Positions 1 through 64,000 of a stretch of 64,000 bases of DNA are shown piece by piece. The DNA comes from Actinomycetales bacterium. Lineage in GTDB: Bacteria; Actinomycetota; Actinomycetes; S36-B12. The translations under genes and the position numbers were made by a program. The stretch spans positions 1 to 64,000 of the forward strand of contig WGLX01000039.1 in assembly GCA_016125355.1 (NCBI GenBank). The letters run 5' to 3'. The notes beneath the pieces are model-generated. The model searched no databases and had not been told where the DNA came from. It worked only from the letters and a program-made list of their open reading frames with translations. The stretch's first letter is position 1; each line of letters starts with the position of its first letter.

Positions 1-2
1 CG

Positions 3-146
3 GCACCGGCGAAGAAGGCGGCACCGGCGAAGAAGGCGGCACCGGCGAAGAAGGCGGCACCGGCGAAGAAGGCGGCACCGGCGAAGAAGGCGGCACCGGC
101 GAAGAAGGCGGCTCCGGCGAAGAAGGCGGCACCGGCGAAGAAGTCT
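3..146 (+). repeat. Tandem 18-bp repeat, eight units, in frame
   Basis: The unit GCACCGGCGAAGAAGGCG is repeated eight times head to tail. The seventh copy has GCT for GCA and the eighth ends in TCT. It encodes the Lys/Ala/Pro tail of the DksA-like protein and may extend beyond the left edge. Near-identity at the DNA level suggests recent slippage or unequal exchange. Confidence 0.95.
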
Positions 147-551
147 GCGGCGGCTCGGGCCCGGCTGGTCGTTCGCGAGGACGAGACCCCGTGGACGGCG
201 AAGGAGCTCGCGTCCGTCGAGGAGGAGCTGAACGCCGACCTGAGACGGCTGCAGGATGAGATCGCCACGGCCGAGGAGGGTCTTGCCGACCTGATCCGCG
301 ACTCCGGTGACGGTGCCGGCGACGATCAGGCCGATGCCGGCAGCAAGACGTTCGAGCGCGAGCACGAGATGTCGCTGGCGAACAACGCTCGCGACATGCT
401 CGAGCAGGTGCAGCATGCCCTGCAGCGGATCGACCAGGGCACATACGGGATCTGCGAGTCCTGCGGCCGTCCCGTCGGCAAGTACCGCCTGCAGGCCTTC
501 CCGCGGGCGACGCTCTGCCTGTCGTGCAAGCAGGCCGAGGAGCGGTACTGA
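3..551 (+). CDS. DksA/TraR-family C4 zinc-finger protein, 5'-truncated by the window edge
   Basis: The reading frame is open at the left edge; 182 residues are visible and the true start lies outside. Residues 1-48 are eight copies of a six-residue Ala-Pro-Ala-Lys-Lys-Ala unit, a basic histone-H1-like tail. A charged helical segment follows (about 60-120), then a C-terminal zinc finger with the Cys pairs CESC and CLSC, the DksA/TraR signature. Known family members bind RNA polymerase through its secondary channel. In actinobacteria this gene usually lies just upstream of lspA, as here. The inferred role is RNA-polymerase-associated regulation, with the tail possibly adding nucleic-acid binding. 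The family call is secure; the exact function is not. Confidence 0.85.
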   Translation, partial: APAKKAAPAKKAAPAKKAAPAKKAAPAKKAAPAKKAAPAKKAAPAKKSAAARARLVVREDETPWTAKELASVEEELNADLRRLQDEIATAEEGLADLIRDSGDGAGDDQADAGSKTFEREHEMSLANNARDMLEQVQHALQRIDQGTYGICESCGRPVGKYRLQAFPRATLCLSCKQAEERY

Positions 552-587
552 CCGCATCGGACGCGAAGGCACGGTACCGGCCCCCAG

Positions 588-593
588 TAGGGT
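588..593 (+). promoter_or_regulatory. -10 box TAGGGT, leaderless start of lspA
   Basis: TAGGGT ends 6 bases before the GTG of lspA, so initiation about 7 bases downstream of the box would place the first transcribed base at the start codon. No Shine-Dalgarno is seen. Confidence 0.6.
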
Positions 594-599
594 GAGCCG

Positions 600-1160
600 G
601 TGACCGCGCCCGATCCGATCGAGACCGACGAGCGCCCCGAGGAGCCCGTCGACAGGGACCGGCGGCGCGTCTGCCTGTGGACGCTCGTGGGCGTTGCCGC
701 AGGCGCGGTGATCCTCGATCGCATCGTCAAGGCATGGGTCGTCGCGGAGCTCAAGCCGAGGCTCGCATCGGGGGAAGGCCCCATCGAGCTCCTCGGCGGG
801 CTCGTGAAGTTCACGTACGTCGAGAACAGCGGGGCCGCCTTCTCCATCGGAGCGGGCTACACGTGGATCTTCTCGATCGTCGCGGTGGTGGTCGCCGTCA
901 TCATCGTGCGGACCTCGCGACGGCTCGGCAGTATCTGGTGGGCCGTCGCCCTCGGCGGCCTGCTGGGCGGCCTCCTCGGCAATCTCATCGACCGCCTCAC
1001 CCGCCCGCCGAGCTTCGGCCTCGGGCATGTCGTCGACTTCATCCAGGTGTCCCACTTCCCGGGGATCTTCAACGTCGCCGACATGTTCATCACCTGCTCC
1101 GCCGCCCTCATGGTGGTCCTCGCCCTCCGTGGCGTCGAGATCACCGGTGCGCGGCCGTGA
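600..1160 (+). CDS. lspA: Lipoprotein signal peptidase (signal peptidase II)
   Basis: Membrane aspartyl protease that removes the signal peptide of diacylglyceryl-modified prolipoproteins. The 186-residue protein has four hydrophobic segments after a charged N-terminus. The catalytic-Asp motifs NLIDR (about residue 123) and FNVADMF (about 155) and the VENSGAAFS motif are intact. The GTG start is set by the -10 box 6 bases upstream. It acts after Lgt, which is encoded at 24056. The stop overlaps the rluD start by 4 bases (GTGA), so the two are probably translationally coupled. Confidence 0.95.
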
Positions 1161-2086
1161 GTGAGCCGCGACTGCTGCCCGTTCCCGACGGCCTGGCGGG
1201 GGAGCGCCTCGACGTCGCCCTGACCCGACTCCTCGGCCTGTCTCGATCGCGGTCGGCAGACCTCATCGCCTCGGGAGCGGTGCTCGTCGACGGCGCCCCC
1301 GGGGCGAAGTCCGATCGCCTGCTCCCCGGCTCGCTCCTCACCGTCGACCTGCGTGAGCCCGAGGAGGCGGCGCCGGCCGCCCCTGAGCCGGTTCCCGGGA
1401 TGCGTGTGCTCCTCGACGACGATGACGTCGTCGTGGTCGACAAGCCGGTCGGCGTGGCCGCCCACCCCAGCCCCGGCTGGACCGGTCCGACGGTCGTCGG
1501 GGGGCTGGCCGCGGCCGGGTTCCGGATCAGCACGTCGGGGGCTGCCGAGCGGCAGGGCATCGTGCACCGGCTCGACGTGGGCACCTCCGGGGTGATGGTG
1601 ATCGCGAAGAGCGAGCGGGCCTACACGAGCCTGAAGCGCCAGTTCAAGGAGCGCAGCGTCGACAAGCTCTACCACGCCGTCGTGCAAGGCCACTGCGACC
1701 CGTTGAGCGGCACGATCGACGCGCCGATCGACCGGCATCCCCAGCACGACTACCGCTGGGCGGTGGTGAGCAGCGGGAAGTCGTCGGTGACCCACTACGA
1801 CACCCTCGAGGCGTTCCCGCACGCGTCGCTGCTGGAGATCCACCTCGAGACCGGACGCACCCACCAGATCCGGGTGCACATGTCCGCCCTCCACCACCCG
1901 TGCGTGGGGGACCTGACCTACGGCGCCGATCCGGTACTCGCGAAGCGCGTGGGACTGACGAGACAGTGGTTGCACGCGGTGCGCCTGTGCTTCGACCACC
2001 CCGCGTCGGGTGAGCGGATCTGCCTCCAAAGCGCCTACCCGGAGGACCTGCAGACGGCCCTCGACCGGCTTCGGGCCGGGGTCTGA
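1157..2086 (+). CDS. rluD: RluA/RluD-family 23S rRNA pseudouridine synthase
   Basis: Isomerises specific uridines in RNA to pseudouridine. The 309-residue protein has an N-terminal S4-like RNA-binding segment (about 15-70) and a catalytic domain with the HRLDVGTSG motif, whose Asp is the conserved nucleophile. A later GRTHQIRVH motif is also typical of the RluA/RluC/RluD family. The GTG at 1157 overlaps the lspA stop and is preferred over upstream in-frame starts buried in lspA. The lspA-rluD pairing is common in bacteria. The exact target uridines are inferred from the family, not seen. Confidence 0.9.
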
Positions 2087-2129
2087 CGGGAGCCTCGGCG
2101 GGTCGGTCCCGACCGTCGCCGGGGCTGGC

Positions 2130-2135
2130 TAGGGT
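2130..2135 (+). promoter_or_regulatory. -10 box TAGGGT, leaderless start of dnaE
   Basis: TAGGGT ends 7 bases before the GTG at 2143. An earlier in-frame GTG at 2134 lies inside the box and so is unlikely to be used. Confidence 0.55.
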
Positions 2136-2142
2136 GGGGTCC

Positions 2143-5100
2143 GTGCCCCCGTCCGAGCAGTTCGTGCACCTCCATGTGCACACCGAGTACTCGATGCTCG
2201 ACGGCGCAGCGCGGCTTCCCGACCTGTTCGAGGAGGCGGAGCGCCTGGGGATGCCCGCGGTCGCGATGACCGACCATGGCAACCTCTACGGCGCCTACGA
2301 CTTCTACACGAAGGCACGCGCCCGAGGACTGAAGCCGATCATCGGGCTCGAGGGCTACTACGCGCCGCAGGGCCGCTTCGAGCGTCGCCCCTACGACTTC
2401 GGCGGCGGCTTCGACGAGGGAACTCCAGACGAGGCCAGCGCCGGACGCGGCAAGCAGAGCTACACCCACATGACCCTCTGGGCCGAGAACACCCCGGGCA
2501 TGCACAACCTGTTCCGGCTGTCCTCCCTCGCGAGCCTCGAGGGGTACTACTTCAAGCCGAGGTTCGACCGCGAGCTGCTCGAGCGCTACGGCAAGGGGCT
2601 CATCGGGACCACGGGCTGCCCGAGCGGCGAGGTCAACCGATGGCTCCAGGCGGGCAACTACGACCGCGCCCTGGCCGCGGCGGCGGACTTCCGGGACATC
2701 CTCGGCAGGGACAACTACTTCGTCGAGCTGATGGACCACGGCCTCGCCATCGAGCGGCGCTTCCGCGAGGACCTCCTGCGGATCGCGAAGCAGCTGGACC
2801 TTCCACTGGTGGCCACCAACGACCTGCACTACGTCCATGCCGGCGACGCCGACACCCACGACGTGCTGCTGTGCATCGGCACGCGCACGACCATGGACGA
2901 TCCCAAGCGGTTCCGCTTCGACGCGCGCGACTTCTACGTGAAGTCCGCCAGCGAGATGCGGCAGATCTGGGCCGAGCTTCCGGAGGCGTGCGACAACACG
3001 CTGCGCATCGCGGAGCGCTGCGATGTGCAGTTCAACGAGGGCGCGAGCCTGATGCCGCAGTTCCCCGTCCCCGAGGGGGAGTCCGAGGAGTCGTGGCTGG
3101 TCAAGGAGGTCGAGCGCGGGCTCCATGCGCGCTACCGGGGCGCCGTGCCGGACGAGGTGCGCCGGCAGGCCGAGTACGAGGTCGGCGTCATCATCCAGAT
3201 GGGCTTCCCCGGCTACTTCCTCGTCGTGGCCGACCTCGTGCGCCACGCCAAGGAGAACGGCATCCGCGTCGGCCCCGGCCGCGGCTCGGCGGCGGGCGCC
3301 ATGATCGCCTACGCGCTGGGCATCACCGAGCTCGATCCGATGAAGCACGGCCTGCTGTTCGAGCGGTTCCTCAATCCCGAGCGCGTGTCCATGCCCGACA
3401 TCGACATGGACTTCGACGAGCGTCGGCGAGCCGACATGATCCGCTATGCCACGGAGAAGTACGGCGAGGAGCGCGTCGCGCAGATCATCACCTACGGATC
3501 CATCAAGGCCAAGGCTGCGATCAAGGACAGCGCCCGCGTCCTCGGGTACCCGTACGCACTCGGCGATCGCATCACGAAGGCCATGCCCCCGGCGGTCATG
3601 GGCAAGGACATCCCGCTGTCCGGGGCGTTCGACCCGACGCACGCCCGCTACGGGGAGGCCGCCGAGTTCCGGGCCCTGTATGAGTCCGATCCCGACGCCA
3701 AGAAGGTCGTCGACACAGCCCGGGGCCTGGAGGGCCTGAAGCGCCAGCCCGGCGTGCATGCGGCCGGCGTCATCCTGTGCCGTGAGCCGCTGCTCGACGT
3801 GATCCCGGTGTGGCGGCGGGAGCAGGACGGGGCGGTGATCACCCAGTTCGACATGGGCGCCTGCGAGAACCTCGGGCTGCTGAAGATGGACTTCCTGGGG
3901 CTGCGCAACCTCACCGTCCTCGACGACTGCCTGCGGTACATCGAGTCCAACCGAGGTGAGCGCATCGTCCTCGAGGAGCTGACCCTCGACGACCCCGCCA
4001 CCTACGAGCTGCTCTCCCGGGGAGACACCCTGGGCGTGTTCCAGCTCGACGGCGGCCCGATGCGCTCGTTGCTGCGCTCGATGGCGCCGGACAACTTCGA
4101 GGACATCTCCGCCGTGCTCGCGCTCTACCGGCCGGGCCCCATGGGTGCCAACGCGCACAACGACTACGCCGACCGCAAGAACAAGCGCAAGCCCGTCGTG
4201 CCCATCCACCCGGAGCTCGCGGAACCGCTCGCCGACATCCTGGGCGACACGTACGGCCTCATCGTGTACCAGGAGCAGGTCATGGCCATCGCCCAGCGGC
4301 TGGCCGGGTACTCGCTCGGTGCCGCGGACCTGCTCCGGCGGGCCATGGGCAAGAAGAAGAAGGAGATCCTCGACAAGGAGTACGTGCCCTTCAGCGAGGG
4401 CATGCGCGCCAACGGCTACTCCGACGATGCGATCAAGACCCTGTGGGACATCCTCGTCCCGTTCTCCGACTATGCCTTCAACAAGGCCCATACGGCCGGC
4501 TACGGCCTGGTCTCCTACTGGACCGCCTTCCTCAAAGCCAACTACCCGGCCGAGTACATGGCCGGCCTGCTGACGTCGGTCAAGGACGACAAGGACAAGT
4601 CGGCGGTGTACCTCAACGAGTGCCGCCGCATGGGGATCAAGGTGCTTCCCCCGGACGTCAACGACTCCGACTTCGACTTCACGCCCCGGGGCAGCGATAT
4701 CCGGTTCGGGCTGTCCGCGGTCCGCAACGTGGGCGGCAACGTCGTCGACTCGATCATCGCGACCCGTCGTCGCGTCGGGCGCTTCGCCGACTTCCACGAC
4801 TTCATCGCGAAGGTGGACGCGTCGGTCTGCAACAAGCGGGTGGTCGAGTCCCTCATCAAGTCCGGTGCGTTCGACTCCCTCGGCCACACGCGCAAGGGGC
4901 TGGTGACGATCCACGAGCACGTCGTGGACGCGGCTGTCGACATCAAGCGGGCCGAGTCGCACGGCCAGTTCGACCTCTTCGGCGGACTGGAGGCCGAGGG
5001 CGACGACGCCGCCATGCCCCGCAGCGAGATCCCCATCGGGGAGTGGGACAAGACCGTCCTCCTCGCCCACGAGCGCGAGATGCTCGGCCTCTACGTCTCC

Positions 5101-5679
5101 GACCACCCGCTGCACGGCGCTGAAGGGCTGCTGGCGCAGCTGACCGATCGGTCGATCGCGGCGGTCCTCATGGACGAGCGCGCCGACGGCACGGTCGCCA
5201 CGGTGGGAGGCCTCGTCACCTCGGTGCAGCGCAAGACCACCAAGCAGGGCTCCAGCTGGGCGATCGTGACCCTGGAGGACCTCGAGGGCTCCGTCGACAT
5301 CATGGTGTTCCCCCAGACGTATGCCTCGGTGAGCACCATGCTGGTCGACGATGCCGTGGTCGTCGTCCGCGCCCGCGTGGACCGCAGCGACGACGACGGC
5401 GTGCGCCTCGTGGCGATGGACGTGACCCAGCCCGACCTGAGCGAGGCGCAGTCCGGTCCGGTGCGCGTCTCGATGTCCTCGGTGCGCTGCATCCCACCGC
5501 TGGTCGATCGGCTGAAGGACATCCTGTCCGCGCATCCCGGCACCTCCGAGGTGCATCTGCACCTGACCGGTGGATCCAAGACGACAGTGCTGCGACTCGA
5601 CGACCGCTACCGGGTCACCCCGTCGCCGGCGCTGTACGGAGACCTCAAGGCCCTCCTGGGGCCGACATGCCTGGGATGA
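2143..5679 (+). CDS. dnaE: DNA polymerase III alpha subunit (replicative, DnaE1 type)
   Basis: Catalytic subunit of the chromosomal replicase. The 1178-residue protein has an N-terminal PHP domain (HVHTEYSMLDG at about 8-18) with its metal-ligand histidines. The C-family palm follows, with the GPGRGSAAG motif and the catalytic aspartates in PDIDMDF (about 420), then fingers, a beta-clamp-binding region and a C-terminal OB-fold domain. Length is normal for DnaE1. The start at 2143 follows from the overlapping -10 box and places HLHVHTEYS close to the N-terminus as in homologues. It is a single gene with its own promoter. Confidence 0.95.
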   Translation: MPPSEQFVHLHVHTEYSMLDGAARLPDLFEEAERLGMPAVAMTDHGNLYGAYDFYTKARARGLKPIIGLEGYYAPQGRFERRPYDFGGGFDEGTPDEASAGRGKQSYTHMTLWAENTPGMHNLFRLSSLASLEGYYFKPRFDRELLERYGKGLIGTTGCPSGEVNRWLQAGNYDRALAAAADFRDILGRDNYFVELMDHGLAIERRFREDLLRIAKQLDLPLVATNDLHYVHAGDADTHDVLLCIGTRTTMDDPKRFRFDARDFYVKSASEMRQIWAELPEACDNTLRIAERCDVQFNEGASLMPQFPVPEGESEESWLVKEVERGLHARYRGAVPDEVRRQAEYEVGVIIQMGFPGYFLVVADLVRHAKENGIRVGPGRGSAAGAMIAYALGITELDPMKHGLLFERFLNPERVSMPDIDMDFDERRRADMIRYATEKYGEERVAQIITYGSIKAKAAIKDSARVLGYPYALGDRITKAMPPAVMGKDIPLSGAFDPTHARYGEAAEFRALYESDPDAKKVVDTARGLEGLKRQPGVHAAGVILCREPLLDVIPVWRREQDGAVITQFDMGACENLGLLKMDFLGLRNLTVLDDCLRYIESNRGERIVLEELTLDDPATYELLSRGDTLGVFQLDGGPMRSLLRSMAPDNFEDISAVLALYRPGPMGANAHNDYADRKNKRKPVVPIHPELAEPLADILGDTYGLIVYQEQVMAIAQRLAGYSLGAADLLRRAMGKKKKEILDKEYVPFSEGMRANGYSDDAIKTLWDILVPFSDYAFNKAHTAGYGLVSYWTAFLKANYPAEYMAGLLTSVKDDKDKSAVYLNECRRMGIKVLPPDVNDSDFDFTPRGSDIRFGLSAVRNVGGNVVDSIIATRRRVGRFADFHDFIAKVDASVCNKRVVESLIKSGAFDSLGHTRKGLVTIHEHVVDAAVDIKRAESHGQFDLFGGLEAEGDDAAMPRSEIPIGEWDKTVLLAHEREMLGLYVSDHPLHGAEGLLAQLTDRSIAAVLMDERADGTVATVGGLVTSVQRKTTKQGSSWAIVTLEDLEGSVDIMVFPQTYASVSTMLVDDAVVVVRARVDRSDDDGVRLVAMDVTQPDLSEAQSGPVRVSMSSVRCIPPLVDRLKDILSAHPGTSEVHLHLTGGSKTTVLRLDDRYRVTPSPALYGDLKALLGPTCLG

Positions 5680-5698
5680 ACCGACCCTGGGGGCGCCG

Positions 5699-6199
5699 GT
5701 GAGCACGGTGCGCAAGGCGTCCGCCGTCATTCTCGCCGGCATGGTGATCGGGCTCGTGGGTGGCGCCGCGCTCGGCGTCGTGTGGGCCGCGCTGGCACCG
5801 CGGGTGCCGATCGTCATCGCGCCGGACACCAGCTACCCGCAGGGCTACCAGCCGGAGGGCTACCTCGGTGCCGACCTCGCGTTCGGGGCGCTGGCCCTGA
5901 TCGCCGGCGTGCTCGTGACCATCGGCCTGGCCTACATGAGGCGGGAGCACCTGTTCAGCGTGCTGGTGGGCGGCCTCCTCGCCGCTGGCATCGGAACCGC
6001 GGCGATGTGGTTCGTGGGCACCCGGATCGGGTCGGTCGACATCCAGGGCCTGATCGCCACGACCGTCGAGGAGCTCGTCGTCGACGCCCCCCTCCAGCTC
6101 ACGCTGCCGGGCATGTACCTCATGTGGCCGCTGGGCGCCAGCGCGGTGGTGACCGTCCTGGCGCTCTCGGACTGGATCGCCGCGCGCCATCGGGGCTAG
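5699..6199 (+). CDS. Unknown four-helix membrane protein
   Basis: A 166-residue protein starting at GTG 5699, 19 bases after dnaE. Four hydrophobic stretches are visible: about 8-32, 60-82, 92-114 and 138-160. No catalytic motif is recognisable. A small membrane protein after dnaE occurs in several actinobacteria, and DUF2567-type proteins are one possibility I cannot confirm by eye. The short gap and lack of an obvious promoter suggest cotranscription with dnaE. It converges on ybaK with a 14-base gap. Confidence 0.7.
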   Translation: MSTVRKASAVILAGMVIGLVGGAALGVVWAALAPRVPIVIAPDTSYPQGYQPEGYLGADLAFGALALIAGVLVTIGLAYMRREHLFSVLVGGLLAAGIGTAAMWFVGTRIGSVDIQGLIATTVEELVVDAPLQLTLPGMYLMWPLGASAVVTVLALSDWIAARHRG

Positions 6200-6213
6200 C
6201 GCGGCACGCCCGG

Positions 6214-6702
6214 TCAGCTCCGGCCGATGGCCGCGTACTGCCCGTTCGTCAGCGCGAGCAGGTCGGCAGGTGCCAGTCCGATGTCGAGGCCGCGTCGTCC
6301 CCCGCTGACATAGATGACATCGAACAGCTCAGCGGTCTCGTCGACGAAGGTCGGCAGGGCCCTCTTCTGCCCGATGGGGGAGATGCCACCCACGACGTAG
6401 CCGGTCAGGCGCTCCGCCACGGCCGGGTCGGCCATCTCCGCGCGGCGGCCGCCGGCGGCCGCGGCCAGCCCCTTGAGATCGAGGGAGCCGCTGACCGGGA
6501 CGACGGCGATGACGGGGTTGCCGTCCACGAGTGCCATCAGGGTCTTGAAGACCTCGTCCGTCGTCAGTCCGAGGGCCTCAGCCGCCTCCACGCCGAAGCT
6601 GGCGCTTCGCGGATCATGGTCGTAGGCATGCGTGGTGAAGGAGACCCGAGCGCGGGTCAGGGCGAGTGTGGCGGGCGTCCCCGCTGCCTCCTTCCGGGCC
6701 AT
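6214..6702 (-). CDS. ybaK: YbaK/EbsC-family Cys-tRNA(Pro) deacylase
   Basis: Cytoplasmic trans-editing hydrolase that clears Cys from mischarged tRNA-Pro. The 162-residue protein matches the usual single-domain length. Typical segments include DEVFKTLMALVDG, an SLDLKGLA stretch, and the YVVGGISPIGQK motif near residue 110, which carries the glycine-rich catalytic loop of the family. It follows the LON-domain gene by 9 bases on the minus strand and is probably cotranscribed from the shared divergent promoter. Confidence 0.88.
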   Translation of the reverse strand: MARKEAAGTPATLALTRARVSFTTHAYDHDPRSASFGVEAAEALGLTTDEVFKTLMALVDGNPVIAVVPVSGSLDLKGLAAAAGGRRAEMADPAVAERLTGYVVGGISPIGQKRALPTFVDETAELFDVIYVSGGRRGLDIGLAPADLLALTNGQYAAIGRS

Positions 6703-6711
6703 CGGACCGTC

Positions 6712-7407
6712 TCAGTTCACCGGGGGCGCACTGCTGGTCAGGTCGATGGCCGGAACGGCGCCGAAGGCTGCGATGAGCGCCGTCTCGCGGACCAGGAGCG
6801 ACCGCGCCAGGGTCAGCCGCTCGCGCGTCGACTCCGCAGCCAGGAGGGCCTGTCGCTCGGGGCCGGGGAGGACGACCGCCGCGGTGACGAGGTAGGACAG
6901 CACGATGGGGTCCGTGGGCAGGTCCGGATCCTCCTGTTCGGGACCGTCGCCGCTCTCCACCGCATCGGTCACCTGGCCCCCGAGCGCCGCCCGGTAGCGG
7001 CCGAAGGCCCGGGCCACCTGCACGGAGAGCAGGTCGTCCCCGTCGTCCACCGTGTCCTCGAGGAACTCGACGGTGGCGACCGCGAGCGGCCCGCTCAGGT
7101 CGACGTCCAGGATGCGGAACCGTCGGGTGCCGGTCGTGACGATGTCGAACCTGCCGTCGGGGAGTCGCTCCGCCTCGCGGATCACCGTCGCGGTGCCGAT
7201 GGGGTAGAGCGCCGGCGGCCCGTCGCGCTCGACGTCCTGGCCCTCCCGGAGGGACACGATGCCGAACTCGCGGGCCTCCTCGTCGGGCTCGGCGAGCAGG
7301 CGCTCGACGAGCTCGCGATAGCGGGGCTCGAAGATGTGCAGGGGGAGCACGAGACCCGGCACCAGGGGCGTGTTCAGCGGGAACAGCGGAAGGGGCGAGG
7401 GCACCAC
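6712..7407 (-). CDS. LON peptidase substrate-binding-domain protein
   Basis: A 231-residue stand-alone LON N-terminal-like protein with no AAA+ or protease domain. It opens with the hallmark LPLFPLNTPLVPG and LPLHIFEPRYREL, followed by GIVSLREG and a beta-rich region. GTG 7407 is chosen because it lies 8 bases from the minus-strand -10 box TACCTT; GTG 7404 is an alternative. Stand-alone proteins of this family are common in actinobacteria and their role is unclear. Adaptor or substrate-recognition roles are inference. It is divergent from hisD, with 19 bases between the start codons. Confidence 0.85.
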   Translation of the reverse strand: MVPSPLPLFPLNTPLVPGLVLPLHIFEPRYRELVERLLAEPDEEAREFGIVSLREGQDVERDGPPALYPIGTATVIREAERLPDGRFDIVTTGTRRFRILDVDLSGPLAVATVEFLEDTVDDGDDLLSVQVARAFGRYRAALGGQVTDAVESGDGPEQEDPDLPTDPIVLSYLVTAAVVLPGPERQALLAAESTRERLTLARSLLVRETALIAAFGAVPAIDLTSSAPPVN

Positions 7408-7414
7408 GGCAGCG

Positions 7415-7421
7415 TAAGGTA
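7415..7421. promoter_or_regulatory. Shared divergent -10 element TAAGGTA (hisD and LON-domain gene)
   Basis: On the plus strand TAAGGT (7415-7420) ends 6 bases before the hisD GTG. On the minus strand the same bases read TACCTT (7421-7416) and end 8 bases before the LON-domain GTG. Both fit TANNNT and leaderless initiation. Confidence 0.55.
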
Positions 7422-7426
7422 CGGGT

Positions 7427-8764
7427 GTGATCCGTCGCATCGACCTTCGTGGCTCCCATGCCGATCCGCGCGACGTGGTTCCGCGCGCGGCGATGGACGT
7501 GGCGGACGCCGGCGAGCGCATCCGGCCGATCATCGGCGACGTTCGCACGGAGGGCGCCGCCGCGGTCCTCCGCTGGACCGAGAAGCTCGATGGGATCCGG
7601 CCTCCCGCCCTGCGCGTTCCCCCGGAGCGGCTCGCCCAGGCGGCCGACGATCTCGAGCCGGACGTCCGCGCCGCCCTCCTGGAGTCGATCGCCCGGGCCC
7701 GCAAGGTGCATACCGACCAGCGTCGCACCGACGTCACCACGGTCGTCGTGCCCGGCGGCACGGTCACGGAGCGTTGGCTGCCGGTCGAACGAGTCGGCCT
7801 CTACGTCCCCGGTGGCCGGGCTGTCTACCCGAGCTCGGTGATCATGAACGTGGTGCCCGCCCAGGTCGCAGGGGTGGCGTCGCTGGCCGTGGTGTCCCCG
7901 CCGCAGCGGGACCATGGCGGCTGGCCTCATCCGACGATCATGGCCGCGTGCGCGCTCCTGGGCGTGGACGAGGTCTACGCCGTCGGTGGTGCCCAGGCGG
8001 TCGCGATGCTCGCCTTCGGAACGGACCTCCCGGACGGCGGACGCTGCGAGCCGGTCGAGCTGGTCACCGGACCCGGGAACATCTACGTCACCGCCGCCAA
8101 GCGCGCGCTCCAGGGCGTGATCGGAATCGACTCCGAGGCCGGCCCCACCGAGGTGATGATCCTCGCGGACGACACGGCCGACCCTGCGCACATCGCGGCC
8201 GACCTCATCAGCCAGGCGGAGCACGATGTGCTGGCCGCGGCGGTGCTGGTGACGGACTCGGAGACGCTCGCGGCGGCCGTCGAGGTGGAGCTGGCGGCCC
8301 AGGTGGCCGGCACGAAGCATGTCGAGCGCATCCGCGAGGCACTCGCGGGGTCGCAGAGCGCCGTCGTCGTCGTGGACGACCTCGAGGCCGGGCTGCGCGT
8401 CGTCGACGCCTACGCGGCCGAGCACCTGGAGATCCATACGCGCGACGCGCGCGAGTGGGCCATGCGCGTGCGCAATGCCGGCGCCATCTTCGTGGGCACG
8501 TATGCGCCCGTCTCGCTGGGTGACTACGCGGCCGGGTCGAACCACGTCCTCCCGACGGCGGGCTCGGCACGGCACTCCTCGGGCCTGTCCGTGCAGTCCT
8601 TCCTCCGGGGCATCCATGTCGTCGAGTACGACGAGCATGCGCTGCGGGACGTGGCGCCCCACGTGCTCGCGCTCTCAGGCGCCGAGGACCTGCCCGCGCA
8701 CGGCGATGCCATCCGCGTGCGCTTCGCATCCGACCGCGGTCACCGCGAGGGGGACCACGCGTGA
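7427..8764 (+). CDS. hisD: Histidinol dehydrogenase
   Basis: Zinc-dependent, NAD-linked enzyme that oxidises L-histidinol twice to histidine, the last step of the pathway. The 445-residue protein includes [23 protein letters not shown], the SQAEHD stretch with conserved Glu-His, and [18 protein letters not shown] with further active-site residues. The GTG start is fixed by the leaderless -10 box. It is the first gene of the hisD-C-B-H block and overlaps hisC by 4 bases (GTGA). Confidence 0.96.
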
Positions 8765-9900
8765 GCCCGGATTTCGTCCCCCCGGTCCGTGACGACCTGG
8801 TGGGGACCGCCTCCTACGGTGCCCCGCAACTCGACGTACCGGCTCGGCTGAATGTCAACGAGAACCCGTTTCCGCTGCCCGATGAGCTCGCCGCAGCGAT
8901 CGGGGCGGCCGTCGCCGACGCGGCGGTGTCCCTCAACCGCTATCCCGACCGCGACTTCGAGGCCCTGCGGGCCGCCCTCGCCGACTACCTCGCCCGCCAG
9001 TCGGGGGTGCGGGTGCCGTGGTCGCAGGTGTGGGCGGCCAACGGCTCGAACGAGGTCATGCACCAGCTGTTCCTCGCCTTCGGCGGGCCCGGGCGGCTGG
9101 CCATCACCTTCGATCCGACGTACTCGATGTACCCCGAGTACGCGAGGGACACGTTCACCCGCTACCTGACCTTCCCTCGGCTCGAGGACTTCACCGTCGA
9201 CGTGCCGGCTGCGGTCGACGAGGTGCTCGCGCTGAGGCCGTCGATCGTGATCCTCACCTCCCCGAACAACCCGACGGGCACCTCGCTGCCCCTCGCGGAC
9301 ATCCGGGCGATCGCCGACGCCGCCCTCCGGGTGGGCGCCGTGGCCGTCGTCGACGAGGCGTACGCGGAGTTCCGGCATGCCGGCGTGCCGAGTGCGATGA
9401 CGCTGTTCGCCCAGTTCCCCAACCTCGTGGTGATCCGCACGATGAGCAAGGCCTTCGCCATGGCGGGGGCGCGGCTGGGGTACGCGGCGGCCGCTGATCC
9501 CCGGGTGGTGGAGACCCTGCGCATCGTGCGGCTGCCGTACCACCTGTCGGCGGTGACGCAGGCGGTCGCACTCACCGCCCTCGAGCACGCCGACCTCCTC
9601 CAGGCGCAGGTGGCCCTGCTGCGCGCCGAGCGCGATGCGATGGCCGGCTGGCTGACTGACAACGGCTTCGACGTGGCGCCCAGCGAGGCCAACTTCATCC
9701 TCTTCGGCCGCTTCGAGGACCGCGACTCGGTGTGGCAGGGGCTGCTCGACCGCGGGGTCCTGATCCGCCAGACCGGTCCGCGCGAGTGGCTGCGCGTATC
9801 CATCGGCACGCCGGAGGAGAACGATAGGTTCAGGGCGGCGCTGCTCGAGGTCACCGGGCGGCGCGTGGAGTCAGGGACGGTCGAGGAAGGCAGCCGATGA
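8761..9900 (+). CDS. hisC: Histidinol-phosphate aminotransferase
   Basis: PLP-dependent class I/II aminotransferase that converts imidazole acetol phosphate to histidinol phosphate with glutamate as donor. The 379-residue protein has [11 protein letters not shown] near the N-terminus, [17 protein letters not shown] and the PLP-lysine motif [14 protein letters not shown] (Lys about residue 231). The GTG at 8761 overlaps the hisD stop. The 3' end overlaps hisB by 4 bases (ATGA), consistent with one coupled mRNA. Confidence 0.95.
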
Positions 9901-10499
9901 GCCGCAGCGCGCGCGTCGAGCGCAGTACCAAGGAGAGCAGCGTCCTGGTCGAGGTGGAGCTCGACGGCACGGGAGTGCACTCGATCGACACGGGTGTGCC
10001 GTTCTTCGACCACATGCTGGCGCAGCTGTCGAAGCACGGCGGCCTCGACCTGACCGTGCGAACCCGCGGCGATCTCGACGTGGATGCGCACCACACCGTC
10101 GAGGACACCACCCTTGCGCTCGGGCAGGCGATCAACGAGGCACTGGGCGATCGCGCGGGGCTGCGCCGCTACGGCGATGCCCTCGTCCCCCTCGACGAGG
10201 CGCTCGTCCAGGCTGCGGTCGACCTCTCGGGGCGTCCGTACCTCGTGCATGACGAGCCGGACCTCGTCGAGCTGATCGGCACCTACGACACCTCACTGAC
10301 CCGGCACATCTGGGAGTCCCTCGTCGCCACGGCGCAGATCACACTGCACGTCCGAGTGCTGTCCGGTCGCAATGCGCACCACATCGTCGAGGCGCAGTTC
10401 AAGTCGGTGGCCCGAGCCCTGCGCGATGCCGTCGCGATCGACCCGCGGGTCGTCGGCGTCCCCTCCACCAAGGGCACGCTGACCCCGCCCACCTCCTGA
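9897..10499 (+). CDS. hisB: Imidazoleglycerol-phosphate dehydratase (monofunctional HisB)
   Basis: Dehydrates imidazole glycerol phosphate to imidazole acetol phosphate. The 200-residue protein contains only the dehydratase domain; there is no HAD phosphatase domain as in enterobacteria. Family motifs are [27 protein letters not shown] (metal-binding histidines) and [20 protein letters not shown]. Because it is monofunctional, histidinol-phosphate phosphatase must come from another gene; the inositol-monophosphatase-family gene at 55930 is a candidate. It overlaps hisC (ATGA) and hisH (TGATG). Confidence 0.95.
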
Positions 10500-11134
10500 T
10501 GGGCGCGCCGTCGGTCGTCGTCCTCGACTACGGATCCGGCAACCTGCGTTCGGCGCAGCGTGCGCTGGAGCGCGTGGGCGCGGACGTCACCGTGACGGAT
10601 GACTTCGACGCGGCCCTCGAGGCCGATGGCCTCGTCGTCCCCGGGGTCGGGGCCTACGCGGCCTGCATGTCCGGCATCCGCGGGGTGCGCGGTGACGTGA
10701 TCGTCGACCGCCGCCTGGCCGGCGGTCGTCCTGTCCTCGGCATCTGCGTGGGGATGCAGGTGCTCTTCGAGCGCGGCGTCGAGCACGGCGTCGAGACGGA
10801 CGGCCTCGGGGAGTGGCCCGGCGTGGTGGAGGAGCTGGCAGCACCGGTGCTGCCGCACATGGGGTGGAACACGGTGCGCCCTCCCGAGGACTCCGTCCTC
10901 TTCGCCGGCATCGGCGGTGAGCGCTTCTACTTCGTGCACTCCTACGGTGTCACGCGGTGGGCCCTCGGAGCCGAGGACCCGAACCGCCGGCCGCCCGCGG
11001 TGACATGGACCCATCACGGCCAGGACTTCGTGTCCGCCGTGGAGAACGGGCCGCTGTGCGCCACGCAGTTCCACCCCGAGAAGTCCGGCGACGCGGGGGC
11101 CACCCTGCTGGAGAACTGGGTCCGAATGGTCTAG
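10499..11134 (+). CDS. hisH: Imidazole glycerol phosphate synthase, glutamine amidotransferase subunit
   Basis: Class I glutamine amidotransferase that feeds ammonia to HisF. The 211-residue protein has the nucleophile motif [12 protein letters not shown] (Cys about 82) and the His/Glu pair in TQFHPEKSG near the C-terminus. A proline-rich insertion around residue 163 sits before the C-terminal catalytic dyad. It starts within the hisB stop codon. Its partner hisF lies 2 kb downstream, separated by two non-his genes and hisA. Confidence 0.95.
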
Positions 11135-11171
11135 TCGATAGGGACCATCGACCCCGCGGCAGCGGCCGGGG
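11134..11171 (+). terminator. Two adjacent hairpins at the end of hisH
   Basis: GTCGAT (11134-11139) pairs with ATCGAC (11147-11152), and CCCCG (11152-11156) with CGGGG (11167-11171). There is no T tract, as is common for actinobacterial terminators. It may end the hisDCBH transcript. Confidence 0.4.
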
Positions 11172-11236
11172 CACCGCGGATACTCGTTCCAGGGAGGGCC
11201 GCGGGACAGGTGGTCCGTGACCTTGAGGGGGGGCGG

Positions 11237-12148
11237 ATGAAGCGGGCCGTCATGTGGGGCCTGGTCGTCCTGGTCTGTCTCGTGTCCGTGGGGTGGGCTG
11301 GTGCAGCGCCGGCGAGCGCGATCAACACGTACCCGCAGGTGAACTCCAAGACGCTGGCGTCTGGGAAGGACACGCTGGAGTGGGGGGACCGGTACCAGAT
11401 CAACGTGTGCGACTCGCACCACCGCTGGCGCTCGATGACCCTGTGGGTGCGCGCATCCGCCTCGTCGGCCTGGACCAAGGTCGGGAGGACCACCAAGGTG
11501 AACGACACCAGCACGTGGCCACAGAGTCCCGCCAGGTGCCGGTACTTCGCCGCCTTCGAATGGACGGTGAACAAGCCTGACCGGGGCTTCGGCACGGTCA
11601 TCTTCGGATACGGGACCACCAAGCCGGAGTACCGGTTCTCCGGCATCGTCCGGAACAAGAGCGGGTCACCGAGCCCTCCGGTGCCGGTCCCGTCCGCACC
11701 GCCGGCCCCGTCCGCACAGGGACGGGTGGTGGCTGACGGCGGAACGGCAACGAACACAGCCCTGACGACGTTCTGGACGACGCTCCTCCTCGGTCGCACC
11801 GTGACCATCTGGACGTGCACGAACGAGGCCGACTACTCGCCTTACCGGGGTGTTCTCTACGTGCGCGGTCAGGGCGGAGCGTGGCGCAGTGTCGCCAACG
11901 GGGTCTTCACCCCGAGGAGCGGTGACTGCACGGATCCGATGTACCCGGTGAAGGTGCAGTACACGTGGCGGGTCGACACCCCGGGCACCGTCAACAGCGA
12001 TGCCAACAGCCCCTATCCGGTGGTCCAGCTGGGGGCCCGGCTCGGGCGGGACGCGAGCTCATCCGCGACACCCGCGAGCATCTGGGGCTACGCGGTCGTG
12101 TGGCCGGACGGCGCAACGTGCAGGGCCGCGAACGTCAGCGGCTGCTAG
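11237..12148 (+). CDS. Secreted protein with duplicated Cys-pair domain, function unknown
   Basis: The 303-residue protein starts at ATG 11237 behind a G-rich ribosome-binding site. A Sec signal peptide is clear (MKRA, hydrophobic core 5-20, cleavage probably after APASA, about residue 28). The mature part has two similar domains joined by a Pro/Ser linker (144-160). Domain 1 (about 50-125) has C58, LWVR, AW, C101 and a WTV strand; domain 2 (about 188-262) has C194, LYVR, AW, C231 and a WRV strand. Two further Cys lie at 295 and 303. No family is recognised. The paired Cys suggest disulfide-stabilised extracellular beta domains. It separates hisH from hisA. Confidence 0.8.
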   Translation: MKRAVMWGLVVLVCLVSVGWAGAAPASAINTYPQVNSKTLASGKDTLEWGDRYQINVCDSHHRWRSMTLWVRASASSAWTKVGRTTKVNDTSTWPQSPARCRYFAAFEWTVNKPDRGFGTVIFGYGTTKPEYRFSGIVRNKSGSPSPPVPVPSAPPAPSAQGRVVADGGTATNTALTTFWTTLLLGRTVTIWTCTNEADYSPYRGVLYVRGQGGAWRSVANGVFTPRSGDCTDPMYPVKVQYTWRVDTPGTVNSDANSPYPVVQLGARLGRDASSSATPASIWGYAVVWPDGATCRAANVSGC

Positions 12149-12171
12149 GCCGAGCAGGGAGAGTGAGGGAC

Positions 12172-12384
12172 ATGGCGAGGGACGCGCGGGCACCGCGGGA
12201 GAGCAGGTCGGATCCGGCACGCACGGCACTGCTGGTGGTCAGCATGGTGGCGATGGTCGGCATCGGGATCTGGCTCTTCGTGGCCCAGGGGGTCACGGTG
12301 ATCACGGTCGCCTACGCCGTGTTCGCGGTCATCGCGATCGTCGGCCTGGGGCGACGGATCTGGTCCCGCTCGCCTGCTGGATAG
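12172..12384 (+). CDS. Small two-helix membrane protein, unknown
   Basis: The 70-residue protein has a charged N-terminus (about 1-18) and two hydrophobic helices (about 20-38 and 42-60). The ATG follows a purine-rich stretch (GGGAGAGTGAGGG). No family is recognised. Its TAG stop forms the first three bases of the hisA -10 box. It is probably cotranscribed with the secreted-protein gene 23 bases upstream. Confidence 0.65.
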   Translation: MARDARAPRESRSDPARTALLVVSMVAMVGIGIWLFVAQGVTVITVAYAVFAVIAIVGLGRRIWSRSPAG

Positions 12385-12387
12385 GGT
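12382..12387 (+). promoter_or_regulatory. -10 box TAGGGT, leaderless start of hisA
   Basis: The box ends 6 bases before the hisA GTG at 12394. TAG is also the stop codon of the preceding membrane-protein gene. Confidence 0.6.
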
Positions 12388-12393
12388 TCCGGC

Positions 12394-13170
12394 GTGACCG
12401 TGAACCGCATGCTCGAGCTGCTGCCCGCCGTCGACGTCGCCGATGGCCAGGCGGTCCGCCTCGTCCAGGGCAAGGCCGGAACCGAGACCACGTACGGGTC
12501 GCCGCTGGACGCGGCGCGCGCCTGGGTCGAGCAGGGGGCCACGTGGATCCACCTCGTCGACCTCGATGCCGCCTTCGGACGGGGCAGCAATGCCGACCTC
12601 CTCCGGGAGGTCGTGCACTCCGTCCGCGGTGCCGTGCGGGTCGAGCTCTCCGGCGGCATCCGCGACGACGAGTCGCTGCGCCGGGCGCTGGCCACCGGTT
12701 GCGAGCGGGTCAACCTCGGCACCGCTGCGATGGAGGATCCGGACTGGACGGCCGCCGCCATCGCCGAGCATGGCGACCGCATCGCCGTCGGCCTCGACGT
12801 CAAGGGGCACACCCTCGCGGCCCGTGGGTGGACGCAGGAAGGAGGCGACCTGTGGGAGGCGATCGGCCGGCTCGATGCGGCGGGCTGCGCGCGCTACGTG
12901 GTCACCGACGTCGCCAAGGACGGCACCATGAAGGGCCCGAACTTCCACCTGCTGAAGGAGGTCTGCGAGGCGACCGATCGGCCGATCGTCGCGTCGGGCG
13001 GCATCGCGCGCCTGGAGGACCTGCACAAGCTCGCCGAGATGACGCACCAGGGCATCGAGGGGGCGATCGTCGGGCGCGCCCTGTACGACGGCGCATTCAC
13101 CCTCGCGGAGGCGATCACCGCCGTGGAGTCGCGGTACGACCCTTACGAGTGGGGACCGCCGCGTCCATGA
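12394..13170 (+). CDS. hisA: Phosphoribosyl isomerase A (HisA, probably bifunctional HisA/TrpF)
   Basis: A (beta/alpha)8 isomerase of ProFAR in histidine synthesis. The 258-residue protein opens with [18 protein letters not shown] (catalytic Asp) and carries [12 protein letters not shown] and [14 protein letters not shown], the form found in actinobacterial PriA enzymes rather than in enterobacterial HisA. PriA enzymes also act as phosphoribosylanthranilate isomerase. No trpF is present in the trp block here, which supports a dual role; this is inference. GTG at 12394 is fixed by the -10 box. hisF follows 13 bases downstream. Confidence 0.93.
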
Positions 13171-13183
13171 GCAGGCCGATCCC

Positions 13184-13954
13184 ATGAGCGTCGCCGTACG
13201 GGTCATCCCCTGCCTCGACGTCGACGCCGGTCGCGTCGTCAAGGGCGTGAACTTCCTGGACCTTCGCGATGCCGGCGACCCTGTCGAGCTGGCCACGGCC
13301 TACGGACATGCCGGTGCCGATGAGCTGGTCTTCCTCGACATCACGGCGTCCAGCGGCGATCGCGAGACCACCTACGACGTGGTGCGGCGCACCGCCGAGA
13401 CGGTCTTCATCCCGCTGACCGTGGGCGGCGGCGTGCGCGAGGCCGAGGACTTCAACCGGCTGCTCCGCGCGGGCGCTGACAAGGTCAGCGTGAACACGGC
13501 GGCCATCCGGAGACCCGAGCTGCTGAGCGAGGCGGCCGAGCGGTTCGGGGCGCAGTGCGTCGTGCTGAGCGTCGATGCGCGCCGGTGCCCGGACGGCGTC
13601 AGCACGGCGAGCGGCTTCGAGGTGACGACGCACGGTGGGCGGCAGAGCACGGGGATCGACGCGATCGAGTGGGCCATCGAAGGCGCGCGCCGCGGCGCGG
13701 GGGAGATCCTGCTGAACTCCATGGACGCCGACGGAACGGAGGCGGGCTACGACCTGACGCTCATCGATCTCGTCCGTCGCGAGGTGTCCGTCCCGCTCAT
13801 CGCCAGCGGGGGAGCGGGACGCCTGTCGGACTTCGTGCCCGCGGTCCAGGCGGGTGCGGATGCGGTGCTCGCGGCGAGCGTGTTCCACTTCGGCACGCTG
13901 CGCATCGACGAGGTCAAGGCCGAGCTCGCCGACGCGGGCTACCCCGTTCGCTGA
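13184..13954 (+). CDS. hisF: Imidazole glycerol phosphate synthase, cyclase subunit
   Basis: TIM-barrel partner of HisH that closes the imidazole ring, yielding imidazole glycerol phosphate and AICAR. The 256-residue protein has [16 protein letters not shown] (catalytic Asp at about 11), LTVGGGVR, and [13 protein letters not shown] containing the second catalytic Asp. The ATG lies 13 bases after hisA. It ends 22 bases before the convergent DinB-fold gene. Confidence 0.96.
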
Positions 13955-13976
13955 CCCCCTTCGCCGCCCCCCACGA

Positions 13977-14618
13977 CTAGATGCGGATGTCGGCTCTCTC
14001 GAAGGCCTCGATGGCCGCGGGGTCGCCGGAGATGGCCACGTGCACCGCCCGCCGTCCGTACGAGCGCAGCACCAGCTCCATCGCCGGGCCCTCGATCGTC
14101 ACCATCGGCTCGCCGGACTTGGCCACGACCTCGCCCCCGGAGCCGTCGGTGCGCACGAGGGTCACCCCGACGGGCACCCGGCGGTACATCAGTCGCGCCA
14201 AGCGGCGCATGCGGCCCCAGAGCTCGTCGGCGAGGTCCCCGGGGATCTCCCGCTCCTGCCAGTCGGGCTGCGCCCGGCGGACATCCTCGTGGTGGACCAC
14301 GTACTCGATGAGGTTGCCCAGCGCGTCCATGCCCGGGATCGAGAAGAACGACAGGGTCGGCGGCCCGGTGCGCACCTTGCGCACGAGTTCGGGGTAGCTC
14401 ATGGAGGTGGCGGCATCCTGCACGCGCTGGGTCCAGCCGGCGAGTGGGGGCACCACGATGCCCGCCGCGGCGTCGGGGCGACCCTCGCGGACGACGAGGT
14501 GCGCAGCGAGGTCCTTCGTCGTCCAGCCCTCGCAGAGGGTCGGGGCGTCGGGGCCGGTCTCGAGCATCAGCTCGGCCAGTTCCTGACGCTCCCTGCGGGC
14601 ATGCTGCGCGCTGCTCAT
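13977..14618 (-). CDS. TIGR03085-type DinB-fold (mycothiol-dependent-like) protein
   Basis: The 213-residue protein belongs to the maleylpyruvate-isomerase/DinB-like family. It has the N-terminal pattern [30 protein letters not shown] with a conserved His, and [13 protein letters not shown] with the HHED metal-ligand cluster. Family members use or resemble users of mycothiol, which fits an actinobacterium. The substrate is unknown. The ATG at 14618 is divergent from hisI, with 60 bases between starts, and CAGGCT 7 bases upstream could be a leaderless -10. It interrupts the his genes on the opposite strand. Confidence 0.85.
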
Positions 14619-14665
14619 GCCCACGAGCCTGCCATGCCTCCGCATCCTCGGCACACTGGCGTCGG

Positions 14666-14671
14666 CACAAT
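14666..14671 (+). promoter_or_regulatory. -10 box CACAAT, leaderless start of hisI
   Basis: CACAAT ends 7 bases before ATG 14679. The same hexamer lies 6 bases before the MFS gene start at 63173. Confidence 0.4.
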
Positions 14672-14678
14672 GTGCCCC

Positions 14679-15053
14679 ATGGCTGCCGATTCCCTGGACG
14701 ACGTCATCGCCCGCATCTCGTTCAACGACGCCGGGCTCGTCCCGGCGATCGCCCAGCAGTGGGACAGCGGCGAGGTGCTGATGATGGCCTGGATGGACGA
14801 GGCGGCCGTGCGCGAGACCCTGTCGACCGGACGCGGGGTGTACTTCAGCAGGAGCCGGGGAGCGCGCTGGGCGAAGGGCGAGACCTCCGGGCACGTGCAG
14901 GACGTCCGGGAGCTGCGGGTCGACTGCGACGGCGACACCCTGCTCCTGCTCGTCGACCAGGTGGGCGCCGCCTGTCACACGGGCGACCGCACGTGCTTCG
15001 ACGCGGACCGCTTCGCCGTGGTCTCGGACGCGCCGGGCACGGAGGCATCCTGA
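14679..15053 (+). CDS. hisI: Phosphoribosyl-AMP cyclohydrolase
   Basis: Zinc enzyme that opens the adenine ring of PR-AMP. The 124-residue protein is the usual single-domain form, with HisE encoded separately at 60871. Motifs are [34 protein letters not shown], and the metal-binding [21 protein letters not shown] followed by RTCF. ATG 14679 is preferred; an in-frame ATG at 14670 overlaps the putative -10. The stop overlaps the trpE start (TGATG), joining his and trp genes in one transcript. Confidence 0.94.
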
Positions 15054-16618
15054 TGACCGACTTCACCGGCACCGCGACGCCGGACCTCGAGACCTTCCGC
15101 ACCCTGGCCAAGGATCGCCGGGTCATCCCCGTGGTACGCCGACTTCTCGCCGACGGCATCACAGCAGTCGGCCTGTTCGAAGTGCTTTGCGGTGACCGCG
15201 CGGGCACCTTCCTCCTGGAGTCCGCCGAGCAGGGACGCAGCTGGTCGCGCTACTCCTTCATCGGCGTGCACTGCGCCGCGATGCTGACCGACCGCGACGG
15301 CCAGGCCGCCTGGCTCGGGCGCGCGCCACGGGGCGTGCCCGCTGGGGGCCGCACGGTGGATGCCCTGCGGGACACGGTCGAACTCCTGCGCACGCGCCCG
15401 CTGCCCGGCCTGCCGCCCCTGACCGGAGGTCTGGTCGGCTATCTCACCTACGACGCGGTGCGCGCCTGGGAGCGGGTGCCCGACGACAACACCGACCAGC
15501 TGCACATCCCGGACATCGGGTTCCTCCTCGCGACCGACCTCGCCGTGCTCGATCACGCGGACGGCTCCGTGCTCCTGATCGCCAATGCCATCAACTACGA
15601 CGCATCCGACGCGCGGGTCGACGAGGCCTGGCAGGACGCCGTGGCGCGGCTCGACCGGATGCAGGCGCAGCTCGCCGGTGACGTACCCGTCCGCCTGTCC
15701 ACCTACGACCACGCCAGCGCGGTTGAGGTGGAGTCCTACACGAGGTACCAGGACTACCTCGATCAGGTGGAGCGGGCCAAGGAGTACATCCGCGCAGGCG
15801 ACGCGTTCCAGATCGTGCTCTCACAGAGGTTCACGGCATCGTGCGCGGCTTCCGCGCTCGACGTGTACCGGATCCTCCGAGCGACGAACCCGAGCCCGTA
15901 CATGTACCTGATCCGCGTTCCCGTCGACGATCACCGCGCAGCGGACGACTCGTCGGGTGCCCTGCCCACGCGCACGGCATTCGAGATCGTCGGGTCCTCG
16001 CCCGAGGCCCTGGTGACGGTCACGGGCGACCGCTGCGTCCTGCACCCGATTGCCGGCACACGGTGGCGGGGGGCCACTCCGGAGGAGGATGCCGCCCTCG
16101 CGGAGGAGATGAGCAAGGACGTCAAGGAGCGGGCCGAGCACGTCATGCTGGTCGACCTGGCCCGCAACGACCTCGGCCGGGTGTGCGCGCCCGGCTCGGT
16201 GAGCGTCGTCGACTTCATGAGCGTCGAGCGCTACTCGCACGTCATGCACCTGGTCTCGACGGTTACCGGCAGCCTCGCCCCCGGGCGAACCGCCTACGAC
16301 GTGCTCGCCGCGACCTTCCCCGCAGGGACCCTGTCGGGGGCGCCGAAGCCCCGGGCCATGGCGATCATCGACGAGCTCGAGCCCCTGCGCCGCGGCCTGT
16401 ACGGCGGCTGCGTGGGGTACTTCGACTTCGCCGGCAACCTCGACGCGGCGATCGCGATCCGCACGGCCCTCATCAAGGACGGCACGGCCTACGTGCAGGC
16501 CGGTGCCGGCATCGTGGCCGACTCGGTGCCGGAGGCGGAGGCCACCGAGTGCGCCAACAAGGCTGCCGCGGTGCTGCGTGCGGTCGCCGCTGCCCAGACG
16601 CTGCGCCCCGTGCAGTGA
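15053..16618 (+). CDS. trpE: Anthranilate synthase component I
   Basis: Converts chorismate to anthranilate using ammonia from a TrpG subunit, which is not in this window. The 521-residue protein has an N-terminal regulatory domain with LLESAEQGRSWSRYSF (tryptophan-binding motif) and a chorismate-binding domain with QRFTA, PSPYMYLIR, IAGTRWRG, DLARNDLGRV, TFPAGTLSGAPK and GCVGYFD. All are typical of feedback-inhibited TrpE. It starts in the hisI stop and overlaps the next gene by 4 bases (GTGA). No attenuator is possible at this overlap, so control must be further upstream or allosteric. Confidence 0.95.
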   Translation: MTDFTGTATPDLETFRTLAKDRRVIPVVRRLLADGITAVGLFEVLCGDRAGTFLLESAEQGRSWSRYSFIGVHCAAMLTDRDGQAAWLGRAPRGVPAGGRTVDALRDTVELLRTRPLPGLPPLTGGLVGYLTYDAVRAWERVPDDNTDQLHIPDIGFLLATDLAVLDHADGSVLLIANAINYDASDARVDEAWQDAVARLDRMQAQLAGDVPVRLSTYDHASAVEVESYTRYQDYLDQVERAKEYIRAGDAFQIVLSQRFTASCAASALDVYRILRATNPSPYMYLIRVPVDDHRAADDSSGALPTRTAFEIVGSSPEALVTVTGDRCVLHPIAGTRWRGATPEEDAALAEEMSKDVKERAEHVMLVDLARNDLGRVCAPGSVSVVDFMSVERYSHVMHLVSTVTGSLAPGRTAYDVLAATFPAGTLSGAPKPRAMAIIDELEPLRRGLYGGCVGYFDFAGNLDAAIAIRTALIKDGTAYVQAGAGIVADSVPEAEATECANKAAAVLRAVAAAQTLRPVQ

Positions 16619-17235
16619 GCGCTCCCGAGACGACCGCCACCGGCCCGGAGCGGTCGGCGGCACGGCGCAGCTACCTGTCCGCCCTGGCGGTCCTGCTCGT
16701 GGGCGCGGCCGTCATGCTCATCGGCTACGGCCTGGTCTGGGCCCGTCTGGAGGTCCCCCTCCTCGTGGGGGCCGACCTCGGTGACGGGGCCGTCCGGATC
16801 CAGGAGGTGACCGGGCGGGACCTGTACCCCGGCGCGGCAGCGATGGGCGGGCTGGCCGTTGCTTCCGTCGCCGGGATCATCGCCACCAGGTCGTGGGGCC
16901 GAGTCGCCGTGGCCGTGATCGGTGCCGTGTCCGGGGGGACCGGGGCGGCCGTCTGCCTCGTGTTCGCGGTCACGAGTGGCCAGGACGCCGTCGCCTCGTA
17001 CGCGGAGGCACTCGGCGGTTCCGGCGACGTCGCGGCCAGCGCCACGCCGATGTGGCTCGTGGCGCTGGCCGGTGCGCTGGCCGTCCTCCTCGGCGCCCTG
17101 TGGACCGTGATCCGCGGCCGGGCCTGGCCGGCGATGGGCCGCCGCTACGAGCGTGGGGGGCGCCGTGCGACGAAGACCAGCGCGTGGGATGCCCTCGACC
17201 AGGGGGAGGATCCGACCGACGATCTGGTTGAATGA
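16615..17235 (+). CDS. Trp biosynthesis-associated membrane protein
   Basis: The 206-residue protein has four hydrophobic segments: about 20-42, 70-92, 98-120 and 147-168. Its position directly after trpE matches the TIGR02234/Trp_oprn_chp family of actinobacteria. Its biochemical role is unknown. The GTG at 16615 overlaps the trpE stop, and the 3' end overlaps the next gene (ATGA). The charged C-terminal tail is probably cytoplasmic. Confidence 0.85.
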   Translation: MSAPETTATGPERSAARRSYLSALAVLLVGAAVMLIGYGLVWARLEVPLLVGADLGDGAVRIQEVTGRDLYPGAAAMGGLAVASVAGIIATRSWGRVAVAVIGAVSGGTGAAVCLVFAVTSGQDAVASYAEALGGSGDVAASATPMWLVALAGALAVLLGALWTVIRGRAWPAMGRRYERGGRRATKTSAWDALDQGEDPTDDLVE

Positions 17236-17471
17236 CGCCCATGTCGCAGCAGGAGTCCATCCAGGCCGCATCCGCGCACCACGATGACCACGGGTCGACG
17301 CCGGCCGCGTGGACGGCGGTGACCATCATCATGATCGCCTTCGTCGTCGGGACGCTCGGCATCATGGTGGGCAGCTGGCCGATGTTCGGCGTCGGCGTCG
17401 CGTTGGTCGTGGTCGGTGCCATCGTCGGCAAGGTCATGCAGATGATGGGGTTCGGCAAGAAGACGGCCTAG
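17232..17471 (+). CDS. HGxxPAAW-family small membrane protein
   Basis: The 79-residue protein has the family-defining HGSTPAAWTAV motif (about 20-30) and two helices (about 30-50 and 52-70). It lies downstream of the trp-associated membrane gene, its usual actinobacterial place. Function is unknown. ATG 17232 overlaps the upstream stop; an in-frame ATG at 17241 is possible. It is followed by a hairpin terminator. Confidence 0.85.
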   Translation: MTPMSQQESIQAASAHHDDHGSTPAAWTAVTIIMIAFVVGTLGIMVGSWPMFGVGVALVVVGAIVGKVMQMMGFGKKTA

Positions 17472-17496
17472 CGCCAGGGCACTCCCGTGGCGGCTT
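17472..17496 (+). terminator. Hairpin terminator after the trpE block
   Basis: CGCCAGGG pairs with CCC-g-TGGCG (one bulged G, loop CACT), followed by GCTTTCG. It begins right after the stop of the HGxxPAAW gene and separates the trpE transcript from the two-component genes. Confidence 0.6.
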
Positions 17497-17562
17497 TCGT
17501 GACTCTTACAAACCCCTGACCGCTCCCACACCGGATGTGCGCCGCCGGTCGTCATGCTCTGA

Positions 17563-17568
17563 CAGTCT
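17563..17568 (+). promoter_or_regulatory. -10-like box CAGTCT before the response regulator
   Basis: It ends 6 bases before the GTG at 17575, the spacing of the other leaderless starts, but has C at the first position. Confidence 0.4.
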
Positions 17569-17574
17569 TGACTC

Positions 17575-18270
17575 GTGACGTCTGACTCCGCCCGCGGGCT
17601 GGTCCTCGTTGTCGAGGATGAGCGCGCGATCTCCGACCTCCTGCGCCTCTACCTGTCGCGTGAAGGCTTCGGGGTCCATGTCGAGGCCAATGGCCGGTCC
17701 GCACTCTCCGCCGCCCGGACGATGCATCCCTCCGCGATCGTCCTCGACGTCGGACTGCCCGAGATGGACGGCACCGAGGTGTGCCGCGAGCTGCGTGCCG
17801 AGGGCAACTGGGTGCCGATCCTGTTCTGCACCGCGCGCGACGACGAGGTCGACCGGGTCCTGGGGCTGGAGCTCGGGGCGGACGACTACATCACCAAGCC
17901 GTTCAGCCCACGGGAGGTGGTCGCCCGCGTCAAGTCGGTCGTCCGCCGCGCCTCGCTCGTGTCGGCGGACGATGCGCCGCTGGAGCTCGGCTCCGTGCGC
18001 GTCGACCAGGTGACCCGCCGGGTGACCGTCGCCGGGGAGCACATCTCGCTGACCGCCACCGAGTTCGACCTGCTCGCCCACCTCATGCAGCATCCGGGCC
18101 GCGTCTACACCCGCGAGCACCTGCTCTCCGAGGTCTGGGGCTACGCCGCGGTCGTCGGCACGCGGACCGTGGACGTACATGTGGCGCAGGTCCGGGCAAA
18201 GCTCGGCGATGCCAGCCCGATCCGCACGGTGAGGGGAGTGGGCTACTCGGCGGAGGAGCCGAGCGCGTGA
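17575..18270 (+). CDS. OmpR/PhoB-family response regulator
   Basis: The 231-residue DNA-binding regulator has a receiver domain (about 8-122) with acidic pair E14-D15, phosphoacceptor D58 in IVLDVGLP, and K108 in DYITKPF. A C-terminal winged helix (about 135-228) contains LTATEFDLLAHL and RTVDVHVAQVRAKL, ending in IRTVRGVGY. Its cognate kinase follows directly. The target genes cannot be told from sequence. It is inserted between trp-associated genes, behind a terminator and with its own promoter. Confidence 0.93.
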   Translation: MTSDSARGLVLVVEDERAISDLLRLYLSREGFGVHVEANGRSALSAARTMHPSAIVLDVGLPEMDGTEVCRELRAEGNWVPILFCTARDDEVDRVLGLELGADDYITKPFSPREVVARVKSVVRRASLVSADDAPLELGSVRVDQVTRRVTVAGEHISLTATEFDLLAHLMQHPGRVYTREHLLSEVWGYAAVVGTRTVDVHVAQVRAKLGDASPIRTVRGVGYSAEEPSA

Positions 18271-19706
18271 TGTCGCATTCGTCGGCCGCAGGGCCGCGCC
18301 GGATGAGCATCGTCACCCGCACGGTCCTGCTCACATCGTCCATCGCGGCCCTGGTGGTCCTCGTGGCGATGCTGGTCTCGTACCCCCTCGTGCACTCGGC
18401 CGCCGAGACGCAGACCCGCCAGGACCTCGCGAACCTCGCCGACCTGACTGCCACGGCCCTCGACGAGCGGTCCGGCCAGGCCACGCAGACGGGTCCGGGC
18501 GGCCGGGGCGGCGGCCTCCTGCCGCGCGGCCTGCTCGAGGCCCTCGAAGCACGCCAGATCAGCGGCTACCTCGTCATGCCCGGCAATGAGCCGCCGCCTG
18601 GAGTTCCTCCGGAGGTCGTCGACGTCATGCTCGCCGGGCAGTCGGTCTCCGCGGAGGGCGGTCCCGAGGGGGGCACGCTGCTCATCGAGGGCCGACCCCT
18701 CACCGCGGGCGGCGGGGTGATCCTGGTCCAGCCGTTCACCGTCGTCGGCCTGGAGTCGAGCGACGCGGTCAAGCGCATCGGGATCGCGCTGCTCGGCGGT
18801 CTGCTCATCGCCGTGCCCATCGGCTATTGGGCCGCCCGCCGCCTGACGCGCCCGCTCCGCGCGGCCGCGGACGCCGCCAACGAGATGGCGGCCGGGTCGC
18901 GCGACGTGACGCTCCGACCGGAGGGCCCCATCGAGATCGCCGACATCGCGGAGTCCCTCAACCGCCTCAACAGCGCCCTCGTCGTGAGCGAGGGCCGCCA
19001 GCGGGAGTTCCTGCTGTCGGTCTCGCATGAGCTGCGCACGCCGCTCACCGCGGTCAAGGGGTATGCCGAGGCGCTGTCCGACGGCGTGATCGAGGGGGAT
19101 GACGTCCCGCGCACGGGGGCGACCGTGGCGGCCGAGGCGGCCCGTCTCGATCGACTCGTCACCGACCTGCTCGACCTCGCCCGACTGGGAGCCGTGGACT
19201 TCCACGTGGAGCCGGTCACCGTCGACCTGGTCGAGGTCGGATCGGATGCGTGGGAGGTGTGGCAGACCCGCGGCCAGGCGGAGGACGTCACGGTCCTCAC
19301 CGAGCTCCCCGACGAGACCATGACGATCCGGACCGACCCAATGCGGGTCCGCCAGATCATCGACAACCTCGCCGAGAACGCGCTGCGCGTCTCACCGCCC
19401 GGATCCGTGATGGTCCTCGCCATCCGTCCGGAGCCCGGGGGAGCGGTCGTCGAGGTGCGCGACTCCGGGCCTGGACTGACCGATGACGACCGGTCCGTCG
19501 CCTTCGAGCCGGGCGCCCTCCACGAGCGCTACCGGGGTGTGCGACCCGTGGGAACCGGCCTCGGGCTCGCCCTCGTGGGCCGCCTCGCCCGGGGCCTCGG
19601 CGGCTCCGCTGAGGTCGGGCAGGCGCAGGAGGGGGGCGCGCGCTTCACCGTCCACCTTCCGACGGATCCGGCCGGGCTCCTCGATCCGTCCGCGCCCAGC
19701 GCGTAA
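18270..19706 (+). CDS. Membrane sensor histidine kinase
   Basis: The 478-residue protein has TM1 (about 16-40), an extracytoplasmic sensor of about 125 residues rich in Gly/Pro, TM2 (about 168-188), HAMP (to about 240), HisKA with SVSHELRTPLTAVKGYAEAL (H253), and an HATPase_c domain with NLAENALRVS (N box), DSGPGL (G1) and GTGLGLALVGRLA (G2). It starts in the stop of the response-regulator gene (TGATG; GTG 18267 is an alternative). The ligand is unknown. Its TAA stop begins the -10 of the next gene. Confidence 0.92.
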   Translation: MSHSSAAGPRRMSIVTRTVLLTSSIAALVVLVAMLVSYPLVHSAAETQTRQDLANLADLTATALDERSGQATQTGPGGRGGGLLPRGLLEALEARQISGYLVMPGNEPPPGVPPEVVDVMLAGQSVSAEGGPEGGTLLIEGRPLTAGGGVILVQPFTVVGLESSDAVKRIGIALLGGLLIAVPIGYWAARRLTRPLRAAADAANEMAAGSRDVTLRPEGPIEIADIAESLNRLNSALVVSEGRQREFLLSVSHELRTPLTAVKGYAEALSDGVIEGDDVPRTGATVAAEAARLDRLVTDLLDLARLGAVDFHVEPVTVDLVEVGSDAWEVWQTRGQAEDVTVLTELPDETMTIRTDPMRVRQIIDNLAENALRVSPPGSVMVLAIRPEPGGAVVEVRDSGPGLTDDDRSVAFEPGALHERYRGVRPVGTGLGLALVGRLARGLGGSAEVGQAQEGGARFTVHLPTDPAGLLDPSAPSA

Positions 19707-19709
19707 GGT
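19704..19709 (+). promoter_or_regulatory. -10 box TAAGGT, leaderless start of the DUF2752 gene
   Basis: TAA of the box is the stop codon of the kinase gene. The box ends 7 bases before ATG 19717. Confidence 0.55.
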
Positions 19710-19716
19710 CGTGGGC

Positions 19717-20196
19717 ATGACGGTCACCGCGGAACGTCGTCCGGACACCGACGTGGGGATCCCGGCCCGTATCGACGAGCGCCCGCGCGCGCGTCGGCTC
19801 GTCGCCCCGTTGGCCACCGCGGCCGGCATCGGCGCCAGCCTCGCCTACCTGGCCGCGATCGACCCCAACGAGCCGGGTCACTATCCGCTGTGCCCGACCA
19901 AGGCCTTCTTCGGCGTCGACTGCCCGGGGTGCGGCATGCTCCGCGGCACCCACGACCTCGTCACCGGCGACATCCGGGGGGCCCTCGACCACAACGTCCT
20001 CCTGGTGGCCCTGGTGCCCTTCGCGATCGTGCTGTGGATCCGCTGGCTTCAGCGGGCGTGGCGCGGGGTGACCCCGGAGGTCACGGTCGCCCAGCTCCGG
20101 CGGCGCACCCGGATCACGGCGATCGTGATGATCGCCCTGCTCGTGTTCGGCGTCGTGCGCAACTTCGTGCCGTACCTGGGATCCGGCATCGGCTGA
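19717..20196 (+). CDS. DUF2752 membrane protein
   Basis: The 159-residue protein has the DUF2752 core LCPTKAFFGVDCPGCGMLRGTHDLVTGD with its paired Cys motif (CPGCG), followed by ALDHNV. It has three hydrophobic segments: about 28-45, 92-110 and 133-150. Function is unknown. In actinobacteria this gene often lies just before trpC. The N-terminal 30 residues are charged and probably cytoplasmic. Confidence 0.85.
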   Translation: MTVTAERRPDTDVGIPARIDERPRARRLVAPLATAAGIGASLAYLAAIDPNEPGHYPLCPTKAFFGVDCPGCGMLRGTHDLVTGDIRGALDHNVLLVALVPFAIVLWIRWLQRAWRGVTPEVTVAQLRRRTRITAIVMIALLVFGVVRNFVPYLGSGIG

Positions 20197-20227
20197 CCTC
20201 GTCTCCGGGGCCCGCGCAGGGCGTGGT

Positions 20228-20233
20228 TAGTCT
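20228..20233 (+). promoter_or_regulatory. -10 box TAGTCT, leaderless start of trpC
   Basis: It ends 6 bases before GTG 20240. There is no Shine-Dalgarno between box and start. Confidence 0.6.
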
Positions 20234-20239
20234 TGCCGG

Positions 20240-21049
20240 GTGACCGTGCTCGACGAGATCATCGCCGGCGTCCGCGAGGACGTCGCCGACCGGATGAGCC
20301 GGGTGCCCCTCGAGGAGCTCAAGGAACGCTCCGCGCACATGCAACCCGCCCGCGATGTCGCGGCGGTCCTCGCGGATGACGACGTGTGCGTCATCGCCGA
20401 GGTCAAGAGGTCCAGCCCCAGCAGGGGTGCCCTCGCCGAGATCGCAGACCCCGCCGCCCTGGCTGTCGAGTACGAGGCCGGTGGTGCGCACTGCATCAGC
20501 GTGCTCACCGAGCAGCGACGGTTCGGCGGGTCCCTGGCCGACCTCGCCGCCGTCCGCGCCGCCGTGGACATCCCCGTGCTCCGCAAGGACTTCATCGTCA
20601 CCAGCTACCAGCTGTGGGAGGCGAAGGCCTACGGCGCGGACATGGTCCTGCTGATCGTCGCGGCACTCGAGCAGCCCGCATTGGTCAGCCTGATCGAGCG
20701 GGCGCACAGCCTCGGGCTGACGACCCTCGTCGAGGTCCACGACGAGGATGAGGTCATGCGGGCCGTGGCCGCCGGAGCGCGCGTCATCGGGGTGAACGCC
20801 CGCAACCTGAAGACCCTCGAGGTGGATCGGGACACCTTCGCCCGCGTCGCGCCCTGCATCCCCGACACGTGCATCAAGGTGGCCGAGTCAGGCATCCGGG
20901 ATCCCCACGACCTCATCGTCTACGCCGAGGCGGGTGCGGATGCCGTGCTCGTCGGCGAGAGCCTCGTCACCGGCAAGGACCCACGCACCGCTGTCCACGA
21001 TCTCGTGACGGCGGGTGCCCACCCAGCACTGCGCCACGGACGGGACTGA
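20240..21049 (+). CDS. trpC: Indole-3-glycerol phosphate synthase
   Basis: TIM-barrel enzyme closing the indole ring from CdRP. The 269-residue protein has [13 protein letters not shown] (catalytic Lys), [20 protein letters not shown] (catalytic Lys), [10 protein letters not shown] and VAESGIRDP (active-site Glu and Ser). It is monofunctional with no TrpF domain. It leads a trpC-B-A transcript from its own promoter, and trpB begins 3 bases after its stop. Confidence 0.95.
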
Positions 21050-21052
21050 ACG

Positions 21053-22312
21053 GTGAGCACGGACAGCACGGGGAGCCCCGCCCCCCGATCCCTCGATGAG
21101 CACGGGCACTTCGGACCGTTCGGCGGCCGGTTCGTGCCCGAGGCCCTGACCGCCGCGCTCGACGAGCTCGACGCCGAGTTCCGCGCCGCCATCGTCGACC
21201 CCGAGTTCACGACGCGGCTCGTGCAGCTCGAGAGGGACTACACCGGGCGGCCGAGCCCGCTCACCCCGGCGCTGCGCTTCGGCGAGCTGTGCGGGGGCGC
21301 ACGCGTCTACCTCAAGCGTGAGGACCTCAACCACACCGGCTCGCACAAGATCAACAACGTCCTGGGCCAGGCGCTCCTGACGGTGCGCATGGGCAAGGAG
21401 CGGGTGATCGCCGAGACCGGCGCGGGCCAGCACGGCGTCGCCACGGCCACCGCCGCGGCGCTCATGGGCCTGGAGTGCACCGTCTACATGGGCGAGGAGG
21501 ACACCCGCCGCCAGGCCCTGAACGTGGCCCGGATGAAGCTCCTCGGGGCGGAGGTCATCCCGGTCACGGCGGGCAGCCGCACCCTGAAGGACGCGATCAA
21601 CGAGGCGATGCGCGACTGGGTCACCACCGTGGAGCGCACCCACTACGTGCTCGGCACCGTCACCGGACCGGCCCCCTTCCCCGAGATGGTGCGCTACTTC
21701 CACCAGGTCATCGGGCGCGAGGCGAGGGAGCAGATCCTCGCGGTCGAGGGTCGCCTGCCGGACGCGGTCGCCGCGTGCGTGGGGGGCGGCTCCAATGCGA
21801 TCGGGATCTTCGGCGCCTTCCTCGACGAGCCATCCGTGCAGCTGCGTGGCTACGAGGCAGGCGGGGAGGGTGTGGAGACGGGCCGGCACGCATCGCGCTT
21901 CGCCGCCGGCCGACCGGGCGTCCTGCACGGCGCGCGCACCTACGTGATGCAGGACGAGTGGGGCCAGACACTGCCCTCGCATTCCATCTCGGCGGGCCTG
22001 GACTATCCGGGGGTGGGCCCCGAGCACTCCTGGCTGCATGACACCGGCCGCGCCACCTACGAGCCCATCGACGACCGCGAGGCCATGGAGGCCTTCGCGG
22101 CGCTGTGCCGGACGGAGGGGATCATCCCGGCCATCGAGTCTGCGCACGCGCTCGCAGGGGCGATGCGACTCGGCCGCGAGCTCGGTCCGGATGCCGTCAT
22201 CCTCGTCAACCTGTCGGGTCGCGGCGACAAGGACGTGGCCACCGCCGCGGCCTGGTTCGGCATGGACCTCGAGGGTCATGATCTCGGCCGGGCTCCGGGA
22301 GGACAGGCATGA
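21053..22312 (+). CDS. trpB: Tryptophan synthase beta subunit
   Basis: PLP enzyme joining indole and serine. The 419-residue protein has GRFVPEAL, the PLP lysine in HTGSHKINN (about residue 98), [12 protein letters not shown] (active-site Glu) and [10 protein letters not shown] (phosphate loop). It has an extended N-terminus of about 20 residues. It overlaps trpA by 4 bases (ATGA), as expected for two subunits of one channelled complex. Confidence 0.96.
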
Positions 22313-23115
22313 GCACGCTCGCCGAGGCCTTCGCCCGCGCCCGCGACGAGAACCGCGCGGCGCTGATCGGCTACCTGCCCGCCGGCTTCCCGACCAAGGA
22401 GCAGGGCATCGAGCTGATGGCCGCGATGGTCGCCGCCGGAGTGGACATCGTGGAGGTGGGCCTGCCGTACTCGGACCCGCTCATGGACGGGCCCGACATC
22501 CAGGCCGCCGTCACGACGGCGCTCGCCGCCGGCACCACCACGGACGTCGTCCTCGACACGGTCGCTGCCGTGGCCGACACGGGTGCGGTCGCGCTCGTCA
22601 TGTCCTACTGGAACCCCATCGAGCAGTACGGGGTCGACCGGTTCGCCGAAAGGATGGCCGCGGCGGGGGGTCGGGGCGTCATCACTCCGGACCTCACTCC
22701 CGAGGAGGCCGGCGACTGGGTCGCTGCGACGACCGCGAACGGCCTCGACCGCGTCTTCCTCGCGGCGCCGTCCTCCACGGATGCCCGGATCGGAGTCATC
22801 GCATCGGTGACGTCCGGCTTCCTCTACGCGGCGTCGAAGATGGGAGTGACCGGCGGCCGCACGGCGATCAGCTCTGCCGCTCCGGACCTGGTCAAGCGCT
22901 GCCGGTCCCTCACCGACCTCCCCATCGCCGTGGGCATCGGTATCTCGACGGGGGAGCAGGCGGCCGAGGTGGCCGGGTACGCGGACGGGGTGATCGTGGG
23001 TGCGGCCTTCGTGCGCAGGGTCCTGAACGCCCCTGACCATGCGGGAGCCCTCGCCGGCGTCACGGAGCTCGCCACCGAGCTTGCGGCCGGCGTGCGGAAC
23101 CCCAGGATCCCTTGA
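22309..23115 (+). CDS. trpA: Tryptophan synthase alpha subunit
   Basis: TIM-barrel subunit that cleaves indole-3-glycerol phosphate to indole and G3P. The 268-residue protein has [34 protein letters not shown] (catalytic Glu and Asp) and the phosphate loop GIGISTGEQ. Its start overlaps the trpB stop. It is the last gene of the trp block; a 17-bp palindrome follows 18 bases after the stop. Confidence 0.95.
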
Positions 23116-23133
23116 ACCGTCAACCAGAGCGAC

Positions 23134-23150
23134 CCCGTACCGTGTACGGG
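23134..23150. promoter_or_regulatory. 17-bp perfect palindrome (operator or terminator candidate)
   Basis: CCCGTAC and GTACGGG flank CGT. A -10-like CAAGGT (23152-23157) abuts it, so it would sit in the -35/-10 spacer of the next gene. Confidence 0.45.
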
Positions 23151-23194
23151 ACAAGGTGCGTCCCTCCGGGCGCTGACCAGCGGGAGCTGTGCAC

Positions 23195-24037
23195 ATGAGT
23201 GAGTCGGGCAAGAACCGTCGTGACCGGGCCGCAGCAGCCCGGGATGCAGCCGCCGCGGACGAGCGGCGGCGCGAGCGCCTCGTGCGGATCATCGGCGCCG
23301 TGACCGTCCTGGTGGTCGTGGTCGGGATCATCGCCGTCGCGCTCGTGGCCCGCAACTCGTCGAGCACGGACGCCACGCCTGCCCCCACCGCGGATCCGGC
23401 AGCGGCGGCCCCCGCCGGGACCCTGCCGTCGGACGACCCCCTCAAGTACGGCGTGCCGGTAGGCACCGCGCCCGCGGACGCCCCGGTCCTGGAGATCTGG
23501 GAGGACTTCCAGTGCCCTGCGTGCGACGCGGTGGAGAAGACCAACGGCGCCGGCATCCTGGACCTCGCGAACTCCGGCCAGGTGCGGCTCGTGTGGCGCA
23601 TGGCGACCTTCCTCGACCGCGTGAACGAGGGCGGCGATCCCTCCGTCGCCAACTCGTCCACGCGGGCCGCGGCCGCCTTCGGCTGCGCCATCGACGCGGG
23701 GAAGACCGAGGAGTTCCACAAGGTCGTCTTCGACAACCAGCCGGCGAACGAGGGTGACGGGTACACCGAGGAGCAGCTCATCGCCTTCGGGTCCGACATC
23801 GGCCTGACCGGCGGCGAGCTGGACACCTACACCCAGTGCGTCAAGGACGGCACCTACCTCGGCTGGGCCAGCAACTCCGGTGCCGCCTTCCAGGAGGCGG
23901 GCCACCCGGGCACCCCGTTCGCGCTGCTCAACGGCGTCGAGGTCCCGACCCAGACGCTCGTGGACCAGGCGGCCCTCGAGGCCCTCGTGAAGGGCGGCGG
24001 CTCGGCGTCGTCGGCTCCCTCGCCGGCCGCGTCCTAG
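23195..24037 (+). CDS. DsbA/thioredoxin-fold membrane-anchored protein
   Basis: The 280-residue protein has a charged cytoplasmic N-terminus, one TM helix (about 31-52), an Ala/Pro/Thr linker (to about 85), then a thioredoxin-like domain with the redox motif CPAC (about residue 106) after EIWEDFQ. This arrangement matches actinobacterial DsbA-like/MdbA-type proteins that form or shuffle disulfides outside the membrane. ATG 23195 is chosen because GGGAG ends 8 bases before it; GTG 23189 is too close. It may share a transcript with lgt, 18 bases downstream. Confidence 0.85.
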   Translation: MSESGKNRRDRAAAARDAAAADERRRERLVRIIGAVTVLVVVVGIIAVALVARNSSSTDATPAPTADPAAAAPAGTLPSDDPLKYGVPVGTAPADAPVLEIWEDFQCPACDAVEKTNGAGILDLANSGQVRLVWRMATFLDRVNEGGDPSVANSSTRAAAAFGCAIDAGKTEEFHKVVFDNQPANEGDGYTEEQLIAFGSDIGLTGGELDTYTQCVKDGTYLGWASNSGAAFQEAGHPGTPFALLNGVEVPTQTLVDQAALEALVKGGGSASSAPSPAAS

Positions 24038-24055
24038 TCGGAGGTCGTCGAGGCG

Positions 24056-24925
24056 ATGAGCATGCTTCCCGCCAGCATCCCCAGCCCGGAGCAGGGGGTC
24101 TGGAACCTGGGGCCCCTGCCGATCCGGGCCTACGCCCTGCTCATCGTCCTCGGCATCGTCCTGGCGGTCTACATCGGCAACCGCCGGTACGAGGCCCGGG
24201 GCGGCAAGCCCGGCACGATCACGGACATCGCCATCTGGGCGGTCCCCTTCGGCATCATCGGCGGCCGTCTCTACCACGTCATCACGGACTGGCAGATCTA
24301 CTTCGCCGAGGGCGGGCGGGGCCTGGCGGGTGCCCTCCGGATCTGGGATGGCGGCCTCGGCATCTGGGGTGCGGTCATGCTCGGCGGGGTGGGCGCCTGG
24401 ATCGGGGCCCGTCGTGCCGGGATCCTGCTGCCGCCCGTCGGGGACGCCATCGCCCCGGGCATCGCCGTGGCCCAGGCCCTCGGCCGCTGGGGCAACTGGT
24501 TCAACCAGGAGCTGTTCGGGGCCCCGACCGACCTGCCGTGGGGACTGGAGATCGATCCGGCGAATCGCCCGGTCGGCTACGAGCAGTACGCGACCTTCCA
24601 TCCCACCTTCCTGTACGAGTCCCTGTGGCTGATCGGCATGGCGCTCGTCCTGGTGTGGGCGGACCGGCGGTTCCAGATGGGGCACGGCCGGGTCTTCGCC
24701 CTGTATGTCCTGCTGTACACCATCGGCCGTGGCTGGATCGAGGCGTTGCGTATCGACGACGCCCACCACATCCTCGGCCTCCGGCTGAACGACTGGACGT
24801 CGATCATCGTCGGGGCGGGTGCCCTAGCCTTCCTGATCTGGTCGGCGCGGAACCGTCCCGGACGTGAGAAGGACCTCACCCGGTCCCCGGCTCCGGTGGA
24901 CGGCGAGTCGACGCCGATCGGGTAG
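24056..24925 (+). CDS. lgt: Prolipoprotein diacylglyceryl transferase
   Basis: Transfers diacylglycerol from phosphatidylglycerol to the lipobox Cys. The 289-residue polytopic membrane protein has the Lgt signature GRWGNWFNQELFG, preceded by FGIIGGRLYHV and followed by HPTFLYESLW. The product is the substrate for LspA, encoded at 600. A second in-frame ATG is at 24062. The TAG stop starts the -10 box of gltB. Confidence 0.95.
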   Translation: MSMLPASIPSPEQGVWNLGPLPIRAYALLIVLGIVLAVYIGNRRYEARGGKPGTITDIAIWAVPFGIIGGRLYHVITDWQIYFAEGGRGLAGALRIWDGGLGIWGAVMLGGVGAWIGARRAGILLPPVGDAIAPGIAVAQALGRWGNWFNQELFGAPTDLPWGLEIDPANRPVGYEQYATFHPTFLYESLWLIGMALVLVWADRRFQMGHGRVFALYVLLYTIGRGWIEALRIDDAHHILGLRLNDWTSIIVGAGALAFLIWSARNRPGREKDLTRSPAPVDGESTPIG

Positions 24926-24928
24926 TCT
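24923..24928 (+). promoter_or_regulatory. -10 box TAGTCT for gltB
   Basis: TAG is the lgt stop codon. Initiation about 7 bases downstream leaves a leader of roughly 90 bases before gltB, unlike the leaderless genes around it. Confidence 0.5.
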
Positions 24929-25024
24929 GCGCGGGCGGGCCAACGTCGTCCCGCACCACTGGCAGCTCGGCCCTCCCGGGCCCCCGCCTCGGCGGCGCTG
25001 TCACGGACGACGACAAGGATGGCC

Positions 25025-31011
<5,987 letters not shown>

Positions 31012-31016
<5 letters not shown>

Positions 31017-31025
31017 CCGTTTACG
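31012..31025. promoter_or_regulatory. LacI-family-like operator upstream of pyk
   Basis: TGTAACCGTTTACG matches the TGTAAACGTTTACA type of central-CG operator at 12 of 14 positions. It sits 2 bases upstream of the pyk -10 box and stands out as A/T-rich here. Confidence 0.4.
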
Positions 31026-31027
31026 GC

Positions 31028-31033
31028 TAGACT
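31028..31033 (+). promoter_or_regulatory. -10 box TAGACT of pyk
   Basis: It ends 8 bases before ATG 31042, with no Shine-Dalgarno; a leaderless or nearly leaderless mRNA is expected. Confidence 0.55.
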
Positions 31034-31041
31034 CCGGACTC

Positions 31042-32475
31042 ATGCGTCGCGCGAAGATCGTTGCCACCCTCGGACCGGCCACGAGCACCCTGGAGGACAT
31101 CCGGGCCCTCGTGGACGCCGGGATGGACGTCGCCCGGCTGAACCTGTCCCACGGCAGTCACGACGTGCACGAGAAGGTCTACGCCAACGTGCGCCGGGCG
31201 TCGGACGACTCCGGTCGCGGCGTCGGTGTCCTCGTCGACCTCCAGGGGCCGAAGATCCGCCTCGGCACCTTCGCCTCCGGCCCGGTGCTCCTGGAGAACG
31301 ACGCCGAGTTCGTCGTCACCACCGAGGACGTGCCCGGCGACAGGGAGATGGTGTCGACCACGTACAAGGGGCTGCCGGGCGATGTCCGGCCCGGCGACCT
31401 CGTGCTCGTCGATGACGGGCGCGTGGAACTGAAGGTCACCAAGGTCGACGGGCCGCGGGTGCACACCCGGGTCATCGAGGGTGGCCGCGTCTCCGACAAC
31501 AAGGGCTTCAACCTGCCCGGTGCGGCGATGAGCGTTCCGGCACTGTCCGAGAAGGATGTGGCGGACCTTCGCTGGGCGCTGCGCATCGGGGCCGACCTCA
31601 TCGCGCTGTCCTTCGTCCGCTCGGCCGCCGACATCGTGGCGGTGCACGAGATCATGGACGAGGAGGGCGTGCGCCTCCCGGTGCTGGCGAAGATCGAGAA
31701 GCCGCAGGCGATCGACAATCTCGAGGAGATCATCGCCGCCTTCGACGGCGTGATGGTCGCGCGAGGAGACCTCGGCGTCGAACTGCCCCTCGAAGCGGTT
31801 CCGCTCGTCCAGAAGCGGGCGGTCCACCTGTGCCGCGAGGCCGGCAAGCCGGTCATCGTGGCCACCCAGATGCTCGACTCGATGGCCACGTCGAACCGAC
31901 CCACCCGCGCCGAGGCGAGCGACGTCGCGAACGCCGTGCTCGATGGGGCGGATGCCCTCATGCTGTCGGGAGAGACCAGTGTCGGCGTCCACCCACCGCA
32001 CGTCGTCGACACGATGAGCCGGATCATCGAGCACGTCGAGTCCGCTGCCCTCCACGAGCTCCCCGATCTCTCGGACCCCTGGACCGGCTCGACCGCGCGC
32101 GCCCTGACGCACGCGGCCGTCGACGTCGCCGACGGTGTCGCCGCGACGCACCTGATCGCCTTCACCGAGACCGGCTCGTCAGCCCGCCTGATCGCCCGCT
32201 GGCGCAGCCGGACCCCCATCCTCGCCTTCACCCCGAATCCCCGGGTGCGCAGCCAGCTGGCCCTCGTGTGGGGCGTCGAGACCTTCCTGGTGAGCAAGGC
32301 CAGCCACACGGACGACATGGTCGTGATGGTCGACAAGGCGCTGCTGGAGATCGGTCGGGCGAGCTACGGCGACCGCGTCGTCATCGTCGCCGGGGTGCCC
32401 CCGGGAATCCCGGGCACGACCAACGGCATGCGCGTCCACAAGATGGGCAGCGCGGGGCCGGCCGGCGGCGTCTGA
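31042..32475 (+). CDS. pyk: Pyruvate kinase
   Basis: Last ATP-yielding step of glycolysis. The 477-residue protein starts RRAKIVATLGPATS, has RLNLSHG, the active-site IEKPQAIDNLEEI with catalytic Lys, MVARGDLGVELP, and VATQMLDSM. A C-terminal allosteric domain is present (about 345-477). It has its own promoter, a possible LacI-type operator, and a strong hairpin right after the stop, so it is probably monocistronic. Confidence 0.96.
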   Translation: MRRAKIVATLGPATSTLEDIRALVDAGMDVARLNLSHGSHDVHEKVYANVRRASDDSGRGVGVLVDLQGPKIRLGTFASGPVLLENDAEFVVTTEDVPGDREMVSTTYKGLPGDVRPGDLVLVDDGRVELKVTKVDGPRVHTRVIEGGRVSDNKGFNLPGAAMSVPALSEKDVADLRWALRIGADLIALSFVRSAADIVAVHEIMDEEGVRLPVLAKIEKPQAIDNLEEIIAAFDGVMVARGDLGVELPLEAVPLVQKRAVHLCREAGKPVIVATQMLDSMATSNRPTRAEASDVANAVLDGADALMLSGETSVGVHPPHVVDTMSRIIEHVESAALHELPDLSDPWTGSTARALTHAAVDVADGVAATHLIAFTETGSSARLIARWRSRTPILAFTPNPRVRSQLALVWGVETFLVSKASHTDDMVVMVDKALLEIGRASYGDRVVIVAGVPPGIPGTTNGMRVHKMGSAGPAGGV

Positions 32476-32480
32476 TCCGA

Positions 32481-32535
32481 AATCCCACCCCCGGCGTCAC
32501 ATAGGGCCGCCCGGGGTGACGCTGTGCGTGGGATT
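32481..32535 (+). terminator. Long hairpin after pyk
   Basis: Two 20-base arms (32481-32500 and 32516-32535) match at 17 of 20 positions, with ends AATCCCAC and GTGGGATT and an inner block GCGTCAC/GTGACGC. The 15-base loop holds GGGCCGCCC. It starts 6 bases after the pyk stop and has no T tract. Confidence 0.65.
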
Positions 32536-32545
32536 CCGCGTGGGA

Positions 32546-32551
32546 TAGGGT
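32546..32551 (+). promoter_or_regulatory. -10 box TAGGGT for pyrR
   Basis: It predicts a start near 32558 and a leader of about 48 bases that contains the PyrR site. Confidence 0.55.
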
Positions 32552-32574
32552 GCTGGTGTTCGGCAACCTTTAAG

Positions 32575-32600
32575 CCCGTCCAGAGAGGCGGGGAAGGGAG
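32575..32600 (+). promoter_or_regulatory. PyrR-binding RNA loop next to the pyrR Shine-Dalgarno
   Basis: CCCG and CGGG (32575-32578, 32589-32592) close a loop TCCAGAGAGG, matching the known PyrR recognition sequence (UCCnGnGAGG). The Shine-Dalgarno AAGGGAG (32594-32600) follows at once, 5 bases before ATG. PyrR-dependent translational repression of this kind is known in Mycobacterium smegmatis. Confidence 0.8.
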
Positions 32601-32605
32601 TCCGC

Positions 32606-33154
32606 ATGGATTCGCGCGCGCGCACCGTCCTCGACGACGCAGACATCGGCCGCGCCATTCGCCGCATCGCCCACGAGATCGTGGAGAAGGCCCGCGGCTC
32701 GGAGGACCTCATCCTCCTCGGCATCCCAACGCGAGGGGTCGCCCTCGCCCATCGGATCGCTGAGGCCATCGATGCCATCGAGGGCACGCACGTCCCAGTC
32801 GGCGCCCTCGACATCACCCTGTACCGCGACGACCTGCGGCTGAAGCCAGCGCGGGCTCTCGAGCCGACGACCATCCCGCCCGGCGGGATCGATGACCGCA
32901 CCGTCGTCCTCGTCGACGACGTCCTGTACTCCGGCCGCACGGTGCGGGCCGCCCTCGACGCCCTCAACGACGTCGGCCGCCCGGCCGCGGTCCGGCTCGC
33001 GGTCCTGGTCGACCGCGGGCATCGGCAGCTGCCCATCCGCCCCGACTACGTAGGCAAGAACCTCCCGACGTCACTCGCCGAGCAGGTCAAGGTCGAGGTG
33101 GCGGAAGTCGATGGCGTCGACCGCGTGACCATCTGGGAGGGGGAGGACGCATGA
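32606..33154 (+). CDS. pyrR: Bifunctional pyr-operon regulator / uracil phosphoribosyltransferase
   Basis: UMP-sensing RNA-binding protein of the PRTase fold. The 182-residue protein has the PRPP loop [21 protein letters not shown] (about residues 102-122) and the family segment [10 protein letters not shown]. It regulates the pyr genes through the loop in its own leader. The ATG is set by the strong Shine-Dalgarno. It overlaps pyrB by 4 bases (ATGA), so repression at pyrR could spread downstream by coupling. Confidence 0.94.
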
Positions 33155-34092
33155 AGCACCTGCTCTCCGCAGCCGACCTCAGCCGGGACGAGGCGGTCCT
33201 CATCCTCGACACGGCTGCCGAGCTCGCCGCGGTGACGGACCGGTCGGTCAAGAAGCTCCCGACGCTGCGCGGCCTGACCGTCGTCAACCTGTTCTTCGAG
33301 GACTCCACGCGCACCCGGATCTCCTTCGAGGTCGCCGCCAAGCGCCTGTCCGCCGACGTCATCAACTTCGCGGCCAAGGGATCCTCGGTCTCCAAGGGCG
33401 AGAGCCTGAAGGACACCGCGCTCACCCTCGAGGCCATGGGGGCGGACGCCGTGGTCATCCGGCATCAGGCGTCCGGTGCCCCGCATCGCCTCGCCACCAG
33501 CGGATGGATCGGTGGCTCCGTGGTCAATGCGGGCGACGGGACGCACGAGCACCCCACACAGGCCCTGCTCGATGCGTTCACCCTCCGGCGGCACCTGCGC
33601 GACGGAGCCGGCGACCTCGCGGGGCTGCGGGTGGCGATCGTGGGCGACATCCTGCACAGCCGGGTGGCCCGCTCGAACGTGCTTCTGCTCCAGACCCTCG
33701 GCGCCGACGTCACCCTCATCGCGCCCCCGACCCTCATGCCCTTCGGGGTCGAGTCCTGGCCGTGCCGGTTCTCCTACGACATCGACGCCGTGCTCCCGGA
33801 CGTCGACGCCGTGATGATGCTGCGCGTGCAGGCGGAGCGCATGCAGGCCGCATACTTCCCGTCCTCCCTCGAGTACTCGCGGATGTACGGACTGGACTCG
33901 CGGCGCATGGCGATGCTGCCCGAGCACGCCATCGTCATGCACCCGGGTCCGATGAACCGGGGCATGGAGATCTCCGCCGATGTGGCCGACTCACCGCGGG
34001 CGGTGATGGTCGAGCAGGTCACCAACGGGGTCAACGTGCGCATGGCCGTGCTCTACCTCCTGCTCGGGGGCAGGCAGGAGGAGACCCGATGA
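33151..34092 (+). CDS. pyrB: Aspartate carbamoyltransferase catalytic subunit
   Basis: Condenses carbamoyl phosphate with aspartate, the committed step. The 313-residue protein has [13 protein letters not shown] (carbamoyl phosphate site), a later [14 protein letters not shown] and MHPGPMNRG. No pyrI regulatory subunit follows, as is usual in this phylum. A GGAGGGGGAGG tract precedes the start. Confidence 0.96.
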
Positions 34093-34105
34093 GTGAGGAG
34101 AGCTG

Positions 34106-35389
34106 ATGTCCGCAACGGTGCTCAGGGGAGTCCGCCCCTATGGGGAGGACCCGGTCGACATCGTCATCGCCGATGGCGTGATCGTCGATCTCGTGGCCCC
34201 GGGCAGCGGCGACGGTGAGGTCATCGACGCCGACGGCCTGATCGCGCTCCCCGGCTTCGTCGACGTGCATACCCACCTGCGGGAGCCCGGACGCGAGGAC
34301 GCGGAAACGGTGCGCACCGGATCCCAGGCGGCGGCCCTCGGCGGGTTCACCTGCGTGCATGCCATGGCGAACACCAGTCCCGTCGCGGACACTGCCGGCG
34401 TGGTCGAGCAGGTCTGGCGACTAGGCCAGGAGGCCGGTCTCGTCGACGTGCGGCCGGTCGGCGCGGTGACGGTCGGCCTCGAGGGCCAGCGCATGGCCGA
34501 GCTCGGCGCGATGGCCGAGAGCGCCGCCCGGGTGCGCATGTTCAGTGATGACGGCAAGTGCGTCCACGACGCGGTGCTCATGCGCCGTGCGCTGGAGTAC
34601 GTCAAGGCGTTCGACGGCGTCGTCGCGCAGCACGCGCAGGAGCCGCGGCTGACCGAGAACGCGCAGATGAACGAGGGCGAGCTCTCCGGTCGCCTCGGCC
34701 TGGCCGGTTGGCCGGCGGTCGCCGAGGAGGCGATCATCGCCCGTGACGTCCTGCTGGCCCAGCACGTCGGCTCCCGCCTGCACGTCTGCCACGTCTCCAC
34801 AGCGGGATCGGTCGAGGTGGTCCGCTGGGCGAAGTCCAAGGGGATCAACGTCACCGCCGAGGTGACGCCGCACCACCTGCTGCTCACCGAGGAGCTGGTG
34901 GCGACCTACGACCCGATCTACAAGGTCAATCCGCCGCTGCGCAGAGCCGAGGACGTCGAGGCGCTGCGGGCGGCCCTGGCCGACGGCACCATCGACGCCA
35001 TCGCGACGGATCATGCGCCGCATCCGCGCGAGGACAAGGACTGCGAGTGGGCGGCCGCTGCCATGGGCATGCTGGGACTCGAGACCGCCTTCAGCATCGC
35101 CCTGGACACCATGGTGCGGCCCGGCCTCCTGTCCTGGCGCGAACTGGCCCAGCGCATGTCCGCAGCCCCCGCGCGCATCGGCCGGGTCGCCACGCAGGGG
35201 CACGACCTGGTCGTCGGTGCGGTCGCGAACATCGCCGTCGTCGATCCCTCGGCGTCCCGGGTCGTGTCCGGAGCCGATCTCGCATCGAAGAGCAGCAACA
35301 CCCCGTACGCGGGCATGGAGCTGCCGGGCCGGGTCGTCCACACGCTCTTCGCCGGCACCCCGACGGTGCGGGACGGAGCCCTCGCGTGA
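34106..35389 (+). CDS. pyrC: Dihydroorotase
   Basis: Zinc amidohydrolase closing carbamoyl aspartate to dihydroorotate. The 427-residue type I enzyme has the metal motif DVHTHLREPG (about 51-60), HAMANTSP, HVCHVSTAGS with ligand histidines, and ATDHAPHP with the catalytic Asp. A purine-rich site (GTGAGGAGAG) precedes the ATG. It overlaps the next gene (GTGA). Confidence 0.95.
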   Translation: MSATVLRGVRPYGEDPVDIVIADGVIVDLVAPGSGDGEVIDADGLIALPGFVDVHTHLREPGREDAETVRTGSQAAALGGFTCVHAMANTSPVADTAGVVEQVWRLGQEAGLVDVRPVGAVTVGLEGQRMAELGAMAESAARVRMFSDDGKCVHDAVLMRRALEYVKAFDGVVAQHAQEPRLTENAQMNEGELSGRLGLAGWPAVAEEAIIARDVLLAQHVGSRLHVCHVSTAGSVEVVRWAKSKGINVTAEVTPHHLLLTEELVATYDPIYKVNPPLRRAEDVEALRAALADGTIDAIATDHAPHPREDKDCEWAAAAMGMLGLETAFSIALDTMVRPGLLSWRELAQRMSAAPARIGRVATQGHDLVVGAVANIAVVDPSASRVVSGADLASKSSNTPYAGMELPGRVVHTLFAGTPTVRDGALA

Positions 35390-35955
35390 TCGCTGCCGTG
35401 GTTCCCGCGTCCGCCCCGCTGGCCGACTACACCGAGCAGGCCCAGGTCACCGACTGGCCGGCGCGGCTGGTCTTCGTGCTGATCCTGCTGGCCCTGATCG
35501 GGCTCGCCCTGTGGGGTATGCGGCGCGGGTGGCGCAACCGCGCAGCGCGGCAGGCGGACGTGCCGGCCCCGGCGGATGCGGCGCCGGCGGGCGCGGTGCT
35601 CGGAACACCCGTCGCCGGTCAGTTCGCGGGCACGGGGGTCAACGGCGACTGGATGAACCGCATCGTCGTCCACGACCTCGGGGTGCGCAGCCGCGCGGCG
35701 CTCTCCTACGGCTCGACCGGCATCCTCCTGGAGCGCGAGGGCGCGCGCAGCGTGTTCATCCCTGCGGATACCGTCGTCGGCGTGCGCACCGATCGCGGGG
35801 TCGCCGGCACGGTCACGTCCAAGGACGGGATGATCGTGGTGAGCTGGCGGCTCGGTGATCGCGTCCTCGACACCGGCTTCCGGGCGGACTCCGCATCCGA
35901 CCACGCGGATGTGTTGGATGGCCTCATGGCCACGTTCACCTCGGACGCTCGATGA
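35386..35955 (+). CDS. Conserved membrane-anchored protein between pyrC and carA
   Basis: The 189-residue protein has one N-terminal TM helix (about 25-45, preceded by a short outside segment), a basic stop-transfer, an Ala/Pro linker and a C-terminal beta-rich domain (about 85-185) with [14 protein letters not shown] similarly placed membrane/export-annotated gene is found in the mycobacterial pyr cluster. Function is unknown. It overlaps the pyrC stop and is probably part of the pyr transcript. Confidence 0.75.
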
Positions 35956-35974
35956 TCTCGACGGGAGTGCAGTG

Positions 35975-37137
35975 ATGCCCAAGGACGTGCCCGCGGTACT
36001 GGTCCTCGAGGACGGCCGCACGATGCATGGCGACGCCTACGGGGCGGTCGGCACGACCTTCGGGGAGGCCGTCTTCTCCACGGGCATGAGCGGCTATCAG
36101 GAGACGCTCACCGATCCGTCGTATCACCGCCAGGTCGTCATCATGACCGCCCCCCACATCGGCAATACCGGCATGAATGACGAGGATCCCGAGTCCGGGC
36201 GCATCTGGGTGGCCGGCTACGTGGTCCGGGACCCGTCGCGGATCGCGTCCAACTGGCGGGCGACGGCCAGCCTCGACGACCGGCTCGCGCAGCAGGGCAT
36301 CGTGGGCATCTCCGGGGTCGACACGCGGGCCCTCACGCGCCACCTGCGCGAGCGCGGCGCCATGCGCGTCGGCATCTTCAGCGGTCCCGATGCCGAGCGC
36401 ACTCCGGGAGAGCTCCTAGCGCTCGTCCAGGCGAGCCCGCAGATGGAGGGCGCGAACCTCACGGCCGACGTGACGACCGCCCAGGCGTACGTGATCCCGG
36501 CGGATGGCGAGAAGCGCTACACCGTCGCCGCGGTCGATCTCGGCATCAAGTCCATGACCCCCCACGAGATGGCCCGCCGTGGGATGGAGGTGCACGTCGT
36601 CCCGGCGACCTGGAGCGCCGACCAGATCCGCGCCCTCGAGCCCGATGGCGTCTTCTTCTCCAACGGACCTGGGGACCCCGCGACGGCCGACGCCGCCGTC
36701 ACCGTCATGTCCTCGTTCCTGGAGGAGGGGCGTCCGGTCTTCGGCATCTGCTTCGGCAACCAGGTCCTCGGCCGTGCCCTCGGCCTGGGCACCTACAAGC
36801 TGCGGTTCGGGCACCGGGGCATCAACCAGCCCGTGCAGGACCTCCGATCCGGACGGGTCGCGGTCACGGCGCACAACCACGGGTTCGCGGTCGACGCTCC
36901 ACGAGAGGGGGCCTTCGACACGCCCTTCGGAGCGGCGACGGTGAGCCACGTGTGCCTCAACGATGACGTCGTCGAGGGGCTGCGCTGCCTCGACGTGCCG
37001 GCGTTCAGCGTGCAGTACCACCCGGAGGCCGCGGCCGGACCGCACGACGCCAACTACCTGTTCGACGAGTTCGCCGCCCTCATGGACTCCGCACGGGAGG
37101 AACGCACAGCCCCGCCAACGGAAGGAGAGGGCGCCTG

Positions 37138-37138
<1 letters not shown>
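35975..37138 (+). CDS. carA: Carbamoyl-phosphate synthase small subunit
   Basis: Glutaminase subunit supplying ammonia to CarB. The 387-residue protein has an N-terminal CPSase small-chain domain with [16 protein letters not shown] and a class I amidotransferase domain with [22 protein letters not shown] (nucleophile Cys about 255) and [16 protein letters not shown] 35975 has GGGAG 7 bases upstream; GTG 35972 is in frame but poorer. It shares one base with carB (TGATG). Confidence 0.95.
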
Positions 37139-40457
<3,319 letters not shown>

Positions 40458-40458
<1 letters not shown>

Positions 40459-41312
40459 TGGCCGTCCAGGTGCGAGGAGAGATCCTCGACGTCCGGCGCT
40501 CGGGTGCGTACCACGTGCTGTCGCTGACGGCCCCGGGCATCTCCGAGGTGACCCGGCCCGGGCACTTCGTGAACCTCGCGATCGGTGGCGAGGAGTCGAG
40601 CATGCTGCTGCGCCGGTCCTTCGCGGTGCACCAGGTGCAGTCCCGCGGCGTCTACGGCGGCACGCTGGACATCGTCGTCAGCGTGAAGGGCAACGGCACG
40701 CGCTGGCTCGCCGACCGACGCCGCCACGATGCCATCGACATCGTCGGGCCGCTCGGCCGTCCGTTCGTCCTGCCCAAGGAGCGGGTCAACGCCGTGCTCG
40801 TCGGCGGCGGCTACGGATCGGCCCCGCTGTTCATGCTCGCCGAGCAGCTGCGCGAGCGCGGCTGCCGGGTCGATGTCGTGGTGGGCGCCGGAACCGAGGA
40901 GAAGCTCTTCGGGACCCTCGAGCTCAAGCGCCTCGCCTCCACTCTGACCGTGACCACGGACGACGGATCCCTGGGGGAGCGCGGCCTGGTCACGGACGTG
41001 CTGCCCGATGTCATGGATCGGGTCAACGCCGACGTCGTGTACGCCTGCGGCCCCATGCCGATGCTCGCCTCCGTGGCCCGGATTGCCGAGGAGCGCAAGG
41101 CGTACTCGCAGTGCGCGGTCGAGGAGGCCATGGCCTGCGGCATCGGCGTGTGCATGACATGTGTGCTCCCGGTCGTCGGCCAGGACGGGATCACCCGGAT
41201 GCTCCGGTCGTGCACGGAGGGCCCGGTGTTCCGCGGTGACCGGGTGCGCTGGTCCGAGATCGGCACGATCCCGCCCGACACCCTCGGCGCACCCGTGCAG
41301 GGAGGTCACTGA
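40458..41312 (+). CDS. pyrK: Dihydroorotate dehydrogenase electron-transfer subunit
   Basis: The 284-residue FAD and [2Fe-2S] protein passes electrons from PyrD to NAD. It has a flavin-reductase-like N-terminal barrel with LLRRSFAVH (FAD site), a nucleotide-binding VGGGYGSAPLF, and the cluster motif CGIGVCMTC with a later Cys in RSCTEG. This pattern fits PyrK of class 1B enzymes. The GTG overlaps the carB stop with GGAAGGGG upstream. Together with pyrD it defines an NAD-linked dehydrogenase. Confidence 0.9.
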
Positions 41313-42337
41313 TGACGCGCGCACTCATCTCCCAGGGCCCCCTGCCGGGCCAGGACCCGCTGCCCCCGGTCGACATGTCCACCCGCCTCGGCGACCTCGA
41401 GCTTCCGAGCCCGGTGGTCACGGCCTCCGGAACGGCGGCCGCGGGTCGCGAGTTGGACCAGTTCTTCGACATCACGAGCATCGGCGCCGTGGTCACGAAG
41501 AGCGTGATGCTGCAGCCCCGCAGCGGCCGCCCGACACCGCGCATGGCGGAGACGCCGAGCGGCATGCTCAACTCGATCGGCCTGCAGGGGCCCGGGATCG
41601 ACCACTTCATCGAGCATGACCTGACGTGGCTCAGCGAGCGGGGGGCCCGCACGATCGTGTCGATCGCGGGCGGCACCGTCGATGAGTTCTCCAAGCTCGC
41701 TGCCCGGCTCCGGACCGTTCGGGGCGTGGCGGCCATCGAGGTCAACATCTCGTGCCCCAACGTGGAGAACCGTGGGCTGGTGTTCGCCTGCGAGACCGGG
41801 TCGGCCTCCGATGTCGTCCAGGCGGTGAAGCGTCACTCCGACCCGCGCATGCCGATCTTCGCGAAGCTGTCTCCCGACGTCACCGACATCGTGTCGATCG
41901 CGCAGGCCGTGGTCCGTGCGGGTGCCACGGGCGTCTCGGTCATCAACACCCTCCTCGGCATGGTCATCAACACCGACACCATGCGTCCGCACCTCGCGGG
42001 CACCACCGGCGGCCTGTCGGGGCCGGCGATCCGGCCGGTGGCCGTGCGCTGCGTGTGGGACATCCGGCAGGCTTTCCCCGACCTGCCGATCATCGGCATG
42101 GGCGGTATCCGCAACGGCAACGATGCGCTCGAGTTCATCCTGGCGGGGGCGAACGCGGTGGCGGCGGGGACGGTCATCTTCCACGATCCCTCGTCGCCGA
42201 TGAGGATCCACAACGAGCTCCAGCGCGCGCTGGCGGGGCACGGCTTCAGCCGACTGCAGGATGCCATCGGCTACGCGCATCGCCCTGCGGACCCCGAGCC
42301 CGAGCCCGACGACGACTTCGACTTCATCACGGAGTGA
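41312..42337 (+). CDS. pyrD: Dihydroorotate dehydrogenase, class 1B catalytic subunit
   Basis: FMN enzyme oxidising dihydroorotate to orotate. The 341-residue protein is longer than usual through a 20-residue N-terminal extension and an acidic tail. It has [32 protein letters not shown] with the class 1 pattern, [10 protein letters not shown] and [21 protein letters not shown]. Absence of a membrane anchor and the adjacent pyrK argue for class 1B. GGAGG lies 6 bases before the ATG. Confidence 0.93.
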
Positions 42338-42339
42338 CG

Positions 42340-43062
42340 GTGACCACTACGACCTACGCCCCCATCGCCGTCGCCATGGACGCACCCTCCCTGTCGGCGG
42401 TCTCCACCTGGACGGAGGCCGTCGCCCCGGTGGTCTCGACCGTGAAGGTGGGGCTCGAGGTGTTCTGCCGTGAGGGGGCGGACGCCGTCACAGCGGCCCG
42501 CACGGCGGCGACCAGCGCCGGGCATCCGGACATCGGTGTCTTCCTCGACCTCAAGCTGCACGACATCCCGGCGACGGTGGGCGGTGCGGCGCGCGCGGTG
42601 GCGGGCCTGCGCCCGACCTACCTCACGGTGCACGCCTCCGGGGGCCCGGAGATGATCGCGGCCGCGGTGGCCGCCCTACCCGAGTGCCGGATCACGGCGG
42701 TGACCATCCTCACCTCGCTCGACGAGGAGGCCCTGGACCGCGTGGGCCTGGCCGGCCCCGCGGGGGCCGCGGCCGTGCGTCTGGCCCGGCTGGCCGTCGA
42801 GGCCGGCGCCGGCGCGATCGTGTGCTCTCCTCAGGAGGTGGCCGCGATCCGCGCGGTGGTCCCGGACGACATCGTCCTCATCACCCCCGGGGTACGACCG
42901 GCGGGCGCGAGCCTGGATGACCAGAAGCGGGTGGCGACTCCCGCCCGGGCGATGGCGGACGGGGCCGACCTGCTGGTGATCGGGCGTCCGATCACGGGGG
43001 CGGCGGACCAGCGTGCGGCAGCGGTCGCCATCGCCGCCGAGCTGGCAGGCGAGTCGGCGTGA
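42340..43062 (+). CDS. pyrF: Orotidine 5'-phosphate decarboxylase
   Basis: Last step to UMP. The 240-residue TIM barrel has the Asp-Lys-Asp motif in [15 protein letters not shown] (about 62-76), [17 protein letters not shown] and [12 protein letters not shown] 42340 has GGAG 5 bases upstream; GTG 42334, overlapping the pyrD stop, is an alternative. It overlaps mihF by 4 bases (GTGA), so pyr expression reaches into the mihF-gmk genes. Confidence 0.94.
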
Positions 43063-43394
43063 CGACCCCGCCACGGTCCTCCGAGCAGAGGGCCGACGCG
43101 CTCGCGGCGGCCCATCAGACCCGGCAGGAGCGGGCCCGGCTGCGGGCTGCCCTGAAGGCCCGGGAGCTCACCGGCCTCGACGTGCTCCTCGGGGCAGCCG
43201 AGCATCCGGCCTGGGCATCGGCGCGGGTCTCCTGGCTCCTGCAGAGCCTGCCGGGGGTCGGCGCCGTCCGGGCGGAGCGGATGATGTCCGAGCTGGGCAT
43301 CGCCCCCTCCCGGCGGATCCAAGGGCTCGGGGAGCGGCAGCGCGCTGCCCTCGTCGAGCGGCTCGGGCAGCGCGAGGCAGGGAGCGACGCATGA
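43059..43394 (+). CDS. mihF: Actinobacterial integration host factor
   Basis: The 111-residue basic DNA-binding nucleoid protein is of the actinobacterial type, unrelated to enteric IHF. It has a charged N-terminal helix (about 8-50) and a helix-two-turn-helix/HhH region with [22 protein letters not shown]. Placement between pyrF and gmk is standard in this phylum. It overlaps both neighbours (GTGA, ATGA). Confidence 0.93.
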
Positions 43395-43954
43395 CCGCCC
43401 CGCTGGTCGTCGTCTCCGGCCCGTCGGGGGTGGGGAAGAGCACCGTGGTGGCCGAGGCCCTCGCCCAGGACCCGGGCATCTGGCTCTCGGTGAGCGCCAC
43501 CACGCGGGCACCCCGACCGGGGGAGCAGGACGGGCGGGAGTACTTCTTCGTCAGCCCGGAGCGGTTCGACGAGCTGGTGGCTACCGACGGACTCCTCGAG
43601 TGGGCCGAGTACGCGGGCAACCGCTATGGGACGCCTCGCGCCGCCGTGGAGGAGCGCCGGGAGGCCGAGGTGCCGGTGCTGCTCGAGATCGAGGTCCAGG
43701 GCGCCCGCCAGATCCGCGAGGCCGTGCCGGGCGCTCTCCTCGTGTTCCTTGCGCCCCCGTCCTGGGAGGTCCTGGAGGACCGACTGACCGGCCGAGGGAC
43801 CGAATCGCCCGAATCGGTCGAGCGCAGGCTGCAGGCGGCCCGAGAGGAGCTGGCCGCCGCGGGGGAGTTCGACACCGTGCTCGTGAACGCCGATGTCCGG
43901 GAGTGCGCGCAGGCCTTGATAGCATTGGTGGCCGATGCGCACCGGAATTCCTGA
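43391..43954 (+). CDS. gmk: Guanylate kinase
   Basis: Phosphorylates GMP to GDP. The 187-residue protein has the P-loop [10 protein letters not shown] (about 9-18), [20 protein letters not shown] (GMP-binding), [13 protein letters not shown] and [12 protein letters not shown]. It is coupled to mihF by ATGA. A TAGCAT box (43920-43925) inside its 3' end could drive rpoZ. Confidence 0.95.
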
Positions 43955-43998
43955 TCGCTGCTGCATCCGTATCCATTACCACTGAATGAGGCCGTGAC

Positions 43999-44313
43999 GT
44001 GAGCAGTGCCATCCGCCCCGAGGGCATCACCCATCCCTCGATCGACGAGCTGCTGGAGAAGACCGACTCCAAGTACTCCCTGGTGATCTACGCGTCGAAG
44101 CGGGCCCGTCAGATCAACGCCTACTACTCCCAGCTCGGCGAGGGCCTCCTGGAGTATGTCGGGCCCCTCGTGGAGACCCACCTGCAGGAGAAGCCGCTGT
44201 CCATCGCGCTTCGTGAGATCGACGCCGGCCTCCTGACCAGCACCCCGATCGCCGAGGGCGAGGCGGCCGACGTGGTCGCGTCCGCCGACGTCGACGCGTC
44301 CACGGACGAGTAG
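43999..44313 (+). CDS. rpoZ: RNA polymerase omega subunit
   Basis: The 104-residue protein stabilises RNA polymerase assembly. It has [32 protein letters not shown], typical of actinobacterial omega. The acidic Ala/Asp-rich tail is common in this group. GTG 43999 gives a normal N-terminus. It has a 44-base gap from gmk, and coaBC starts 3 bases after its stop. Confidence 0.94.
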
Positions 44314-44316
44314 TCC

Positions 44317-45534
44317 ATGTCCGCCGCGCCGAAGGTCGTCCTCGGCGTTGCCGGCGGCATCGCGGCCTACAAGGCCTGCGAGGTCCTAAGGGGCCTCACC
44401 GAATCCGGGGCGGACGTGACCGTTGTCCCGACCGAGGCGGCCCTGCGCTTCGTGGGCGCGGCCACGTGGTCCGCCCTCTCCGGCAAGCCCGTCAGCACCG
44501 ACGTGTGGACGGGCGCCGATCGCGTGCCCCACGTCCGCCTCGGCCAGCAGGCGGATCTCGTCCTCGTCGCACCCGCGACGGCAGACCTGATCGCCCGGGC
44601 CACCCACGGCCTGGCCGACGACCTGCTCACGAACATCCTGCTCACGGCTCGCTGCCCGGTCGTGCTCGCGCCCGCGATGCACACGGAGATGTGGGAGCAT
44701 CCGGCCACCCAGCACAATGTGGCCACCCTGCGGGCACGAGGCGTGCTCGTGCTCGACCCTGCCGTGGGACGCCTGACGGGCGCAGACACCGGCCCGGGGC
44801 GCCTGCCGGACCCCGCAGCCATCGTGGCGGCGGCCCACGACGTCCTGCGCCGGGGTGGCCTCCCTGACGACCTCGCCGGCCGCCGGGTGGTCGTCAGCGC
44901 GGGCGGCACGCAGGAGGCTTGGGATCCGGTGCGCTACCTGGGCAATCGCAGCAGCGGGCGGCAGGGGGTGGACCTGGCGCGCACGGCGATCTCGCGCGGA
45001 GCCGAGGTCATCCTGGTGGCGGGCAGCATGGACGTCGAACCACCGGCCGGTGCGCGCGTGGTCCGAGTCGTGTCCGCGGAGGACATGCGCCGCGCCATGC
45101 ACGACGAGGCTGCGGCCGCCGACGTCATCGTCATGGCCGCTGCGGTGGCCGACTTCCGGCCGGTCGCCGCCGGCGACGAGAAGATCAAGCGGGGAGACGG
45201 ACCTCAGGATGTGAGCCTCCCGCTCACGCAGAACGTCGACATCCTCGCCGAGCTCGTCGCGAAGCGCGGGGGAGCGGCCCGTCCCGTCATCGTTGGCTTC
45301 GCGGCCGAGACCGGGTCGGCGGGCAAGGACGTCCTGACCCTCGGCCGGGAGAAGCTGGCCCGCAAGGGCTGCGACCTGCTGGTCGTCAATGACGTGTCCG
45401 GCGACAAGGTGTTCGGACAGACGGAGAACGAGGTGGTCATCCTCGGAGCGGATGGCTCCGAGCTGCCCGTCGCCCGCACCTCCAAGGCCGGCATCGCCGA
45501 CGCGATCTGGGACGCGGTGGTCGCACGGCAGTGA
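44317..45534 (+). CDS. coaBC: Bifunctional phosphopantothenoylcysteine decarboxylase/synthase
   Basis: Two steps of coenzyme A synthesis. The 405-residue protein has an N-terminal flavodoxin-like CoaC domain with GVAGGIAAYKACEV and LAPAMHTEMWEHPA (active-site region) and a C-terminal CoaB domain with VVVSAGGTQEAWDPVRYLGNRSSG and a later NDVSGDKVFG. No Shine-Dalgarno is evident; translation is probably coupled to rpoZ. The usual neighbour metK is displaced 3.3 kb by an accessory pair. Confidence 0.94.
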   Translation: MSAAPKVVLGVAGGIAAYKACEVLRGLTESGADVTVVPTEAALRFVGAATWSALSGKPVSTDVWTGADRVPHVRLGQQADLVLVAPATADLIARATHGLADDLLTNILLTARCPVVLAPAMHTEMWEHPATQHNVATLRARGVLVLDPAVGRLTGADTGPGRLPDPAAIVAAAHDVLRRGGLPDDLAGRRVVVSAGGTQEAWDPVRYLGNRSSGRQGVDLARTAISRGAEVILVAGSMDVEPPAGARVVRVVSAEDMRRAMHDEAAAADVIVMAAAVADFRPVAAGDEKIKRGDGPQDVSLPLTQNVDILAELVAKRGGAARPVIVGFAAETGSAGKDVLTLGREKLARKGCDLLVVNDVSGDKVFGQTENEVVILGADGSELPVARTSKAGIADAIWDAVVARQ

Positions 45535-45542
45535 TGCGTCGG

Positions 45543-45548
45543 TAGTCT
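45543..45548 (+). promoter_or_regulatory. -10 box TAGTCT for the pepsin-like gene
   Basis: It predicts a start near 45555 and a leader of about 33 bases with TGGAG before the GTG. Confidence 0.45.
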
Positions 45549-45587
45549 CCCGGACGTCGCTTCGAATGTCTCCCTCTGGAGTTGCCT

Positions 45588-46637
45588 GTGTGCCGCCGTG
45601 CCTGGCTGACCGTGGCCGGTGCGGCCGCTGTCCTCGCCCTCCTCATCCCGCCGGGATCCGCGGCGGTCGCTGATGAACCCGCGCCGCTGAACGGAGGACA
45701 GGCGGCCAGCAGCCAGCCGGTCACCGTCGATGTTCCGATGCCCACGGTTCCCGCGCCCGGACGCCAGGGAATGAACGGCGTCGTCGAGATCCGGGTCGGA
45801 CGCTCTGCGCCCTTCCTCGTCATGGTCGACACGGGGTCGGTCGGCCTGCGGGTCTTCCCCGGGGCCTGGGGGTCCACGCCGCGAGGCGTCACCCTCACCG
45901 ACCAGCGCCTGCAGACGGGCACGGGCGGCGATGCGTTCCGGGGCCTCCTCGGCCGGTCCCCCCTGACGATCGGTGGGGTGACCACCACGCGGGCCATCGG
46001 CTTCCAGTACGTCAACACCGATGCGGCGATCATCCGCGGCTGGGCGGCGAAGCGCGTCTACGGGATCCTCGGCATCGGCACCGGACGGTATCGACTGGCC
46101 AACCCGCTGTCCGCCCTCCCCGGGGAAGCGGGCCTGCGCTGGAGCGTCCACCTGGGCGGGGACCCGCTGACTCGGCGCTCCGGCATGGGGCACCTCGTCC
46201 TGGGCGCCCGGCAGCCCACCTCGGCGATCGCCAGCTTCCAGCTCCCGCCGCTGGGACCCGACGGCTACGGTGCGCTGCTCTGGGACGACCACAAGGCGCC
46301 CGGCTGCTGGACGTTCGGGACGATGCGCGAGACCTGCGTCGACACCTGGTTCGACTCGGGTTTCCACCCGATGCGCGTCAAGGGTGCGGACTTCCGACGG
46401 GTTCCCGTCAATGCGGCGGGCCAGGTGCGCCCGGGGACGTCGATCGCGCTGGCGGATGTCGGCAGTGCCTTCGAGGCCTGGCGCTTCCGCGCCGGCCGCA
46501 CGGCATCGGCGGACCAGGTCCGCATCCTCGCCAAGGGCCGTCCCGGGATCAACACGGGCAACGCCCCCTTCTTCCGCTTCACGGTGTCGTACGACGTCGC
46601 GAACGGGCTGGTCAGCCTGTCCGACCGGCGTGGCTGA
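45588..46637 (+). CDS. Secreted pepsin-like (A1-type) aspartic protease candidate
   Basis: The 349-residue protein starts at GTG 45588, 6 bases after TGGAG; a TTG at 45582 is less likely. A Sec signal peptide covers about 1-29. The mature part has MVDTGSVGLRVF (D81-T-G-S), YGILGIGTG (about 159-165, resembling the pepsin DGILGLG motif) and WFDSGFHPM (D256-S-G) after C240 and C250. Two Asp-(Thr/Ser)-Gly motifs about 175 residues apart in a single chain fit a bilobal pepsin fold. Function is inferred from motifs; related DUF3443-type proteins may be inactive. It lies upstream of a sulfatase gene by 69 bases, probably on the same transcript. Confidence 0.65.
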   Translation: MCRRAWLTVAGAAAVLALLIPPGSAAVADEPAPLNGGQAASSQPVTVDVPMPTVPAPGRQGMNGVVEIRVGRSAPFLVMVDTGSVGLRVFPGAWGSTPRGVTLTDQRLQTGTGGDAFRGLLGRSPLTIGGVTTTRAIGFQYVNTDAAIIRGWAAKRVYGILGIGTGRYRLANPLSALPGEAGLRWSVHLGGDPLTRRSGMGHLVLGARQPTSAIASFQLPPLGPDGYGALLWDDHKAPGCWTFGTMRETCVDTWFDSGFHPMRVKGADFRRVPVNAAGQVRPGTSIALADVGSAFEAWRFRAGRTASADQVRILAKGRPGINTGNAPFFRFTVSYDVANGLVSLSDRRG

Positions 46638-46706
46638 CCGACCTCGGATCGCCACCTCCTTCCACCCCGCCTCTGCCAGCCCGACCGACGACGACAGGAC
46701 ACTGAC

Positions 46707-48701
46707 GTGGACAACGAGAACCCCGACTACACCGGCATCGATCCCGCCCTCCACGACCCGAGGTCAGCACGGCTGAGCCGTCGACGCCTGCTGCAGGCGG
46801 CCGGCGCCGTGGGGCTCGGTGCCGCCGCGTTGGGCGCGGGCGCGCGGACCGCCGAGGCGGCCCCGATGCAGCCCTTCCGCCCGCGAGGCCGACTGCGTCG
46901 CCGCCCCAACTTCCTGATCTTCATGGTGGACGAGATGCGGACCGCACCGTCGTACGAGAGTGCGGAGACCCGGGCCTGGCGTGAGCGGAACCTGCAGGCG
47001 CAGAACTTCCTGCGCCGCAATGCCATGGAGTTCACCAACCACCACATCATGGCCGTCGCCTGCCAGCCGAGCCGCGCATCGATCTACACGGGTCAGTACC
47101 CGACGCTCCACGGCGTCTCGCAGACCTCGGGATCGGCGAAGAGCGCCATCGAGGAGGACCTGTACTGGCTGCAGCCCGGGACGGTCCCGACCCTGGGCAA
47201 CTACTTCCGTGCGGCCGGCTACGACACGTACTGGAAGGGCAAGTGGCACATCTCCGACGGGGACATCTACCAGCCGGGCAGCTACAACCCCCTGCCCAGC
47301 TACAACGCCAACGGCGTGCGCGATCCCTACCTCGAGAGCGTCTACGAGGAGGCCGGGATGCTCGAGCAGTACGGCTTCACCGGCTGGATCGGCCCCGAGC
47401 CGCACGGCAGCAACCCGCTGAACTCCGGCTCGTCGGCCCCGGGTGGCCGTGGACGAGATGAGGTGTTCGCGCAGTGGGGGATCGAAAAGCTCCTGCAGCT
47501 GCGCAACTCGACCAAGCCGTGGCTGCTGGTCAACTCCTTCGTGAACCCGCACGACATCACGCTGTGGGGAGATCTCACGCTGGCCGCCCAGACGTTCTAC
47601 CTCGACCAGCAGCTCCTCGGCTCGGACGTGCCGCGGAACCTGTTCACCCCCGAGTACGCCGCGTCGCAGAACGAGGACCTGTCCGGCAAGCCGACGGCCC
47701 AGGGCTCCTATCGCGACCAGTACCCGCTCGGCTTCCAGCCCCTCGCCGGGCACGAGCCGTACCAGCGGTTCTACTACCAGCTCCAGAAGAACGTCGATGA
47801 CCAGATCTCGCGGGTAATCAAGGTCCTGACGGCCGACAAGGCGCAGTACCGCGACACCATCGTGGTCTTCCTGTCCGACCACGGCGAGCAGCTCGGTTCG
47901 CACGGTGGCCTGTTCCAGAAGTGGTCCAGCGCGTACGACGAGACCGTCCGGGTGCCGTTCCTGTTCCACAATCCCATCCTCTTCGACCGGGCTGAGCAGT
48001 CCGATCTCGTGACGAGCCATGCGGACTTCCTGCCGACCATGCTGGGCCTGGCCGGCCTGGACGAGGAGGTCCTCCGCAAGGAGCTGCGCACGACCCACAC
48101 GGAGGTACAGCCGCTGGTGGGCCGGGACCTGTCCGGCTACCTCCTCGGCGAGAACGACGGCTCGCAGCACCGTGGCGAGTCGGTGTACTTCATGACCGAC
48201 GACCAGATCTTCAAGGGCATGAACGCCGTCTCCTGGAAGGGCACCGAGTTCACGCCCGTCGAGCAGCCCGCCAGCCTGGAGGCCGTCTTCATGGCCCTGC
48301 CGACCGGCCCGGCCGGTGAGCGGGAGATGTGGAAGCTGGTCCGGTACTTCGACAACCCGGACTTCTGGACCTCGCCCGGGGTCCAGGACGTGCAGACGAT
48401 CATGAAGGGCCGGGTCAACGAGCCCGGTCCGAAGGTCGGGTTCACGACCGTCAAGGCGCTGCAGCCCACTGGCGATCAGGTCGGGCCGGCCCCGGACGAG
48501 TGGGAGCTGTACTGCACGAGCCGGGACCCGATGGAGTTGAGCAACCTGTACGGGAACCCCGACTACGGACCCCAGCTGGAGATCCTCCTGGCCGAGCTGA
48601 ACGCGCAGAACGCGGCCAAGCGCCGGACGCCGACCAATGAGCCCTGGGCGGACGGCTCGGCCATCCAGTTCGGGTTCAACCCGGCGGTGCCGATCCCCTA
48701 G
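46707..48701 (+). CDS. Tat-exported type I sulfatase
   Basis: The 664-residue protein has a twin-arginine signal (SRRRLLQ at 24-30, hydrophobic to about 45). The alkaline-phosphatase-superfamily sulfatase domain has NFLIFMVDEMR (metal Asp75), ACQPSRASIYTGQYPTLHG with C119-x-P-S-R, the formylglycine motif, and FLSDHGEQLGSHGG (metal Asp/His). Maturation needs a formylglycine-generating enzyme, not seen here. The substrate is unknown; sulfated sugar or steroid esters are typical. The GTG start has AGGACA upstream. It is inserted between coaBC and metK. Confidence 0.88.
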   Translation: MDNENPDYTGIDPALHDPRSARLSRRRLLQAAGAVGLGAAALGAGARTAEAAPMQPFRPRGRLRRRPNFLIFMVDEMRTAPSYESAETRAWRERNLQAQNFLRRNAMEFTNHHIMAVACQPSRASIYTGQYPTLHGVSQTSGSAKSAIEEDLYWLQPGTVPTLGNYFRAAGYDTYWKGKWHISDGDIYQPGSYNPLPSYNANGVRDPYLESVYEEAGMLEQYGFTGWIGPEPHGSNPLNSGSSAPGGRGRDEVFAQWGIEKLLQLRNSTKPWLLVNSFVNPHDITLWGDLTLAAQTFYLDQQLLGSDVPRNLFTPEYAASQNEDLSGKPTAQGSYRDQYPLGFQPLAGHEPYQRFYYQLQKNVDDQISRVIKVLTADKAQYRDTIVVFLSDHGEQLGSHGGLFQKWSSAYDETVRVPFLFHNPILFDRAEQSDLVTSHADFLPTMLGLAGLDEEVLRKELRTTHTEVQPLVGRDLSGYLLGENDGSQHRGESVYFMTDDQIFKGMNAVSWKGTEFTPVEQPASLEAVFMALPTGPAGEREMWKLVRYFDNPDFWTSPGVQDVQTIMKGRVNEPGPKVGFTTVKALQPTGDQVGPAPDEWELYCTSRDPMELSNLYGNPDYGPQLEILLAELNAQNAAKRRTPTNEPWADGSAIQFGFNPAVPIP

Positions 48702-48716
48702 CGGAGCGGCGTCCGG

Positions 48717-48722
48717 TATCCT
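48717..48722 (+). promoter_or_regulatory. -10 box TATCCT for the metK riboswitch transcript
   Basis: It predicts initiation at about 48729, exactly at the first base of the riboswitch fold. Confidence 0.6.
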
Positions 48723-48729
48723 TCACCGC

Positions 48730-48840
48730 GGTCAAGAGCACCAGCGCACAGCCCCGGCTTGCTGGTCGGCAACCCTCCATCGCGGTGGGGTGCTCCGGGT
48801 GAGGACCAGGCCCCGACCGGGGCAAGCGCGAGTCCGCCCG
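48730..48840 (+). ncRNA. SAM-IV riboswitch upstream of metK
   Basis: The sequence follows the SAM-IV (SAM-I superfamily) layout. P1 is GGTC with GACC, and P2 is CCAGC with GCTGG. The SAM-binding core is CGGCAACCCTCC, and P3 is GGTGGGG. The stretch TGCTCCGGGTGAGGACC follows, then the CCCCG/CGGGG stem and the terminal GCAAGCGCGAGTCCG that forms the pseudoknot. The class is known from actinobacteria. It lies 33 bases before metK and probably represses it when S-adenosylmethionine is high. Confidence 0.9.
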
Positions 48841-48873
48841 GGCTGCGAAGTCATGTGAGAGTGAGGAACGTAC

Positions 48874-50124
<1,251 letters not shown>

Positions 50125-50130
50125 TCCGAC

Positions 50131-50136
50131 TAGGTT
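50131..50136 (+). promoter_or_regulatory. -10 box TAGGTT, leaderless start of priA
   Basis: It ends 8 bases before GTG 50145, and no Shine-Dalgarno lies between. Confidence 0.5.
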
Positions 50137-50144
50137 CGCTCGAT

Positions 50145-52148
50145 GTGACCGAGGCCGAGCAGCTCCCGCTCCTTCCGGAGCGCGCTGCTCGGCCTCGGCG
50201 CGTTCGCGGGCCCGTCCCGCTCGCGGAGACGGACCCGGTCGCACAGGTCGTCATCGACTCCCCGCTGCCGCACCTGGACCGTGTCTTCGACTATGCCGTG
50301 CCCGCCGCGCTCGACGAGCGGGCCAGGGTCGGGTGCCGGGTCCGGGTCCGGTTCGCCGGCAAGCTGACTGACGGCTACCTGATCGGACGGACCGCGGAGG
50401 CCGACCACGGGGGAGAGCTCCGGCCCCTCGAGCGGGTCGTCGGAACGGACCTCGTCCTCGAGCCCGGGATCCTGGTGCTGGCCCGCGAAGTGGCCCAGCG
50501 CTACGCGGGCACGGTGAGTGACGTGCTCCGCGCGGCGATCCCGCCGAGGCACGCCCGTGCCGAGGCGGTCGAGGTCGAGCCGTCCACGTGGACGGCCGAG
50601 GCGGATTCGATCGACGCGGAGCGCTGGTCCGCCTACGACAGCGGCCCCGCCCTGCTGCAGCGGCTGGCGGATCCCGGGGCGGCCCCGACCCGCGCCGTGT
50701 GGTCGCTCGCGCCAGCGACCCGGTGGGTCGACGATGTGGCCGCGGCGGTCCGGGCCGTGCTCGCGCAGGACCGCGGGTCGGTGGTCGTCGTCGTGCCGGA
50801 CGCGCGCGATGTCGCGGCGGTGCTGGACCGGTTCGAGGATGCGGTTCAGGCGGGCGCTGTGGCGACGCTGACAGCCGACCTCGGCCCGGAGCGGCGGTAC
50901 CGTGAGTTCCTGCGGATCCTGCGGGGCGGTGCGCGCCTGGTGGTCGGCACCCGGGCCGCGGTGTTCGCGCCGGTCGTGGACCCGCGACTGCTCGTGCTCT
51001 GGGACGACGGCGACGACGCCCTCTGCGAGCCACATGCGCCCTACTGGGACGCGAGGGACGTCCTCGCCCTGCGGGCGCACCTCACCGGTTGCGACCTGCT
51101 GGTCGGCTCGCCCGCTCGCTCGGTCGTCACCGAGCAGTGGTGCCGGACGGGGTGGGCGCGGTCGGTGCAGGCGACCCGGACATCCGTCGGCGAGCGTGGC
51201 CCGCGGGTGCGCGCGCTCGCCCGGGAGGATGCCGCCCGAGACCCGGCCGCGGCTGCCGCACGCATCCCGCATCCGGCATGGCAGGCGGCGCGCTCGGCGC
51301 TGGAGCGCGGGCCCGTCCTCGTCCAGGTGCCCCGACGCGGCTACCTGCCGATGCTGGCCTGCCAGCGGTGCCGTGAGCCGGCACGTTGCACGTGCGGCGG
51401 TCCCCTGCGGATCGCCGGGGCGGGAAAAGTCCCGTCCTGCGAATGGTGCGGCACCCTCGTGGGGGACTGGCGCTGCCGGGAGTGCGGCGACCGCCGGTTG
51501 CGCGCGGTGAGCGTCGGCGTCGAGCGCACAGCGGAGGAGATCGGGCGGGCCTTCCCCGGCGTGCCCGTCGTCTCCAGCCACGCGGGACGGATGGTGGGCG
51601 AGGTCGACGACCGGCCCCAGGTCGTCGTGGCCACGCCCGGCGCCGAGCCGCGCTGCGCGGGCGGGTACCGAGGCGTCCTCCTCCTCGATGCCCGGGCGCA
51701 GTTGCAGCGCCCGTCCCTCGAGACCACCGAGGACACGGCCCGGAGGTGGTTCGCGGCCGCCGCGCTGGCCGAGCCGGGCGGGCAGGTCGTCGTCACGGCG
51801 GACAACGCCCTGCCGATCGTGCAGGCGCTGCTCCGCTGGGACGCCCCGTGGCTGGCCGACCGGGAGCTCGCCGAGCGCTCCAGCGCGGGCCTGCCGCCGG
51901 CTACCCGGATGGCGGCACTGCTCGGGGCGGCCGCGGACATCGAGGACGTCGCACGGGCGCTCACCGTCCCGCACCGGCTGCTCGGCCCGGTCCCGCGCGA
52001 GGGCGAGGACCGGCACCGCGGCCTGGTCGTGGTCGCTCGCGAGGACGGTGCCACCCTGGCGACGCAGTTGCGGGCGATCACGGCCACGCGGTCGGCGCAG
52101 TCGAAGACGGCCCCCGTCCACGTCCGGCTGGACCCCCGCGACCTCTAG
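50145..52148 (+). CDS. priA: Replication-restart protein PriA, actinobacterial helicase-degenerate form
   Basis: The 667-residue protein has the N-terminal PriA DNA-binding domain with VVIDSPLPHLDRVFDYAVP (about 36-54) and the Zn-binding cysteines CQRC, CTC, CEWC and CREC (about 405-450). The helicase core is degenerate: no GxGKT Walker A is present and the Walker B region reads VLWDDGDDAL instead of DEEH. Actinobacterial PriA proteins are known to lack helicase motifs and are thought to act structurally at restart sites. It sits in its usual metK-priA-def-fmt order. Confidence 0.9.
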   Translation: MTEAEQLPLLPERAARPRRVRGPVPLAETDPVAQVVIDSPLPHLDRVFDYAVPAALDERARVGCRVRVRFAGKLTDGYLIGRTAEADHGGELRPLERVVGTDLVLEPGILVLAREVAQRYAGTVSDVLRAAIPPRHARAEAVEVEPSTWTAEADSIDAERWSAYDSGPALLQRLADPGAAPTRAVWSLAPATRWVDDVAAAVRAVLAQDRGSVVVVVPDARDVAAVLDRFEDAVQAGAVATLTADLGPERRYREFLRILRGGARLVVGTRAAVFAPVVDPRLLVLWDDGDDALCEPHAPYWDARDVLALRAHLTGCDLLVGSPARSVVTEQWCRTGWARSVQATRTSVGERGPRVRALAREDAARDPAAAAARIPHPAWQAARSALERGPVLVQVPRRGYLPMLACQRCREPARCTCGGPLRIAGAGKVPSCEWCGTLVGDWRCRECGDRRLRAVSVGVERTAEEIGRAFPGVPVVSSHAGRMVGEVDDRPQVVVATPGAEPRCAGGYRGVLLLDARAQLQRPSLETTEDTARRWFAAAALAEPGGQVVVTADNALPIVQALLRWDAPWLADRELAERSSAGLPPATRMAALLGAAADIEDVARALTVPHRLLGPVPREGEDRHRGLVVVAREDGATLATQLRAITATRSAQSKTAPVHVRLDPRDL

Positions 52149-52151
52149 CCC

Positions 52152-52226
52152 GTTTCTCCCACGTCGCGGGACAGGTGAGCCAAAGGAGACCGTTATGCCT
52201 CATCTCTCCCACTACGTGGGACAAAC
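52152..52226. repeat. Nested palindromes between priA and def (REP/BIME-like)
   Basis: Two 19-base copies, TCTCCCACGTCGCGGGACA (52155-52173) and TCTCCCACTACGTGGGACA (52205-52223), share 16 bases, and each is itself palindromic. The 30-base arms 52152-52181 and 52197-52226 also pair with each other (24 of 30 plus a G-U). The 15-base loop carries AAAGGAG. It may be a terminator, an operator or a mobile REP pair. Confidence 0.6.
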
Positions 52227-52237
52227 GAGGGGCGGCC

Positions 52238-52243
52238 TAGACT
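52238..52243 (+). promoter_or_regulatory. -10 box TAGACT, leaderless start of def
   Basis: It ends 6 bases before ATG 52250. Confidence 0.6.
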
Positions 52244-52249
52244 CGCGGC

Positions 52250-52795
52250 ATGGCCATCCAGCCCATCCGCCTGTTCGGCGATCCCGTCCTGCGCACCCCC
52301 GCGGCGCCCGTCGAGACCTTCGACAAGGAGCTCCGCAAGCTCGTGAAGGACCTCACCGAGACCATGATGGACGCCCCCGGTGCCGGCCTGGCCGCGCCGC
52401 AGATCGGCGTCTCCCTGCGGGTGTTCACCTACTGGGTCGACGACGAGCCCGGTCACCTCGTCAACCCCGACCTCGACCTCTCCGAGGAGCAGCAGGATGG
52501 CGAGGAGGGGTGCCTGTCCCTCCCCGACCTGTCCTTCGACACGAAGCGGGCGAAGCGCGTCGTCGCCAAGGGCTTCAACATGTGGGGCGAGCCGGTCGTC
52601 ATCGAGGGCAGTGATCTCCTCGCGCGGGCCGTCCAGCACGAGACGGACCATCTCGACGGGATCCTGTTCATCGACCGGCTCGACGCGGAGATGCGCAAGG
52701 AGGCGATGCGCCAGATCCGTCAGGCCGAGTGGTTCGGCGAGCCCGCGCCAGCGGTGCAGATCAGCCCGCACGCCATCTCCTCCAAGTGGCTGTAG
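52250..52795 (+). CDS. def: Peptide deformylase
   Basis: Metallohydrolase removing the formyl group from nascent proteins. The 181-residue protein has all three motifs: GAGLAAPQIG, EEGCLS (metal Cys) and QHETDHLDG (HExxH). Paired with fmt, which adds the formyl group to initiator tRNA, 3 bases downstream. Confidence 0.96.
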   Translation: MAIQPIRLFGDPVLRTPAAPVETFDKELRKLVKDLTETMMDAPGAGLAAPQIGVSLRVFTYWVDDEPGHLVNPDLDLSEEQQDGEEGCLSLPDLSFDTKRAKRVVAKGFNMWGEPVVIEGSDLLARAVQHETDHLDGILFIDRLDAEMRKEAMRQIRQAEWFGEPAPAVQISPHAISSKWL

Positions 52796-52798
52796 CTG

Positions 52799-53722
52799 GT
52801 GCGCTGCCTGTTCGCCGGCACTCCTGACGTCGCGGCGGTGTCGCTCAGGGCCCTGCTCGAGTCCGAACACGAGGTGGTCGCCGCCCTCACCCGGCCGGAT
52901 GCCCCCGTCGGCCGCGGCCGCACCCTGGCACCCTCGCCCGTCGCGGCGCTCGCCGAGGAGGCGGGCGTCGAGGTGCTCAAGCCGGGCTCGTTCCGCGACC
53001 CGGGGCTGCTGGAGCGGCTGTCCGCGCTTCAGCTCGACGTGGCGCCCGTCGTGGCCTACGGAGGCCTGGTGCCGGCACCGGCGCTGACGCTGCCGAAGCA
53101 CGGCTGGGTCAACCTGCACTTCTCGCTCCTGCCCGCGTGGCGGGGCGCGGCCCCGGTCCAGCACGCCATCTGGCACGGCGACGACATCACCGGCGCGAGC
53201 ACCTTCCTCCTGGAGGAGGGCCTGGACACAGGCCCGGTCTTCGGCACCGTGACCGAGGCGATCCGCCCCGACGACACGTCGGGGGACCTGCTGGGGCGCC
53301 TCGCCCAGGCAGGGTCGGGGCTGCTGGTCGCCACGCTCGACGCGATCGCCGCCGGCCGGGCGCACCCGGTCGCCCAGGTCGGCGACCCGACGTACGCGGG
53401 GAAGATCACCGTCGAGGACGCGCGCATTCGCTGGGACCACCCTGCCGTCGGCGTCGACCGGCAGGTCCGCGCCTGCACCCCGGCGCCGGGTGCGTGGACG
53501 ACCTGCCGTGGTGACCGCCTGGGCATCGGCCCCGTGCGCCAGGCACCGGACGTCGAGCCCCTTCCCGTAGGACGGATCCGCGTGACCAAGCGCGAGATCC
53601 TCGTCGGCACCGCCACCGTTCCCGTTCGGCTCGGCTCGGTGCGCCCTCCCGGGAAGCGGGAGATGCCCGCGGCCGACTGGGCGCGGGGCGTACGGCTGAC
53701 GGCCGAGGACGTCCTGTCATGA
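52799..53722 (+). CDS. fmt: Methionyl-tRNA formyltransferase
   Basis: Uses 10-formyl-THF to formylate Met-tRNA(fMet). The 307-residue protein starts [18 protein letters not shown] and has [16 protein letters not shown] (catalytic region) and GLDTGPVFG; a C-terminal tRNA-binding domain follows (about 205-300). The GTG start lies 3 bases after def. It overlaps rsmB by 4 bases (ATGA). Confidence 0.95.
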
Positions 53723-55077
53723 CCGACCGCCCGCGGGCCGCCGCCCTCGAACTGCTGCGCGCCGTCCGCGAGGACGAGGCCTACGCGAACCTGGCGCTCC
53801 CGCAGATCGTGCACGGCTTCGGGCTGACGGGGCGTGACGCAGCGTTCGCCACGGAGCTGTCCTACGGCACGCTGCGAGGCCTGCGCTGGTACGACGCCGT
53901 GCTCGCCGAGTGCGTGACCCGCTCGTACGACAAGGTCGAGCCGGCCATGAAGGACGTCCTCCGGCTCGGTGCCCATCAGCTTCTCGCCATGCGGGTCCCC
54001 GCGCATGCCGCGGTCGACTCGTCCTGCACGCTCGCGCGCGATCTCGGTGCCAAGCCGGGCGCGGATGCGCGCGCGGGCTTCGTCAACGCCGTCCTGCGCA
54101 AGGTCGCCCAGCGCGATGCCGCGGAGTGGGCGGCCCAGCTGCAGCGTGACGCGGATCCTGACGACCCCGACTGGCTCGGCGTCCGGTGGTCGCATCCCAC
54201 GTGGATCGTCCGGGCCTTCCGCGATGCGCTCGGACCCCGCCAGGCGGAGCTCATCGACGTGCTGCAGGCGGACAACGCGGCCGCCCGGCCCTCGCTCGTG
54301 GCGCGCCCCGGCCGTATGACGTCGGAGGAGCTGATCGAGCTGCCCGAGGTCGACCCCGGACGCTGGTCGCCACTGGCCGGGCTCCTCGTCGAGGGCACGC
54401 CGGACATGCTGGCCTGCGTCCGAGACGGGCGCGCCGGTGTGCAGGACGAGGGCAGCCAGCTCGTGGCACTGGCGCTGACGCGCGTCGAGGTGCCCGACGA
54501 CCACGGTCGCTGGCTGGACATGTGCGCGGGGCCTGGCGGCAAGGCTGCGCTCCTCGACGGTCTCGCCCAGGAGCGCGGCGGCTCCCTGCTGGCGGTCGAG
54601 CAGCACCCCCACCGGGCCGAACTCGTGACCCGGTCGTTCGCACCTGGGTCCGCCTCGCGGGTGGTCGTGGGCGATGCGCGCCACGCGCCCTGGGGTGACG
54701 AGCTCTTCGACCGGGTCCTCGTCGATGCGCCCTGCACCGGTCTCGGCGCACTGCGTCGGCGTCCTGAGGCACGCTGGCGCCGCACGACGGCGGACCTCGC
54801 GGCGCTCGGGGGACTTCAGCGCGACCTGCTGCGGACGGCGGTGTCGGCCGTCCGCCCCGGAGGCGTGGTGGGCTACGTCACCTGCTCCCCGCACCTGGCC
54901 GAGACCGAGTTTGTGGTCGCCGACGTCCTCCGCGGTCGCGACGACCTGCAGCTGGTGGACGCGAGGCCGCTGCTGCCCGAGGTGGAGGATCTCGGTGACG
55001 GCCCGACGATCCAGCTGTGGCCGCATCGGCACGGCACGGACGGGATGTTCCTCGCGCTGATCCGCCGATCGGGGTGA
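53719..55077 (+). CDS. rsmB: 16S rRNA m5C methyltransferase (RsmB/Sun)
   Basis: The 452-residue protein has an N-terminal NusB-like RNA-binding domain (about 1-140) and a SAM-dependent methyltransferase domain with [37 protein letters not shown] (Cys) and [13 protein letters not shown] (catalytic Cys). It modifies C967-type positions in family members. It is the last gene of the metK-rsmB block, convergent with the next gene with 15 bases between stops. Confidence 0.94.
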
Positions 55078-55092
55078 CGGCCCGGCTGGACG

Positions 55093-55878
55093 TCAGCTGA
55101 GGCCGGTGAGGAAGGACTGCAGGGCCGGGGCCGGCGCCAGCGCGGTACTGGTGTTCGCGATGGTCAGGACAGCGAAGGCCCCCATGGTGGCGACGAGAGC
55201 GGCGGAAGCCCCCCACCGCCGGCGGTGGACCAGCCGGAGCGTCATGAGGGCGGCGAGCAGGGTGACCACGGCCATGAGTACCGCGACAACCGCGTGATAC
55301 GCGGCGAAGTCCCGGACGATCGCCGCTGCGGTCGCTGTCGGCTGGCCACTGCCAATGCTCGTATTCAGGGCCGTGATCACGTCGGTGAGGGTTGGGCTCC
55401 GACCACTCAGGGGAAGGAAGGACAGAACCGACGACAACGGCGCGAAGGCTCCCTGCACGTTGGCGAGGACGAGGACGAGTGCCAGGGCGGCCACGAGGCC
55501 ACCGCCGGCCGCCACGGTTGCCCACCCGAGTCGATGGCTCCGTTGCGATGCGACACGGCGGGCATGCCACGCATGCGTGACCGTCAGGCTGGCCGCGGTC
55601 AGTGCTGCGAGGGCGAGCAGCGCTTTCACGATGTGGAACCAGCGCCAGAACCGGGTGGGATCGGTCAGCGCGGACGAGGCCTGGACACCGGGCGCCGCAA
55701 CGGCTGTCGTCCAGTCGGCGATGATCGCGTTCCCCACCGAATGCGCCAACGTGTCGGGGCCGGCCCACGTGAGTCCGGTGATCGCTGTTGCCGCGTGCCA
55801 CGGGATGACGAACGCCGCGGCGGTGAACCCCAGGGTCGCCGCACCCAGTAGCCACCAGCGCGCGCTGCCGTGTCTCAT
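55093..55878 (-). CDS. Unknown multi-pass membrane protein
   Basis: The 261-residue protein has four or five hydrophobic segments (about 8-28, 82-105, 118-142, 194-218 and 222-245) and an extracytoplasmic loop between the first two. No family is recognised. It has one of the clearest Shine-Dalgarno sites in the window (AAGGAG, 6 bases before the ATG) and a leader of about 40 bases containing a GC-rich hairpin. It lies between rsmB and the phosphatase gene, outside the conserved backbone. Confidence 0.75.
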   Translation of the reverse strand: MRHGSARWWLLGAATLGFTAAAFVIPWHAATAITGLTWAGPDTLAHSVGNAIIADWTTAVAAPGVQASSALTDPTRFWRWFHIVKALLALAALTAASLTVTHAWHARRVASQRSHRLGWATVAAGGGLVAALALVLVLANVQGAFAPLSSVLSFLPLSGRSPTLTDVITALNTSIGSGQPTATAAAIVRDFAAYHAVVAVLMAVVTLLAALMTLRLVHRRRWGASAALVATMGAFAVLTIANTSTALAPAPALQSFLTGLS

Positions 55879-55894
55879 GATGCTCTCCTTCGCG

Positions 55895-55918
55895 TGCCGC
55901 CGGGTCGCCCGGCACGGT
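55895..55918 (-). promoter_or_regulatory. Hairpin in the leader of the unknown membrane gene
   Basis: CGTGCCG and CGGCACG pair around a G/C-rich loop, a few bases upstream of the AAGGAG site. Possible leader control; function unknown. Confidence 0.35.
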
Positions 55919-55926
55919 GGCGCCCC

Positions 55927-55932
55927 ATGCTA
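55927..55932 (-). promoter_or_regulatory. -10 box TAGCAT for the unknown membrane gene
   Basis: TAG is the stop codon of the phosphatase gene on the same strand. It predicts a leader of about 42 bases. Confidence 0.4.
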
Positions 55933-56733
55933 GGCGCGGTGGCTGCCACCTGTCAGCAGCGCGTCGAGGGCGTCGTAGACGCCGGGCGCGGCCGCCACGA
56001 CGCGCCCTGATCCCGTGACTCCGTTGTCGGCGAGGAACGGGCACGCGCGCCCGCCGGCCTCCTCGACCAGCAGCAGGGCGGCCAGGCAGTCCCACGCGTT
56101 GATGTAGGTCTCGACGTAGCCGATCAGCTGGCCTGCGGCGACGTATGCGAGGGACAGTGCACCTGATCCGGTGCGGTGGTACATGCCGCCGGCCGACAGC
56201 AGCTCCTCGGCCATCCGGCCAAGGTCTGCCGGGCGTGTGCGCGGCGAGCAGCCCAGGCCGGTGAGGCCCTGGTCGAGGGCGGTGACCTCGAGCACGTGCA
56301 TGGGCCGGCCGTTGACCGAGGCACCGCCGCCCCGGCGTGCCGCGTAGGTGTCCCCGGTGACCGGGTTGCGGACCACGCCGACCTGCGTCGCACCGTCACG
56401 CACGTAGGCGATGGAGACGCACCAGGACGGCAGCCCCAGCAGGAAGGGCTGCGTCCCGTCGATGGGGTCCACCACCCAGACCCCGCGCCCGGCCTCGGCT
56501 AGCCCGTCGGCGCCGGTCTCCTCCCCGACGAACGCGTCGTCGGGGAACAGCGAGGCGAGTCGCTGCTTGATGGTGCGCTCGGTCTCCCGATCGGCCTCGC
56601 TCACCAGGTCCTGGACGCCCTTCCGCTCGACGGTCAGGCGATCGAGGTGCCGGAAGTGGCCGAGGGCGACGTCCCCGGCCACCACGGCCACGTCCAGGGC
56701 AGCGGCGACGTGCGCGGCGAGGTCGTCCGTCAT
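55930..56733 (-). CDS. Inositol-monophosphatase-family phosphatase (HisN-like candidate)
   Basis: Mg-dependent phosphatase. The 267-residue protein has [19 protein letters not shown] (metal Glu), [18 protein letters not shown] (metal Asp motif) and [17 protein letters not shown]. Actinobacterial members dephosphorylate histidinol phosphate (HisN) or inositol phosphate. HisB here lacks a phosphatase domain, so HisN is plausible, but this is inference. GTQPF in place of the usual GTxNF is a small deviation. The ATG at 56733 has TATCGT 8 bases upstream. Confidence 0.82.
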
Positions 56734-56741
56734 GGCCACGG

Positions 56742-56747
56742 ACGATA
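56742..56747 (-). promoter_or_regulatory. -10 box TATCGT, leaderless start of the phosphatase gene
   Basis: Minus-strand box 8 bases before ATG 56733; its partner divergent box for rpe is 17 bases away. Confidence 0.5.
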
Positions 56748-56764
56748 GCGGGCCCTTCGGTGGA

Positions 56765-56770
56765 TACCCT
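56765..56770 (+). promoter_or_regulatory. -10 box TACCCT, leaderless start of rpe
   Basis: It ends 6 bases before GTG 56777; no ribosome-binding site is present. Confidence 0.6.
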
Positions 56771-56776
56771 TCCGGC

Positions 56777-57445
56777 GTGGGCATCCAGATCTCGCCGAGC
56801 GTCCTGAACGCCGACCTGTCCAACCTCGCGGCCGAGGTCGCACGCGTCGAGTCGGTCGCGGACTGGATCCACCTCGACGTGATGGACAACCAGTTCGTCC
56901 CGAACCTCACGTTCGGCCTGCCGGTCATCGAGGCGCTTCTGCGGCACATCACGGTGCCCGCGGACTGCCACCTCATGATCGCCGACCCGGACCGGTGGGC
57001 CCCCGGCTACGCGGAGGCGGGTGCGGGCTCGGTCACCTTCCACGTCGAGGCGGCCGCCAACCCCCGCATGGTGGCCAAGGACATCCGGGCGGCGGGTGCG
57101 CGTGCCGGGGTCGCGGTCAAGCCGGGCACATCCCTCACGGAGATCGCCGACGTGCTGCCGTTCACCGACATGATCCTCATCATGACCGTCGAGCCCGGCT
57201 TCGGCGGTCAGGCCTTCATGGCCGACATGCTGCCGAAGGTCCGGGAGGCGCGGCGCATCGCCGATGCCGCGGACGTCGACATCTGGGTGCAGGTGGACGG
57301 CGGCGTAGGACCGGACAGCATCGAGCAGTGCTCGGCCGCCGGCGCCGACGTCTTCGTGGCGGGCTCGGCGGTCTACCGCGATCCAGACCCCGCCGTCATG
57401 GTCGAGCAGCTGCGTGCCCTGGCGGAGAACGCCGCCCGCCCGTGA
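56777..57445 (+). CDS. rpe: Ribulose-phosphate 3-epimerase
   Basis: Interconverts ribulose-5-P and xylulose-5-P. The 222-residue TIM barrel has [30 protein letters not shown] (catalytic Asp and metal residues), VEPGFGGQ and VDGGVGPDS. Ribulose-5-P is also a riboflavin precursor, which fits its place ahead of the rib genes. It overlaps ribD by 4 bases (GTGA). Confidence 0.95.
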
Positions 57446-58473
57446 CCGAGCCGACTCCTCCGAGGGACTGGCGCACGCCCATGCGCGAGGCCCTCGCACT
57501 GGCCCAGGCGGAGGACGCCCCGTACGGGGAGAACCCGCGCGTGGGCTGCGTCATCGTGGCGGGCGACGGAACCATCGTCGGGAGGGGATTCCACCGCGGG
57601 GCCGGCACGCCGCATGCCGAGGTGGTCGCGCTCGCCGATGCGGGGGAGCGTGCGCGAGGCGCCACGGCGGTGGTCACGCTCGAGCCCTGCCGGCACACCG
57701 GCCGCACGGGACCGTGCACGAGGGCGCTCATCCACGCCGGCGTGGTGCGGGTGGTGTTCGCCCAGTCCGATCCCACGGAGCACGCGGGCGGGGGAGCGGT
57801 CGAGCTGTCGGCGTCCGGCGTCGAGGTCGAGCCTGGAGTGCTCGCCGAGGAGGCCGAGCGGGTCAACGAGGAGTGGACGTTCGCCGTTCGCCACGGCCGG
57901 CCCTTCGTCACGTACAAGTGCGCCGTGTCCCTCGATGGACGGGTCGCCGGCGCCGACGGCGGACCCACCGCGATCACCGGCCCGGGGGCGCGGGAGCACG
58001 TCCACGAGCTGCGCGCACGTGTGGGCGCGATCATCGTCGGGACCGGCACCGCGCTGGTCGACGACCCGGCCCTGACCGTGCGCCATCCGCACGTGCAGGC
58101 GACGCCCCTGCGGGTCGTCGTCGGGTCGCGAGCCCTGCCCGCCTCCGCCCGCGTCCTCGACGGCAGCGCCCCCACGCTGCTCGTCGACGAGCGTGACCCC
58201 CTCGTGCTGCTGGAGGATCTCTACGCTCGAGGCGTCCGCCACGCCCTCCTCGAGGGCGGGCCCACCCTGGCGGCGGCCTTCCTAGGCCGCGGGGTCGTCG
58301 ACCGCGTCGAGTGGCACCTGGCGCCCGTCCTCCTCGGCGAGGGGCCGTTGGCGCTTCCTCCCCTCGATGCCGCCCTCGACGTCGATGTCGATCGCGTTGA
58401 GCGCTTCGGGGAGGATGTGGTCATCACCGGACGGATCATCCGCCCGCCCGGTCAGGCGGAAGCGGAGGCCTAG
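57442..58473 (+). CDS. ribD: Bifunctional riboflavin deaminase/reductase
   Basis: Second and third steps of riboflavin synthesis. The 343-residue protein has an N-terminal deaminase with [10 protein letters not shown] and [13 protein letters not shown] (Zn ligands), then a reductase domain (about 150-340) with [13 protein letters not shown] and [12 protein letters not shown]. It is coupled to rpe and, through TAGTG, to ribE. No FMN riboswitch is visible upstream. Confidence 0.94.
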
Positions 58474-59065
58474 TGTTCACCGGCATCGTGGAGGAGCGCG
58501 GCGAGGTCGTCGCGATCGAGGAGCGCGGCGACTCGGCACGCGTCGTCATCCGGGGCCCGGTCGTCACCTCGGACGCCCGTCCAGGCGACTCCATCGCCGT
58601 CAACGGGGTGTGCCTGACGGTCGTCGACCCGGGCGGCGACACCTTCGCCGCGGACGTCATGGCCGAGACGCTGTCCCGCTCCTCGCTGGGCGCACTGCGA
58701 GCCGGGTCACCCGTCAACCTCGAGCGCGCCGCCCGCCTCGACTCCCGCATCGGCGGCCACCTCGTGCAGGGGCACGTCGACGGCGTGGCCGAGGTCGAGT
58801 CCGTGCACCCGAGCGAGCACTGGACGACCGTGGCCTTCGCCCTGCCGGAGGGGCTTGCCCGCTACATCGTGGAGAAGGGATCGATCACCGTCGACGGGGT
58901 GTCACTGACGGTCGTATCCGTCGACGACCGTTCCTTCAGCGTCTCGCTCATCCCGACCACGCTGGCCGAGACCACGCTGGGCTCGCGTAAGGTCGGAGAC
59001 CGAGTCAACATCGAGGTCGACGTCATCGCGAAGTACGTCGAGCGCCTCGCCAGTTGGAGGACGAC

Positions 59066-59069
<4 letters not shown>
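58473..59069 (+). CDS. ribE: Riboflavin synthase alpha chain
   Basis: Dismutates two lumazines to riboflavin. The 198-residue protein has two lumazine-binding repeats, each with a [13 protein letters not shown] or [13 protein letters not shown] type segment, and starts with the canonical FTGIVEERG. The GTG overlaps the ribD stop. It overlaps ribBA by 4 bases (ATGA). Confidence 0.95.
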
Positions 59070-60390
<1,321 letters not shown>

Positions 60391-60394
<4 letters not shown>

Positions 60395-60861
60395 GCGGTT
60401 CGGGAAGCGCGCAGATCGAGGTCGACGGCACGGGATTGCGCGTCGCGATCGTCGCGGCCTCGTGGCACGAGACGGTCATGGGCGGACTGCTCGACGGCGC
60501 GCAGCGCGCATGCGAGCAGGCCCACGTCGGTGTCGAGGTCATCCGCGTTCCGGGATCCTTCGAGCTCCCGGTGGTCGCACTGGCCTGTGCCCGGCAGTTC
60601 GACGCCGTGATCTGCCTCGGCGTCATCATCCGAGGCGGCACACCGCACTTCGAGTACGTCTCCTCGGCCGCCACCGATGGCCTGACCCGCGTGGCCCTCG
60701 ACACGGGCACGCCGATCGGCTTCGGCGTCCTCACCTGCGACGACGAGGCGCAGGCCCTCGACCGGTCCGGACTTCCCGGGTCGAGCGAGGACAAGGGTGC
60801 CGAGGCCGCGTGGGCCGCGATCGCGACCGCGGTGACTCTGCGCGACCTGCCGCGCCAATAG
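60391..60861 (+). CDS. ribH: 6,7-dimethyl-8-ribityllumazine synthase
   Basis: Joins the two riboflavin branches. The 156-residue protein has [44 protein letters not shown] (catalytic His) and [15 protein letters not shown]. It starts within the ribBA stop (GTGA). Its TAG stop forms the hisE -10 box. Confidence 0.95.
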
Positions 60862-60864
60862 GGT
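60859..60864 (+). promoter_or_regulatory. -10 box TAGGGT, leaderless start of hisE
   Basis: TAG is the ribH stop codon; the box ends 6 bases before GTG 60871. Confidence 0.6.
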
Positions 60865-60870
60865 GGTGCC

Positions 60871-61134
60871 GTGAAGACGTTCGACGAGCTCTACGCCGAG
60901 CTCACGCAGAAGGTCACCTACGGTGACGAGGAGTCCGGCACGACGCGACTGGTCGCGCAGGGCGTGCATGCCGTCGGCAAGAAGGTGGTCGAGGAGGCCG
61001 CCGAGGTGTGGATGGCCGCCGAGCACGAGGGGCATGACCGCACCGCCGAGGAGATCGCCCAGCTGCTGTACCACGTGCAGTGCATGATGCTGGCGAGCAA
61101 GGTGAGCCTCGAAGACGTCTACCGAAGGCTGTGA
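60871..61134 (+). CDS. hisE: Phosphoribosyl-ATP pyrophosphatase
   Basis: Second step of histidine synthesis. The 87-residue all-helical protein has [15 protein letters not shown] with the MazG-like metal-binding acidic residues and [14 protein letters not shown]. It is separate from hisI, as in other actinobacteria. It leads a hisE-hisG pair with its own promoter. Confidence 0.94.
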
Positions 61135-61136
61135 CG

Positions 61137-61982
61137 ATGCTCCGAGTTGCCGTCCCGAACAAGGGACAGTTGGCCGACCCTGCGCGCGAGATGCTGTCCG
61201 AGGCCGGCTACCTGCGCTCCGCGACGACCCGCGAGCTGGTGGTCCACGACCCGGACAACGACGTGGAGTTCTTCTTCCTGCGTCCGCGGGACATCGCCAT
61301 CTACGTCGGCGAGGGCACCCTCGACGTCGGCATCACCGGACGCGACATGCTGCTCGACTCCGGGGCGGAGGCGGATGAGGTCCTGCCCCTCGGGTTCGCG
61401 CCGTCGACCTTCCGGCTTGCCGCGCCGCGCGGCTCGGCCACGACCGTGGGCGACCTCGCGGGGCGCACGATCGCCACCTCGTATGCCGGGGTCCTCGAGG
61501 CCTTCCTGGCGCGCGAGGGCATCGATGCCCGCGTGGTCAAGCTCGACGGTGCCGTCGAGAACGCCGTGGCACTCGGAGTGGCCGACGCCGTCGCCGACGT
61601 GGTCGCGACCGGCACCACGCTGCGCAAGGCGGGGCTGGAGCTGGTGGGGGATCCGATCCTCGTGTCCGAGGCGCTGGTCATCCGCCGTATCGGCGCGCCC
61701 CAGGTCCCGGCCGTCGAGACCTTCGTACGCCGACTGCATGGCGTGATGGTGGCGCGGTCCTATGTCCTCGTCGACTACGACATCCTCACCGCCAAGATCG
61801 AGGAGGCCTGCGCGCTCACGCCGGGGATCGAGTCGCCCACCGTGTCCACGCTGCACGATCCGCAGTGGTCCGCGGTGCGGGCCATGGTTCCCACGGCCGA
61901 CGTGCACCGGGTCATGGACGAGCTCTACGAGCTCGGTGCGCGCGGGATCCTGGTCACCGACATCCACGCCTGCCGCCTGTAG
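61137..61982 (+). CDS. hisG: ATP phosphoribosyltransferase, long form
   Basis: First, feedback-regulated step of histidine synthesis. The 281-residue protein has LRVAVPNKGQL, DVGITGRDMLLD, ATSYAGVLEAFL and VVATGTTLRKAGLE, plus the C-terminal ACT-like regulatory domain (about 205-281) absent from short HisG. ATG 61137 follows GAAGG at 8 bases; GTG 61131 is closer to hisE but lacks spacing. Confidence 0.95.
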   Translation: MLRVAVPNKGQLADPAREMLSEAGYLRSATTRELVVHDPDNDVEFFFLRPRDIAIYVGEGTLDVGITGRDMLLDSGAEADEVLPLGFAPSTFRLAAPRGSATTVGDLAGRTIATSYAGVLEAFLAREGIDARVVKLDGAVENAVALGVADAVADVVATGTTLRKAGLELVGDPILVSEALVIRRIGAPQVPAVETFVRRLHGVMVARSYVLVDYDILTAKIEEACALTPGIESPTVSTLHDPQWSAVRAMVPTADVHRVMDELYELGARGILVTDIHACRL

Positions 61983-61985
61983 GCC

Positions 61986-63173
61986 TCAGCGCACGATCAC
62001 GTCGTTCCGCAGGGCCGGAATCGTGGCGAACTGCACGATGCCGATCAGCGCCAGGGTCAGGTAGACGATCGTGAAGGAGCCGCTCGCGTCCAGGACGGCG
62101 CCCGCGAGCAGCGGCCCGAAGGCCGCCAGCAGGTAGGTGACCGAGTAGGCCATGGCCGTCAGTCGGTTGGACGCGGCCGGGTCGGCGGCCCAGCGGCTGA
62201 GCAGGGCCAGCCCCATGGCGAACCCGCCGCCTAGCCCCCAGCCGAACACCGCGGCCACGACGACGGGACTGGTCGCTGGCGCGACTGCCAGCATCGCGAG
62301 CGGGACGATGACGAGGACGAGCGTGGTCGCGAAGACGGCCCGCGGCCGACCCGAGCGCTCGGCGAGCCAGGGCATCACGAGTGCACCGCCGATCTCGACG
62401 CCGGTGAACACGCCGAACAGCAGGCCTGCCTCGCGGGGGGTGAGGCCGGTGCTGACGTACAGCGGCGACAGCCACGCGAGCGCCGTGTAGAAGATCACGC
62501 TGTTGGCCAGCAGGTACGCCGTCAGCGACCATGCCCGCGCGTCCCGCCACGGCAGGTGCCGCAGGTGGACGAGCGGGGGCGCCTGATCGCGAGCCGCGCC
62601 GCCCCGCTCCGGAGCCTCCTCGACGATCCACCAGACCAGGAGCGCAAGAGCCGCGGGCAGCGCCCAGGAGGCGAGGGCTGCCTGCCAGGATCCCAGCGCC
62701 TCGGCCAGCGGCACGGTCGCGACGCCTGCGATGGCCGCCCCGGCGAGCATGGCCGAGGACCACAGTCCGGTGGCGAGGCCGACCTGGTCGGCGAGCTGCT
62801 CGCGCACCACGCTCGGCACCAGGCCCGCCGCGAGGGCGATCCCGATGCCGACGAGGAGTGCGGAGGCGTGCAGGACCCCGGGAACGGCCGCGGCCAGGCG
62901 GGTCACGAGGGCCACGGTGATGATCGCCAGGGCGAGCGCCACCGTATGCCGCCGACCGATCCGGGCGGCGATCCTCGGCACGAACAGTGCGACGGCCCCC
63001 ATGCACAGCACCGGCAGCATCGTCAGCGCGCCGATGACCGTCGAGCTCCAGCCGGTCGCGTCGGCGATGGCGCTCTCGAGCACCGGAACGCTCGCAAGGG
63101 CGAAGCGCAGGTTCGCGGCCACCAGGGCGAGTGCCAGCAGCACCGCCCAGCGAGGTCGGTTCGGGCGCGGCAC
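61986..63173 (-). CDS. MFS transporter, CynX/NimT-like
   Basis: The 395-residue protein has about 12 hydrophobic segments in two bundles and a basic loop RIAARIGRRHT between helices 2 and 3, typical of major-facilitator proteins. The overall pattern resembles the CynX/NimT group of cyanate, nitroimidazole or small-molecule transporters; the substrate is unknown. GTG 63173 is chosen because CACAAT lies 6 bases upstream and the upstream ATG 63212 would overlap the divergent SseB-family gene. Confidence 0.82.
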   Translation of the reverse strand: MPRPNRPRWAVLLALALVAANLRFALASVPVLESAIADATGWSSTVIGALTMLPVLCMGAVALFVPRIAARIGRRHTVALALAIITVALVTRLAAAVPGVLHASALLVGIGIALAAGLVPSVVREQLADQVGLATGLWSSAMLAGAAIAGVATVPLAEALGSWQAALASWALPAALALLVWWIVEEAPERGGAARDQAPPLVHLRHLPWRDARAWSLTAYLLANSVIFYTALAWLSPLYVSTGLTPREAGLLFGVFTGVEIGGALVMPWLAERSGRPRAVFATTLVLVIVPLAMLAVAPATSPVVVAAVFGWGLGGGFAMGLALLSRWAADPAASNRLTAMAYSVTYLLAAFGPLLAGAVLDASGSFTIVYLTLALIGIVQFATIPALRNDVIVR

Positions 63174-63179
63174 GTGCCG

Positions 63180-63185
63180 ATTGTG
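63180..63185 (-). promoter_or_regulatory. -10 box CACAAT, leaderless start of the MFS gene
   Basis: Minus-strand box 6 bases before GTG 63173. Confidence 0.4.
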
Positions 63186-63191
63186 GTCCCC

Positions 63192-63197
63192 TAGGGT
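63192..63197 (+). promoter_or_regulatory. -10 box TAGGGT, leaderless start of the SseB-family gene
   Basis: It ends 6 bases before GTG 63204; the divergent MFS box is 6 bases away. Confidence 0.6.
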
Positions 63198-63203
63198 GGT
63201 TCC

Positions 63204-63908
63204 GTGCCGCATGAACACTCGCTCGGGCGCGGTCGGACGCTCGCGTACCCGCAGTTCCCCGATGACGACGGCTCCGCCGACCCGGCGGTGCGGGCGCTGC
63301 TCGCCAGCGAGGCCGACCCGCTGTCCGTGGCTCGTGCGCTGCGTGACGTGCGGCTGGTCGCGGTCGTCATGGCGGTCCTCGAGGAGCAGGACGAGGACGG
63401 CGGCGACAAGGACAGCCACATGGCCGTCGTGTCGATGGTGAACGCCGCGGGAGAGAAGGGGCTGCTTGCGTTCTCCGGGGTCGATGCGGCGACGCAGTGG
63501 AACCCTCTGGCGCGACCGGTGCCGGCGCTCGGCCGGGACACGGCACGCGCGGCACTGGACGACGGTGCGTCCGCGGTGGTCATCGACGTGGGCGGCCCGC
63601 GACCCCTGGTGATCACCGGGCCGGCGCTTGCCGTTCTTGCCGACACCATGGACTTCGAGGCCGTGGCCGCGCTGGTCAGCGCAGCGCTCGCACCGCTCAC
63701 GTCGGATGGCTGGGTCGAGGTCGAGGTCCGTGACGGCCGGCCGGCGGGTGCGGAGGCCGACGTCCTCGTGCGCATCGCGGCTCCCGGGGGCGGCCATCCC
63801 GATGGCCGGCTGGCGCGCGATCTCGCCGACCAGGCGGCGCGGATCCTTGGCCAGCGGGGCGACATCCAGCGCGCGGCGCCAGGAGGCATCGGCATCGTCC
63901 ACGCCTGA
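63204..63908 (+). CDS. SseB-family protein
   Basis: The 234-residue soluble protein matches the SseB N-terminal domain family found near hisG in actinobacteria: an N-terminal region with DPAVRALLAS, then RLVAVVMAVLEEQ, HMAVVSMVNAAGEKGLLAFSG and VVIDVGGPRPLVITG. Function is unknown. The GTG is set by the -10 box. It lies opposite the MFS gene with 30 bases between starts. Confidence 0.8.
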   Translation: MPHEHSLGRGRTLAYPQFPDDDGSADPAVRALLASEADPLSVARALRDVRLVAVVMAVLEEQDEDGGDKDSHMAVVSMVNAAGEKGLLAFSGVDAATQWNPLARPVPALGRDTARAALDDGASAVVIDVGGPRPLVITGPALAVLADTMDFEAVAALVSAALAPLTSDGWVEVEVRDGRPAGAEADVLVRIAAPGGGHPDGRLARDLADQAARILGQRGDIQRAAPGGIGIVHA

Positions 63909-63925
63909 GGGCGGATCCGAACGGC

Positions 63926-63931
63926 TACGCT
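63926..63931 (+). promoter_or_regulatory. -10 box TACGCT, leaderless start of the last gene
   Basis: It ends 6 bases before ATG 63938. Confidence 0.55.
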
Positions 63932-63937
63932 CCGGAC

Positions 63938-64000
63938 ATGACCCCTCCCGTGCGTGTGACGGGACTGGACCACATCGTGCTCGTCACGCCCGACGTTGAG
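63938..64000 (+). CDS. VOC/glyoxalase-family protein, 3'-truncated by the window edge
   Basis: Only the first 21 residues are visible. GLDHIVLVTPDVE with its metal-ligand His is the typical start of a vicinal-oxygen-chelate (glyoxalase/dioxygenase-like) domain. The specific function cannot be told. The ATG is supported by the leaderless -10 box. Confidence 0.6.
   Translation, partial: MTPPVRVTGLDHIVLVTPDVE

Follow-up and report, generated by a model that had tools for sequence, protein, structure and literature searches.

The window, a stretch of 64,000 nucleotides from an Actinomycetales bacterium (contig WGLX01000039.1), encodes at positions 45588-46637 of the forward strand a 349 aa protein with a predicted pepsin fold. 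Its gene is one half of a two-gene unit with a sulfatase gene, which is new here. The best explanation is an exported endopeptidase of the PecA type that forms a unit with the sulfatase, and we give this reading a probability of about one half. The pepsin fold, the invariant aspartates and the conserved gene pair are computed results.

The protein starts at a GTG codon. A GGAG, the likely ribosome binding site (45578-45581, forward strand), is located six bases 5' of this codon, and the GTG is therefore preferred over a TTG at 45582. Approximately the first 28 residues (45588-45671, forward strand) resemble a signal peptide by hydropathy, with a cleavage site estimated by eye. In the structural model, most of residues 1-37 have a pLDDT below 50. 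The original prediction had called the chain secreted, and the hydrophobic N-terminal stretch, which is typical of signal peptides, supports export. Of 85 genomes from the same family, 44 contain a relative; this count includes the genome of the window. Compared with three near relatives (L021, L022 and L023), dN/dS is approximately 0.21-0.27 and changes are found mostly at third codon positions. On these two grounds, the reading frame is regarded as a genuine gene, and it is clearly under purifying selection.

The gene order is coaBC (44317-45534), protease, sulfatase (46707-48701) and metK (48874-50124), and the identities of coaBC and metK are backed by Pfam. Elsewhere, the window seems to contain core genes. 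Pfam identifies dnaE, glutamate synthase and pyruvate kinase in it (segments among 2134-5679, 25019-29569, 31042-32475 and 37138-55077), and the genes that we presume to be carB, pyr genes, gmk, rpoZ, priA, def and fmt were named by eye from their translations. A promoter scan returned no promoter-like site. A terminator scan returned one terminator-like site on the opposite strand, no more than expected by chance, and a repeat search between 45400 and 48900 yielded just short two-copy families.

The AlphaFold2 model of the protein, built on a 25-row alignment (A1, from which L045 was omitted as a near copy of L030), has a pLDDT of 89.5 and a pTM of 0.85. In Foldseek, the C-terminal domain of PE_PGRS16 (4EHC) is the top match (E 1.6e-13, TM 0.61/0.75), and plasmepsins, fungal pepsins and renins come next. 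VIA-align superimposes 262 residues on 4EHC (Z 25.0, 2.8 Å, 18% identity) and 270 residues on human pepsin 1PSN (Z 24.8, 2.8 Å); the Z values for 4EHC, human pepsin and other pepsins are so close that they are treated as ties. The same relationship appears when the profile of alignment A1 is used by sequence alone: Aspergillopepsin (2.5e-4) and polyporopepsin (4.2e-4) are both recovered, and the alignment to polyporopepsin runs through both Asp and places D256 on its second DTG. The profile also matches 4EHC weakly in the first lobe (5.2e-3). A search of solved structures with the single sequence gave only a nanobody (E 0.18), so that the profile is needed for a match at this level. The pepsin-like nature claimed originally hinged on a bilobal structure. 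The predicted fold is bilobal, as in peptidase family A1, and we consider the pepsin fold almost certain.

The nearest named family is Pfam PE-PGRS_C (PF20729) of mycobacterial PecA and PE_PGRS16. Judged by sequence, the protein passes marginally, with 33.5 bits against a gathering cut-off of 33 and over profile positions 2-132 of 265 only; in a six-frame genome search with PF20729, the same place scores 26.1 bits and stays under the cut-off. All 25 rows of alignment A1 match PE-PGRS_C at E 1 or better (best 1.2e-11). A kinship with DUF3443 (PF11925), also proposed at the outset, does not hold as a family assignment for the window protein: The two are similar around the first Asp, but the protein reaches 10 bits (E 0.39) against a cut-off of 25. 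DUF3443 matches 15 of the 25 rows at E 1 or better (best 1.1e-6). Pfam Asp (PF00026), which had been suggested as a check, finds nothing in the window protein up to E 10 and matches four of the 25 rows weakly (best 0.015). Some distant relatives (L040, L043 and L096) do pass the DUF3443 cut-off. L095 (5918-7978, reverse strand) and L096 (6841-8028, forward strand), which belong to two other families of the class, have both Asp motifs, and the score of L096 links DUF3443 and PE-PGRS_C.

Membership in PecA proper was rejected, since the equivalog model NF038019 yields 13.8 bits against a curated cut-off of 150. A PecA protein would be expected to contain a PE domain itself or to have PE substrates encoded in its genome. 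At E 0.1, no PE domain was found in the window's genome, nor is there one in the protease, and a mycobacterial-type context was rejected on this ground. Given the marginal PE-PGRS_C score, the distance to the PecA model and the genome without a PE domain, the protein is to be placed by its sequence in a branch of its own within the PecA/PE_PGRS16 superfamily, one characterised by a signal peptide. PE-PGRS_C is found at E 0.001 in 23 of 296 genomes of the class, in 10 of them over the cut-off, and all strong copies lie within one family (f9), which we take to be the mycobacteria. Among 14 control genomes, only Deinobacterium chartae has a match. The profile of alignment A1 finds relatives in 22 of 394 genomes of the class and in 3 of 296 of the phylum.

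A family-wide search yielded 49 protease places in the 44 genomes, 40 of which could be assessed for their neighbour. Seven places cut by contig ends were set aside (L024, L039, L091, L115, L117, L119 and G028:C77), as was L118, a fragment whose downstream 2.4 kb contain neither a second half nor a sulfatase; G731:C39 is not among the 40 either. At 37 of the 40 places (the window, 20 loci, L090 and 15 further loci), a sulfatase gene is next on the same strand. L111 has an adjacent sulfatase gene in divergent orientation, and L041 and L112 have none within the sequence at hand. All three exceptions carry the motif DSM. The protease of one of the 37 pairs, L103 (G323), contains an in-frame TAG. 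The candidate sulfatase start lies between -4 and +15 bases from the protease stop at 27 of 34 loci measured; in the window, the gap is 69 bases. Genomes G002 and G033 each hold two protease-sulfatase units. Most loci differ from one another in what flanks the pair, and the pair itself stays. At five loci (L021, L022, L023, L028 and L034), two conserved genes precede the pair. In L028, one of these codes for a response regulator, and the product of the other resembles a histidine-kinase ATPase weakly, at a score under the cut-off; four of the five loci have an extra small protein without Pfam match upstream. The near-constant pairing in the lineage suggests that both gene products work as a unit outside the cell, and a functional coupling of protease to sulfatase is very probable.

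Trees were calculated for 19 of the 22 co-directional pairs of the first set, with L025 and L044 (partial sulfatase) and L090 (partial protease) excluded. The distances in both trees are correlated (Mantel r 0.81, reached in 0 of 5000 permutations) with species phylogeny uncontrolled. Seven of 16 splits are common to both trees, compared to a permutation mean of 0.29 and a maximum of 4. The protease evolves about 1.7 times faster than the sulfatase. Main clades agree, and both trees put the two copies of G033 in different ones. Two conflicts exist: The protease tree puts L038 with L032 and the sulfatase tree puts it with L026/L027, and L028 and L034 are sisters in the protease tree only.

The partner gene (46707-48701, forward strand) encodes a 664 aa protein with a sulfatase domain (PF00884, 137.5 bits against a cut-off of 25). 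Its N-terminus has a twin-arginine motif (SRRRLL) followed by a hydrophobic stretch; library models for Tat signals score under their cut-off. The structural model of the sulfatase has a pLDDT of 66. The active-site motif C/S-x-P-S-R is present as CQPSR, beginning at C119 (47061-47075, forward strand). Ten residues (C119, P121, S122, R123, K179, H181, D391, H392, H399 and K405) are invariant in 18 of 18 sulfatase rows and are, from the sequence, of catalytic type. All 38 adjacent sulfatases with the motif covered have CQPSR (22 and 16 in two locus sets). By contrast, among nine non-adjacent orthologues (at least 50% identity, motif covered, no adjacent protease), seven have CAPSR and two CQPSR. 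One of these two is L079, from genome G030, which has a protease at another place; the other, L082, is cut 80 bases upstream. For L084, with less than 300 bases upstream, the absence of a protease is unsure.

In the preferred reading, the window protein would be an aspartic endopeptidase of the PE-PGRS_C/PecA type whose single chain forms two lobes. It would be exported by a signal peptide as a free protein that has no PE or PGRS part. As in pepsin, D81 and D256 would lie opposite one another in the cleft and there activate a water molecule. Both proteins would be synthesized from one transcript, and the sulfatase would exit by the twin-arginine route. Export, catalysis, joint work outside the membrane and a shared substrate are what we infer. 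The two enzymes would most likely share one extracellular target, a sulfated protein or glycoprotein: The protease would cut the chain and the sulfatase would remove the ester. Whether they share a substrate or one partner acts on the other is finely balanced. We lean to the shared substrate, because the sulfatase shows no extended propeptide and is also encoded at places where no protease adjoins it.

If one partner acts on the other, the protease might trim or activate the exported sulfatase, as PecA trims LipY. The pairing evidence (37 of 40 places, tree agreement, close starts) applies equally to this explanation. Moreover, PecA cuts exported enzymes at the cell surface, among them itself and the co-secreted lipase LipY, as described in the part of PMC6819658 available here. 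However, just about 15 residues (approximately 52-66) lie between the twin-arginine signal and the sulfatase domain, whose Pfam match begins at residue 67, so that no long propeptide is seen, and orthologous sulfatases occur without adjacent protease. We therefore rate sulfatase processing as a minority possibility.

All sequence features named in the original prediction are present. D81-T-G-S (45828-45839, forward strand) aligns with the first DTG of aspergillopepsin and polyporopepsin, and D256-S-G (46353-46361, forward strand), 175 residues further on, with the second DTG of polyporopepsin. One D-T/S-G motif is found in each lobe, as in family A1. YGILGIG (residues 158-164; 46059-46079, forward strand), which falls on strand 157-163 of the model, provides the hydrophobic-hydrophobic-Gly motif of the lobe-1 psi-loop with its ILG. 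The corresponding place in lobe 2, assigned from the secondary structure of the model, would be occupied by I321-N-T-G (46548-46559, forward strand), which is not hydrophobic-hydrophobic-Gly. The Cys pair before the second Asp (C240 and C250; 46305-46337, forward strand) is invariant and probably forms a disulfide. Alignment A1 has 17 query columns, counting M1, without any variation across its 25 rows; since D81, T82, C240, C250 and D256 belong to them, the motifs are beyond chance. The neighbouring positions vary: G83 is kept in 24 rows, S84 in 18 (F in six), S257 in 21 and G258 in 16 (A in six, V in two, M in one).

In a pattern scan of 48 loci, the 42 loci that span both sites all have both Asp, and the remaining six are cut or partial. 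Ten of the 42 combine DTGF with D[SA]A, two have DSV, three DSM and one DTAS. The DTGF loci are exactly the D[SA]A loci and form one clade, which indicates that both lobes changed together; enzymes of this subclade (L030, L036, L037, L039, L042, L044, L045, L109, L110 and L115) are, by these motifs, possibly inactive or altered. In L038, the flap segment is deleted and both Asp motifs are retained. The window protein itself has no Tyr within the modelled hairpin 102-124, where family A1 has the catalytic flap Tyr (Tyr75). In our alignment, F259 and N325 fall where pepsin has Thr218 and Asp303. According to the consulted sections of PMC2761423, loss of this pair goes along with a near-neutral pH in renin, and by analogy, the pH optimum of the protease may be near-neutral.

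Alternatively, the window protein might be a non-proteolytic binding partner or chaperone of the sulfatase that kept fold and aspartates for structure. The missing flap Tyr, the atypical second psi-loop, the DTGF subclade with D[SA]A and the flapless L038 fit this explanation and argue for caution about activity. In the text at hand from PMC2761423, Rawlings and Bateman judged bacterial homologues without psi-loop motifs likely inactive, and according to the portions of PMC6819658 and PMC7550000 used here, PE_PGRS16 proved to have no proteolytic activity. On the other hand, both Asp are kept in every one of the 25 rows, even in those of the altered subclade, and the motifs of the window protein are canonical. 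PecA, which has the same domain, is an active surface protease of mycobacteria whose Asp mutant is dead, as reported in the accessible part of PMC6819658. A non-proteolytic role is therefore doubtful, and the window's version is probably an active protease.

The activity of the sulfatase is another matter. In sulfatases, the Cys of the motif is normally turned into formylglycine, as stated in the excerpt of PMC3141025. The window's genome (96% complete) has a single PF03781 locus, which was rejected as formylglycine-generating enzyme, since it is EgtB and adjoins EgtD; TIGR03942 has no match and no anaerobic maturase (anSME) was found in this genome. Because a recognised maturation enzyme is lacking, the partner may not be an active sulfatase. 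In a set of 59 genomes, five of the 20 with the pair have some PF03781 match, none of them stronger than 1e-40, compared to 15 of the 39 others, nine of them stronger than 1e-40. Genomes with such a match include G006, G013, G022 and G033. The excerpt of PMC3141025 notes FGE-independent sulfatase activity in M. tuberculosis and ascribes it to other sulfatase types. A mutually dependent system, in which the CQPSR sulfatase is active without known formylglycine-making enzyme and the protease aids its maturation or assembly outside the cell, would be a long shot. Still weaker is the view that the protease is a general scavenging enzyme in a merely inherited neighbourhood: The tree comparison lacks a control for species phylogeny and the DSM-motif clade (L041, L111 and L112) lost or flipped the arrangement, but the persistence of the pair between differing outer flanks, the duplication of paired units within genomes and CQPSR in 38 of 38 adjacent sulfatases render it highly improbable.

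How does the PecA-type protease with its sulfatase compare to known systems? It shares with PecA (PE_PGRS35 and its M. marinum homologue) the PE-PGRS_C domain, the DTG/DSG motifs, the pepsin fold and the predicted location outside the membrane. However, PecA relies on a PE domain and type VII secretion for its transport, and its targets are PE proteins, whereas the window protein has a putative signal peptide, a sulfatase partner, a genome without PE domain and a PecA score far under the cut-off. PE_PGRS16, whose C-terminal domain is the best structural match, carries it as a domain of a PE_PGRS protein; the window protein is free-standing and has the invariant Cys pair. With family A1 (pepsin, plasmepsins, fungal pepsins), it has in common the two lobes, the two Asp motifs and the lobe-1 psi-loop motif, but it lacks the flap Tyr and a Pfam Asp match and has INTG in the second psi-loop. 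Shewasins and other bacterial A1 pepsins are likewise bilobal pepsin homologues, but they have no signal peptides and are cytoplasmic according to the sections of PMC2761423 and PMC4814920 used here; for shewasin D, a cytosolic location is given in PMC4814920. RloA, a secreted retropepsin-like protein of Pseudomonas, is also an exported, operon-encoded bacterial clan-AA protein, but RloA proteases are single-lobed and dimeric in the part of PMC12239564 available. In the openly licensed PMC literature, no paper on a pepsin-sulfatase pairing and none on DUF3443 was found.

The original prediction regarded bilobal pepsins as rare in bacteria and did not mention the sulfatase gene. PecA, a bacterial relative that is exposed at the surface and has demonstrated protease activity, is already in print (PMC6819658, in the portion consulted). 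Bacterial pepsin homologues in print are either cytoplasmic, as the shewasins, or carried by mycobacterial PE proteins, as PecA, and a pepsin fold in an exported bacterial protein is a rarity. The occurrence of a signal-peptide version in non-mycobacterial actinobacteria suggests that the PecA domain has existed, or has been spread, independently of type VII secretion. The near-constant sulfatase partner is a first lead to what such enzymes do.
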